A stretch of 64,000 nt of DNA from Siphonodentalium dalli (taxonomy: Eukaryota > Mollusca > Scaphopoda > Gadilida > Siphonodentaliidae): NCBI GenBank assembly GCA_032622095.1, contig CP136062.1:13729710-13793709 (forward strand), in the 5' to 3' direction. The position numbers were made by a program, and so were the translations under genes. Shown here one piece after another: positions 1 to 64,000 of the stretch (position 1 is the stretch's first letter; each line of letters opens with the position of its first letter). The notes under the pieces were generated by a model. That model saw only the letters and a list, made by a program, of their open reading frames with translations. It was not told the origin of the DNA and did not search any database.

Positions 1-3000
1 TCTATTACAGGTATCACTTCTATTACAGGTATCACTTCTATTACAGGTATCACTTCTATTACAGGTATCACTTCTATTACAGGTATCACTTCTATTTACA
101 GGTATCACTTCTATTACAGGTATCACTTCTATTACAGGTATCACTTCTATTACAGGTATCACTTCTATTACAGGTATCACTTATATTACAGGTATCACTT
201 ATATTACAGGTATCACTTCTATTACAGGTATCACTTCTATTTCAGGTATCACTTCTATTACAGGTATCACTTCTATTACAGGTATCACTTATATTACAGG
301 TATCACTTCTATTACAGGTATCACTTCTATTACAGGTATCACTTCTATTACAGGTATCACTTCTATTACAGGTATCACTTCTATTACAGGTATCACTTCT
401 ATTACAGGTATCACTTATATTACAGGTATCACTTCTATTACAGGTACACTTCTATTACAGGTATCACTTCTATTACAGGTATCACTTCTATTACAGGTAT
501 CACTTCTATTACAGGTATCACTTCTATTACAGGTATCACTTCTATTACAGGTCATCACTTCTATTACAGGTATCACTTCTATTACAGGTATCACTTCTAT
601 TACAGGTATCACTTCTATTACAGGTATCACTTCTATTACAGGTATCACTTCTATTACAGGTATCACTTCTATTACAGGTATCACTTCTATTACAGGTATC
701 ACTTCTATTACAGGTATCACTTCTATTACAGGTACACTTCTAGTACAGGTATCACTTCTATTACAGGTATCACTTCTATTACAGGTATCACTTCTATTAC
801 AGGTATCACTTCTATTACAGGTATCACTTATATTACAGGTATCACTTCTATTACAGGTATCACTTCTATTACAGGTATCACTTATATTACAGTATCACTT
901 ATATCAGGTATCACTTCTATTACAGGTATCACTTCTATTACAGGTATCACTGTCTATTACAGGTATCACTTCTATTACAGGTATCACTTATATTACAGGT
1001 ATCTCTTCTATTACAGGTATCACTTCTATTACAGGTAATCACTTCTATTACAGGTATCACTTATATTACAGGTATCACTTCTATTACAGGTACTCACTTC
1101 TATTACAGGTATCACTTCTATTACAGGTATCACTTCTATTACAGGTATCACTTCTAGTACAGGTATCACTTCTATTACAGGTATCACTTCTATTACAGGT
1201 ATCACTTCTATTACAGGTATCACTTCTATTACAGGTATCACTTCTATTACAGGTATCACTTCTATTACAGGTATCACTTCTATTACAGGTATCACTTCTA
1301 TTACAGGTATCACTTCTATTACAGGTACCACTTCTATTACAGGTACCACTTCTATTACAGGTATCACTTCTAGTACAGGTATCACTTCTAGTACAGGTAT
1401 CACTTCTATTACGGTATCAATTACAGGTATCACTTCTATTACAGGTACCACTTCTATTACAGGTACTCACTTCTATTACAGGTATCACTTCTATTACAGG
1501 TATTACTTCTATTACAGGTACCACTTCTATTACAGGTACCACTTCTATTACAGGTACCACTTCTATTACAGGTACCACTTCTATTACAGGTACCACTTCT
1601 ATTACAGGTATCACTTCTATTACAGGTATCCACTTCTATTACAGGTACCACTTCTATTACAGGTACCACTTCTATGTACAGGTATCACTTCTATTACAGG
1701 TATCACTTCTATTACAGGTATCACTTCTATTACAGGTACACTTCTATTACAGGTATCACTTCTATTACAGGTATCACTTCTATTACAGGTACACTTCTAT
1801 TACAGGTATCACTTCTATTACAGGTATCACTTCTATTACAGGTACACTTCTATTACAGGTATCACTTCTATTACAGGTATCACTTCTATTACAGGTATCA
1901 CTTCTATTACAGGTATCCACTTCTATTACAGGTATCACTTCTATTACAGGTATCCACTTCTATTACAGGATCACTTCTATTACAGGTATCACTTCTATTA
2001 CAGGTATCCACTTCTATTACAGGTATCACTTCTATTACAGGTATCACTTCTATTACAGGTATCACTTCTATTACAGGTATCACTTCTATTACAGGTATCA
2101 CTTCTATTACAGGTATCACTTCTATTACAGGTATCACTTCTATTACAGGTATCACTTCTATTACAGGTATCACTTCTATTACAGGTATCACTTCTATTAC
2201 AGGTATCACTTCTATTACAGGTATCACTTCTATTACAGGTATCACTTCTATTACAGGTATCACTTCTATTACAGGTATCACTTCTATTACAGGTATCACT
2301 TCTATTACAGGTATCACTTCTATTACAGGTACCACTTCTATTACAGGTATCACTTCTATTACAGGTATCACTTCTATTACAGGTATCACTTCTATTACAG
2401 GTATCACTTCTATTACATGTATCACTTCTATTACAGGTATCACTTCTATTACAGGTATCACTTCTATTACAGGTATCACTTCTATTACAGGGTATCACTT
2501 CTATTACAGGTACCACTTCTATTACAGGTATCACTTCTATTACAGGTATCACTTCTATTACAGGTATCACTTCTATTACAGGTATCACTTCTATTACAGG
2601 TATCACTTCTATTACAGGTATCACTTCTATTACAGGTATCACTTCTATTACAGGTATCACTTCTATTACAGGTATCCCTTCTATTACAGGTATCACTTCT
2701 ATTACAGGTATCACTTCTATTACAGGTATCACTTCTATTACAGGTATCACTTCTATTACAGGTATCACTTCTATTACAGGTATCACTTCTATTACAGGTA
2801 TCACTTCTATTACAGGTATCACTTCTATTACAGGTATCACTTCTATTACAGGTACCACTTCTATTACAGGTATCACTTCTATTACAGGTATCACTTCTAT
2901 TACAGGTATCACTTCTATTACAGGTATCACTTCTATTACAGGTATCACTTCTATTACAGGTATCACTTCTATTACAGGTATCACTTCTATTACAGGTATC

Positions 3001-4641
3001 ACTTCTATTACAGGTATCACTTCTATTACAGGTACCACTTCTATTACAGGTACCACTTCTATTACAGGTATCACTTCTATTACAGGTATCACTTCTATTA
3101 CAGGTACCACTTCTATTACAGGTATCACTTCTATTACAGGTATCACTTCTATTACAGGTATCACTTCTATTACAGGTATCACTTCTATTACAGGTATCAC
3201 TTCTATTACAGGTATCACTTCTATTACAGGTATCACTTCTATTACAGGTACCACTTCTATTACAGGTATCACTTCTATTACAGGTATCACTTCTATTACA
3301 GGTATCACTTTTATTACAGGTACCACTTCTATTACAGGTATCACTTCTATTACAGGTATCACTTCTATTACAGGTATCACTTCTATTACAGGTACCACTT
3401 CTATTACAGGTACCACTTCTATTACAGGTACCACTTCTATTACAGGTACCACTTCTATTACAGGTATCACTTCTATTACAGGTATCACTTCTATTACAGG
3501 TACCACTTCTATTACAGTACCACTTCTATACAGGTACCACTTCTATTACAGGTATCACTTCTATTACAGGTATCACTTCTATTACAGGTATCACTTCTAT
3601 TACAGGTATCACTTCTATTACAGGTACACTTCTAGTACAGGTATCACTTCTATTACAGGTATCACTTCTATTACAGGTATCACTTCTATTACAGGTATCA
3701 CTTCTTACGTACACTTCTATTACAGGTATCACTTCTATTACAGGTATCACTTCTATTACAGGTATCACTTCTATTACAGGTATCACTTCTATTACAGGGT
3801 ATCACTTCTATACAGGTACACTTCTATTACAGGTACCACTTCTATTACAGGTATCACTTCTATTACAGGTATCACTTCTATTACAGGTATCACTGTCTAT
3901 TACAGGTATCACTTCTATTACAGGTATCCACTTCTATTACAGGTATCACTTCTATTTACAGGTATCACTTCTATTACAGGTATCACTTCTATTACAGGTA
4001 TCACTTCTATTACAGGTCCTATTACAGGTATCACTTCTATTACAGGTATCACTTCTATTACAGGTATCACTTCTATTACAGGTATCACTTCTATTACAGG
4101 TATCACTTCTATTACAGGTATCACTTCTATTCAGGTATCACTTCTATTACAGGAGCACTTCTAGGTACAGGTATCACTTCTATTTACAGGTATCACTTCT
4201 ATTACAGGTATCACTTCTATTACAGGTATCACTTCTATTACAGGTATCACTTCTATTACAGGTATCACTTCTATTACAGGTATCACTTCTATTACAGGTT
4301 CACTTCTATTACAGGTATCCACTTCTATTACAGGTATCCACTTCTATTACAGGTATCACTTCTATTACAGGTACCACTTCTATTACAGGTATCCACTTCT
4401 ATTACAGGTATCACTTCTATTACAGGTATCACTTCTATTACAGGTAACACTTCTATTACAGGTACCACTTCTATTACAGGTATCACTTCTATTACAGGTA
4501 TCACTTCTATTACAGGTATCACTTCTATTACAGGTATCACTTCTATTACAGGTATCGACTTCTATTACAGGTATCACTTCTATTACAGGTATCACTTTCT
4601 ATTACAGGTACCACTTCTATTACAGGTATCACTTCTATTAC
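1..4641. repeat. 18-bp satellite array, cut by the assembly gap
   Basis: The unit is tctattacaggtatcact, about 257 copies, beginning before the window and ending mid-array at the gap. The commonest variant changes 'ggtatcac' to 'ggtaccac', and these variants cluster (1440-1680, 3000-3500), as expected from local copying. Single-base insertions and deletions ('ggtactcac', 'ggtacact') occur mainly at 890-1980 and 3510-4330, while 2040-2900 is nearly uniform. Because 18 is divisible by three and five of the six frames lack a stop, very long spurious open frames cross it. I see no promoter or flanking gene and read it as non-coding satellite. Confidence 0.97.
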
Positions 4642-4741
4642 NNNNNNNNNNNNNNNNNNNNNNNNNNNNNNNNNNNNNNNNNNNNNNNNNNNNNNNNNNN
4701 NNNNNNNNNNNNNNNNNNNNNNNNNNNNNNNNNNNNNNNNN
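4642..4741. other. assembly gap (100 N)
   Basis: Exactly 100 undetermined bases lie between the 18-bp satellite and the telomeric tract. A round 100 is the usual placeholder for a join of unknown length, so the two sides are separate contigs and their adjacency is not supported by read-through sequence. Confidence 0.97.
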
Positions 4742-7700
4742 ACCCTAACCCTAACCCTAACCCTAACCCTAACCCTAACCCTAACCCTAACCCTAACCCT
4801 AACCCTAACCCTAACCCTAACCCTAACCCTAACCCTAACCCTAACCCTAACCCTAACCCTAACCCTAACCCTAACCCTAACCCTAACCCTAACCCTAACC
4901 CTAACCCTAACCCTAACCCTAACCCTAACCCTAACCCTAACCCTAACCCTAACCCTAACCCTAACCCTAACCCTAACCCTAACCCTAACCCTAACCCTAA
5001 CCCTAACCCTAACCCTAACCCTAACCCTAACCCTAACCCTAACCCTAACCCTAACCCTAACCCTAACCCTAACCCTAACCCTAACCCTAACCCTAACCCT
5101 AACCCTAACCCTAACCCTAACCCTAACCCTAACCCTAACCCTAACCCTAACCCTAACCCTAACCCTAACCCTAACCCTAACCCTAACCCTAACCCTAACC
5201 CTAACCCTAACCCTAACCCTAACCCTAACCCTAACCCTAACCCTAACCCTAACCCTAACCCTAACCCTAACCCTAACCCTAACCCTAACCCTAACCCTAA
5301 CCCTAACCCTAACCCTAACCCTAACCCTAACCCTAACCCTAACCCTAACCCTAACCCTAACCCTAACCCTAACCCTAACCCTAACCCTAACCCTAACCCT
5401 AACCCTAACCCTAACCCTAACCCTAACCCTAACCCTAACCCTAACCCTAACCCTAACCCTAACCCTAACCCTAACCCTAACCCTAACCCTAACCCTAACC
5501 CTAACCCTAACCCTAACCCTAACCCTAACCCTAACCCTAACCCTAACCCTAACCCTAACCCTAACCCTAACCCTAACCCTAACCCTAACCCTAACCCTAA
5601 CCCTAACCCTAACCCTAACCCTAACCCTAACCCTAACCCTAACCCTAACCCTAACCCTAACCCTAACCCTAACCCTAACCCTAACCCTAACCCTAACCCT
5701 AACCCTAACCCTAACCCTAACCCTAACCCTAACCCTAACCCTAACCCTAACCCTAACCCTAACCCTAACCCTAACCCTAACCCTAACCCTAACCCTAACC
5801 CTAACCCTAACCCTAACCCTAACCCTAACCCTAACCCTAACCCTAACCCTAACCCTAACCCTAACCCTAACCCTAACCCTAACCCTAACCCTAACCCTAA
5901 CCCTAACCCTAACCCTAACCCTAACCCTAACCCTAACCCTAACCCTAACCCTAACCCTAACCCTAACCCTAACCCTAACCCTAACCCTAACCCTAACCCT
6001 AACCCTAACCCTAACCCTAACCCTAACCCTAACCCTAACCCTAACCCTAACCCTAACCCTAACCCTAACCCTAACCCTAACCCTAACCCTAACCCTAACC
6101 CTAACCCTAACCCTAACCCTAACCCTAACCCTAACCCTAACCCTAACCCTAACCCTAACCCTAACCCTAACCCTAACCCTAACCCTAACCCTAACCCTAA
6201 CCCTAACCCTAACCCTAACCCTAACCCTAACCCTAACCCTAACCCTAACCCTAACCCTAACCCTAACCCTAACCCTAACCCTAACCCTAACCCTAACCCT
6301 AACCCTAACCCTAACCCTAACCCTAACCCTAACCCTAACCCTAACCCTAACCCTAACCCTAACCCTAACCCTAACCCTAACCCTAACCCTAACCCTAACC
6401 CTAACCCTAACCCTAACCCTAACCCTAACCCTAACCCTAACCCTAACCCTAACCCTAACCCTAACCCTAACCCTAACCCTAACCCTAACCCTAACCCTAA
6501 CCCTAACCCTAACCCTAACCCTAACCCTAACCCTAACCCTAACCCTAACCCTAACCCTAACCCTAACCCTAACCCTAACCCTAACCCTAACCCTAACCCT
6601 AACCCTAACCCTAACCCTAACCCTAACCCTAACCCTAACCCTAACCCTAACCCTAACCCTAACCCTAACCCTAACCCTAACCCTAACCCTAACCCTAACC
6701 CTAACCCTAACCCTAACCCTAACCCTAACCCTAACCCTAACCCTAACCCTAACCCTAACCCTAACCCTAACCCTAACCCTAACCCTAACCCTAACCCTAA
6801 CCCTAACCCTAACCCTAACCCTAACCCTAACCCTAACCCTAACCCTAACCCTAACCCTAACCCTAACCCTAACCCTAACCCTAACCCTAACCCTAACCCT
6901 AACCCTAACCCTAACCCTAACCCTAACCCTAACCCTAACCCTAACCCTAACCCTAACCCTAACCCTAACCCTAACCCTAACCCTAACCCTAACCCTAACC
7001 CTAACCCTAACCCTAACCCTAACCCTAACCCTAACCCTAACCCTAACCCTAACCCTAACCCTAACCCTAACCCTAACCCTAACCCTAACCCTAACCCTAA
7101 CCCTAACCCTAACCCTAACCCTAACCCTAACCCTAACCCTAACCCTAACCCTAACCCTAACCCTAACCCTAACCCTAACCCTAACCCTAACCCTAACCCT
7201 AACCCTAACCCTAACCCTAACCCTAACCCTAACCCTAACCCTAACCCTAACCCTAACCCTAACCCTAACCCTAACCCTAACCCTAACCCTAACCCTAACC
7301 CTAACCCTAACCCTAACCCTAACCCTAACCCTAACCCTAACCCTAACCCTAACCCTAACCCTAACCCTAACCCTAACCCTAACCCTAACCCTAACCCTAA
7401 CCCTAACCCTAACCCTAACCCTAACCCTAACCCTAACCCTAACCCTAACCCTAACCCTAACCCTAACCCTAACCCTAACCCTAACCCTAACCCTAACCCT
7501 AACCCTAACCCTAACCCTAACCCTAACCCTAACCCTAACCCTAACCCTAACCCTAACCCTAACCCTAACCCTAACCCTAACCCTAACCCTAACCCTAACC
7601 CTAACCCTAACCCTAACCCTAACCCTAACCCTAACCCTAACCCTAACCCTAACCCTAACCCTAACCCTAACCCTAACCCTAACCCTAACCCTAACCCTAA

Positions 7701-10700
7701 CCCTAACCCTAACCCTAACCCTAACCCTAACCCTAACCCTAACCCTAACCCTAACCCTAACCCTAACCCTAACCCTAACCCTAACCCTAACCCTAACCCT
7801 AACCCTAACCCTAACCCTAACCCTAACCCTAACCCTAACCCTAACCCTAACCCTAACCCTAACCCTAACCCTAACCCTAACCCTAACCCTAACCCTAACC
7901 CTAACCCTAACCCTAACCCTAACCCTAACCCTAACCCTAACCCTAACCCTAACCCTAACCCTAACCCTAACCCTAACCCTAACCCTAACCCTAACCCTAA
8001 CCCTAACCCTAACCCTAACCCTAACCCTAACCCTAACCCTAACCCTAACCCTAACCCTAACCCTAACCCTAACCCTAACCCTAACCCTAACCCTAACCCT
8101 AACCCTAACCCTAACCCTAACCCTAACCCTAACCCTAACCCTAACCCTAACCCTAACCCTAACCCTAACCCTAACCCTAACCCTAACCCTAACCCTAACC
8201 CTAACCCTAACCCTAACCCTAACCCTAACCCTAACCCTAACCCTAACCCTAACCCTAACCCTAACCCTAACCCTAACCCTAACCCTAACCCTAACCCTAT
8301 CCCTAACCCTAACCCTAACCCTAACCCTAACCCTAACCCTAACCCTAACCCTAACCCTAACCCTAACCCTAACCCTAACCCTAACCCTAACCCTAACCCT
8401 AACCCTAACCCTAACCCTAACCCTAACCCTAACCCTAACCCTAACCCTAACCCTAACCCTAACCCTAACCCTAACCCTAACCCTAACCCTAACCCTAACC
8501 CTAACCCTAACCCTAACCCTAACCCTAACCCTAACCCTAACCCTAACCCTAACCCTAACCCTAACCCTAACCCTAACCCTAACCCTAACCCTAACCCTAA
8601 CCCTAACCCTAACCCTAACCCTAACCCTAACCCTAACCCTAACCCTAACCCTAACCCTAACCCTAACCCTAACCCTAACCCTAACCCTAACCCTAACCCT
8701 AACCCTAACCCTAACCCTAACCCTAACCCTAACCCTAACCCTAACCCTAACCCTAACCCTAACCCTAACCCTAACCCTAACCCTAACCCTAACCCTAACC
8801 CTAACCCTAACCCTAACCCTAACCCTAACCCTAACCCTAACCCTAACCCTAACCCTAACCCTAACCCTAACCCTAACCCTAACCCTAACCCTAACCCTAA
8901 CCCTAACCCTAACCCTAACCCTAACCCTAACCCTAACCCTAACCCTAACCCTAACCCTAACCCTAACCCTAACCCTAACCCTAACCCTAACCCTAACCCT
9001 AACCCTAACCCTAACCCTAACCCTAACCCTAACCCTAACCCTAACCCTAACCCTAACCCTAACCCTAACCCTAACCCTAACCCTAACCCTAACCCTAACC
9101 CTAACCCTAACCCTAACCCTAACCCTAACCCTAACCCTAACCCTAACCCTAACCCTAACCCTAACCCTAACCCTAACCCTAACCCTAACCCTAACCCTAA
9201 CCCTAACCCTAACCCTAACCCTAACCCTAACCCTAACCCTAACCCTAACCCTAACCCTAACCCTAACCCTAACCCTAACCCTAACCCTAACCCTAACCCT
9301 AACCCTAACCCTAACCCTAACCCTAACCCTAACCCTAACCCTAACCCTAACCCTAACCCTAACCCTAACCCTAACCCTAACCCTAACCCTAACCCTAACC
9401 CTAACCCTAACCCTAACCCTAACCCTAACCCTAACCCTAACCCTAACCCTAACCCTAACCCTAACCCTAACCCTAACCCTAACCCTAACCCTAACCCTAA
9501 CCCTAACCCTAACCCTAACCCTAACCCTAACCCTAACCCTAACCCTAACCCTAACCCTAACCCTAACCCTAACCCTAACCCTAACCCTAACCCTAACCCT
9601 AACCCTAACCCTAACCCTAACCCTAACCCTAACCCTAACCCTAACCCTAACCCTAACCCTAACCCTAACCCTAACCCTAACCCTAACCCTAACCCTAACC
9701 CTAACCCTAACCCTAACCCTAACCCTAACCCTAACCCTAACCCTAACCCTAACCCTAACCCTAACCCTAACCCTAACCCTAACCCTAACCCTAACCCTAA
9801 CCCTAACCCTAACCCTAACCCTAACCCTAACCCTAACCCTAACCCTAACCCTAACCCTAACCCTAACCCTAACCCTAACCCTAACCCTAACCCTAACCCT
9901 AACCCTAACCCTAACCCTAACCCTAACCCTAACCCTAACCCTAACCCTAACCCTAACCCTAACCCTAACCCTAACCCTAACCCTAACCCTAACCCTAACC
10001 CTAACCCTAACCCTAACCCTAACCCTAACCCTAACCCTAACCCTAACCCTAACCCTAACCCTAACCCTAACCCTAACCCTAACCCTAACCCTAACCCTAA
10101 CCCTAACCCTAACCCTAACCCTAACCCTAACCCTAACCCTAACCCTAACCCTAACCCTAACCCTAACCCTAACCCTAACCCTAACCCTAACCCTAACCCT
10201 AACCCTAACCCTAACCCTAACCCTAACCCTAACCCTAACCCTAACCCTAACCCTAACCCTAACCCTAACCCTAACCCTAACCCTAACCCTAACCCTAACC
10301 CTAACCCTAACCCTAACCCTAACCCTAACCCTAACCCTAACCCTAACCCTAACCCTAACCCTAACCCTAACCCTAACCCTAACCCTAACCCTAACCCTAA
10401 CCCTAACCCTAACCCTAACCCTAACCCTAACCCTAACCCTAACCCTAACCCTAACCCTAACCCTAACCCTAACCCTAACCCTAACCCTAACCCTAACCCT
10501 AACCCTAACCCTAACCCTAACCCTAACCCTAACCCTAACCCTAACCCTAACCCTAACCCTAACCCTAACCCTAACCCTAACCCTAACCCTAACCCTAACC
10601 CTAACCCTAACCCTAACCCTAACCCTAACCCTAACCCTAACCCTAACCCTAACCCTAACCCTAACCCTAACCCTAACCCTAACCCTAACCCTAACCCTAA

Positions 10701-13700
10701 CCCTAACCCTAACCCTAACCCTAACCCTAACCCTAACCCTAACCCTAACCCTAACCCTAACCCTAACCCTAACCCTAACCCTAACCCTAACCCTAACCCT
10801 AACCCTAACCCTAACCCTAACCCTAACCCTAACCCTAACCCTAACCCTAACCCTAACCCTAACCCTAACCCTAACCCTAACCCTAACCCTAACCCTAACC
10901 CTAACCCTAACCCTAACCCTAACCCTAACCCTAACCCTAACCCTAACCCTAACCCTAACCCTAACCCTAACCCTAACCCTAACCCTAACCCTAACCCTAA
11001 CCCTAACCCTAACCCTAACCCTAACCCTAACCCTAACCCTAACCCTAACCCTAACCCTAACCCTAACCCTAACCCTAACCCTAACCCTAACCCTAACCCT
11101 AACCCTAACCCTAACCCTAACCCTAACCCTAACCCTAACCCTAACCCTAACCCTAACCCTAACCCTAACCCTAACCCTAACCCTAACCCTAACCCTAACC
11201 CTAACCCTAACCCTAACCCTAACCCTAACCCTAACCCTAACCCTAACCCTAACCCTAACCCTAACCCTAACCCTAACCCTAACCCTAACCCTAACCCTAA
11301 CCCTAACCCTAACCCTAACCCTAACCCTAACCCTAACCCTAACCCTAACCCTAACCCTAACCCTAACCCTAACCCTAACCCTAACCCTAACCCTAACCCT
11401 AACCCTAACCCTAACCCTAACCCTAACCCTAACCCTAACCCTAACCCTAACCCTAACCCTAACCCTAACCCTAACCCTAACCCTAACCCTAACCCTAACC
11501 CTAACCCTAACCCTAACCCTAACCCTAACCCTAACCCTAACCCTAACCCTAACCCTAACCCTAACCCTAACCCTAACCCTAACCCTAACCCTAACCCTAA
11601 CCCTAACCCTAACCCTAACCCTAACCCTAACCCTAACCCTAACCCTAACCCTAACCCTAACCCTAACCCTAACCCTAACCCTAACCCTAACCCTAACCCT
11701 AACCCTAACCCTAACCCTAACCCTAACCCTAACCCTAACCCTAACCCTAACCCTAACCCTAACCCTAACCCTAACCCTAACCCTAACCCTAACCCTAACC
11801 CTAACCCTAACCCTAACCCTAACCCTAACCCTAACCCTAACCCTAACCCTAACCCTAACCCTAACCCTAACCCTAACCCTAACCCTAACCCTAACCCTAA
11901 CCCTAACCCTAACCCTAACCCTAACCCTAACCCTAACCCTAACCCTAACCCTAACCCTAACCCTAACCCTAACCCTAACCCTAACCCTAACCCTAACCCT
12001 AACCCTAACCCTAACCCTAACCCTAACCCTAACCCTAACCCTAACCCTAACCCTAACCCTAACCCTAACCCTAACCCTAACCCTAACCCTAACCCTAACC
12101 CTAACCCTAACCCTAACCCTAACCCTAACCCTAACCCTAACCCTAACCCTAACCCTAACCCTAACCCTAACCCTAACCCTAACCCTAACCCTAACCCTAA
12201 CCCTAACCCTAACCCTAACCCTAACCCTAACCCTAACCCTAACCCTAACCCTAACCCTAACCCTAACCCTAACCCTAACCCTAACCCTAACCCTAACCCT
12301 AACCCTAACCCTAACCCTAACCCTAACCCTAACCCTAACCCTAACCCTAACCCTAACCCTAACCCTAACCCTAACCCTAACCCTAACCCTAACCCTAACC
12401 CTAACCCTAACCCTAACCCTAACCCTAACCCTAACCCTAACCCTAACCCTAACCCTAACCCTAACCCTAACCCTAACCCTAACCCTAACCCTAACCCTAA
12501 CCCTAACCCTAACCCTAACCCTAACCCTAACCCTAACCCTAACCCTAACCCTAACCCTAACCCTAACCCTAACCCTAACCCTAACCCTAACCCTAACCCT
12601 AACCCTAACCCTAACCCTAACCCTAACCCTAACCCTAACCCTAACCCTAACCCTAACCCTAACCCTAACCCTAACCCTAACCCTAACCCTAACCCTAACC
12701 CTAACCCTAACCCTAACCCTAACCCTAACCCTAACCCTAACCCTAACCCTAACCCTAACCCTAACCCTAACCCTAACCCTAACCCTAACCCTAACCCTAA
12801 CCCTAACCCTAACCCTAACCCTAACCCTAACCCTAACCCTAACCCTAACCCTAACCCTAACCCTAACCCTAACCCTAACCCTAACCCTAACCCTAACCCT
12901 AACCCTAACCCTAACCCTAACCCTAACCCTAACCCTAACCCTAACCCTAACCCTAACCCTAACCCTAACCCTAACCCTAACCCTAACCCTAACCCTAACC
13001 CTAACCCTAACCCTAACCCTAACCCTAACCCTAACCCTAACCCTAACCCTAACCCTAACCCTAACCCTAACCCTAACCCTAACCCTAACCCTAACCCTAA
13101 CCCTAACCCTAACCCTAACCCTAACCCTAACCCTAACCCTAACCCTAACCCTAACCCTAACCCTAACCCTAACCCTAACCCTAACCCTAACCCTAACCCT
13201 AACCCTAACCCTAACCCTAACCCTAACCCTAACCCTAACCCTAACCCTAACCCTAACCCTAACCCTAACCCTAACCCTAACCCTAACCCTAACCCTAACC
13301 CTAACCCTAACCCTAACCCTAACCCTAACCCTAACCCTAACCCTAACCCTAACCCTAACCCTAACCCTAACCCTAACCCTAACCCTAACCCTAACCCTAA
13401 CCCTAACCCTAACCCTAACCCTAACCCTAACCCTAACCCTAACCCTAACCCTAACCCTAACCCTAACCCTAACCCTAACCCTAACCCTAACCCTAACCCT
13501 AACCCTAACCCTAACCCTAACCCTAACCCTAACCCTAACCCTAACCCTAACCCTAACCCTAACCCTAACCCTAACCCTAACCCTAACCCTAACCCTAACC
13601 CTAACCCTAACCCTAACCCTAACCCTAACCCTAACCCTAACCCTAACCCTAACCCTAACCCTAACCCTAACCCTAACCCTAACCCTAACCCTAACCCTAA

Positions 13701-14970
13701 CCCTAACCCTAACCCTAACCCTAACCCTAACCCTAACCCTAACCCTAACCCTAACCCTAACCCTAACCCTAACCCTAACCCTAACCCTAACCCTAACCCT
13801 AACCCTAACCCTAACCCTAACCCTAACCCTAACCCTAACCCTAACCCTAACCCTAACCCTAACCCTAACCCTAACCCTAACCCTAACCCTAACCCTAACC
13901 CTAACCCTAACCCTAACCCTAACCCTAACCCTAACCCTAACCCTAACCCTAACCCTAACCCTAACCCTAACCCTAACCCTAACCCTAACCCTAACCCTAA
14001 CCCTAACCCTAACCCTAACCCTAACCCTAACCCTAACCCTAACCCTAACCCTAACCCTAACCCTAACCCTAACCCTAACCCTAACCCTAACCCTAACCCT
14101 AACCCTAACCCTAACCCTAACCCTAACCCTAACCCTAACCCTAACCCTAACCCTAACCCTAACCCTAACCCTAACCCTAACCCTAACCCTAACCCTAACC
14201 CTAACCCTAACCCTAACCCTAACCCTAACCCTAACCCTAACCCTAACCCTAACCCTAACCCTAACCCTAACCCTAACCCTAACCCTAACCCTAACCCTAA
14301 CCCTAACCCTAACCCTAACCCTAACCCTAACCCTAACCCTAACCCTAACCCTAACCCTAACCCTAACCCTAACCCTAACCCTAACCCTAACCCTAACCCT
14401 AACCCTAACCCTAACCCTAACCCTAACCCTAACCCTAACCCTAACCCTAACCCTAACCCTAACCCTAACCCTAACCCTAACCCTAACCCTAACCCTAACC
14501 CTAACCCTAACCCTAACCCTAACCCTAACCCTAACCCTAACCCTAACCCTAACCCTAACCCTAACCCTAACCCTAACCCTAACCCTAACCCTAACCCTAA
14601 CCCTAACCCTAACCCTAACCCTAACCCTAACCCTAACCCTAACCCTAACCCTAACCCTAACCCTAACCCTAACCCTAACCCTAACCCTAACCCTAACCCT
14701 AACCCTAACCCTAACCCTAACCCTAACCCTAACCCTAACCCTAACCCTAACCCTAACCCTAACCCTAACCCTAACCCTAACCCTAACCCTAACCCTAACC
14801 CTAACCCTAACCCTAACCCTAACCCTAACCCTAACCCTAACCCTAACCCTAACCCTAACCCTAACCCTAACCCTAACCCTAACCCTAACCCTAACCCTAA
14901 CCCTAACCCTAACCCTAACCCTAACCCTAACCCTAACCCTAACCCTAACCCTAACCCTAACCCTAACCCT
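4742..14970. repeat. telomeric repeat tract (CCCTAA)n
   Basis: About 1,705 head-to-tail CCCTAA units (TTAGGG on the minus strand), the telomere repeat of most animals outside arthropods and nematodes. The C-rich strand reads 5' to 3' on +, so the chromosome end faces left and the chromosome body begins at 14971. I see one substitution, at 8300 (CCCTAT). There is no degenerate zone before the subtelomere; the tract stops abruptly at 'ccctagcgtgc'. Its length is in the range reported for animal telomeres, but assembly may have altered it. Confidence 0.98.
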
Positions 14971-15300
14971 AGCGTGCTTTAATTGCAAATGAAAAAACAC
15001 TCACTTATGCAATTGATAAACACCACAGTTCTCTGTTGTTATGAAACAGTGGGGTTTATAAAAACAGTGTTTTCGGAAATTATTAGAGAGCTGTGAGAGA
15101 ATCTCTGCGGGTTGAGTTCTATGTAGTTCTAAGTTTACTGGTGACAGCTGAGCGGTCAATAACTGAGAAAATGTTACCCTCGAGGGTAAAAAGTGATTTA
15201 CGGCCCGCCATGTGACGCACTCTCAGCCAATCAGAAGAGAGGAAAATGGGATGAAGGATAACAAATTTAATTAGTCCCCCATGTCATATATCTAAATAGT
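14971..15300. other. telomere-proximal subtelomere, no gene seen
   Basis: Non-repetitive DNA abutting the telomere. It holds a 16-bp perfect palindrome, ttaccctcgagggtaa, at 15174-15189 and an inverted-CCAAT-like stretch 'cagccaatcagaa' near 15224, a phrase repeated at about 36656 and 36718. No open frame of useful size is present. The phrase 'agtcccccaggtcatatat', recurring at 15270-15315, 18750 and 39490-39610, marks the edge of dispersed repeats. Confidence 0.6.
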
Positions 15301-15309
15301 CCCCCAGGT

Positions 15310-15412
15310 CTTAATTTGTTACATTTTTATCTACAGTAAATTTTGGAAATCGGTCTCAGATTTTACAATTTACGGCAATCTTTTGACGATGGCATAAGCC
15401 GCATAACTATGT
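15310..15412 (+). repeat. left part of split dispersed repeat R1 (copy a)
   Basis: This segment matches 35145-35240 closely (shared words 'attttggaaatcggtct', 'attttacaatttacggcaatc', 'ttgacgatggca'). The continuation found at 35243 onward is not here but at 18403. The copy is therefore split by about 3 kb that contains the 37-bp satellite. No coding capacity is evident. Confidence 0.8.
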
Positions 15413-15479
15413 TAATATGAATCATACGTGACACGTAGTGGAGCAACCACACATGCTGTATTCCGAATTTGCTTTTCAT

Positions 15480-18180
15480 CACCAACGCAGGTCCCATAAT
15501 TAATGCTGCACCAGCACAGCTGCCGTCATGAAATGGTTAATGCTGCACCAATGCAGCTCCCACCATGGAAGGGTTAATGCTTGACCAGCACAGCAACCCG
15601 TCATGAAAGGGTTAATGCTGCACCAGCACAGATCCCATCATAAAATATTTAATGCTGCACCAACGCAGCTCCCGTCATGAAATAATTAATGCTGCACCAG
15701 CGCAACTCCCGTCATTAATGAGTTAATGCTGCACCAACGCAGCTCCCGTCATTAAATAATTAATGCTGCACCAGGACAGCTCCCGTCATGAAAGAATTAA
15801 TGCTGCACCAGCGCAGCTCCCGCCATGAAAGGGTTAATACTGCACCAACACAGCTCCCGTCATAAAAAGGTTAATGCTGCACCAGCACAGCTCCCACCAT
15901 GAAATAATTAATGCTGCCCAACGCAGCTCCCGTCATGAAAGAATTAATGCTGCCCCAACACAGCTCCCGTCATGAAATAATTAATACTGCACCAGCACAG
16001 CTCCCGTCACCAAAGGGTTAACGCTGCACCAACGCAGCTCCCATCATCAAATAATTAATGCTGCACCAACGCAGCTCCCGTCATGAAAGAGTTAATGCTG
16101 CATCAACGCAGCTCCCATCATCAAATAATTAATGCTGTACCACGCAGCTCTCGTCATGAAAGAGTTAATGCTGCACCAACGCAGCTCCCGTCATGAATGG
16201 GTTAATGCTGCACCAACGCAGCTCCCGTCATGAAATAATTAAAGCTGCACCAGCGCAGCTCCCGTCGTGAAAGAGTTAATGCTGCATCAACGCAGCTCCC
16301 ATCATCAAATAATTAATGCTGTACCACGCAGCTCTCGTCATGAAAGAGTTAATGCTGCACCAACGTAGCTCCCGTCATGAATGGGTTAATGCTGCACCAA
16401 CGCAGCTCCCGTCATGAAATAATTAAAGCTGCACCAGCGCATCTCCCGCCATGAAATAATTAATGCTGCACCAACGCGGGCTCCCATCATCAAATAATTA
16501 ATGCTGCATCAACGCAGCTCCCTTCATGAAATAATTAATGCTGCACCAGCGCAGCTCCGGTCATGAAAGAGTTAATGCTGCACCAACGCAGCTCCCATCA
16601 TCAAATATTTAATGCTGCACCAACGCAGCTCCCTTCATGAAATAACTAATGCTGCAACAACGCAACTGCCGTCATGGTCCCATCTTGGAAGGGTTAATGC
16701 TGGATCAGCAGAGCTACCCGTCATGAAAGGGTTAATGCTGCACCAGCACAGATCCCATCTTAAAATAGTTAATGCTGCACCAACGCAGCTCCCGTCATGA
16801 AATAATGAATGCTGCACCAGCGCAGCTCCCGTCATGAATTAGTTAATGCTGCACCAACGCAGCTCCCGTCATTAAATAATTAATGCTGCACCAGCACAGA
16901 TCCCGTCATGAAAGAATTAATGCTGCATCAGCGCAGCTCCCGTCATGACAGGGTTAATACTGCACCAACACAGCTCCCGTCATAAAAAGGTTAATGCTGC
17001 ACCAGCACAGCTCCCATCATGAAATAATTAATGCTGCCCAACGCAGCTCCAGTCATGAAAGAATTAATGTTGCCCCAACGCAGCTCCCATCATCAAATAA
17101 CTAATGCTGCACCAACGCAGCTCCCGTCATGAAATAATTAATGCTGCACCAGCGCAGCTCCCATCATCAAATAAATAATGCTGCACCAACGCAGCTCCCG
17201 TCATGAAAGATTTAATGCTGTACCAACGCAGGTCCCATAATCAAATAATTAATGCTGCACTAACGCAGCACCCGTCATGAAAGAGTTAATGCTGCACCAA
17301 CGCAGCTCCCATCATCAAATAATTAAGCTGCACCAACGCAACTCCCGTCATGAAATGTATTAATACTGCACCAGCGCAGCTCCCGTCATGAAAGAGTCAA
17401 TGCTGCACCAATGCAGCTCCCGTCATGAAATAAGTAATGCTGCACCAACGCAGCCCCGTCCTGAAATAATCAATGGTGCACCAGCGCAGCTCCGGTTATG
17501 AAATAGTTAATGCTGCACCAACGCAACTCCCGTCATCAAATAATTAATGCTGCACCAACGCAGCTCCCGTCATCAAATATTTAATGCTGCACCAGCTCAG
17601 CTCCCGCCATGAAAGAGTTAATGCTGCACCAACGCAGCTCCCGTCATCAAATAATTAATGCTGCACCAGCGCAGCTCACGTCATGAGAGAGTTAATGCGG
17701 CACCAACGCGTAGCTCACATCATCAACGCAGCTCCCGTCGTGAAATAATTAATGCTGCACCAGCGCAGCTCCCGCCATGAAATAGTTAATGCTGCACCAA
17801 CTCGTGCTCCCATCATCAAATAATTAATGCTGCACCAACGCAGCTCCCTTCGTGAAATAATTAATGCTGCACCAGCGCAGCTCCCGTCATGAAAGAGTTA
17901 ATGCTGCACCAACGCAGCTCCCATCATCAAATATTTAATGCTGCACCAACGCAGCTCCCTTCAGGAAATAACTAATCCTGCACCAACTCAACTACCGTCA
18001 TGGAAGGGTTAATGCTGCTCCAACACAGCTCCCAGTCATGAACGGGTTAATGCTGCCCAGCAGAGCTCCCGTCGTGAAATTGTTAATGCTGCACCAGCAC
18101 AGCTCCCGTAATAAAAACATTAATGCTGCACTAGCGCGTCTCCCATCGTGAAAGGGTTAATGTTGCACCTACGAAGCCAA
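15480..18180. repeat. 37-bp subtelomeric satellite array
   Basis: About 73 tandem units of 37 bp with core 'taatgctgcaccaacgcagc' followed by 'tcccgtcatgaaa' and a variable joint (taat, gagt, gggt). The period is set by successive 'taatgctgc' words at 15501 and 15538. Longer blocks are duplicated inside: 15600-15940 recurs at 16721-17050 (offset about 1,120), 16480-16680 recurs near 17806 (offset about 1,326), and a five-unit block repeats with offset 184. Most units carry CpGs. It lies 0.5 kb from the telomere. Open frames inside it are incidental. Confidence 0.96.
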
Positions 18181-18402
18181 CATGACGTAAATGACGTCAT
18201 GAGCCGTGGCATTTCATCTCGTTGTTCCACTTCCGATTCCGCAATTTTAAACAGTTGCTAATCGGAAGTCACGTGTCAATTTCGCTAAATAGCATACACT
18301 CTTTCCTGAAAATCGTTCCATCGTATAGAAATATATATAGAAAAATTATAAGACGTCATCATTCACACACGCCTTAGGTATAAACACCCACCGGGGTGGT
18401 TG
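18181..18402. other. flank between satellite and R1, with CRE-like and E-box palindromes
   Basis: Short unassigned segment. It contains tgacgtca (18192-18199, the CREB/ATF palindrome) and cacgtg (18270-18275), plus an inverted repeat 'acttccgat'/'atcggaagt' around 18229-18269. These are recognisable motif strings only; no transcript or gene start is visible beside them. Confidence 0.45.
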
Positions 18403-18760
18403 CTATTAGTTACATCTAACAGCATATCTTCACGATTCATGCATATAAATACGTCATTAGAAAAGACATTTTGGCCATTTTTAGAAGTTAACTTGCTTCG
18501 ATTAAAATGACAAAGGAAGTTACAAATAACGTCCACTGGCATTACAAAATTAGGACTGGTCGCTTGCCAACTGAACGGACAAACTACTAAATATATTGTA
18601 AGATCATTACAATTCACCAATAAATCTAGTGATATATTGATACTGCAACAAGTAAAATACATTACATGGTATAGTTTAAGATTAGCCGTATCTTCAGTCG
18701 GCAACCCGAATTCGCGAAATAAGTTTGTTAATGCGTAAGCTATAATATATCTAAATAATC
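18403..18760 (+). repeat. right part of split dispersed repeat R1 (copy a)
   Basis: Matches 35243-35600 along its length ('tattagttacatctaacagc', 'aaatacgtcattag', 'attacaaaattaggactgg', 'tatagtttaagatt'). It continues directly into a palindromic segment, as the unbroken copy does. A 113-codon minus-strand open frame (18363-18704) overlaps it but resembles no family and is not kept open in the other copies. Confidence 0.85.
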
Positions 18761-18797
18761 CCCCAGGTCATATTATATAGATAATAAATGGCTTGGA

Positions 18798-18898
18798 GTT
18801 GACTATGTCAAAATAGTGGCCCTCGATAAGGGATAGTCCACGAGCCGCAGGCGAGTGGACTATTCCTCCTCGAGGACCACTATTTTGGCATAGTCAAC
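18798..18898. repeat. imperfect palindrome (PAL, copy a)
   Basis: A foldback of about 44-base arms around a gagccgcaggcga loop. It is the same sequence as the perfect palindrome at 35661-35761, but here the left arm carries several changes ('ggccctcgataaggg' where the right arm predicts 'ggtcctcgaggagg'). It follows R1 at the same spacing in both places, so R1 and PAL form one unit. Confidence 0.9.
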
Positions 18899-19460
18899 GA
18901 CAAGACATTCATTATTTATTATAGCATTATTTATTATAGCAACCACCCACTCGCCATTTACGCAGCTATTCTCCGGTCAGTTTGCTGGTAGCATGGTGGG
19001 AATCGGTTCACGGAAAGAGGAGTAAAGCAATTTCGAAGTTGAGTAGCCATGCAGCGAAATGTTCGGTTTCGTTCAAATGAGCGTAAAGACGCAGACACAC
19101 GTGTTAATTTTCAGAACGCTAAAATGTGAGACTAATACGTTGTAGTTGTGCAAAAAGAAATTGACATATGTTACAGATTGTTACGCAACATAAGTGTATT
19201 CTTCTGAATCTGAGGAATGTATTGTCGAAAAGAAATAGTCAATTGATAAACAGTAAAGAGTGGCTATTTGATCTGTAGAGCTTATACATAAACGTATTTG
19301 TAACGTATGTACATCGTATGTGCAATTGTCTGCAGCACATATCAACCGCATAATAAGGTTTATCTATTTGTCCCACGGTATTTAATATTGATATAAAAAG
19401 ATCCAACAGGAACATTACACCTTATAACGGATTTGTGTCCGTGATAACACCATTTATTCA
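18899..19460. other. unassigned AT-rich sequence
   Basis: I see nothing identifiable here beyond a short duplicated 'attatttattatagca' at 18910-18942. No open frame longer than about 60 codons has a plausible start or family resemblance. Confidence 0.4.
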
Positions 19461-19619
19461 TAGCGTGCTTTAACTCTTTCGCTGCCACCCGCCACCACCG
19501 ACGTACCCCCCAGTGCCACGCATCCTGTACATATATCCATGTATTTCAGGTATATATGGGAAATACATTAATCTCAAGCAGTTTCTAATATAATTAGTTG
19601 AAACTTCACATGTATATAC

Positions 19620-20085
19620 CCTGTCGAATGCCGCCGTGGACACGCCCACCAAGGTCACGTGACATTGGCGGCCATCTTGGATTAGTGGCTATTTGCCTGT
19701 ATATGTACAGTTTGTGTGGGTATGAATGGGTGTGTTGTTTGTTTTCTAATTTTCAACCCAATTATACGATGTCCAACAGTAAGGTACACGGGAGTAACCT
19801 ATATGAACCCACTTTGGACATAACATAGGTCACGTGACCTTGGCGTCCATCTTGGATTTATGCAAGTTGCCACCTATGTGTAGCAAAATGAGATACAATG
19901 GCGCACTTTGTTGAGTTCGTGCTTTTGTTGCTTGAATATTCCCTGATAGGTACAATTCCAAATATGCATGTAGATATATATAATATAACCATACCCATAT
20001 GTATATATACCTGCAGGGGGACATATGACCCTGCTCCGCCCCTTATAAGTCACGTGATCTTGACGGCCATCTTGAATTTCAGGAA
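19620..20085. repeat. three degenerate repeats with CACGTG and GGCCATCTTG
   Basis: Three related segments each carry 'ggtcacgtga', then 'ttggcggccatcttgga' or a near variant. They start near 19653, 19828 and 20048 (spacings 175 and 220), each with AT-rich 'tatgtatata' sequence in the linker. The second half resembles the start of the 162-bp satellite monomer ('ccagcagccatcttggat') at 22.9-33 kb, so these may be older relatives of it. Open frames here are short and overlap on both strands. Confidence 0.6.
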
Positions 20086-20168
20086 AATTGGGTTTTACGA
20101 TGATTTATGTGAATTATATGGGTCACGCAAGGGCTGTTCAAAACCAGTAAAGGTGTATTATAAATCAT

Positions 20169-20513
20169 AGGTATAAGTATATTATGCGCCGCAGGCGCCC
20201 CTCGATCATTAGAGTATAGAGGTTAGTTACCCACCCACCACCCCATCCCGCCACTCATATTATCTTATGTGCCGCAGGCGCCCCTATAGAGGCTACTGCC
20301 CACATAAATAATAGGTATAAGTATCTTATGCGCCGCATGCGCCCCTCGATCATTATAGTGTAGAGGTTAGTTACCCATCCACCACCCCATCCCGCCACCC
20401 ATAGTATCTTATGCGCCGCAGGCGCCCCTATCATAGAGGCTACTGCCCACACAAATAATAGGTATAAGTAACTTATGAGCCACAGGCGGCCCTCGATCAA
20501 TAGAGTATAGAGG
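20169..20513. repeat. tandem repeat, about 145 bp, 2.4 copies
   Basis: Successive copies begin 'aggtataagta' at 20169, 20313 and about 20459. Each contains two 'gcgccgcaggcgcccct'-type GC-rich words (several mutated) and a 'ccacccaccaccccatcccgcc' C-rich stretch. An 81-codon minus-strand frame is an artefact of the repetition. Confidence 0.85.
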
Positions 20514-21415
20514 TAATAACAATAACTTCTTCAGTCCTGAGTCTTTTGCGAGCAGCCATTTTCGACTGATAACCACGTGCTAATAACAAAATGTAATCGA
20601 TATTAAAGTCTCATCCTTTCGGCAACATGGAATTGGTTTTAATTACTTAAATGATTAATATAGTAATTTGCCTTTTATCTGTGATGAAATGAGAAATGGT
20701 AATTGTCTTGTTTTGCTAACATTAAATTAAATTACATAAATTAAGTAAAATACAGTGAAATTATTTTTTAATTTTTACCTTTTTGCTCCCTGTTGGCATC
20801 TCTCTGAGTGCATTCTAGTTCGTTACTGTCGTCAGTATCACAGTCAGTGTGTCGTCATTCGTGTTTGGTTGTCGTCTGTTGTTTTTCGTCCTTGGTAGTT
20901 TGTCGTCGTGTTTATTGTTGGTCGTTCGTTTTCATCCTTTGTTTATTTGTCATCAGTCATGTTTTTCGTGGCAAGTACACCGTGGCCCAACTTTGTTAGC
21001 CAGTGGAGCCTCAGTGTACAATGTAGTTGCATTTCGGTCGCGATGGCAATGCTAACAGCACTGTGGTAAGTGGAAACTAGTTTTGTCCAGCAGGGTACAT
21101 TATATCCCGTAGATTTTCGACTAGGATTGCATAAGCACAAACCAGGCGAACGAAACATACATGTACCATACTAGTAGGTTAATAGGTTACACATAATTTT
21201 GAAACCTGCAGGTCTGGGTTGATGTGTTTGTCGTACAGACATTTTTCGTCGTCGATCATTCGACATCGTGTTTGTCGTTGGCCGTTTGTTTTTCGTCATT
21301 TATCGGTCATTTGCCACCATTCATCAGCCAGTGTGTTTTTTCGTTAGTTGTTTTTTATCGTCGATCATTTGTTCATTTGTCGTTGGTTGTTTTTCGGAAC
21401 TTCTGTCTGTGTGTG
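20514..21415. other. unassigned region with two T/G-rich low-complexity blocks
   Basis: 20830-20970 and 21222-21415 are T/G-rich with recurring 'gtttgtcgt' and 'tttcgtc' words that look like decayed short tandem repeats. The several 60-75 codon plus-strand frames here share low-complexity Ser/Val/Phe/Cys composition and match no family I know. I see no splice-supported gene. Confidence 0.4.
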
Positions 21416-21416
21416 G

Positions 21417-21815
21417 GTCCTATAGAATCAAAAACAGCTTAACTATCTATCCCACTCAAATTTAGTATGATCCTGGAAATGGGCGGGTCCAATTTAATGA
21501 GTGACCATGTCCTTGATCATGACCTCGCTCATATACATGTAGGTATATGCTCATATACTATTGGCATGTGTCTGGACCTCAACCAATCGATTGGTACATG
21601 TATGCAGCCCTTTTAATTCAGATTGTTTGGCTTTGGCATCCGCTGTGTGTTATAGACTCGAAAACTGCACAACTGATCTGACTAAAATTTGGTAATGTAC
21701 CAAAGGTCTACGGTACATGTACTTTGATCCCGGGAACTATATGGGTAGGTCTAATTTCATGTGCGACTGTGTCCGTGACTGCGACCTCGATATATACTCA
21801 TACATTGTACATGTA
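21417..21815. repeat. degenerate duplicated segment of about 240 bp
   Basis: Two diverged copies, near 21417 and 21650, share the order 'tgtgtg...atagaatcaaaa', 'actcaaatttagta' / 'actaaaatttggta', 'gatccTgg', 'gtccaatttaatgag', 'gacctcg' and 'catatac'. Their plan (tgtgtgt, gaactcgaaaac, gatgaaacttgg) resembles the 5' portion of the Helitron-like unit at 38888, so a distant relationship is possible but unproven. Confidence 0.45.
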
Positions 21816-22749
21816 TACCGGTAGGCAACGTTGTTCCCTAAATAGGCCGGATGAAGTCAGGCACATCAGCTACTGTACATGTACATATATACATGTAAAA
21901 AATAATAATTTAGAAATAACAAAACTTTACCAAATTATGAAAATTTCCTCAAGAATATACTGATATTATTGAATATTGATCCTATTATGAATGCATTATT
22001 TTCCACAAAACACTCTGTGTGAGCGGAGCTTTTGTATATATACAGCATGTAAATAGTTAGCGATAAGCAAAACACTTTCAGACAATGTGGTGATTGATTA
22101 GGTCGAGAGTGATTCATGGTAACCCATTCAACACCAAAATATGAGAATTAGCTTATTGGCTATACCGGTAATGCAGTATGTTGTAAATAACCGTGGCATT
22201 TCTAACAAAAGTTCATATACTGGTACATGTACATGCAGTGGGGGTCTACTCGGTGTTGAGTGTTTTGCTTATCGCATACTCTTTACAACCGGTACATGTA
22301 ATGTTTGTTTACATAAGATAACGTTTGCTTACAAACAATGTACCACAAAGTACAACATAACATTATGATAACAACATGCTGAAATTAATGTGATACATGT
22401 ATTTATGATTTGCATAAGAACAAGGTTTGATTATTATAATATTAAAATATGTTTATGGCGGTATTAATGGATCACGGATGTGACTATTTTAACACAATAC
22501 CCAGCGCCAACACTTACCCGATCTTTCGAAAGATCCTCATGGTCATATATCATAATTTTCTTCAACGTCTGGTGTGACAACGCGCTAATACCTGTAGACC
22601 ATGGTATCATAACCGAACGGCAGTGACCGTTTCCATACCGCTGTCATCATGTCAATGCCAAGTCATTAAATGCGACACATCACATATTCATTATTAGTTC
22701 AACTTACTTTGTAAGTTTGAGCTATTGCCATGGGTTGGCGTCCGTCGTA
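21816..22749. other. unassigned AT-rich sequence
   Basis: No coding or structured element recognised. The stretch is notable only for many 'acatgtac' and 'accggta' words (21786-21900, 22215-22300). Confidence 0.4.
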
Positions 22750-22775
22750 CGTGTGTGTGTGTGTGTGTGTGTGTG
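22750..22775. repeat. (GT)n microsatellite
   Basis: A run of about twelve GT dinucleotides in 'gtacgtgtgt...gtgagggtgtg', immediately left of the 162-bp satellite. Confidence 0.95.
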
Positions 22776-22789
22776 AGGGTGTGTCCGTC

Positions 22790-23913
22790 AACAATTTCCT
22801 TTCGCGCGGGCTACAGGTCGTACATTTGGTCTGATCTTTAGGAAATTTGTCAAGAATGTTGACATTGACATGTAGATGGAAATGAGTCATTTTGGGGTCA
22901 TTCGCCAGCAGCCATCTTGGATTTCAAAATTCAATACGTTAGCATGGGCTTCAGGCCGGATTAAATCAATTGGCGCGGTCTACATGTCGTACTGTTTGTC
23001 TGATCATCATGAAATTTGTCATGGATGTTAATAATGACATGTACATGTAGATGGGAATGAGTCATTTTGGGTTCGTTCGGCCGAAAAAACATGGCCGCCA
23101 GCAGCCATCTTGGATTTTACTCTTTGCATGACTAAATCCTTTGGCACAGGCTACAGGTCCTTACTTTGGTCAGATTATCATGAAATTTGTCATGATGTTA
23201 ATACTGATAGGCAGATGGGAATGAGTTATTTTGGGGTAGTTTGGCCAAAAAACATGGCCATCATGAGCATCTTGGATTTTACTCTTTGCATGACTAAATC
23301 CTTTGGCGCAGGCTACAGTTCGTAGCTTTGGTCGGATCTTCATGAAATTTGTAATGCCTGTTGACCTTGACATGTAAATGGGAATGGGTCCTTTTGGGTT
23401 CATTCGGCCAAAAAACATGGCCGCCAGCAGCCATCTTGGATTTTACTCCTTGCATGACTAAATCCTTTGGCACAGGCTACAGGTCCTTACTTTGGTCAGA
23501 TCATTATGAAATTTTGTCATGAATGTTGACATTGGCATGTAGATGGGAATGAGTTATTTTGGGGTCATTTGGCAAAAATACATGACCGCTGGCAACCATC
23601 TTTGATTTCAAAATTAAATCGATTGGCGCGGTCAACAGGTCGTACTGTTCTTCTGATTATCGTGAAATTTGTCATGGATGTTAATAATGACAGGCTGATG
23701 GGAACGAGTCATTTTGGGGTAGTTCGGCCAAAAAACATGGCCGTCATGAGCATCTTGGATTTTACTCTTTGCATGACTAAATCCTTTGGCGCGAGCTACA
23801 AGTCGTAGCTTGGTCGGATCTTCATGAAATTTGTCATGGCTGTTGACCTTGACATGTAAATGGGAACGAGTCCTTTTGGGATCATTCGGCCAAAAAACAT
23901 GGCCGCCAGCAGC
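22790..23913. repeat. about 162-bp satellite, left block
   Basis: Monomers of 155-165 bp (successive 'atggcc' marks at 23091, 23254, 23417, 23582, 23737, 23899). Each has the order: 'catggccgcc', 'agcagccatcttggat', an 'actctttgcatgactaaatcc' or 'tcaaaattaaatcgattgg' variant, 'ggctacaggtcgta', 'tcatgaaatttgtcatg', 'gacatgtagatgggaa', 'gagtcattttggggt'. Four monomer types alternate. The block ends at 23913 where a transposon has entered. Frames of about 80-113 codons on both strands are by-products of the repeat. Confidence 0.95.
23906..23913. repeat. 8-bp target-site duplication, left copy
   Basis: ccagcagc directly left of the terminal inverted repeat, repeated at 27468-27475. Joining the flanks through one copy restores the normal satellite reading 'gccgccagcagccatcttgg'. 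Confidence 0.93.
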
Positions 23914-24005
23914 CACACGGCACAATCGTTTCGACGATTCTGCGACCAATTCCACGATTCTGCGGCTTGACAACCACGGTGCTGCGGCAATTTAACGATT
24001 CTGCG
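23914..24005 (+). repeat. left terminal inverted repeat
   Basis: Ninety-two bases, 88 identical to the reverse complement of 27376-27467. It contains three 'acgattctgcg' words. Confidence 0.93.
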
Positions 24006-24784
24006 ACCAGGCCGAAGCGATAAAAACTATAAAAAAATTAAAGAATGAATAAATCCAGAAATACGGACAGGTATATGTACCATATATTATATTTCTATTA
24101 GGTACGGCGATCTTCGATTCGATAATCGATAGAGAGTTCAGCACTAGACAGTTATCACAACAATACATAATCTTTGACACAAATAGACCGGTTGTTCTGG
24201 TTTTACACACATCACTGAGTGAAATTCGTCTTCAGAGTTGAGAAAATATATATAATGTCCTGTAAAATTGAGTGGAAACCAAATAATAACATAGCCATAC
24301 GTCTTTGGTTGATTTTTCACAACTGATGTTAACCTCAGTTCTGTGATTGATGGCGCTGTGTCCATATTTGCGGGGGTATCATCGCATTCAATTGACAACG
24401 CCGATGAGTCGAATATGACAACGACGATTGTGCGACTAGCAATTGAAATTTCATTAACTTGTGCTCACGAGAAGTCGTTTTCTAATGAATGGCACGCTCG
24501 CTATAGACATGGATACGCATATGAATCACATGACATCAAGCCTACGAGATTAAGACTCTTTTATTTGGAGCCAGCTGGGGAAAATAAAGTAATGTCGAAT
24601 CGTATATTGCTATACTGTACATGTTTAATTTCCATATCTGTGCACCACACATTACATGATGTAAATTGCCTTTCCGCCTATCCAACTTTCCTTCCGTCTG
24701 GCTGTACGCAGTCGACTCACAATGCCTCGGTATTTTCTTATCGCCAACATGTCTTATTCTCAGTTGCGTTGTGGTATCGATGGT
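24006..24784. other. transposon interior, no recognisable gene
   Basis: The longest frame is 170 codons on + (24343-24855). It has no transposase signature (no DDE/D spacing, zinc finger or hAT dimerisation motif that I can see) and it runs into the Helitron-like segment at its 3' end, which argues against a real gene. An overlapping 84-codon minus frame is equally featureless. Confidence 0.4.
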
Positions 24785-25542
24785 GGAGAATGGTCGCCTT
24801 AGAAATTAACTCCACACATGAAACTTACCCGATTTCGATGAAACTTCGTATGTGAGGATACTATCGGTCGGGAAGTGGCATAGGCATATTAATTTTCAGA
24901 TCCGAGGTAAACTTTTCACGTGCCGAGGTCAAATCTGTTTTTACGCTGTGTTACGGGACTTTCATTTGAGTTCGGTGCTTACAAATCGATTCGAAACAGC
25001 GCGAATAATAAAATGCCAGTCATAATAATGACACTGTGAGAATCTTTCGTGTTTCCTCTTTCCAACGATATATAATGCGTATGTATCCGTTTTAGTTATC
25101 TGCCTCAATTATCAAGAAGAAGTGGTATAATCTTCCATCAGGATAAAAACAATGCGTAACTTCTATGACGTCGTTAGAGGTCATAACGTTAGATTACGTT
25201 AACGCTTAACCGGCCGATGAATTTGACTGTTTCAGACGTCTTGGCGATATCTCGGGCACCGATGGTAATTTATCTTTACGTTGAAACTTGATAATTAATG
25301 AGCGTGTGTATATGAGGCGCGTTTATATACTTGAGTGGAAATAAAATCGGGTTAAACTGGCGGATTTTTACGGACGAAATTTGATGCATAGGGTATCTCG
25401 GTATCCGCTGGGCCGATTTCCCGGTATCCGCTGGGCCGATTTCCACCATTTTTGGGGTGTTGGTGTTTGACCCCACCTGACCTTGACCTTAAAAATTGTC
25501 AATTCAAGGTCAAAGCCGGGACGAAGTCGGGTCACCTTCTAG
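24785..25542 (+). mobile_element. Helitron-like fragment, family 2, nested in the TIR element
   Basis: The 3' end reads 'gccgggacgaagtcggg', then 'tcacctt', then CTAG (25539-25542) followed by T: the hairpin-spacer-CTRR arrangement of Helitron 3' ends. The body shares 'gatttcgatgaaacttcgtatgtg', 'ggcataggcatattaatttt' and 'tgaccttgacctta..attcaaggtcaa' with the complete unit at 38888-39489, but is diverged, and I cannot place its 5' end. Confidence 0.7.
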
Positions 25543-25552
25543 TATATATATA

Positions 25553-25665
25553 TAGGGAGAAAGAGGGGAGGGGAGGGAGATAGCGGAGGGAGAGAGGAGG
25601 AGGGGATGGAGAGAGGGGAGAGAGGGAGAGAGGGGAGAGAGATAGGGAAATGGGGGAGGGATAGA
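25553..25665 (+). repeat. polypurine (GA-rich) tract
   Basis: About 110 bases almost entirely of A and G, with several close G-runs (for example 'gaggggaggggagggag' at 25564-25580) that could support G-quadruplex or triplex structure. It starts just past the Helitron-like 3' end and a (TA)n run. Confidence 0.85.
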
Positions 25666-26147
25666 TACTCTCTAACGTGTTTTTTCAAGCTGACTTTAAA
25701 ATGGACAAGGTTAATACATTATTTTGCAAATAACTGGGACGAATTTGAAATCCACTTTATCACACAATCATATTTTAAGAAGGAAAACTAGCTAAAAAGA
25801 CGGATTAACAAAAATAATATTGATTTCCTTACCACAACACAAGAGGAAGTAAAGACACATTCAAGACAAAATAATGTTCCATTTTAAATGTGGTTTTTTT
25901 TCTCACTTTGGCAAAGTTGTATATATTGTATCATTAAAAGATCCTAATATTGCATATTTCCTTATATCCACTAATGATGAATATGTGCGTGCTTCACGGG
26001 ATATTCGGTGATCTCGCTTATTCTAAGATGTGGTGCAGAAAATGATAAAAAATTGGGCGCAATGGATATGAGGGTCATATATTTTAACGCATCGTAAAGC
26101 ATGACATAGTTACAGAAAGACACACACACTCAGCTTTTATATAGATA
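25666..26147. other. transposon interior, unassigned AT-rich
   Basis: I see nothing identifiable; no frame above about 60 codons and no repeat shared with the rest of the window. Confidence 0.4.
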
Positions 26148-26445
26148 CTAGAAGGTGACCCGACTTCGTCCGGGCTTTGACCTTGAATTGTCCATTTTGA
26201 AGGTCAAGGTCAAGTGGGGTCACGATTTGACCAGTCCAAAAACACTGCCCGGACAAAAGTACCCGACAAACGTGCCCGTCGAAATCCATCCGGTTTTACC
26301 CGACTTGACCTTGAATTGATCATTTTGAAGGTCAGGTCGGGGTCACGATTTGACCCGTCCAAAACACTCAGTGGACAAAAGTAACCCAATGTATCAGATT
26401 TCGTGAAAATCCCATCAAAATTCTCGATTTGACTTTGAATTGGCC
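26148..26445 (-). mobile_element. Helitron-like 3' fragment, family 2, opposite orientation
   Basis: Read on the minus strand, the sequence ends 'cccggacgaagtcgggtcac' then 'ctt' and CTAG (26148-26151), followed by T. This is the same terminus as at 25539 and 39486. Two inverted 'gaccttgaattg...' / 'ttgaaggtca' motifs follow at the same spacing as in the unit at 38888. The 5' part is missing. A 75-codon minus frame (26368-26595) is the family's usual spurious frame. Confidence 0.75.
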
Positions 26446-27375
26446 CAATGTCGCACGCATATGGCTGTTTCTATAGTCTATATGAAAGTATATCGAGTAC
26501 GAAGTAATGATACGGATGAAGATTAGCCGGAATGCGAAAATACAAAATTCGTGTTGTCGATAACTATTTGTACAGTTTTCAAAACAATGTATCAAATAAA
26601 ATTCATACTATATGCATACTAGTCCAACATACTCATTTATAGTCAATAGGCAGTGGTTGGCTTGTGTTTACGACCCGTATCAACATATATTTTTACACGA
26701 GCATGTGTGTCACGCTTTGTCCAATCCACTATATCTCTTATGTGACTTGGTCTCTATAGCTTCACATGTGGGGATCAGTAAATACACAGTACTGTATTGA
26801 ATCCAGGACATGTGCATTGTACAACGAAGGCACTGTTCCAAACATTTATTGATGCAGCATACACGGGCTTATACACATAAATAAGCTGTCCGATGACAGT
26901 GTAGTGACCGATACATCGTATACAAATGAAAATTACCGTTCAACGAGTCGCCCAATCGTCGTTGTCATGGTCGAAGCGGGGCGTTGTCAAATAGTTAACA
27001 CCGTTACTGCATTTCTGTGTATAGTTTACTCGAATATTGCGTCAACGGGGGTACGAATTTGACAAATAATACATTTATGCTATCAAAGCTTACGTTGGAT
27101 GTTAATTTTCGCACCGTTAATGTCCCCTTGTAGCCCAAGAAATTACTTTTTGCGATCGGTTCGCGGTTTGATCGGATTATCCAGACTTGACCGAGCCGAT
27201 TGTGATTCATTTTATGTATAGATCTCATCTTCGTATGTATTCCGTGAATTAACCTGGTGGACCTGCAAAGTCTACTCTACACGATGCATGCAAGAAGAAG
27301 CCCACTTTTATCGTACCAATTCAGTAAAAGGACCCTTTATCTATGTTTGTCATAAAATATCACGTATAATAAGGC
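26446..27375. other. transposon interior, unassigned
   Basis: No recognisable gene. Frames at 26612-26800 (+) and 27004-27228 (-) are short and resemble nothing I know. Confidence 0.4.
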
Positions 27376-27467
27376 CGCAGAATCGTTGAACTGCCGCAGC
27401 ACCGTTGTTGTCAAGCCGCAGAATCGTGGAATTGGTCGTAGAATCGTCGAAACGATTGTGCCGTGTG
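27376..27467 (-). repeat. right terminal inverted repeat
   Basis: Reverse complement of 23914-24005 with four differences. It ends 'gtgccgtgtg' directly before the right target-duplication copy. Confidence 0.93.
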
Positions 27468-27475
27468 CCAGCAGC
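27468..27475. repeat. 8-bp target-site duplication, right copy
   Basis: ccagcagc, continuing into 'catcttggattttactc', the interrupted satellite monomer. Confidence 0.93.
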
Positions 27476-30400
27476 CATCTTGGATTTTACTCTTTGCATG
27501 ACTAAATCCTTTGGCAACGGCTACATATCCTTACTTTGGTGAGATAATTATGAAATTTGTCGTGGATGTAGACATTGAAATGTAGATGGGAATGTGTCAT
27601 TTTGGGGTCATTTGGCCAAAAAACATGGCCGCTGGCAGCCATCTTTGATTTCAAAATTAAATTGTTTGGCGCGGTCTACAGGTCGTACTGTTCGTCTTGA
27701 TTATAATGAAATTTGTCATGGATGTTGATAATGACAGGCAGATGGTAACGAGTCATTTTGGGGTAGTTTGGCCAAAAAACATGGCCATCATGAGCATCTT
27801 GGATTTTACTCTTTGCATGACTAAATCCTTTGGCGCGGGTTACAGGTCGTAGCTTTGGTCCGATCTTCATGAAATTTGTCATGGCTGTTGATCTTGACAT
27901 GTAAATGGGAATGAGTCATTTTGGGGTCATTCGCCAGCAGCCATCTTGGATTTCAAAATTCAATACGTTAGCATGGGCTTCATGCCGGATTAAATCAATT
28001 GGCGCGGTCTACAAGTCGTACTGTTTGTCTGATCATCATGAAATTTGTCATGGATGTTAATAATGACATGTACTTGTAGATGGGAATGAGTCATTTTGGG
28101 TTCGTTTGGCCGAAAAAAACATGGCCGCCAGCAGCCATCTTGGATTTTACTCTTTGCATGACTAAATCCTTTGGCACAGGCTACAGGTCCTTACTTTGGT
28201 CAGATCATCATGAAATTTGTCATGGATGTTAATAATGACATGTACATGTAGATGGGAATGAGTCATTTTGGGTTCGTTCTGCCGAAAAAACATGGCCGCC
28301 AGCAGCCATCTTGGATTTTACTCTTTGCATGACTAAATCCTTTGGCACAGGCTACAGGTCCTTACTTTGGTAAGATTATCATGAAATTTGTCATGGATGT
28401 TAATAATGATAGGCAGATGGGAATGATTCCTTTTGGGGTCATTCGGCCAAAAAACATGACCACCAGCAGCCATCTTGGATTTTACTCTTTGCATGACTAA
28501 ATCCTTTGGCACAGGCTACAGGTCCTTACTTTGGTCAGATCATTATGAAATTTGTCATGAATATTGACATTGACATGTAGATGGGAATGAGTCATTTTGG
28601 TGTTATTTGGCCAAAAAAAATGGCCGCTGGCAGCCATCTTTGATTTCAAAATTAAATCTATTGGCGTGGTCTACATGTCGTACTGTTCGTCTGATTGTCA
28701 TGAAATTTGTCATGGATGTTAATAATGACAGGCTGATGGGAATGATTCATTTTGGGGTAGTTCGACCAAAAAACATGGCCGTCATGAGCATCTTGGATTT
28801 TTCTCTTTTCATGACTAAATCCTTTGGCACAGGCTCTAGGTCGTACCTTTCGTCAGATCCTTATGATATTTGTCATGGCTATTGACATGTACAATGTAGA
28901 TGGGAATGAGTCATTTTGGGGTCATTTGGCCAAAAAACATGGCCGCTGGCAGCCATCTTTGATTTCAAAAATAAATCGATTGGCCCGGTCTACAGGTCAT
29001 ACTGTTCGTCTGATTATCATGAAATTTGTCATGGATGTTAATAATGACAGGCAGATGGGAACGAGTCATTTTGGGGTAGTTTGGCCAAAAAACATGGTCG
29101 TCATGAGCATCTTGGATTTTACTCTTTGCATGACTAAATCATTTGGCGTGGGCTGCAGGTCGTAGCTTTGGTCAGATCTTCATGAAATTTGTCATGTCTG
29201 TTGACCTTGACATGCAAATGGGAATGAGTCCTTTTGGGGTCATTTGGCCTAAAGACATGACCGCCAGCAGTCATCTTGGATTTTACTCTTTGCATGACTA
29301 AATCCGTTGGCACAGGCTACACTGCTACAGGTCCTTACTTTGGTCAGATCATTATGAAATTTGTCATGAATGTTGACATTGACATGTAGATGGGAATAAG
29401 TCATTTTGGGGTCATTTGGCCAAAAAACATGGCCGCTGGCAGCCATCTTTGATTTCAAAATTAAATCGTTTGGCGCGGTCTACAGGTCGTACTGTTCGTC
29501 TTGATTATAATGAAATTTGTCATGGATGTTGATAATGAGAGGCAGATGGGAACGAGTCATTTTGGGGTAGTTTGGCAAAAAAACATGGCCATCATGAGCA
29601 TCTTGGATTTTCTCTTTGCATGACTAAATCCTTTGGCGCGGGCTACAGGTCGTAGCTTTGGTCCGATCTTCTTGAAATTTGTCATGGCTGTTCATCTTGA
29701 CATGTAAATGGGAATGAGTCATTTTGGAGTCATTCGCCACAGCCATCTTGGATTTCAAAATTCAATACGTTAGCAAGGGTTTCAGGCCGGATTAAATCAA
29801 TTGGCGCGGTCACAGGTGTATTGTTTGTCTGATCATCATGAAATTTGTCATGGATGTTAATAATGACATGTACATGTAGATGGGAATGAGTCATTTTGGT
29901 TTCGTTCGGCCGAAAAAACATGGCCGCCAGCAGCCATCTTGGATTTTACTCTTTGCATGACTAAATCCTTTGGCACAGGCTACAGGTCCTTACTTTGGTC
30001 AGATTATCATGAAATTTGTCATGGATGTTAATAATGATATGCAGATGGGAATGAGTCCTTTTGGGGTCATTCGGCCAAAAAACATGACCGCCAGCAGCCA
30101 TCTTGGATTTTACTCTTTGCATGACTAAATCCTTTGGCATAGGCCACAGGTCCTTACTTGGTCAGATCATTATGAAATTTGTCATGAATGTTGACATTGA
30201 CATGTAGATGGGAATGAGTCATTTTGGTGTTATTTGGCCAAAAAAAAAGGGCCGCTGGCAGCCATCTTTGATTTCAAAATTAAATCGATTGGCGTGTTCT
30301 ACATGTCGTACTGTTCGTCTGATTGTCATGAAATTTGTCATGTATGTTAATAATGACAGGCTGATGGGAATGAGTCGTTTTGGGGTAGTTCGACCAAAAA

Positions 30401-33100
30401 AACATGGCCGTCATGAGCATCTTGGATTTTTCTCTTTGCATGACTAAATCCTTTGGCACAGGCTCTAGGTCGTACCTTTCGTCAGATCATTATGATATTT
30501 GTCATGGCTATGGACATGTACAATGTAGATGGGAATGAGTCATTTTGGGGTCATTTGGCCAAAAACCATGGCCGCTGGCAGCCATCTTTGATTTCAAAAT
30601 TAAATCGATTGGCGCGGTCTACAGGTCATACTGTTCGTCTGATTATCATGAAATTTGTCATGGATGTTAGTAATGACAGGCAGATGGGAACGAGTCATTT
30701 TGGGGTAGTTTGGCCAAAAAAACATGGTCGTCATGAGCATCTTGGATTTTACTCTTTGCATGACTAAATCCTTTTGCGTGGGCCGCAGGTCGTAGCTTTG
30801 GTCAGATCTTCATGAAATTTGTCATGGCTGTTGACCTTGACATGCAAATGGGAATGAGTCCTTTGGGGTCATTTGGCCAAAAGACATGACCGCCAGCAGT
30901 CATCTTGGATTTTACTCTTTGCATGACTAAATCCGTTGGCACAGGCTACAGGTCCTTACTTTGGTCAGATTATTATGAAATTTGTCATGAATGTTGACAT
31001 TGACATGTAGATGGGAATGAGTCATTTTGGGGTCATTTGGCCAAAAAACATGGCCGCTGGCAGCCATCTTTGATTTCAAAATTAAATCGTTTGGCGCGGT
31101 CTACAGGTCGTACTGTTCATCTTGATTATGATGAAATTTGTCATGGATGTTGATAATGAGAGGCAGATGGGAACGAGTCATTTTGGGGTAGTTTGGCAAA
31201 AAAACATGGCCATCATGAGCATCTTGGATTTTACTCTTTGCATGACTAAATCCTTTGGCGCGGGCTACAGGTCGTAGCTTTGGTCCGATCTTCTTGAAAT
31301 TTGTCATGGCTGTTGATCTTGACATGTAAATGGGAATGAGTCATTTTGGGGTCATTCGCCAGCAGCCATCTTGGATTTCAAAATTCAATACGTTAGCATG
31401 GGCTTCAGGCCGGATTAAATCAATTGGCGCGGTCTACAGGTCGTACTGTTTGTCTGATCATCATGACATTTGTCATGGATGTTAATAATGACATGTACAT
31501 GTAGATGGGAATGAGTCATTTTGGGTTCGTTCGGCCGAAAAAACATGGCCGCCAGCAGCCATCTTGGATTTTACTCTTTGCATGATTAAATCCTTTGGCA
31601 CAGGCTACAGGTCCTTACTTTGGTCAGCTTATCATGAAATTTGTCATGGATGTTAATAATGATAAGCAGATGGGAATGAGTCCTTTTGGGGTCATTCGGC
31701 CAAAAAACATGACCGCCAGCAGCCATCTTGGATTTTACTCTTTGCATGACTAAATCCTTTGGCACAGGCTACAGGTCTTACTTTGGTCAGATCATTATGA
31801 AATTTGTCATGAATGTTGACATTGACATGTAGATGGGAATGAGTCATTTTGGGGTTATTTGGCCAAAAAAATGGCCGATGGCAGCCATCTTTGATTTCAA
31901 AATTAAATCGATTGGCGTGGTCTACATGCCGTACTGTTCGTCTGATTGTCATGAAATTTGTCATGGATGTTGATAATGACAGGCTGATGGGAATGAGTCA
32001 TTTTGGGGTAGTTCGACCAATAAACATGGTCGTCATGAGCATCTTGGATTTTTCTCTTTGCATGACTAAATCCTTTGGCACAGGCTCTAGGTCGTACCTT
32101 TCGTCAGATCATTATGATATTTGTCATGGCTATTGACATGTACAATGTAGATGGGAATGAGTCATTTTGGGGTCATTTGGCCAAAAAACATGGCCGCTGG
32201 CAGCCATCTTTGATTTCAAAATTAAATCGATTGGGGCGGTCTACATGTCGTACTGTTCGTCTGATTATCATGAAATTTGTCATGGATGTTAATAATGACA
32301 GGCAGATGGGAACGAGTCATTTTGGGGTAGTTTGGCCAAAAAACATGGTCGTCATGAGCATCTTGGATTTTACTCTTTGCATGACTAAATCCTTTGGCGT
32401 GGGCTGCAGGTCGTAGCTTTGGAAATGAGTTATTTTGGGGTAATTTGGCCAAAAAACATGGCCGCTGGCAGCCATCTTTGATTTCAAAATTAAATCGTTT
32501 GGCGCGGTCTACAGGTCGTACTGTTCGTCTTGATTGTAATGAAATTTGCCATGGATGTTGATAATGAGAGGCAGATGGGAACGAGTCATTTTGGGGTCGT
32601 TTGACCAAAAAACATGGCCGTCAGCGGTCATCTTGGATTTAAAAATTCAATCCATTAGCACGGGCTACAGGTCGTATCTTTTGTCGGATCATTATTAAAT
32701 TTGGATGTTAAAATTGACATTTAGATGGGAAACGAGTAATTTGGGGGTTGTTCGGCCAAAAATATGGCCGCCAGCAGCCATCTTGGATTATACTCTTTGG
32801 TCCAATCATCATGAGTTTTGTCATGGATGTTAACAATTACATGTAGATGGGAAAAGATTCATTTTGAATTCAACCAAGAAACCTGGTCGCCAGCAGCCAT
32901 CTTGTATTTTACTCTTTACACGACTAAATCCTTTGACACGGGCTACAGGTCGTATCTTTTGTCGTCGGATCATCATGAAATGTGTGACCGATGTTAACAA
33001 TGACATGTAAATAGGAATGAGTCTTTTTTGGGTCATTTGGCAAAAAAACGATGGCTGTCGCGGCCATCTTGAATTTTAATCTTTGCATAACTAGGCCTTT
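27468..33100. repeat. about 162-bp satellite, right block, with higher-order repeat
   Basis: Continuation of the array at 22790 after the transposon. A higher-order period of about 1,626 bp (near ten monomers) is visible: a rare 'ttatttggccaaaaaa' variant recurs at about 28601, 30228 and 31853, and the 'ttcaatacgttagca' monomer recurs at about 27960, 29760 and 31385. Monomers beyond about 32640 are more diverged, as array edges usually are. Each monomer carries 'agccatctt'. The many 70-128 codon frames on both strands are shadows of the repeat. Confidence 0.95.
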
Positions 33101-33599
33101 CAACTTTCCACATTCCTAATCGCCCCATTAACTGTAACACATGAAATTATTCCCTTTCCACGTTGAGCTACAGTGTTATTGACACTTTCATAATTACATT
33201 TCAGTCAATTCACATTTTCAGCTGCATATACATGTATACCGGTATATTTACATACACCTGATATCTCTTCCGATTTCCCCATAGCGTTACGGTAGTTACG
33301 CTCCCTTATTCAATGCGTTCATAAACATATGAACGTAACGTGACGTCACTTTCATTATCGTTCATAGGTTTATGAACACATTGGTCCCGGAAATCACCGG
33401 GGATTGTCGGACATTACCGACTGCTTGAGTATCTAGTCAGCCAATACTCCAAGGATTTGATAGCAAACAATATGTAATCGAGTTTCACGATTGGATGGCT
33501 AGTGGCATCTAATCGCGAGCTCGGGTGGCACGAGATGTTCGATTGACTATCAGAATGTTGGTTATCATATAATCCCATATCCCATAATATGTCAAATAT
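33101..33599. other. unassigned sequence
   Basis: No gene seen. It contains 'gttcataaacatatgaacg' at about 33318, a short inverted repeat, partly repeated at 33360 ('gttcataggtttatgaac'). Confidence 0.4.
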
Positions 33600-33725
33600 A
33601 GCGAATTATCGAAATATGAAATACAACGAAAAAGCGAAATATGATAATAGAGCGAAATAGCACAAAAAATCGAAATAGCGAAATAGGGCGAAATATGGAG
33701 CGAAATATAGAAATAGGAAATTATT
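33600..33725. repeat. degenerate 'gcgaaata' short repeat
   Basis: AT-rich run with the word 'gcgaaata' recurring every 8-16 bases. A 100-codon minus frame rich in Phe/Tyr across 33606-33908 is the product of this low complexity. Confidence 0.8.
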
Positions 33726-33979
33726 TTTATAAACGAAATAACGGAGATATTTGAAAAAGTGTTTTTGATGAAATAACGGACATATTTGGAGAAGTGTTTT
33801 AAAGAGCGTAAGTATATAAATATAGATAATAAACGGCGGATCCAACGTGGTCATGGGTTTTGACCGCGATAAAAAATCAGCAAACTCCGCATAACCCCTT
33901 GACCACATTGAAACCGCCGTTCATTTCTTATATGTAAACCAATTTCATCATTAAAGAAACTGCAAATTCATCGTTGATT

Positions 33980-34420
33980 CCATCATCTCAACATTTCATT
34001 AAAGTGAGACTTTATGTTCACACATCGATTCATTCAGGCAACATTTTTTTCCATTTCTACACTGGTCATTGCATTGATCGTCTTCAATGGGGATAATCTA
34101 TTATTATATATGTATATCATCGTTAACTATTAAAGTTACATTTCTCTTCCACCCAATCGATATTCATATTCATTATACTTTATTCAATAATTTCTGTTTC
34201 TACATCACTTGTTGCATTGATTGCCTTCATGTAAGGTAAGCTATGTCCGACTCAAATATTAAAGCGACTCAAATATTAAAGTGATGCATCATATTCACTA
34301 CACTTCATTCAATAATTTCTTTTTCTACATAGTTTACATGTATTGTATTGATTGCCTGCAGCTAGTATAATCTATGTCCGACTCAAATAATACAAATATT
34401 GAAGGCATTCCATTTCCATC
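33980..34420. repeat. three degenerate tandem copies, about 125-150 bp
   Basis: Three segments share 'attca..caat/ac', 'tttctacat/ac', 'ttgcattgattgcct' and 'tctatgtccgactcaaata'. They are centred near 34060, 34200 and 34330. No coding potential. Confidence 0.65.
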
Positions 34421-34473
34421 CATTAATTCTAAGGAAACTTCTGCTATGATATATATATGTATATATATACATA

Positions 34474-35011
34474 CAGGGTACTACATGTGCTACACCACTC
34501 GGAGAAATGTCTGTGTCATCACACTAAAATACCACGTTAGAACTTGAATTGATATATTCGTAATCGTATATAGTCACCAATAGCCAAGTTACTACTGTAG
34601 TACCTGACATTGCCCATCTAGTGAACTATTCAAACCCAACATGCCTGGTTGATTTCGCTGTGGGATGATGGTTCACTTCCATCCTCAAGCTAATTATGCC
34701 ATTTCATGGCATAATTCTGTTCGGACGTGCAGGGGTAGATATGCTTGAGGCCCCACCACAGTTCAATTCACACCAGGTTCTCAGATATTATTATCTTATG
34801 TTCGAACTTTACTCATGTTTGGACTGATCATAACCATCATTTTAATGCTGGGTTTGAATAGTTCACTAGATGGGCAATGTCCGTTACTACGGTAGTAACC
34901 CGGCTATTGGTGACTATATACGATTGCGAATATATCAATCCAAGTTCTAGCATGGTATTTGTGTGACGACACAGACATTTCTCCGAGTGGTGTAGCACGT
35001 GTAGTACCCTG
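34474..35011. mobile_element. foldback/MITE-like element with about 165-bp TIRs and TA target duplication
   Basis: Left arm 34474-34639 is the inverted repeat of right arm 34850-35011, with moderate divergence (TIR tip 'cagggtactacatgtgct' versus 'agcacgtgtagtaccctg'). TA lies immediately outside each tip (34472-34473, 35012-35013), as expected for a Tc1/mariner-type TA duplication. The 210-bp middle is also self-complementary in places ('attatgcc'/'ggcataat' at 34693-34715; 'cttccatcctcaagc' facing 'gcttgaggcc'). No transposase. An 85-codon frame over the right arm (34959-35216) is incidental. Confidence 0.85.
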
Positions 35012-35095
35012 TACGGAACATCCTATAATTATTGTAACATTGAACTTAATGATCAACTTGGTGGTTGCTCCATTACGTGTCACGTACGATCATAT

Positions 35096-35112
35096 TATTA
35101 TATCGAACATTG
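35096..35112. repeat. 17-bp direct repeat, left (possible target duplication)
   Basis: tattatatcgaacattg, repeated exactly at 35785-35801. The pair brackets R1 copy b plus the palindrome. Confidence 0.8.
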
Positions 35113-35144
35113 GTGCCAATTCTCACACAATATCTCTGTCTGAT

Positions 35145-35655
35145 TTTGTCACATTTTTATTTACCGCGAATTTTGGAAATCGGTCTAAGATTTTACAATT
35201 TACGGCAATCTGTTGACGATGGCAGGGGGGCATAACTGTGTTATTAGTTACATCTAACAGCGACCTCTTCGTGATTCATGCATGTATTGCTATAAATACG
35301 TCATTAGCAAAGACATTTTTGCGAAATTGTAGAAGTTAACTGGCTTAACTTCGATTAAAACGGAAACTTCCCCTGGCATTACAAAATTAGGACTGGACGC
35401 TTGCCAACGAACCGGACAAAGTACTAAATACATTGGCCAGCTATGATCGGACATTTGCAAGATCATTACAATTCACAAATAAATCTAATGATATGCCTAT
35501 ATTGCAACAAGTATCGTACACGGTATAGTTTAAGATTGGCCGTATCTTTAGGCGGCAATCCGATTTCGCGAAATGAGTTTGTTAGTATAAATAGCACAAG
35601 AATAGTAGGCATGTAGGAATCCTACTGGGGTACTATTATATAGATAATGCATGGC
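35145..35655 (+). repeat. dispersed repeat R1, unbroken copy b
   Basis: Continuous equivalent of the two halves at 15310-15412 and 18403-18760; the junction lies at about 35241. It ends in 'aagaatagtagg...ctactggggtactat', also present at about 36600-36632 in copy c. Non-coding as far as I can see. Confidence 0.87.
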
Positions 35656-35660
35656 TTGGA

Positions 35661-35761
35661 GTTGACTATGCCAAAATAGTGGTCCTCGAGGAGGAATAGT
35701 CCACGAGCCGCAGGCGAGTGGACTATTCCTCCTCGAGGACCACTATTTTGGCATAGTCAAC
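35661..35761. repeat. perfect long palindrome (PAL, copy b)
   Basis: Two exactly complementary 44-bp arms (35661-35704 and 35718-35761) separated by a 13-base loop, gagccgcaggcga. Outside it, 'ataatgcatgg' and 'tcatgcattat' extend the symmetry imperfectly. As RNA or single-stranded DNA it would form a long perfect hairpin. It immediately follows R1. Confidence 0.97.
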
Positions 35762-35784
35762 GACAAGTCATGCATTATTTATTA

Positions 35785-35801
35785 TATTATATCGAACATT
35801 G
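35785..35801. repeat. 17-bp direct repeat, right (possible target duplication)
   Basis: Exact second copy of the 35096-35112 sequence, just outside the AT-rich tail that follows the palindrome. Confidence 0.8.
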
Positions 35802-36012
35802 TGTTTTTTGTTGTGTTTTTGCTGCTGGTATTGTTGTGTTTGTTATTGTGTTTTTTGTTGTATTTTTGGTGGTGGTGTTGTTGTGTTTTTTGTTGTTTTT
35901 ATTTTGTATTTTGTTGTGTTTTTGGTGGTGGTGATGTTGTGTTTTTTCTTGTGTTTGTTATTGTGTTTTTGGTGGTGGTGTTGTTGTGTTTTTGTTTTGT
36001 TTTTTGTTGTCA
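35800..36012. repeat. T/G-rich low-complexity tract
   Basis: Recurring 'gttgtgttttt' and 'ggtggtg' words. Overlapping 66-97 codon frames on both strands (Cys/Phe/Val-rich or Thr/Lys/Gln-rich) are low-complexity artefacts. Confidence 0.85.
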
Positions 36013-36299
36013 TTTGGATTATCTTCTGCAAAGCTATGATCACTCATTTCGACAGGCAAACTCAATAATTGAAGTAGCTGATAGCAGCCGGTAAGTAAAG
36101 TAAACAGTGTCTCAGTATGCACATAGTTAATTCCGGCTACGAAATCGGTCTTGAAAGAATTGAGATACGAAAATATCATCGGAGAAAACAAATTAAATTC
36201 GACGAGACATGAGCAAAATCTTGCGTTAACACCCAATTGAGCCAGAGATAAATAAAGTGACGATTATATTACACATGTATATACGTTTATTAACTCACC

Positions 36300-36640
36300 A
36301 TACCGAATTTACAGTATATAATCGAGAAAATTTGATCTTGCATCGAATCATGTTTTCTGGATTTCAACACGGAAGTGTCTACAATTATCATGCGTATTTG
36401 AAAACGAGGATCGCCCTTCGTCAAACCGGACCGAATGCGATTATCTACCGGGAAATCGGTCTTTCTCGAAGTCTAATGATATACCGATATAGCAAAAACT
36501 ACGTGTAACGCAGGAAACACACAGGATAGTTTCAGATTGACAGTGTGTTCAGGTGGCAATACGATTGTGCAAACACAAATTATGTTACTATAAATAGAAA
36601 AAGAATAGTAGGTGGGCTACTGGGGTACTATCGTAAAATA
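36300..36640 (+). repeat. dispersed repeat R1, diverged copy c
   Basis: Aligns loosely to 35395-35640: 'tctaatgatat', 'caggatagttt.agatt', 'tcaggtggcaat.cgatt', 'actataaatag', 'agaatagtagg', 'ctactggggtactat'. It is the most diverged copy and lacks the palindrome; a different duplicated segment follows. Confidence 0.65.
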
Positions 36641-36755
36641 GTATGGCAGTAGGCAGCCAATCAGAACGCGAGAAAGTTACGTGAGATATAATATCGTAAA
36701 ATAGTATAGCAGTGTGCAGCCAATCAGAATGCGAGAAAGTCACGTGAATTATCTT
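36626..36755. repeat. two tandem copies of about 62 bp
   Basis: 'atcgtaaaatagtat.gcagt', 'gcagccaatcagaa.gcgagaaag' and 'acgtga' occur twice, from about 36631 and 36693. Each copy has a CCAAT-box-like ccaatcag. Confidence 0.85.
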
Positions 36756-36938
36756 CTCTCCTATATATTTTGGTACATTCTGTATTCGAGAGATAACCCA
36801 CATCCTCCGGACCTCAATTATATGATCGTGAATGAGTATTGATATACCCCACTAAACTTTGACAAACACCAGTAATGGTGTGTAGATAATTTACATATCT
36901 CTCCTATATATTTTGATACAATCTATCTAATTTACATA

Positions 36939-36974
36939 TCTCATATATATTTTGAAGACCTCTGTCTGTATGTT

Positions 36975-37006
<32 letters not shown>

Positions 37007-37456
37007 ATTAATACAAATCTACGATTCTCGACCGATCGGGACGAAACTTGGTACGTGTGTGTAGTTTGACCAGGCGGTAAACGTTGTCGTATTGGCGAGC
37101 CCGTGCGGTGCCCGCTTCGCGCATGCGCAGACGAGATCTCGGAAACGGGTGGAGCTATCGACTTGAAATTTGCTATGTGAATGTATCTTGACCCGGATAC
37201 GAATTTTATCGGGTCGCCGAGCCCGTGCGACACCAGCTTCGCGCATGCGCAGACGAGATCTCGGAAACGGGTGGAGCTATCGACTTGAAATTTGCTATGT
37301 GAATGTATCTTGCCCCGGATACGAATTTTATCGGGTCGCCGAGTCCGTGCGACGCCAGCTTCGCGCATGCGCAGACCAGATCTCGGAAACGGGTAGAGCT
37401 ATCGACTTGAAATTTTGTTTTTGAATAGCCCGGACAACGTCGGGCTCATCGGCTAG
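36939..37456 (+). mobile_element. Helitron-like unit 1 (family 1)
   Basis: Begins TCTCATATATATTTTGAAGA after an A and ends 'agcccggacaacgtcgggct', 'catcgg', CTAG followed by T. This is the expected 5'-TC and 3' hairpin-CTRR pattern of a Helitron inserted between A and T. Internally there is a (TCTG)n run, then 'acgattctcgaccgatcggg' and three 122-bp submonomers carrying gcgcatgcgc (37119, 37241, 37363). No Rep/helicase coding, so non-autonomous. A shorter 5' start of the same kind lies just left (36898-36938). Confidence 0.8.
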
Positions 37457-38099
37457 TCTCCTATATATTTTGAAGACCTCTGTCTGTATGTTTGTTTGTC
37501 TGTCTGTCTGTCTGTCATTTATACAAATCTACGATTCTCGACCGATCGGGACGAAACTTGGTACGTGTGTGTAGTTTGACCAGGCGGTGAACGTTGTCGT
37601 ATTGGCGAGCCCGTGCGGCGCCCGCTTCGCGCATGCGCAGACGAGATCTCGGCAACGGGTGGAGCTATCGACTTGAAATTTGGTATGTGAATGTGTCTTG
37701 CCCCGGATACGAATTTTATCGGGTCGCCGAGCCCGTGCGACGCCAGCTTCGCGCATGCGCAGACCAGATCTCGGAAACGGGTGGAGCTATCGACTTGAAA
37801 TTTGGTTTTTGAATAGCCCGGACAACGTCGGGCTCATCGACGAGATCTCGGAAACGGGTGGAGCTATCGACTTGAAATTTGGTATGAGAATGTATCTTGG
37901 CCCGGATACGAATTTTATCGGATCGCCGAGCCCGTGCGACGCCAGCTTCGCGCATGCGCAGACCAGATCTCGGAAACGGGTAGGGCTATCGACTTGATAT
38001 TTGGTTTTTGAATAGCCCGGACAACGTCGGGCTGGGTAGAGCTATCGACTTGAAATTTGGTTTTTGAATAGCCCGGACAACGTCGGGCTCATCGGCTAG
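37457..38099 (+). mobile_element. Helitron-like unit 2 (family 1)
   Basis: Follows unit 1 with no spacer. Starts TCTCCTATATATTTTG and ends CTAG at 38096-38099. It contains three copies of the terminal hairpin 'agcccggacaacgtcgggct' (about 37816, 38015 and 38069). Only the last is followed by the CTAG end, so the unit looks like a recombined or stacked form. gcgcatgcgc occurs at 37629, 37751 and 37950. Confidence 0.8.
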
Positions 38100-38503
38100 T
38101 CTCTCTTATATATTTTGATACAATCTATCTGTTTGTCTGTCTGTCATTTATACAAATCTACGATTCTCCACCGATCGAGACCAAACTTCCTATCTAGGGG
38201 TAAAATCCCACGGACACTGTCGTTGTCGTATTGGCGACCCCGTGCGACGCCCGTGCAGCGCATGCACAGACGAGATCTCAGAAACGGATGGAGCTATCGA
38301 CTTGAATTTTGCTATGTGAATGTATCTTGCCCAGGATACGAATTTTATCGGGTCGCCGAGCCCGTGCGACGCCAGTTTGGCGCATGCGCAGACCAGATCT
38401 CGGAAACGGGTGGAGCTATCGACTTGACATTTGGTTTTTGAATAGCTATCGACTTGAAATTTGGTTTTTGAATAGCCCGGACAACGTCGGGCTCATCGGC
38501 TAG
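38100..38503 (+). mobile_element. Helitron-like unit 3 (family 1)
   Basis: Starts TCTCTCTTATATATTTTGATA and ends hairpin-catcgg-CTAG (38500-38503). Short form with two submonomers. The first palindrome is mutated (gcgcatgcac, 38258); the second is intact (38380). Confidence 0.8.
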
Positions 38504-38887
38504 TCTCATATATATTTTGAAGACCTCTGTATGTTTGGTTGTCTGTATGTTTGTTTGTCATCTATACAAATCTACGATTCTCGACCGATCGGGTCGAAAC
38601 TTGGTACGTGTGTGTAGTTTGACCAGGCGGTGGTCGTTGTCGTATTGGCGAGCCCGTGCGACGCCCGTGCAGCGCATGCGCAGACGAGATCTCGGAAACG
38701 GGTGGAGCTATCGACTTGAAATTTGGTATGTGAATGTACCTTGCCCCGGATACGAATTTTATCTGGTCACCGAGCCCGTGCGACGCCAGCTTCGCGCATG
38801 CGCAGACCAGATCTCGGAAACGGGTGGAGCTATCGACTTGAAATTTGGTTTTTGAATAGCCCGGACAACGTTGGGCTCATCGGCTAG
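38504..38887 (+). mobile_element. Helitron-like unit 4 (family 1)
   Basis: Starts TCTCATATATATTTTGAAGA and ends CTAG at 38884-38887 after a hairpin with one change (acaacgttgggct). Two submonomers with gcgcatgcgc at 38672 and 38794. Confidence 0.8.
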
Positions 38888-39489
38888 TCTATTATATATT
38901 TTGGAAGATCTGTTTGTGTGTCTGTGTGTTCGCGATGAACTCGAAAACGGCCGAGCCGATTTCGATGAAACTTGGTACGTGGGGGTATTTTCGGCCGGCG
39001 GGTGGCATGGGCCTATTAATTTGTCCGTGCGACGTGACCTTGACCTTGAAATCGGATCATTTCAAGGTCAAACGCCCGAATATCAGGAGATTTCGATGAA
39101 ACTTGGTATGTGGGGGTACTTTCTTATGGCGAGTCTCATAAGCATATTCATTTGCCCGTGCGACGTGACCTTGACCTTGAAATCGGGTAACTTCAAGGTC
39201 AAATCACCAATTTTGATGGGATTTTGACGAAATTTGATACGTGGGGTTACTTTCGTCCACTGATTGTTTTGGACGGGTCCAATCGTGACCCCGACCAGAC
39301 CTTGACCTTCAAAATGATCAATTCAAGGTCAAATCGGGTAAAACCGGATGGATTTCGACGGGCACGTTTGTCGGGTACTTTTGTCCGGGCTGTGTTTTTG
39401 GACTGGTCAAATCGTGACCCCACTTGACCTTGACCTTCAAAATGGACAATTCAAGGTCAAAGCCCGGACGAAGACGGGTCACCTTCTAG
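38888..39489 (+). mobile_element. Helitron-like unit 5 (family 2), complete
   Basis: Starts TCTATTATATATTTTGGAAGA directly after unit 4 and ends 'agcccggacgaagacggg', 'tcacctt', CTAG (39486-39489), then T. The body differs from family 1: four pairs of inverted 'tgaccttgacctt...' / '...caaggtcaa' motifs following 'gatttcgatgaaacttggta'-type words. Its ends are recognisably related to family 1, which suggests shared replication machinery. The 60-118 codon frames it contains are spurious. Confidence 0.8.
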
Positions 39490-39612
39490 TAATATATATA
39501 AATAGTCCCCCAGGTCATATATATAAATAGTCCCCCAGGTCATATATTTAGTCCCCAAGTCATATATTTAGTCCCCCAGGTCATATATTTAGTCCCCCAA
39601 GTCATATATTTA
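39490..39612. repeat. 'agtcccccaggtcatatat' short tandem repeat
   Basis: Five to six copies of 21-29 bases with core 'agtcccccaggtcatata'. The same phrase occurs next to R1 at 15270-15315 and 18750. Confidence 0.9.
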
Positions 39613-39763
39613 AACAAAACTAAGCTCAATTATGCCATTTTTATTCATATAAACATATATCATTGTCCTTCATAAATAAAAGAGAGAAAATATTGTTCAG
39701 CTTGGTTCATCGTACCGTCAAAATCGGGGTTTCTGTTTTAACTTCAAGTAAACACCTAACAAA
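39613..39763. other. unassigned AT-rich spacer
   Basis: Nothing identifiable between two short tandem repeats. Confidence 0.4.
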
Positions 39764-40074
39764 TAAGTAAGTTACCCCCTGACATATTGTAAGTTACCCC
39801 CTGACATATTGTAAGTTACCCCCTGACATATTGTGAGTTACCCGCTGACATATTGTAAGTTACCCCCTGACATATTGTAAGTTACCCCCTGACATATTGT
39901 AAGTCCCCCCTGACATATTGTAAGTTATCCCCTGGCATATTGAAAGTTACCCCTGACATATTGTAAGTTACCCTCTGACATATTGTAAGTTACCCCTGAC
40001 ATATTGTAAGTTACCCCCAGACATATTGTAAGTTACCCCCTGACATATTGTAAGTTACCCCCTGACATATTGTA
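39764..40074. repeat. 22-bp tandem repeat (GTTACCCCCTGACATATT core)
   Basis: About 14 copies of a 22-bp unit with core 'gttaccccctgacatatt', with occasional one-base losses in the C run. Confidence 0.95.
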
Positions 40075-40182
40075 GTTGACAGTGGTTAGCGTTATAATTT
40101 GGCAATTAATATAATATATTGCCTCACATATATCAGAGAATACATAGGCCTAACTAACAATATTTACCTTCACCTTGTAAAT

Positions 40183-40246
40183 CAGTGCATTCTCTTATAT
40201 GCGAGGCTCCCTTTTGGGAGACTCACATATATAAGAGAATGCACTG
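40183..40246. repeat. 65-bp hairpin element HP, copy 1
   Basis: Inverted repeat 'cagtgcattctcttatat' facing 'atataagagaatgcactg' with an inner 'ctccc...gggag' stem. A related half-copy lies upstream at 40120-40180. It is followed within 15 bases by a single 37-bp satellite unit. Confidence 0.9.
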
Positions 40247-40258
40247 AAACAGGATATA

Positions 40259-40297
40259 TAATGCTGCACCAGCGCAGATCACATCATGAAAGGGTTA
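40259..40297 (+). repeat. solitary 37-bp satellite unit
   Basis: 'taatgctgcaccagcgcag' then 'atcacatcatgaaagggtt' matches the subtelomeric satellite unit but stands alone, next to hairpin HP. Confidence 0.9.
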
Positions 40298-40892
40298 AGT
40301 ATTCAGTAAAGAAAGGGTTCTCCTGTTTAAACTGCTTATGCAAATGTAATCCATACACCCTGCCCACATCCCTATGTTTTACGTAACTATATAAATGATG
40401 ATTTGAATGCGATGTAAAAAATCAAGTTTAGAGACATATATATGTGGTGACAATCGATTATAGTATGACAACGACCATTTGAAAACAAATTTCCCATCAG
40501 TTTGTGCTTCCCACATGAATACATAGACATGAGCGTTAATATATAAACATGAGCATTAATATATAAACATCAGCGTTAATACATAAACATGAGCATTAAT
40601 GACATGACAATGATGAACAAATTAACCCTTTCCATACGGAAGGATTCTCCCATCGAGTTATAAAAGTATACATTGGAATAGTCTAATATTCATTTGGAGG
40701 GGTGTTCAAGATAAATTACCAGACGAAAAGATAATACAAGTGCTGAAGGGATCATATTCATTGATGGGAAATGTTTAGATTATAATTTCAACAAACAACC
40801 TATTTATTGAACTTATTATCTGGACATTTCCTAAGGGATAACTACTGGTCAATGAGTATTTAGTACAGAAAGGGTTAAACTTAATAGTAAGT

Positions 40893-40933
40893 TTAACCCT
40901 TTCATGACGAGATATCTGCTGGTGCAGCATTAA
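40893..40933 (-). repeat. solitary 37-bp satellite unit, reversed
   Basis: Reverse complement reads 'taatgctgcaccagcagata' then 'tctcgtcatgaaagggtt', the subtelomeric unit with a four-base addition. It precedes hairpin HP by about ten bases. Confidence 0.88.
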
Positions 40934-40943
40934 AGATACTGTG

Positions 40944-41010
40944 CCAGTGCATTCTCTTATATATGTGATTCTCCCATAGGGAGTCCTGCATATATAAGAG
41001 AATGCACTGG
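40944..41010. repeat. 65-bp hairpin element HP, copy 2
   Basis: 'ccagtgcattctcttatat' facing 'atataagagaatgcactgg' around 'ctcccatagggag'. Confidence 0.92.
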
Positions 41011-41454
41011 CTTACCAGGTCAAGGTAAATAGCGTTAGGTCAATCTATTCTCCTCACCATTTGGGAACTTCAATATTGAGTAGTGTTGAAACAATTATCC
41101 GACTAATCAACGTCGACGCGATTATTATATTAGTTGACCCCGCGATCTGCTAGTCGGTTAATCGGGGAAAATACTATCTATGTGCTATCATGACAGCAGT
41201 GCCATTGCACGGCCATAGTATCACGTAAACTGTAACAGTTAACACATATTAATTACATATTATTATAATGTGGGACAGTATTATCCAGTAGTCAGTCAGC
41301 TATGTTCTGTTTCCAAACGAAGTCATTGCATGATAACATAGCAACAGACTATCGTTTTTCTATGATTGGTCTAAGATGACAATTTGACATCGTGATACTA
41401 TAAATCTGCCATGGTAACACATAATAATGATAATAGTGATATGATCTGGTGAGT

Positions 41455-43346
41455 TATGATAAAACCTGAGAACAAATACGTCTCCACTCAATGCCTATTT
41501 ATATGACTCCCAGAAGTTATTCCTCGGCAAATATATAACGGGGCTGTTACAATCGAATAGTGCATGCAATACTTCATTGTCATATCTTGAGGAGCACATA
41601 CAGCACTGAAGGTTATTAACATATGTTGTCTTGTTCAGAAGAAGCCCTAGATGGCGCATATCGACCTTAGTGTGTGTATTTTGTTTTGAGAATGTCCCAG
41701 ATCTTCCATGTTGATAGTGGGTGTTTGTGAACATCAGAAAATGTTAACAGGTTTTTGTCCATGCTAACTTCAAACGACCATTCGCGTGCGTAGTAACTTT
41801 CCTCGCGAGTTTTAACCATGCGCTTCCACTCAATCATATTTGGGAAAAACCATTATCCAGGAAGTCGAAAAGAAAGTCAGATAGTTCATACTGTTCCAAA
41901 ATTTTGAGAATGTCCGGAGCGAACCCAGAAACACGTTGTTTGAATAGCCTCAGCTGATACAGTTTTTGGATAAACATTTGCAATGGAACCTGATGTTCCA
42001 GTGGCAAGTGAAGAATAGTTTCGAGAAAGTTCAATTTATTGATGTGAAGTTCACGTTCGATTGGAAGCAGACCCAACAATCTAACTGCGAGTTTGGTACG
42101 TGTTCGAGTAGGGAGTCCTTCCATATGCTTTATACATGTTCGGAATGCTTGTTCCATTATTAATATATCCACCTTGCTCGGGGAGCACAATAATTCACAT
42201 CCATACAGGGCCTTAGGTAGGATGACACATGTGAGAATTTTTGTAAGTGTAGTTGGAGAAAACGATCTAAGGATGACTCGACCTGAAATTCCAAAGTAAG
42301 TGTTTCGCATTCTCTGTGCTATCTGTTCGGCTCGATGTGTGCTATTTGAAGATTGGAATTGCATGCTACCAAGATGGGTGCGTTTTGTAGTTTCGGTTAG
42401 TTGACTCTCTCATGTACTCCACGATCTGTTTATATTATTAGGCTGTCCAGCCGGCTCATTGAATACGACAATGACACTTTTTGTTATTGAGAAATTAAAT
42501 CTCCACCGTATACTGTAATTGAAACAACTTGTGAGTAGTTCGTCGAGGCCTGTTTTAGTGTGTGAAATTAGGGTTATGTCGTCGGCCGTAGTGGGTGCTG
42601 TACATTTGGTAGATCCTATGGAGAACCCTCTCTCATTCTCCCTCAGAATATTCAATAGCTCGTCAATGTATACCAAGTAGAAAAACCGTGACGTCACTGC
42701 CCCTTATCTTGTTCCTTGGTCAACCTTGAACGATTCCGACATACTAGCATTACACAAAACATGACTGAAGTAGTCCTCGTACGTGTTACGGATTAGCCTC
42801 AAAATTGTCCCACGGAAACCGAGTGTATGTAGTTTTACAAGGAGAACTGTGTGCCACACTCGGTCGAAGGCTTTTTGCGAATCCAGGAAGCACACGTACG
42901 CCTTCGAGCCAGCGTCTCGGGTGTAGGTCACAGCTTCTTGAAGCACAAAATATGTCATGTTGCACCCGATGCCTTTTTGAAATCCATGTTGCAGGATGTT
43001 TGGGAACTTCAACAAGATCGAGTTTCTGAGAAATCTGTCCATGAGCGTGTGATCGAAAACTTTGTACAGTACTGGTAAAAGAGTTATTGCACGATAACTG
43101 TCAGGTACATTTCGTGGTTTGGTTTTCTCCTTCGTAGAGCGGAATGATGATGCCGGTTTTCATGTATACAGGAATAAATTCGAATTTCAACATTAAGTTG
43201 TAGAAGGAGCACAATAATGTTATAATAGAGTTTGGAGCATTTAAAATGTGTTCTGCAACTATTTGGTCTCTGTTCTTCTTAATGCGCTTTAATGCGGAAC
43301 GCAGGTCCAGTTGAGTGATTTGCTTATGCAAAGGTAATTCATACAC
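41455..43346 (-). pseudogene. LINE reverse transcriptase fragment, broken
   Basis: Minus-strand non-LTR retrotransposon RT. From the N-side: 'LRSALKRIKKNRDQIVAEHIL' (43300 region), 'GIIIPLYEG', then after a frameshift 'HGFQKGIGC' and motif A 'FLDSQKAFDRVWH' (aspartate intact). 'GTR*GAVTS' carries a TAA at about 42702 where the family has Q. Motif C is 'TADDITLIS', with T for the usual Y. A second in-frame stop lies at about 42408, followed by the thumb region 'YFGISGRVILRSFSP'. After further frameshifts comes a C-terminal Cys/His cluster 'CCMCSS...HALFDC...FW' (41495-41600). Endonuclease and the 3' end are absent. The fragment fits exactly between the two A repeats. It is not functional; clade (Jockey/I-like) uncertain. 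Confidence 0.9.
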
Positions 43347-43878
43347 CCTGCCCCGATCCCTATGTTTTACGTAACTATATAAATGATGATTTGAATGCGA
43401 TGTAAAAAATCAAGTTTACAGACATATGTATGTGGTGACAATTGGTTATAGTATGACGACCATTTGAAAACAAATTTCCCATCAGTTTGTGTTTCCCACA
43501 TGAATAAATAGACATGAGCATTAATATATAAACATGAGTATTAATACATAAACATGAGCTTTAATACATAAACATGAGCATTAATGAGATGACAATGGTG
43601 AACAAATTAACCCTTTCCATACGGAATGGATTCTCCCATTCAATTATAAAAGTATACATTGGAATAGTCTAATATTCATTTGGAGGGGTGTTCAAGATAA
43701 ATTACCAGACGAAAAGATAATACAAGTGCTAAAGGAATCATATTCATTGATAGGAAATGTTTAGATAATAATTTCAACAAACAACCTATTTATTGAACTT
43801 ATTATCTGGACATTTCCTAAAGGATAACTACTCGTCAATGAGTATTTAGTACAGAAAGGGTTAAACTTAATAGTAAGT

Positions 43879-43919
43879 TTAACCCTTTCATGACGGGATA
43901 TCTGCCGGTGCAGCATTAA
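43879..43919 (-). repeat. solitary 37-bp satellite unit, reversed
   Basis: Same as 40893-40933 with two changes ('gacgggatatctgccgg'). Confidence 0.86.
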
Positions 43920-43929
43920 AGATCATGTG

Positions 43930-43996
43930 CCAGTGCATTCTCGTATACGTGTGACTCTCCCATAGGGAGTCCTGCATATATAAGAGAATGCAATGG
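43930..43996. repeat. 65-bp hairpin element HP, copy 3
   Basis: Hairpin homologous to 40944-41010, with mutations in both arms. Confidence 0.88.
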
Positions 43997-44444
43997 CTTA
44001 CCAGATCAAGATAAATAGCGTTAGGTCAATGTATTCTCCTCTCCATTAATTTGGGAACTTTAATATTGAGTAGTGTTGAAACAATAATTCGACTAATCAA
44101 CGTCGACGCGATTATTATATTAGTTGACCCCGCAATCTGCTAGTCGGTTAATCTGGAAAAACACTACCTATGTGCTATCATGACAGCAGTGCCATTGCAC
44201 GGCCATAGTATCACGTAAACTGTAACAGTTAACACATATTAATTACATATTATTATAATGTGGGACAGTATTATCCAGTAGTCAGTCAGCTATGTTCTGT
44301 TTCCAAACGAAGTCATTGCATGATAACATAGCAACAGACTATCGTTTTTCTATGATTGGTCTAAAATGACAATTTGACATCATGTTACTATAAATATGTC
44401 ATGATAACACATAATAATGATAATAGTGATATGATCTGGTGAGT

Positions 44445-44750
44445 CATTATACAACTTCAGTACAAAAATTATTAAAATATTTTTGGAACACATTTTAATG
44501 AAAGACATTTTCGTCTTCAAAATGGAAGATATAGCAGCATTAGTAACAGGTGAAAAAACTGGAACATACATTAATGTAAAATGCCTGCTGATTAGATAAG
44601 CAAGCACTAACAATCCTGATCATTGGATCTACAATAACAGACCAGCTGATTGGACAATATTAACAGTAATGGAATGATTAATCAAATAATAATTACAGAT
44701 CTATAACTAAGAGATAACCCTCTTGTGGTTCCCAGATTGGATACAATTCT
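44445..44750. other. unassigned AT-rich sequence
   Basis: No gene seen; one 77-codon minus frame (44380-44613), half of it in repeat A, resembles no family. Confidence 0.4.
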
Positions 44751-45025
44751 GTAACAAGGATTTCGATTTGATTTGATAAAGGTAAAACAATCTTTATTAT
44801 TATTTATTGTAACAAGGCTTATGATTGGATTGAAGTTTGTAACAATTTGGCTTATGATTGGATAACACTATGCAACAATTTAAGCCTTAGGATTGGATAT
44901 AACTCTGTAACAAGCCTTATTGGATCAAACAATGCAACAAGATTTATGATTGGATATAACTCTGTAACAAGCATTTTAGTTGGATACACCTCCGTAACAA
45001 GACTTATGATTGGATGAAAGTCTCT
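44751..45025. repeat. degenerate 'taacaag..ttatgattggat' repeat
   Basis: Seven or eight loosely spaced copies of 'ctgtaacaag' + 'cttatgattggat', 35-50 bp apart. Each includes an inverted CCAAT (attgg). Confidence 0.75.
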
Positions 45026-45559
45026 TGTGATTCTCAGAACAAGCTAGAATCACGTCGCTGAGATCAAGTTGCTCTCTTCTGAGCCACTCTTTGTTTCATT
45101 GTATAACGGATCTGTTCCAGAGACATGACTCATCGTATCATATATAACAGGTCTGTTTGTCTCATTTATATAATGGATCTTCTTCCAAAATGACCTGAGG
45201 TCTCTTTATTGCAAACTGAAAGCAACAAACACAATCAACTTTTAGTGAACGTTCTGACGACGTGATTCAATCGTAAGTGGAGGAATTGGGCCCAACGAAA
45301 TCGTGGATAGTTTGCTTACACTATTGCGATCTTGTCACATATGAGGATATAGTGAGTTATCTAAAAATGTTATGCACACACAATAACCGTAAACTCAAAC
45401 TTCAATCTTAAATAATATCTTATTGGGCATCTGTCTTATCTGAATGCATGTCAGCTGTATTAATCTTTCCTCTTCTCATCATAAGTGTGTATACATAAGT
45501 AGGTAGATATTTGCCTTCTCAAGACAAATGCTTTGTATCCATTCTGTTATCCGTCCTTA
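45026..45559. other. unassigned sequence
   Basis: Contains a weak duplication ('cattgtataacggatctgttcca' at about 45098 and 'catttatataatggatcttcttcca' at about 45164). Otherwise nothing recognised. Confidence 0.4.
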
Positions 45560-45717
45560 AACTGCTTTATTATCATTTCTTATAATATCATATAATAATA
45601 TTATGCATGTTATTTTTCCATTTGCGTTCATCTGCGTATAGTTGTTTGATTATGCACTACATTTTACCCCTCGGGGTCCTTTATGGTATTAAATTCTATT
45701 CAATTATATTCTAAATT
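45560..45717 (+). mobile_element. possible LINE 3' end remnant
   Basis: 'acccctcggggtcctttatggtattaa' then 'attctattcaattatattc' resembles the 3' untranslated end of invertebrate LINEs (a CCCC/GGGG hairpin followed by short A/T-rich terminal repeats). No coding remains attached, so this is a guess from layout. Confidence 0.35.
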
Positions 45718-45815
45718 AAAAAATATATTTAGCGAATGGTTGTCAGAGGGATTAATTAGAACCTAATAAACCAAAACAGGTTACCAAGCCTGCAATTAGC
45801 GTGTCTGTCATTTGT

Positions 45816-46176
45816 AGAATGAGGTCCCCCGAGGGTGAATTTAGTGATGCTATCCCGCACAGTGGGCTAGCATCACTAAATGCACCTTCTGGGGGCCTCA
45901 TTCTGTTAAGGCCCTTAACTGCTATGGCAGATCTAGGATCAGATTGAAGTTCCCCAGTTGAAGTTGGTAATGTTCACCAATTGGGCACCTCAATTATGAA
46001 TTTTATCTTCTGCAAATTAGGGGATATAGAAACTTCCTAGAAGGGAAATGTAACTAAAACAATGGGTAAACATCATCAACTTCAACTGGGGAACTTCAAT
46101 CTGATCCTAGATCTACCATAGCAGTTGATGGCCTTAGCATAATGAGGTTCCCAGAGGGTGAATTTGGTACTGCCAG
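45816..46176. mobile_element. hairpin/foldback element FB, copy 1
   Basis: Starts with an 89-bp hairpin (45816-45904: 'agaatgaggtccccc' facing 'gggggcctcattct'). Next is an inverted repeat of about 60 bp (45907-45972 versus 46078-46140, containing 'agatctaggatcagattgaa'), enclosing 'ttgggcacctcaattatgaa'. It ends with a further half-hairpin (46140-46176). LINE coding begins directly after it. No protein is encoded. Confidence 0.85.
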
Positions 46177-47960
46177 ACGTACAGAAGCACAATAAGACTA
46201 AGCAAGAAAACGTACTATTGTGATATATTGGAACAAAACAAGAGAGATATAAAGGCTACCTGGAGGATATTGAATGGAGCGATCAATAAAACTTCTAATG
46301 CATACTCAATTCCTTCTATATTTGTAGATAACCAGATAAAAATCACTCATATAACCGATATAGCAGAAAAGTTTAATGATTATTTTTCAAGTATTGGTCA
46401 ACAAACAAATGAAAGAGTCATACACGAACATTGTGCAAATTACACAGATTATCTTCTTTACAGGGAATCAGATGTATTAAAATTAGCCCCCCACTAATGA
46501 ACAAGAAATCATACTGATTTGCCTAAATTTTAAAAGCAAAAATAGCAAAGAGGTGCATGGTTTAACGAGTAAGACAATGAAGGCACGGTAGAAGAGATAG
46601 CAATCGCCCTAAAACATATATTCAATTTATCACTCAAATATGGCATATTTCCCCAAAAAATGAAATTGTCCCGAGTTGTCCCGATCTACAAAAGCGGTAA
46701 TAACGGTGAATTCAGTAATTATAGACCCATTAGTATATTGCCTTGTTTCTCAAAAATATTGGAAAAAATAATATCTAAAAGATTGGTAGATTTCTTAAAT
46801 GATAACGATACCCTGTATGAACATCAGTATGGTTTCAGAAAAAGTCACTCAACAATACATCCCGTTATGCACTTTCTTGAAGATGTAGTCGAACAAAATG
46901 ATGAACCCACTCGAGACTCCACCTTAGCCATTTTCATTGAACTTTCAAAAGCTTTTGATACAATTAGTCATGATATCCTACTAAGTAAAATGGATCACTA
47001 TGCAACGTGGCATTGCGAATGATTGGTTCAGAGACTATCTGTCCGAAAGACGACAGTTTACTGACTGCAATGGTAGTATTTCTAGTCTTAAGTGTATCCT
47101 CAACGGAGTGCCCCAGGGCTCCATACTCGGTCCGACAATTTTCCTCATTTACGTGAATGATATGTCTGCTGCAACTTCATTGAAATTGTTATCATTCGCC
47201 GATGATACTACGCTATACACATCCGGCAATAACGGCCATCTTATTGAAAACATCGTGAACAATGAGCTAAAAGATGTCTACAAATGGTGTTGTTGTAACT
47301 GCCTATCCATAAACAAAACTAAAAGTAAATATATGCTTCTTCATCCAAAAAACAATGACGACAAATGGAATTTTCTAAAGATATACATAAACGACGTAGA
47401 ACTCAAGCGTGCTGGAAACAAAGGTGATGAAAGATCCCTAAAATTGCTCGGAATTACAATCGATGAAAACCTCACGTTTAAAGACCATACCTCGGCGATA
47501 TGTTCTAAAATGGCAAGAGCCCTATATGGTATGAACAAGATGAGGAATTTATTTCCAGGAGATGCCCTTCGAACGCTATATTATGCCTTAATTCAAAGCC
47601 GTCTGGTCTATGGAATTCAAATTTGGGGGCACTCAGTGTCATACAATAACCCCTTCCTACTACAAAAGAGAGCTATCAGAACAATAAGCTATGCCAAATA
47701 CAACAGCCACACTGAACCCTTATTAAAAAAAAAGAAATATTTTGAAATTCAGAGATTTGCATGCCTGTCATGTTAGTCTGTTTATGTATGATTGGACACA
47801 TTTTAACCTACCGGCATCATTTCTAACATCATTTGACAACAAAATATCAATCACAAGACAATCTGGATGCATTAGGGAAATTAAATCACGAACGAAATTC
47901 TCAGAGGTTTTACCCAAACATTCATTCCATGATTATGGAATGAAACTGACAAAAAACTAA
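46177..47960 (+). pseudogene. LINE reverse transcriptase, broken by frameshifts
   Basis: Reads in pieces. The pre-RT segment 'RLSKKTYYCDILEQNK' through 'EKFNDYFSSIGQQ' ends at a stop at 46495. RT resumes at about 46655: 'SRVVPIYKSG', 'YRPISILPCFSKILEK', 'HQYGFRKSHST', then motif A as 'FIELSKAFDTISHD', where the first catalytic aspartate is glutamate. A frameshift near 47000 leads to 'GVPQGSILGPTIFLIYVND' and motif C 'FADDTTLY' (intact), then 'LGITIDENLTFKDH' and 'SRLVYGIQIWG'. A last frameshift near 47740 leads to the tail ending at 47960. Endonuclease is missing. Clade by motif resemblance is CR1/Jockey. It is not functional. Confidence 0.92.
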
Positions 47961-48476
47961 AATCAATTGAAAGCCGACAAAACTTTAAATATCAAATGAA
48001 GGTCAAGGTTATCAATGCGTATGATGCAACCTTTAAATGTAAAAACCAAAACTTGCAGAGAATGTTTTCCTCCAAAAAGCTCATATTAAACTACCCGGTC
48101 GTGAGTGCTGATTACCCTGAAAACTCACCCTTATTGGACCCTGCTAACACGATTTAAATATCACATACGCATTATCATTGTTACTTAAGCAGGGTCTAAC
48201 TTACTATTAGAAAGTGTTCTTTAAATTGCCGTGAAAACGCCTACATAGCCATAACTATACGGTACAATGTACTTAATACAATATTTTGATATTATAAATT
48301 ACAGTATTTTCTTATTAACAAATCAACGTGGGATTATGCCATTGATATATTAGTTATTATATTGACAACGGGGGTGACAGGAAGACAGCCAATCCTGGTT
48401 ATGCCACACCCACACAATAATTACACTTGATTTTTGATATATTATTGTTGATTTGTTGTAAACTAATTATTGTGTG

Positions 48477-48482
48477 AATAAA
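48477..48482 (+). promoter_or_regulatory. polyadenylation-signal-like AATAAA of the LINE
   Basis: AATAAA immediately before the terminal 'catctac' repeats; position fits the LINE 3' end. Confidence 0.55.
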
Positions 48483-48575
48483 ACATCTACATCTACAACA
48501 TATATGTCGTTCCACTCGCGAACCGTACGGCGACATATATGTCGTTCTACTTGCCAAAGGGTTAAAGACCCTGTG

Positions 48576-48641
48576 CCAGTGCAATATCTTATATATGCAA
48601 GTTGCCCATAGGGAGCCTTGCATATATAATAGAATGCACTG
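48576..48641. repeat. 65-bp hairpin element HP, copy 4
   Basis: 'ccagtgcaatatcttatat' facing 'atataatagaatgcactg' around 'gcccatagggagc'. A truncated fifth copy lies at 48672-48710 ('caatgcattctcttataaat'). Just upstream, 'cgacatatatgtcg' (48530-48543) is a separate 14-bp palindrome, with 'catatatgtcgttc' repeated twice. Confidence 0.88.
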
Positions 48642-48710
48642 ACTTACAAGATCAAAGTAACTATTGTTAGGCCAATGCATTCTCTTATAAATACGAGGCA
48701 CCCTATGGGG

Positions 48711-48955
48711 AAAATTACATTTCAATGACCCATTGACCAGTCTATTTTGATCAAATTGGACAATATAAATCACCTCGTAATATAAAAATCTAAATCACCT
48801 CGTAACTTCTTCAATGTTTAGAACTGTCTATAACAGTTTATGTTAGGAAGAATAAGATATAAAACATAAAATTTGCCCTCCCGCCCCATTTTTCTAAAAA
48901 AATAATTGGAATGTAAATCAAGTCATTTATTTATATTGGCCTAATAGTCATTTGC
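48711..48955. other. unassigned AT-rich sequence
   Basis: A short duplication 'taaatcacctcgtaa' (48769 and 48792); nothing else recognised. Confidence 0.4.
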
Positions 48956-49165
48956 AGAATGAGGTCCCCAGAGGGTGAATTTAGAGATGCTATCACACAT
49001 AGCGGGCTAGCATTACTAAATTCACCCTCTGGGGACCTCATTCTGCTAAGGCCCTCAACTGCTGTTGAAGTTGGTGATGTTCACCCATTGGGCACCTCAA
49101 TTATGAATTTTATCTTCGGCAAATTAGGGGATATAGAAACTTCCTAGAAAGGAAATGTAACTAAA
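48956..49165. mobile_element. hairpin/foldback element FB, copy 2 (shorter)
   Basis: Hairpin 48956-49044, then 'gctaaggccctcaactgctg' joined straight to 'ttgaagttggtgatgttcac' and the same interior as copy 1. Relative to copy 1 it lacks the 'agatctaggatcagattgaa' part of the inverted repeat. The 62-codon frame across it (48959-49147) is incidental. Confidence 0.85.
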
Positions 49166-49430
49166 ATCAACAGGTATCTTTGTATATTATATGAATGTCT
49201 TGTTTGTCTTGATTAAATTTCATATGACATCCGATATATCTTACCTTATCCTTTGGTTCGACATAATCTTTGACGAAATCCCACGAAAAATCGGCATTCT
49301 TTGGCTTCGGTGCAGAATCTGGAATCGATTGAATGCCAAATAAGTAACAAATACCTCAATGGAGTATCATTGATTTAGATGGTGTAAAATTGATGGCTTA
49401 TAGTTTGTATTCGGACAGCAAGTCATTTGC
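49166..49430. other. unassigned sequence
   Basis: Nothing identifiable between two FB copies. Confidence 0.4.
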
Positions 49431-49518
49431 AGAATGAGGTCCCCAGTTGGTGAATTTAGTGATGCTACCGCGTACAGAATGCTAGCATCACCAAATTACC
49501 ATATGGGAACCTCATTCT
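49431..49518. repeat. FB hairpin, copy 3
   Basis: 'agaatgaggtccccagttgg' facing 'atatgggaacctcattct', preceded as in copies 1 and 2 by 'gtcatttg.ag'. Only the hairpin is kept; the minisatellite begins 54 bp later. Confidence 0.85.
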
Positions 49519-49571
49519 ACTTAGGCACAATATCAACAGCATTCTAAGAATACAAGTTCAGACAAAGAATC

Positions 49572-52500
49572 ATCCCAGGATGTACGATTCTATGTCTCAG
49601 GATGTACGATTCTATGTCTCAGGATGTACGATTCTATGTCTCAGGATGTACGATTCTATGTCTCAGGATGTACGATTCTATGTCTCAGGATGTACGATTC
49701 TATGTCTCAGGATGTACGATTCTATGTCTCAGGATGTATGATTCTATACCCAGGATGTACGATTCTATGTCTCAGGATGTACGATTCTATGTCCCAGGAT
49801 GTACGATTATATGTCTCAGGATGTATGATTATATGTCACAGGATGTATGATTCGATGTCTCATGATGTACGATTCTATGTCTCAGGATGTACGATTCTAT
49901 GTCTCAGGATGTACGATTCTATGTCTCAGGATGTACGATTGTATGTCTCAGGATGTACGATTCTATGTCCCAGGATGTACGATTATATGTCTCAGGATGT
50001 ACGATTCTATGTCTCAGGATGTACGATTCTATTTCCCAGGATGTATGATTCTATGTCTCAGGATGTACGATTCTATGTCTCAGGATGTATAATTCTATGA
50101 CTCAGGATATACGATTCTATGTCTCAGGATGTACGATTATATGTCTCAGGATGTATGCTTCTATGTCTCAGGATGTACGATTCTATGTCTCAGGATGTAT
50201 GATTCTATGTCTCAGGATGTACGATTATATGTCCCAGGATGTACGATTCTATGTCTCAGGATGTACGATTCTATATCCCAGGATGTAAGATTATATGTCC
50301 CAGGATGTACGATTCTATGTCTCAGGGTGTAAGATTATATGTCCCAGGATGTACGATTCTATGTCCCAGGATGTATGATTATATGTCCCAGGATGTATGC
50401 TTCTATGTCTCAGGATGTACGATTCTATGTCTCAGGATGTATGATTCTATGTCTCATGATGTAAGATTCTATGACTCAGGATGTATGATTCTATGTCTCA
50501 TGGTGTATGAATCTATATCTCAGTATGTATGATTCTATGTCCCAGGATGTATGATTCTATGTCTCAGGATGTACGATTCTATGTCTCAGGATGTATGATT
50601 CTATGTCTCAGGATGTATGATTCTGTGAATCAGGATGTGTGATTCTATGTCTCAGGATGTACGATTCTATGTCTCAGGATGTATGATTCTATGTCCCAGG
50701 ATGTATGATTCTATGTCTCAGGATGTACGATTCTATGTCCCAGGATGTACGATTCTATGACTCAGGATGTACGATTCTATGTCTCAGGATGTACGATTCT
50801 ATGTCTCAGGATATACGATTCTATGTCTCAGGATGTACGATTCTATGTCTCAGGATGTACGATTCTATGTCCCAGGATGTACGATTCTATGTCCCAGGAT
50901 GTATGATTATATGTCACAGGATGTAAGATTATATGTCCCAGGATGTACGATTCTATGTCTCAGGATGTACGATTCTATGTACAAGGATGTATGATTCTAT
51001 TTCCCAGGATGTATGATTCTATGTCTCAGGATGTACGATTCTATGTCCAAGGATGTACGATTCTATGTCTCAGGATGTACGATTCTATATCCCAGGATGT
51101 AAGATTATATGTCCCAGGATGTACGATTCTATGTCCCAGGATGTATGATTATATGTCCCAGGATGTATGCTTCTATGTCTCAGGATGTACGATTCTATGT
51201 CTCAGGATGTATGATTCTATGTCTCAGGATGTATGATTCTATGACTCAGGATGTATGATTCTATGTCTCAGGATGTACGATTCTATGTCTCAGGATGTAT
51301 GATTATATGTCCCAGGATGTATGATTCTATGTCTCAGGATGTACGATTCTATGTCCCAGGATGTACGATTCTATGACTCAGGATGTACGATTCTATGTCT
51401 CAGGATGTACGATTCTATGTCTCAGGATATACGATTCTATGTCTCAGGATGTACGATTCTATGTCTCAGGATGTACGATTCTATGTCCCAGGATGTACGA
51501 TTCTATGTCCCAGGATGTATGATTATATGTCACAGGATGTAAGATTGTATGTCCCAGGATGTACGATTCTATGTCTCAGGATGTACGATTCTATGTACAA
51601 GGATGTACGATTCTATTTCCCAGGATGTATGATTCTATGTCTCAGGATGTACGATTCTATGTCTAAGGATGTACGATTCTATGTCCCAGGATGTATGATT
51701 CTATGTCCCAGGATGTACGATTCTATGTCCCAGGATGTATGATTATATGTCCAAGGATGTACGATTCTATGTCTCAGGATGTATGATTCTATGTCCCAGG
51801 ATGTACGATTCCATGTCCCAGGATGTATGATTCTATGTCCCAGGATGTACGATTCTATGTCTCAGGATGTACGATTCTATGTCCAAGGATGTACGATTCT
51901 ATGTCCCAGGATGTATGATTCTATGTCTCAGGATGTACGATTCTATGTCCCAGGATGTACGATTCTATGTCCAAGGATGTATGATTCTATGTCTCAGGAT
52001 GTACGATTCTATGTCCCAGGATGTATGATTCTATACCCAGGATGTACGATTCTATGTCCAAGGATGTATGATTCTATGTCTCAGGATGTAAGATTCTATG
52101 TCCCAGGATGTATGATTCTATACCCAGGATGTACGATTCTATGTCCAAGGATGTATGATTCTATGTCTCAGGATGTAAGATTCTATGTCCCAGGATGTAC
52201 GATTCTATTTCCCAGGATGTATGATTCTATACCCAGGATGTACGATTCTATGTCCAAGGATGTATGATTCTATGTCTCAGGATGTAAGATTCTATGTCCC
52301 AGGATGTACGATTCAATTTCCAAGGATGTATGATTCTATGCCTCAGGATGTAAGATTCTATGTCTCAGGATGTACGATTCTATTTCCCAGGATGTATGAT
52401 TCTATACCCAGGATGTACGATTCTATGTCCAAGGATGTATGATTCTATGTCGCAGGATGTAAGATTCTCTGTCTCAGGGTGTACGATTGTATGTCTCAGG

Positions 52501-55500
52501 ATGTACGATTATATGTCCCAGGATGTACGATTCTATGTCCCAGGATGTATGATTCTATACCCAGGATGTACGATTCTATGTCCAAGGATGTATGATTCTA
52601 TGTCCCAGGATGTTTGATTCTATGTCCCAGGATGTATGATTCTATACCCAGGATGTACGATTCTATGTCTCAGGATGTATGATTCTATGTCCCAGGATGT
52701 ACGATTCTATGTCCCAGGATGTATGATTCTATACCCAGGATGTACGATTATATGTCCAAGGATGTATGATTCTATGTCTCAGGATGTAAGATTGTATGTC
52801 CCAGGATGTACGATTCTATGTCCCAGGATGTATGATTCTATACCCAGGATGTACGATTCTATGTCCAAGGATGTATGATTCTATGTCGCAGGATGTAAGA
52901 TTCTATGTCTCAGAATGTACGATTGTATGTCTCAGGATGTACGATTATATGTCCCAGGATGTACGATTCTATGTCCAAGGATGTATAATTCTATCTACCA
53001 GGATGTATGATTATATGTCCCAAGATGTATGATTCTATACCCAGGATGTACGATTCTATGTCTCAGGATGTATGATTCTATGTCCCAGGATGTACGATTC
53101 TATGTCCCAGGATGTACGATTCTATGTCCCAGGATGTATGATTCTATTTCCCAGGATGTACGATTCTATGTCTCAGGATGTACGATTCTATGTCTCAGTA
53201 TGTACGATTCTATGTCTCAGGATGTACGATTCTATGTCCCAGGATGTATGATTCTATGTCTCAGGATGTATGATTCTATGTCTCAGGATGTACGATTCTA
53301 TGTTCCAGGATGTATGATTCTATGTCTCAGGATGTATGATTCTATGTCTCAGGATGTATGATTCTATGTCTCAGAATGTACGATTCTATGTCTCAGGATG
53401 TACGATTCTATGTCTCAGGATGTACGATTCTATGTCTCAGGATGTACGATTCTATGTCTCAGGATGTACGATTCTATGTCTCAGGATGTATGATTCCATG
53501 TCCCAGGATGTACGATTCTATATCTCAGGATGTACGATTCTATGACTCAGGATGTATGATGCTTTGTCCCAGGATGTAAGATTGTATGTCTCAGGATGTA
53601 TGATTCTATTCCCAGGATGTACGATTCTATACCCAGGATGTACGATTCTATGTCCAATGATGTATGATTCTATGTCTCAGGATGTAAGATTGTATGTCCC
53701 AGGATGTACGATTGTATGTCCCAGGATGTATGATTCTATACCCAGGATGTACGATTCTATGTCCAAGGATGTATGATTCTATGTCGCAGGATGTAATATT
53801 CTATGTCTCAGGATGTACGATTGTATATCCCAGGATGTACGATTATATGTCCCAGGATGTACGATTCTATGTCCAAGGATGTATAATTCTATCTCCCAGG
53901 ATGTATGATTCTATGTCCCAGGATGTATGATTCTATGTCCCAGGATGTATGATTCTATACCCAGGATGTAAGATTCTATGTCCCAGGATGTATGATTCTA
54001 TTTCCCAGGATGTATGATTTTATACCCAGGATGTACGATTCTATGTCCAAGGATGTATGATTCTATGTCTCAGGATGTACGATTCTATTTCCCAGGATGT
54101 ATGATTTTATACCCAGGATGTACGATTCTATGTCCAAGGATGTATGATTCTATGTCTCAGGATGTACGATTGTATGTCCCAGGATGTACGATTGTATGTC
54201 CCAGGATGTACGATTCTATTTCCCAGGATGTACGATTCTATGTCTCAGGATGTACGATTCTATGTCTCAGGATGTACGATTCTATGTCTCAGGATGTACG
54301 ATTCTATGTCCCAGGATGTATGATTCTATGTCTCAGGATGTACGATTCTATGTCTCAGGATGTACGATTCTATGTCTCAGGATGTACGATTCTATGTCTC
54401 AGGATGTACGATTCTATGTCTCAGGATGTACGATTCTATGTCTCAGGATGTACGATTCTATGTCTCAGGATGTGCGATTATATGTCTCAGGATGTATGAT
54501 TATATGTCCCAGGATGTACGATTGCATGTCTCAGGATGTACGATTCTATGTCCCAGGATGTATGAATCTATTTCCCAGGATGTACGATTCTATGTCCCAG
54601 GATGTATGATTCTATGTCCCAGGATGTATGATTCCATGTCTCAGGATGTACGGTTCAATGTCTCAGGATGTAAGATTATATGTCCCAGGATGTATGATTC
54701 TATGTCTCAGGATGTACGATTTTATGTCTCAGGATGTATGATTATATTTCCCAGGATGTACGATTCTATGTCTCAGGATGTATGATTCCATGTCCCAGGA
54801 TGTATGATTCTATTTCCCAGGATGTACGATTCTATGTCTCAGGATGTATGATTCCATGTCCCAGGATGTACGATTCTATGACTCAGGATATACGATTCTA
54901 TGACTCAGGATGTATGATTCTATGTCTCAGGATGTATGATTCTATGTCCCAGGATGTACGATTCTATGTCCCAGGATGTACGATTCTATGTCCCAGGATG
55001 TATGATTATATACCCAGGATGTAAGATTCTATGTCCCACGATGTATGATTCTATACCCAGGATGTACGATTCTATGTCCAAGGATGTATGATTCTATGTC
55101 TCAGGATGTAAGATTCTATGTCCCAGGATGTACGATTATATGTCTCAGGATGCATGATTATATGTCCCAGGATGTACGATTCCATGTCTCAGGATGTACG
55201 ATTCTATGTCCCAGGATGTATGAATCTATTTCCCAGGATGTACGATTCTATGTCCCAGGATGTATGATTCTATGTCCCAGGATGTATGATTCCATGTCTC
55301 AGGATGTACGGTTCAATGTCTCAGGATGTAAGATTATATGTCCCAGGATGTATGATTCTATGTCTCAGGATGTACGATTTTATGTCTCAGGATGTATGAT
55401 TCTATTTCCCAGGATGTACGATTCTATGTCTCAGGATGTATGATTCCATGTCCCAGGATGTACGATTCTATGTCTCAGGATGTATGATTCCATGTCCCAG

Positions 55501-58500
55501 GATGTATGATGCTATGTCCCAGGATGTACGATTCTATGTCCCAGGATGTATTATTCTATGTCTCAGGATGTACGATTCTATGTCTCAGGATGTACGATTC
55601 TATGTCTCAGGATGTACGATTCTATGTCTCAGGATGTACGATTCTATGTCTCAGGATGTACGATTCTATGTCTCAGGATGTACGATTCTATGTCTCAGGA
55701 TGTACGATTCTATGTCTCAGGATGTACGATTCTATGTCCCAGGATGTATGATTCTATGTCACAGGATGTATGATTCTATGTCTCAGGATGTATGATTCTA
55801 TGTCTCAGGATGTACGATTCTATGTCTCAGGATGTATGATTCTATGTCTCAGGATGTATGATTCTATGTCTCAGGGTGTACTATTCTATGTCCCAGGATG
55901 TATGATTCTATGTCACAGGATGTATGATTCTATGTCTCAGGATGTATGATTCTATGTCTCAGGATGTACGATTCTATGTCTCAGGATGTACGATTCTATG
56001 TCTCAGGATGTACGATTCTATGTCTCAGGATGTATGAATCATGTTTCAGGATGTATGATTCTATGAATCAGGATGTATAATTATATGACTCAGGATATAC
56101 GATTCTATGTCTCAGGATGTACGATTCTATGTCTCAGGATGTACGATTCTATGGCTCAGTATGTACGATTCTATGTCTCAGGTTGTACGATTCTATGTCT
56201 CAGGATGTACGATTCTATGTCTCAGGATGTACGATTCTATGTCTCAGGATGTACGATTATATGCTGAGATGTATGATTATATGTCCCAGGATGTACGATT
56301 CCATGTCTCAGGATGTACGATTCTATGTCCCAGGATGTATGATTCTATTTCCCAGGATGTACGATTCTATTTCCCAGGATGTATGATTCTATGTCCCAGG
56401 ATGTATGATTCCATGTCTCAGGATGTACGGTTCAATGTCTCAGGATGTAAGATTATATGTCCCAGGATGTATGATTCTATGTCTCAGGATGTACGAATTT
56501 ATGTCTCAGGATGTATGATTCTATTTCCCAGGATGTACGATTTTATGTCTCAGGATGTATGATTCTATGACTCAGGATGTATGATTCTATGTTCCAGGAT
56601 GTATGATTCTATGGCTCAGTATGTACGATTCTATGATTTAGTATGTACGATTCTATGTCCCAGGATGTACGATTCTATGTCTCAGGATGTACGATTATAT
56701 GTCTCAGGATGTACGATTCTATGTCCCAGGATGTACGATTCTATGTCCCAGGATGTACGATTCTAAGTCTCAGGATGTACGATTCTATGACTCAGGATGT
56801 ACGAGTCTATGACTCATTATGTACGATTCTATGTCCCAGGATGTACGATTCTATGACTCAGGATGTACGATTCTATGACTCAGTATGTACGATTCTATGT
56901 CTCAGGATGTTCGATTCTATGTCTCAGGATGTACGATTCTATGTCTCAGGATGTACGATTCTATGTTACAGGATGTATGATTATATGTCACAGGATGTAT
57001 GATTCTATGTCTCAGGATGTATGATTCTATGTCTCAGGATGTACGATTCTATGTCTCAGGATGTATGATTCTATGTCTCAGGATGTATGATACTATGTCT
57101 CAGGATGTACGATTCTATGTCCCAGGATGTATGATTCTATGTCACAGGATGTATGATTCTATGTCTCAGGATGTATGATTCTATATCTCAGGATGTAAGA
57201 TTATATGTCTCAGGATGTACGATTCTATTTCCCAGGATGTATGATTCTATACCCAGGATGTACGATTCTATGTCCAAGGATGTATGATTCTATGTCGCAG
57301 GATGTAAGATTCTATGTCTCAGGATGTACGATTGTATGTCTCAGGATGTACGATTATATGTCCCAGGATGTACGATTCTATGTCCCAGGATGTATGATTC
57401 TATACCCAGGATGTACGATTCTATGTCCAAGGATGTATGATTCTATGTCCCAGGATGTTTGATTCTATGTCCCAGGATGTATGATTCTATACCCAGGATG
57501 TACGATTCTATGTCTCAGGATGTATGATTCTATGTCCCAGGATGTACGATTCTATGTCCCAGGATGTATGATTCTATACCCAGGATGTACGATTCTATGT
57601 CCAAGGATGTATGATTCTATGTCTCAGGATGTAAGATTGCTTGTCCCAGGATGTACGATTCTATGTCCCAGGATGTATGATTCTATACCCAGGATGTACG
57701 ATTCTATGTCCAAGGATGTATGATTCTATGTCGCAGGATGTAAGATTCTATGTCTCAGAATGTACGATTGTATGTCTGAGGATGTACGATTATATGTCCC
57801 AGGATGTACGATTCTATTCCAAGGATGTATAATTCTATCTACCAGGATGTATGATTCTATGTCCCAGGATGTATGATTCTATACCCAGGATGTACGATTA
57901 TATGTCTCAGGATGTATGATTCTATGTCCCAGGATGTACGATTCTATGTCCCAGGATGTACGATTCTATGTCCCAGGATGTATGATTCTATACCCAGGAT
58001 GTAAGATTCTATGTCCCAGGATGTATGATTCTATACCCAGGATGTACGATTCTATGTCCAATGATGTATGATTCTATGTCTCAGGATGTAAGATTCTATG
58101 TCCCAGGATGTACGATTCTATTTCCCAGGATGTATGATTTTATACCCAGGATGTACGATTCTATGTCCAAGGATGTATGATTCTATGTCTCAGGATGTAC
58201 GATTGTATGTCCCAGGATGTACGATTCTATCTCCCAGGATGTATGATTCTATTTCCCAGGATGTACAATTCTATGTCTCAGGATGTACGATTCTATGTCT
58301 CAGGATGTACGATTCTATGTCTCAGGATGTACGATTCTATGTCCCAGGATGTATGATTCTATGTCTCAGGATGTATGATTTTATGTCTCAGGATGTACGA
58401 TTCTATGTTCCAGGATGTATGATTCTATGTCTCAGGATGTATGATTCTATGTCTCAGGATGTACGATTCTATGTCTCAGAATGTACGATTCTATGTCTCA

Positions 58501-61500
58501 GGATGTACGATTCTATGTCTCAGGATGTACGATTCTATGTCTCAGGATGTACGATTCTATGTCTCAGGATGTATGATTCCATGTCCCAGGATGTACGATT
58601 CTATGTCTCAGGATGTACGATTCTATGACTCAGGATGTATGATGCTTTGTCCCAGGATGTAAGATTGTTTGTCCCAGGATGTATGATTCTATGTCTCAGG
58701 ATGTATGATTCTATGTCTCAGGATGTAAGATTGTATGTCCCAGGATGTACGATTGTATGTCCCAGGATGTATGATTCTATACCCAGGATGTACGATTCTA
58801 TGTCCAAGGATGTATGATTCTATGTCGCAGGATGTAATATTCTATGTCTCGGGATGTACGATTGTATATCCCAGGATGTACGATTATATGTCCCAGGATG
58901 TACGATTCTATGTCCAAGGATGTATAATTCTATCTCCCAGGATGTATGATTCTATGTCCCAGGATGTATGATTCTATACCCAGGATGTAAGATTCTATGT
59001 CCCAGGATGTATGATTCTATACCGAGGATGTACGATTCTATGTCCAAGGATGTATGATTCTATGTCTCAGGATGTAAGATTATATGTCCCAGGATGTACG
59101 ATTCTATGACTCAGGATGTATGATTCTATGTCTCAGGATGTACGATTCTATGTCTCAGGATGTATGATTCTATGTCCCAGGATGTATGATTCTATGTCCC
59201 AGGATGTATGATTCTATGTCTCAGGATGTACGATTCTATGTCTCAGGATGTATGATTCTATGTCCCAGAATGTATGATTCTATGTCTCAGGATGTATGAA
59301 TCTATGTCTCAGGATGTACGATTCTATGTCTCAGGATGTACGATTCTATGTCTCAGGATGTACGATTCTATGTCTCAGGATGTACGATTCTATGTCTCAG
59401 GATGTACGATTCTATGTCTCAGTATGTACGATTCTATGACCCAGGATGTACGATTCTATGTCTCATTATGTACGATTCTATGTCTCAGGATGTACGATTA
59501 TGTCTCAGGATGTACGATTCTATGTCTCAGGATGTACGATTCTATGTCCCAGGATGTACGATTATATGTCTCAGGATGTATGATTCTATGTCCCAGGATG
59601 TACGATTCTATGTCACATGATGTAAGATTATATGTCCCAGGATGTACGATTCTATGTCTCAGGATGTACGATTCTATGTACAAGGATGTACGATTCTATT
59701 TCCCAGGATCTATGATTCTATGTCTCAGGATGTACGATTCTATGTCCAAGGATGTATGATTCTATGTCTCAGGATGTACGATTCTATGTCTCAGGATGTA
59801 TGATTCTATGTCCCAGGATGTATGATTCTATGTCCCAGGATGTATGATTCTATGTCTCAGGATGTACGATTCTATGTCTCAGGATGTATGATTCTATGTC
59901 CCAGAATGTATGATTCTATGTCTCAGGATGTATGAATCTATGTCTCAGGATGTACGATTCTATGTCTCAGGATGTACGATTCTATGTCTCAGGATGTACG
60001 ATTCTATGTCTCAGGATGTACGATTCTATGTCTCAGGATGTACGATTCTATGTCTCAGTATGTACGATTCTATGACCCAGGATGTACGATTCTATGTCTC
60101 ATTATGTACGATTCTATGTCTCAGGATGTACGATTCTATGTCTCAGGATGTACGATTCTATGTCCCAGGATGTACGATTATATGTCTCAGGATGTATGAT
60201 TCTATGTCCCAGGATGTACGATTCTATGTCACATGATGTAAGATTATATGTCCCAGGATGTACGATTCTATGTCTCAGGATGTACGATTCTATGTACAAG
60301 GATGTACGATTCTATTTCCCAGGATCTATGATTCTATGTCTCAGGATGTACGATTCTATGTCCAAGGATGTACGATTCTATGTCTCATGATGTACGATTC
60401 TATGTCCAAGTATGTACGATTCTATGTCCCAGGATGTATGATTCTATGTCCCAGGATGTACGATTCTATGTCCCAGAATGTATGATTCTATGTCACAGGA
60501 TGTACGATTCTATGTCTCAGGATGTACGATTCTATGTCCAATGATGTACGATTCTATGTCCCAGGATGTATGATTCTATGTCTCAGGATGTACGATTCTA
60601 TGTCCCAGGATGTACGATTCTATGTCTCAGGATGTACGATTCTATATCTAAGGATGTACGATTCTATGTCCCAGGATGTATGATTCTATGTCCCAGGATG
60701 TACGATTCTATGTCCAAGGATGTATGATTCTATGTCTCAGGATGTAAGATTCTATGTCCCAGGATGTATGATTCTATACCCAGGATGTACGATTCTATTT
60801 CCCAGGATGTATGATCCTATGTCTCAGGATGTAAGATTCTATGTCTCAGGATGTACGATTCTATTTCCCAGAATGTATGATTCTATACCCAGGATGTACG
60901 ATTCTATGTCCAAGGATGTATGATTCTATGTCGCAGGATGTAAGATTCTATGTCTCAGGATGTACGATTGTATGTCTCAGGATGTACGATTCTATGTCCC
61001 AGGATGTATGATTCTATACCCAGGATGTACGATTCTATGTCCAAGGATGTATGATTCTATGTCCCAGGATGTTTGATTCTATGTCCCAGGATGTATGATT
61101 CTATACCCAGGATGTACGATTCTATGTCTCAGGAAGTATGATTCTATGTCCCAGAATGTACGATTCTATGTCCCAGGATGTATGATTCTATACCCAGGAT
61201 GTACGATTCTATGTCCAAGGATGTATGATTCTATGTCTCAGGATGTATGATTCTATGTCCCAGGATGTACGATTCTATGTCTCAGGATGTACGATTCTAT
61301 GTCTAAGGATGTACGATTCTATGCCCCAGGATGTATGATTCTATGTCCCAGGATGTACGATTCTATGTCCAAGGATGTATGATTCTATGTCTCAGGATGT
61401 AAGATTCTATGTCCAAGGATGTATGATTCTATACCCAGGATGTACGATTGTATGTCTCAGGATGTACGATTATATGTCCCAGGATGTACGATTCTATGTC

Positions 61501-64000
61501 CCAGGATGTTTGATTCTATGTCCCAGGATGTATGATTCTATACCCAGGATGTACGATTCTATGTCTCAGGATGTATGATTCTATGTCCCAGGATGTACGA
61601 TTCTATGTCCCAGGATGTATGATTCTATACCCAGGATGTACGATTCTATGTCCAAGGATGTATGATTCTATGTCTCAGGATGTAAGATTGTATGTCCCAG
61701 GATGTACGATTCTATGTCCCAGGATGTATGATTCTATACCCAGGATGTACGATTGTATGTCTCAGGATGTACGATTATATGTCCCAGGATGTACGATTCT
61801 ATGTCCCAGGATGTTTGATTCTATGTCCCAGGATGTATGATTCTATACCCAGGATGTACGATTCTATATCTCAGGATGTATGATTCTATGTCCCAGGATG
61901 TACGATTCTATGTCCCAGGATGTATGATTCTATACCCAGGATGTACGATTCTATGTCCAAGGATGTATGATTCTATGTCTCAGGATGTAAGATTGTATGT
62001 CCCAGGATGTACGATTCTATGTCCCAGGATGTATGATTCTATACCCAGGATGTACGATTCTATGTCCAAGGATGTATGATTCTATGTCGCAGGATGTAAG
62101 ATTCTATGTCTCAGGATGTACGATTGTATGTCTCAGGATGTACGATTCTATGTCCCAGGATGTACGATTCTATGTCCCAGGATGTATGATTCTATACCCA
62201 GGATGTAAGATTCTATGTCCCAGGATGTATGATTCTATACCCAGGATGTACGATTCTATGTCCAAGGATGTATGATTCTATGTCTCAGGATGTAAGATTC
62301 TATGTCCCAGGATGTACGATTATATGTCTCAGGATGTATGATTATATGTCCCAGGATGTACGATTCCATGTCTCAGGATGTACGATTCTATGTCCCAGGA
62401 TGTATGAATCTATTTCCCAGGATGTACGATTCTATGTCCCAGGATGTATGATTCTATGTCCCAGGATGTATGATTCCTTGTCTCAGGATGTACGGTTCAA
62501 TGTCTCAGGATGTAAGATTATATGTCCCAGGATGTATGATTCTATGTCTCAGGATGTACGATTTTATGTCTCAGGATGTATGATTCTATTTCCCAGGATG
62601 TACGATTCTATGTCTCAGGATGTATGATTCCATGTCCCAGGATGTACGATTCTATGTCTCAGGATGTACGATTCCATGTCCCAGGATGTATGGTGCTATG
62701 TCCCAGGATGTACGATTCTATGTCCCAGGATGTACGATTCTATGTCTCAGGATGTACGATTCTATGTCTCAGGATGTACGATTCTATGTCTCAGGATGTA
62801 CGATTCTATGTCTCAGGATGTACGATTCTATGTCTCAGGATGTACGATTCTATGTCTCAGGATGTACGATTCTATGTCTCAGGATGTACGATTCTATGTC
62901 TCAGAATGTACGATTCTATGTCCCAGGATGTATGATTCTATGTCACAGGATGTATGATTCTATGTCTCAGGATGTATGATTCTATGTCTCAGGATGTACG
63001 ATTCTATGTCTCAGGATGTAAGATTGTATGTCCCAGGATGTACGATTGTATGTCCCAGGATGTATGATTCTATTTCCCAGGATGTACGATTCTATGTCTC
63101 AGGATGTAATATTCTATGTCTCAGGATGTACGATTGTATATCCCAGGATGTACGATTATATGTCCCAGGATGTACGATTCTATGTCCAAGGATGTATAAT
63201 TCTATCTCCCAGGATGTATGATTCTATGTCCCAGGATGTATGATTCTATACCCAGGATGTAAGATTCTATGTCCCAGGATGTATGATTCTATACCCAGGA
63301 TGTACAATTCTATGTCCAAGGATGTATGATTCTATGTCTCAGGATGTAAGATTCTATGTCCCAGGATGTACGATTCTATTTCCAAGGATGTATGATTTTA
63401 TACCCAGGATGTACGATTCTATGTCCAAGGATGTATGATTCTATGTCTCAGGATGTACGATTGTATGTCCCAGGATGTACGATTCTATGTCCCAGGATGT
63501 ACGATTCTATTTCCCAGGATGTACGATTCTATGTCTCAGGATGTATGATTCTATGTCTCAGGATGTACGATTCTATGTCTCAGGATGTACGATTCTATGT
63601 CCCAGGATGTATGATTCTATGTCTCAGGATGTACGATTCCATGTCTCAGGATGTACGATTCTATGTCCCAGGATGTATGATTCCATGTCCCAGGATGTAT
63701 GATTCTATTTCCCAGGATGTACGATTCTATGTCTCAGGATGTATGATTCCATGTCCCAGGATGTACGATTCTATGACTCAGGATATACGATTCTATGACT
63801 CAGGATGTATGATTCTATGTCTCAGAATGTACGATTCTATGTCTCAGGATGTATGATTCTATGTCCCAGGATGTATGATTCTATGTCTCAGGATGTATGA
63901 TTCTATGTCTCAGGATGTACGATTCTATGTCTCAGGATGTATGATTCTATGTCCCAGGATGTATGATTCTATGTCTCAGGATGTATGAATCTATGTCTCA
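49572..64000. repeat. 22-bp minisatellite array, continues past the window
   Basis: About 655 copies of a 22-bp unit with core 'ctcaggatgtacgattctat'. Sub-variants include ctca/ccca/ccaa before 'ggatgta', tacgat/tatgat/taagat, 'atttccca', and a 21-bp form 'ctatacccaggatgta'. Blocks repeat at longer range: 50705 with 51321 (offset 616, exactly 28 units), 59274 with 59910 (636), 52360 with 57205 (4,845) and 55045 with 62229 (7,184). Since 22 is not a multiple of three, all plus frames cycle through the same stop-free 22-codon peptide, giving dozens of overlapping spurious frames. I see no transcription signal. Confidence 0.97.

Follow-up and report, generated by a model that had tools for sequence, protein, structure and literature searches.

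Helitrons in the genome of Siphonodentalium dalli very probably form stacks by independent insertion at the 5' ends of elements that are already resident. The stack described here lies in a 64,000-nucleotide window, meaning the whole stretch of DNA that was analysed (C2:13729710-13793709), of an assembly of 2.23 Gb in nine contigs. Insertion at the 5' motif of a resident element is shown in three cases, one in the window and two on contig C9. Beyond this, we lean slightly towards the view that these Helitrons target themselves, such that the 5' terminus cleaved by the Rep protein (A|TCTCATATATATTTTG) would be by far the best target and each insertion would rebuild it, giving one-way growth with no inbuilt limit.

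Structure and class of the stack

In the window sequence, five Helitron units, all on the plus strand, abut with a spacer of zero between positions 36939 and 39489. Unit 1 (36939..37456, 518 bp) is a non-autonomous Helitron of family A, to which units 2 (37457..38099, 643 bp) and 4 (38504..38887, 384 bp) also belong; the consensus ends of the family are TCTCATATATATTTTGAAGACC...CATCGGCTAG, and unit 2 starts with TCTCCTATATATTTTG. Unit 3 (38100..38503, 404 bp) has the 3' end common to family A and a distinct 5' end (TCTCTCTTATATATTTTGATACA), and unit 5 (38888..39489, 602 bp), with the ends TCTATTATATATTTTGGAAGAT...CACCTTCTAG, is a Helitron of family B. The five head-to-tail units with exact ends and no spacer, which a first-pass annotation had described from the letters alone, are borne out by these coordinates. 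Its designation of unit 5 as a different family also stands, two dispersed family B 3' ends being present in the window (25468-25542, plus strand, and 26452-26148, minus strand) with 92% identity to unit 5. Downstream of both of these dispersed ends there is a T and then a TA-rich run.

All five units begin with TCTC or TCTA followed by TATATATTTTG and end in CTAG. The terminal 30 bases of unit 1 (37427..37456, plus strand), comprising a short hairpin, a 6-base spacer and CTAG, recur identically in units 2 and 3 and with a single difference in unit 4. In units 1-4 the hairpin has a 6-bp stem and an 8-nt loop and lies 6 bases upstream of CTAG; that of unit 5 is weaker, with a 4-bp stem in the centroid structure, 7 bases upstream of CTAG. 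The start, hairpin, 6-7 base spacer and CTAG that had been proposed for each unit are therefore found in all five, the hairpins being short and folding modestly better than shuffled sequences (z -0.94 to -2.01). No Rfam family matched at gathering scores. The further proposal that the units satisfy an A|T rule five times fails as worded, since the four internal junctions read CTAG|TC and their 5' neighbour is G, not A. Of the outer flanks that had been named, the T after unit 5 is host DNA and opens a TATATA-rich target sequence (TAATATATATAAA, 39490..39502, plus strand), but the A at 36938 belongs to a Helitron, the host A that marks the left edge of the whole stack being located at 36751 (plus strand). 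The full extent of the stack is 36752-39489, within a 63-bp host repeat.

The 187 bp preceding unit 1 (36752..36938, plus strand), here termed the leader, hold two 5'-type motifs (36752-36772 and 36898-36915) and form the 5' part of a 591-bp Helitron, with unit 3 as its body. A joined-flank search, in which 40 of 1,578 candidates were scored, gave at least 39 matches to this stretch outside the window at 97-98%. In two of the three loci retrieved (L072 and L073) the leader-type stretch continues directly into a copy of unit 3, and in the third (L071) into a family A unit; in all three, TCTTCTCTCC is preceded by unlike host flanks that end in A. When leader and unit 3 are joined (36752-36938 and 38100-38503), 574 of 591 positions are identical to L073 without gaps, and 560 of 591 to L072 with 12 gap columns. 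The exact 37-mer spanning this join occurs 185 times genome-wide, and the leader followed by a family A start three times, the window included. Because leader and unit 3 are directly joined elsewhere, units 1 and 2 are placed by this comparison inside an older Helitron, inserted at an A|T at its second 5'-type motif. The window itself thus supplies the filled and empty states for this insertion; units 1 and 2 may have entered together, as a dimer.

Five copies of the host repeat were retrieved for the outer join. Three cross it gap-free (71/77 columns in L077, 71/75 in L079 and 74/79 in L080), L078 passes it by two bases and the alignment of L081 is gapped. An empty host site for the whole stack is moderately supported by these copies, given that they belong to a 63-bp tandem repeat and that the gap-free alignments extend about 13-17 bases past the join.

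The TC 5' terminus and the CTRR 3' terminus (CTAG) are present in all five units. Insertion at A|T without target-site duplication is seen at the empty site of leader plus unit 3 and in the C9 copies described below, the host copies at the outer join being moderate evidence. These termini, the target without duplication, the empty sites and a RepHel relative with like ends together support the classification of the window units as canonical Helitrons. Helentrons are described as inserting at TT and possessing an endonuclease domain, and Helitron2 as inserting after TTTT, with other termini (PMC5148889). Here, the A|T rule applies and an endonuclease domain is absent among the six Pfam matches of the relative's protein.

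A genome search for PF14214, with 150 of 457 candidates scored, yielded at least 151 matches, and 20 of the matches listed lie in frames of 1,500-1,700 aa. Locus L064, chosen because it adjoins a dense Helitron cluster on contig C1, carries on its minus strand a family A 5' end at 782 and a 3' end at 9456 (GCCCGGACAACGTCGGGCACATCGGCTAG) that differs from that of unit 1 by one base. Its frame of 1614 aa matches both PF14214 (Helitron_like_N) and PF05970 (PIF1) above cut-off, making L064 a predicted autonomous RepHel relative with family A-type ends. A search for such a Rep/helicase element had been suggested by the first-pass annotation, which named the lack of an autonomous relative, and dispersed copies without these exact ends, as the outcome that would count against it; the relative was found, and dispersed copies with exact ends are present. 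The 3' end of the L064 element is itself joined to a further Helitron. Residues 148-218 of its protein, N-terminal to the RepHel part, are STPR-type repeats (PF21107). At eight other PF14214 loci (L056-L063), family A ends were absent from the 1.5 kb of sequence covered on either side of the PF14214 domain. A second group of PF14214 matches, of about 90-110 bits and mostly in frames of 1,800-2,900 aa (e.g. C8:82475387 and C8:164614114), possibly represents another Helitron branch. The region C1:13739500-13787160, covered at 13739500-13749000 and 13758000-13767999, contains dense same-strand Helitron ends, an autonomous element and segmental copies.

Junctions and the side of insertion

The exact 27-base 3' end has 15,703 copies in the genome, followed by T in 15,529 (98.9%) and by TCT in 11,775 (75.0%). 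The 30-base family A 5' end has 9,742 exact copies, of which 4,631 (47.5%) are preceded by A, 4,766 (48.9%) by CTAG and 345 by neither. Chance is excluded by the thousands of exact junctions together with reversed-pattern controls for the end, junction and leader-join counts, all of which returned 0. Of the 100 3' ends listed first, 77 also appear among those listed as followed by TCT, as do 61 of 83 when the dense cluster at C1:13.75-13.79 Mb is set aside. At 14 consecutive C1 loci taken at the first listed 3' ends, the focal end proved to be truly joined in four, and in one more (L055) the TCT downstream was due to chance; this sample left out 7 joined ends of that stretch, each of which was among the TCT ends listed. 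Such chance occurrences and the inflation caused by segmental copies make the TCT junction count an overcount to some degree. The retrieved loci, counted after omission of ten that overlapped or were duplicates, contain 97 family A 5' ends, 49 after CTAG, 47 after A and one after a mutated CTAG. Some of the 5' ends preceded by A belong to unusual junctions that lack the G of CTAG, reading CATCGGCTA|TCTC, several of them inside one stack (L043, L022 and L023).

The side on which a newcomer enters can be read at C9:199.02-199.12M, where an 11-14-kb segment is present in nine copies, each having a 502-bp unit at one A|T. Compared with L027, the resident unit is identical at 499-502 of 502 positions and the left flank at 299-300 of 300. 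Seven of the nine copies carry the resident alone at that site; in L025 (687 bp) and L066 (557 bp) an extra unit occupies precisely the A|T at the resident's 5' end, after the host A and before the first T of the resident. These extras differ from one another, with 514 matches in 691 aligned columns, and we take them to have inserted independently of each other at a single 5' end; a circle that recombined within the first ~25 bases shared by the units is a possible alternative. The first-pass annotation had offered rolling-circle production or repeated end-to-end insertion as the origin of the stack, and it is the latter for which there is direct evidence, at two loci. Were growth on the 5' side a general rule, as we infer, the order of insertion in the window would be unit 5, unit 4, leader plus unit 3, unit 2 and unit 1, unit 5 probably being the first under that rule.

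The order of families and the divergence of units were also tallied. Family A precedes B, D or E at 22 junctions and follows B, C or D at 10 (p 0.05), junctions with unlabelled or 'a' units being omitted. Divergence order in adjacent A-A pairs was balanced, the left unit being the lower in 21 and the higher in 21 (n=42), and 15 versus 12 among the 27 non-seed pairs. A first tally that dated units by divergence from the family A majority (35 versus 20 of 58; 24 versus 11 of 38 non-seed, p 0.04) was dropped because family B units had been counted as A. Spacers of 2 bases (L015 and L041), 4 bases (L052) and 11 bases (L064) were rejected as proof of direction, since insertion on either side could yield them.

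Three other origins have to be weighed against insertion at resident 5' ends. Rolling-circle concatemers would arise if the transposase passed the 3' terminator, or recopied a circle, and inserted the resulting multimer. Circular Helitron forms joined exactly at CTAG-TC have been described (PMC4778049), tandem arrays in plants have been attributed to this route (Xiong et al., PMC12628747), and two adjacent pairs in this genome are mutually closest (366 and 377 bp in L023; 520 and 520 bp in L024). However, among 93 complete family A units a unit's neighbour is also its closest relative in only 2 of 42 adjacent pairs, and the likeness of adjacent units hardly differs from that of units in other arrays (medians 0.66 and 0.65, p 0.82), on a measure that divides by the longer unit and so gives length differences heavy weight. 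Many junctions also unite different families and the C9 extra units are unlike each other. Concatemers are therefore an unlikely origin of the stacks, and tandem rolling-circle copying as the main route is not supported by these sequence comparisons.

Alternatively, a newcomer could insert on the 3' side, at the G|T straight after a resident's CTAG. This is one of two options proposed for a pair of maize Helitrons (PMC2267711); a host T and TATATA are also found just downstream of CTAG, and the RepHel protein must cut CTAG|T too. Nevertheless, both C9 cases are 5'-sided, the window insertion is at a 5' motif, and the scarcity of exact 5' ends after neither A nor CTAG (345/9,742) argues against G|T as a general host target, which renders 3'-side stacking very unlikely. 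As for unequal crossing over or segmental duplication, by which units would be multiplied in a satellite-like manner, some stacks are indeed present as segmental copies (C9:199 Mb, L032 and L069), but duplication copies junctions and cannot create joins of unlike units or two different extras at one A|T. It is scarcely credible as the origin of the stacks and remains a secondary amplifier.

Target choice and related systems

Eighty distinct 3' ends with enough flank were divided into 40 joined and 40 free ends. Free ends are followed by T in 38 of 40 cases, and 30 of these 38 flanks, a few of which share one host repeat and are thus partly non-independent (L042 and L046), contain TATATA or ATATAT in positions 2-14, against a background of 3.7% of 43,342 AT sites. 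Five of the 38 were judged by eye to be variant Helitron 5' ends, without which the count is 28/33; the background without Helitron 5' ends is 133/6,678 and 318/10,602. The TATATA feature is present in all four element 5' ends tested. By a rough estimate, in which the numbers of available ends are assumed, Helitron 5' ends are used ~700 to 2,700 times as often per site as host A|T sites with TATATA nearby. Stacking probably results from the resemblance of the resident 5' end to the preferred target. The estimated usage exceeds what base preference would explain and suggests that incoming copies are guided by protein bound to the donor start site. For Helraiser, the preference for AT-rich DNA is reported to be strongest beside the transposon 3' end, and an AT-rich stretch lies near the 5' cleavage site (PMC4778049); this fits the target pattern here.

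In the mechanism proposed, the stack would consist of non-autonomous canonical Helitrons mobilised by a RepHel protein of the kind encoded by L064. A Helitron would enter a host site between A and T with a TATATA run downstream. As the first base of the new element is T and TATATAT follows at about the same distance, the host A together with the new 5' end would constitute a fresh target, at which the next Helitron would insert to give A|TC...CTAG|TC... without intervening bases, so that stacks would extend on the 5' side. We infer that one Rep enzyme reads the same feature in the donor 5' end and in the target. Self-targeting, if true, would mean that recognition of the donor site and choice of the target are linked in an HUH transposase, and would suggest a way for Helitrons to make satellite-like arrays without new host sites. 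The genome offers ~11,000 junctions, together with natural filled and empty pairs from which the side of insertion can be read at individual loci.

Several known systems resemble the stacks in part. Helraiser and Helibat of bats (Helitron1) likewise have a TC 5' end, a 3' CTAG with a hairpin, insertion at A|T without duplication and a RepHel protein (PMC4778049). As described there, the Helraiser preference is for AT-rich DNA in general, whereas here most of the free flanks examined have TATATA no more than ~14 bases from the cut and, unlike Helraiser, three quarters of exact 3' ends precede TCT, as at a joined Helitron. Head-to-tail Helitrons elsewhere have been read as products of rolling-circle copying or of consecutive insertions (PMC5876387, PMC2267711). 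In maize, two unlike Helitrons joined CTAG|TC were argued to be consecutive insertions (PMC2267711); that case is a single pair whose order was left open, whereas thousands of junctions and 5'-side filled and empty pairs are available here. The FoHeli elements of Fusarium and Metarhizium, with several 5' termini and one 3' end, can be compared with the 187-bp leader, and either 5'-end insertion or rolling-circle copying was proposed for three tandem copies. FoHeli differs in its non-canonical, Helitron2-like termini, the cases are few and the mechanism was not settled in that account (PMC5148889). Centromeric plant Helitrons (Xiong et al. 2016) also form tandem arrays (PMC12628747, PMC7492417, PMC5148889), reported as truncated repeats, in many of which several 5' ends accompany a single 3' end, in contrast to the both-ended units of several families found here. 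Transposon dimers in Drosophila (McGurk and Barbash) are similarly tandems from a common preferred site (PMC12628747), whereas here the site is supplied by the resident element's own 5' end. Tandem Helitrons and the debate on their origin have thus been published already (PMC2267711, PMC5876387, PMC5148889), and what appears to be new is the extreme 5'-directed self-stacking of canonical Helitrons; no description of the 5' terminus as a preferred Helitron target was noticed in the open-access literature consulted.

Other features of the window

The remainder of the window is rich in tandem repeats. At positions 4742-14971 the telomere-type repeat ACCCTA runs in nearly pure form for ~10.2 kb; this array lies inside the contig, ~13.7 Mb from its start, and adjoins an 18-bp satellite and an N gap of 100 bases. 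A 37-bp array occupies 15496-18177, 162-164-bp tandem arrays span 22797-23908 as well as 27476-32789, and a 22-bp satellite extends over 14 kb or more (49573-63997). Open frames at 41834-43159 (minus strand) and 46573-47776 (plus strand) are reverse-transcriptase-like, as judged by eye from their translations.
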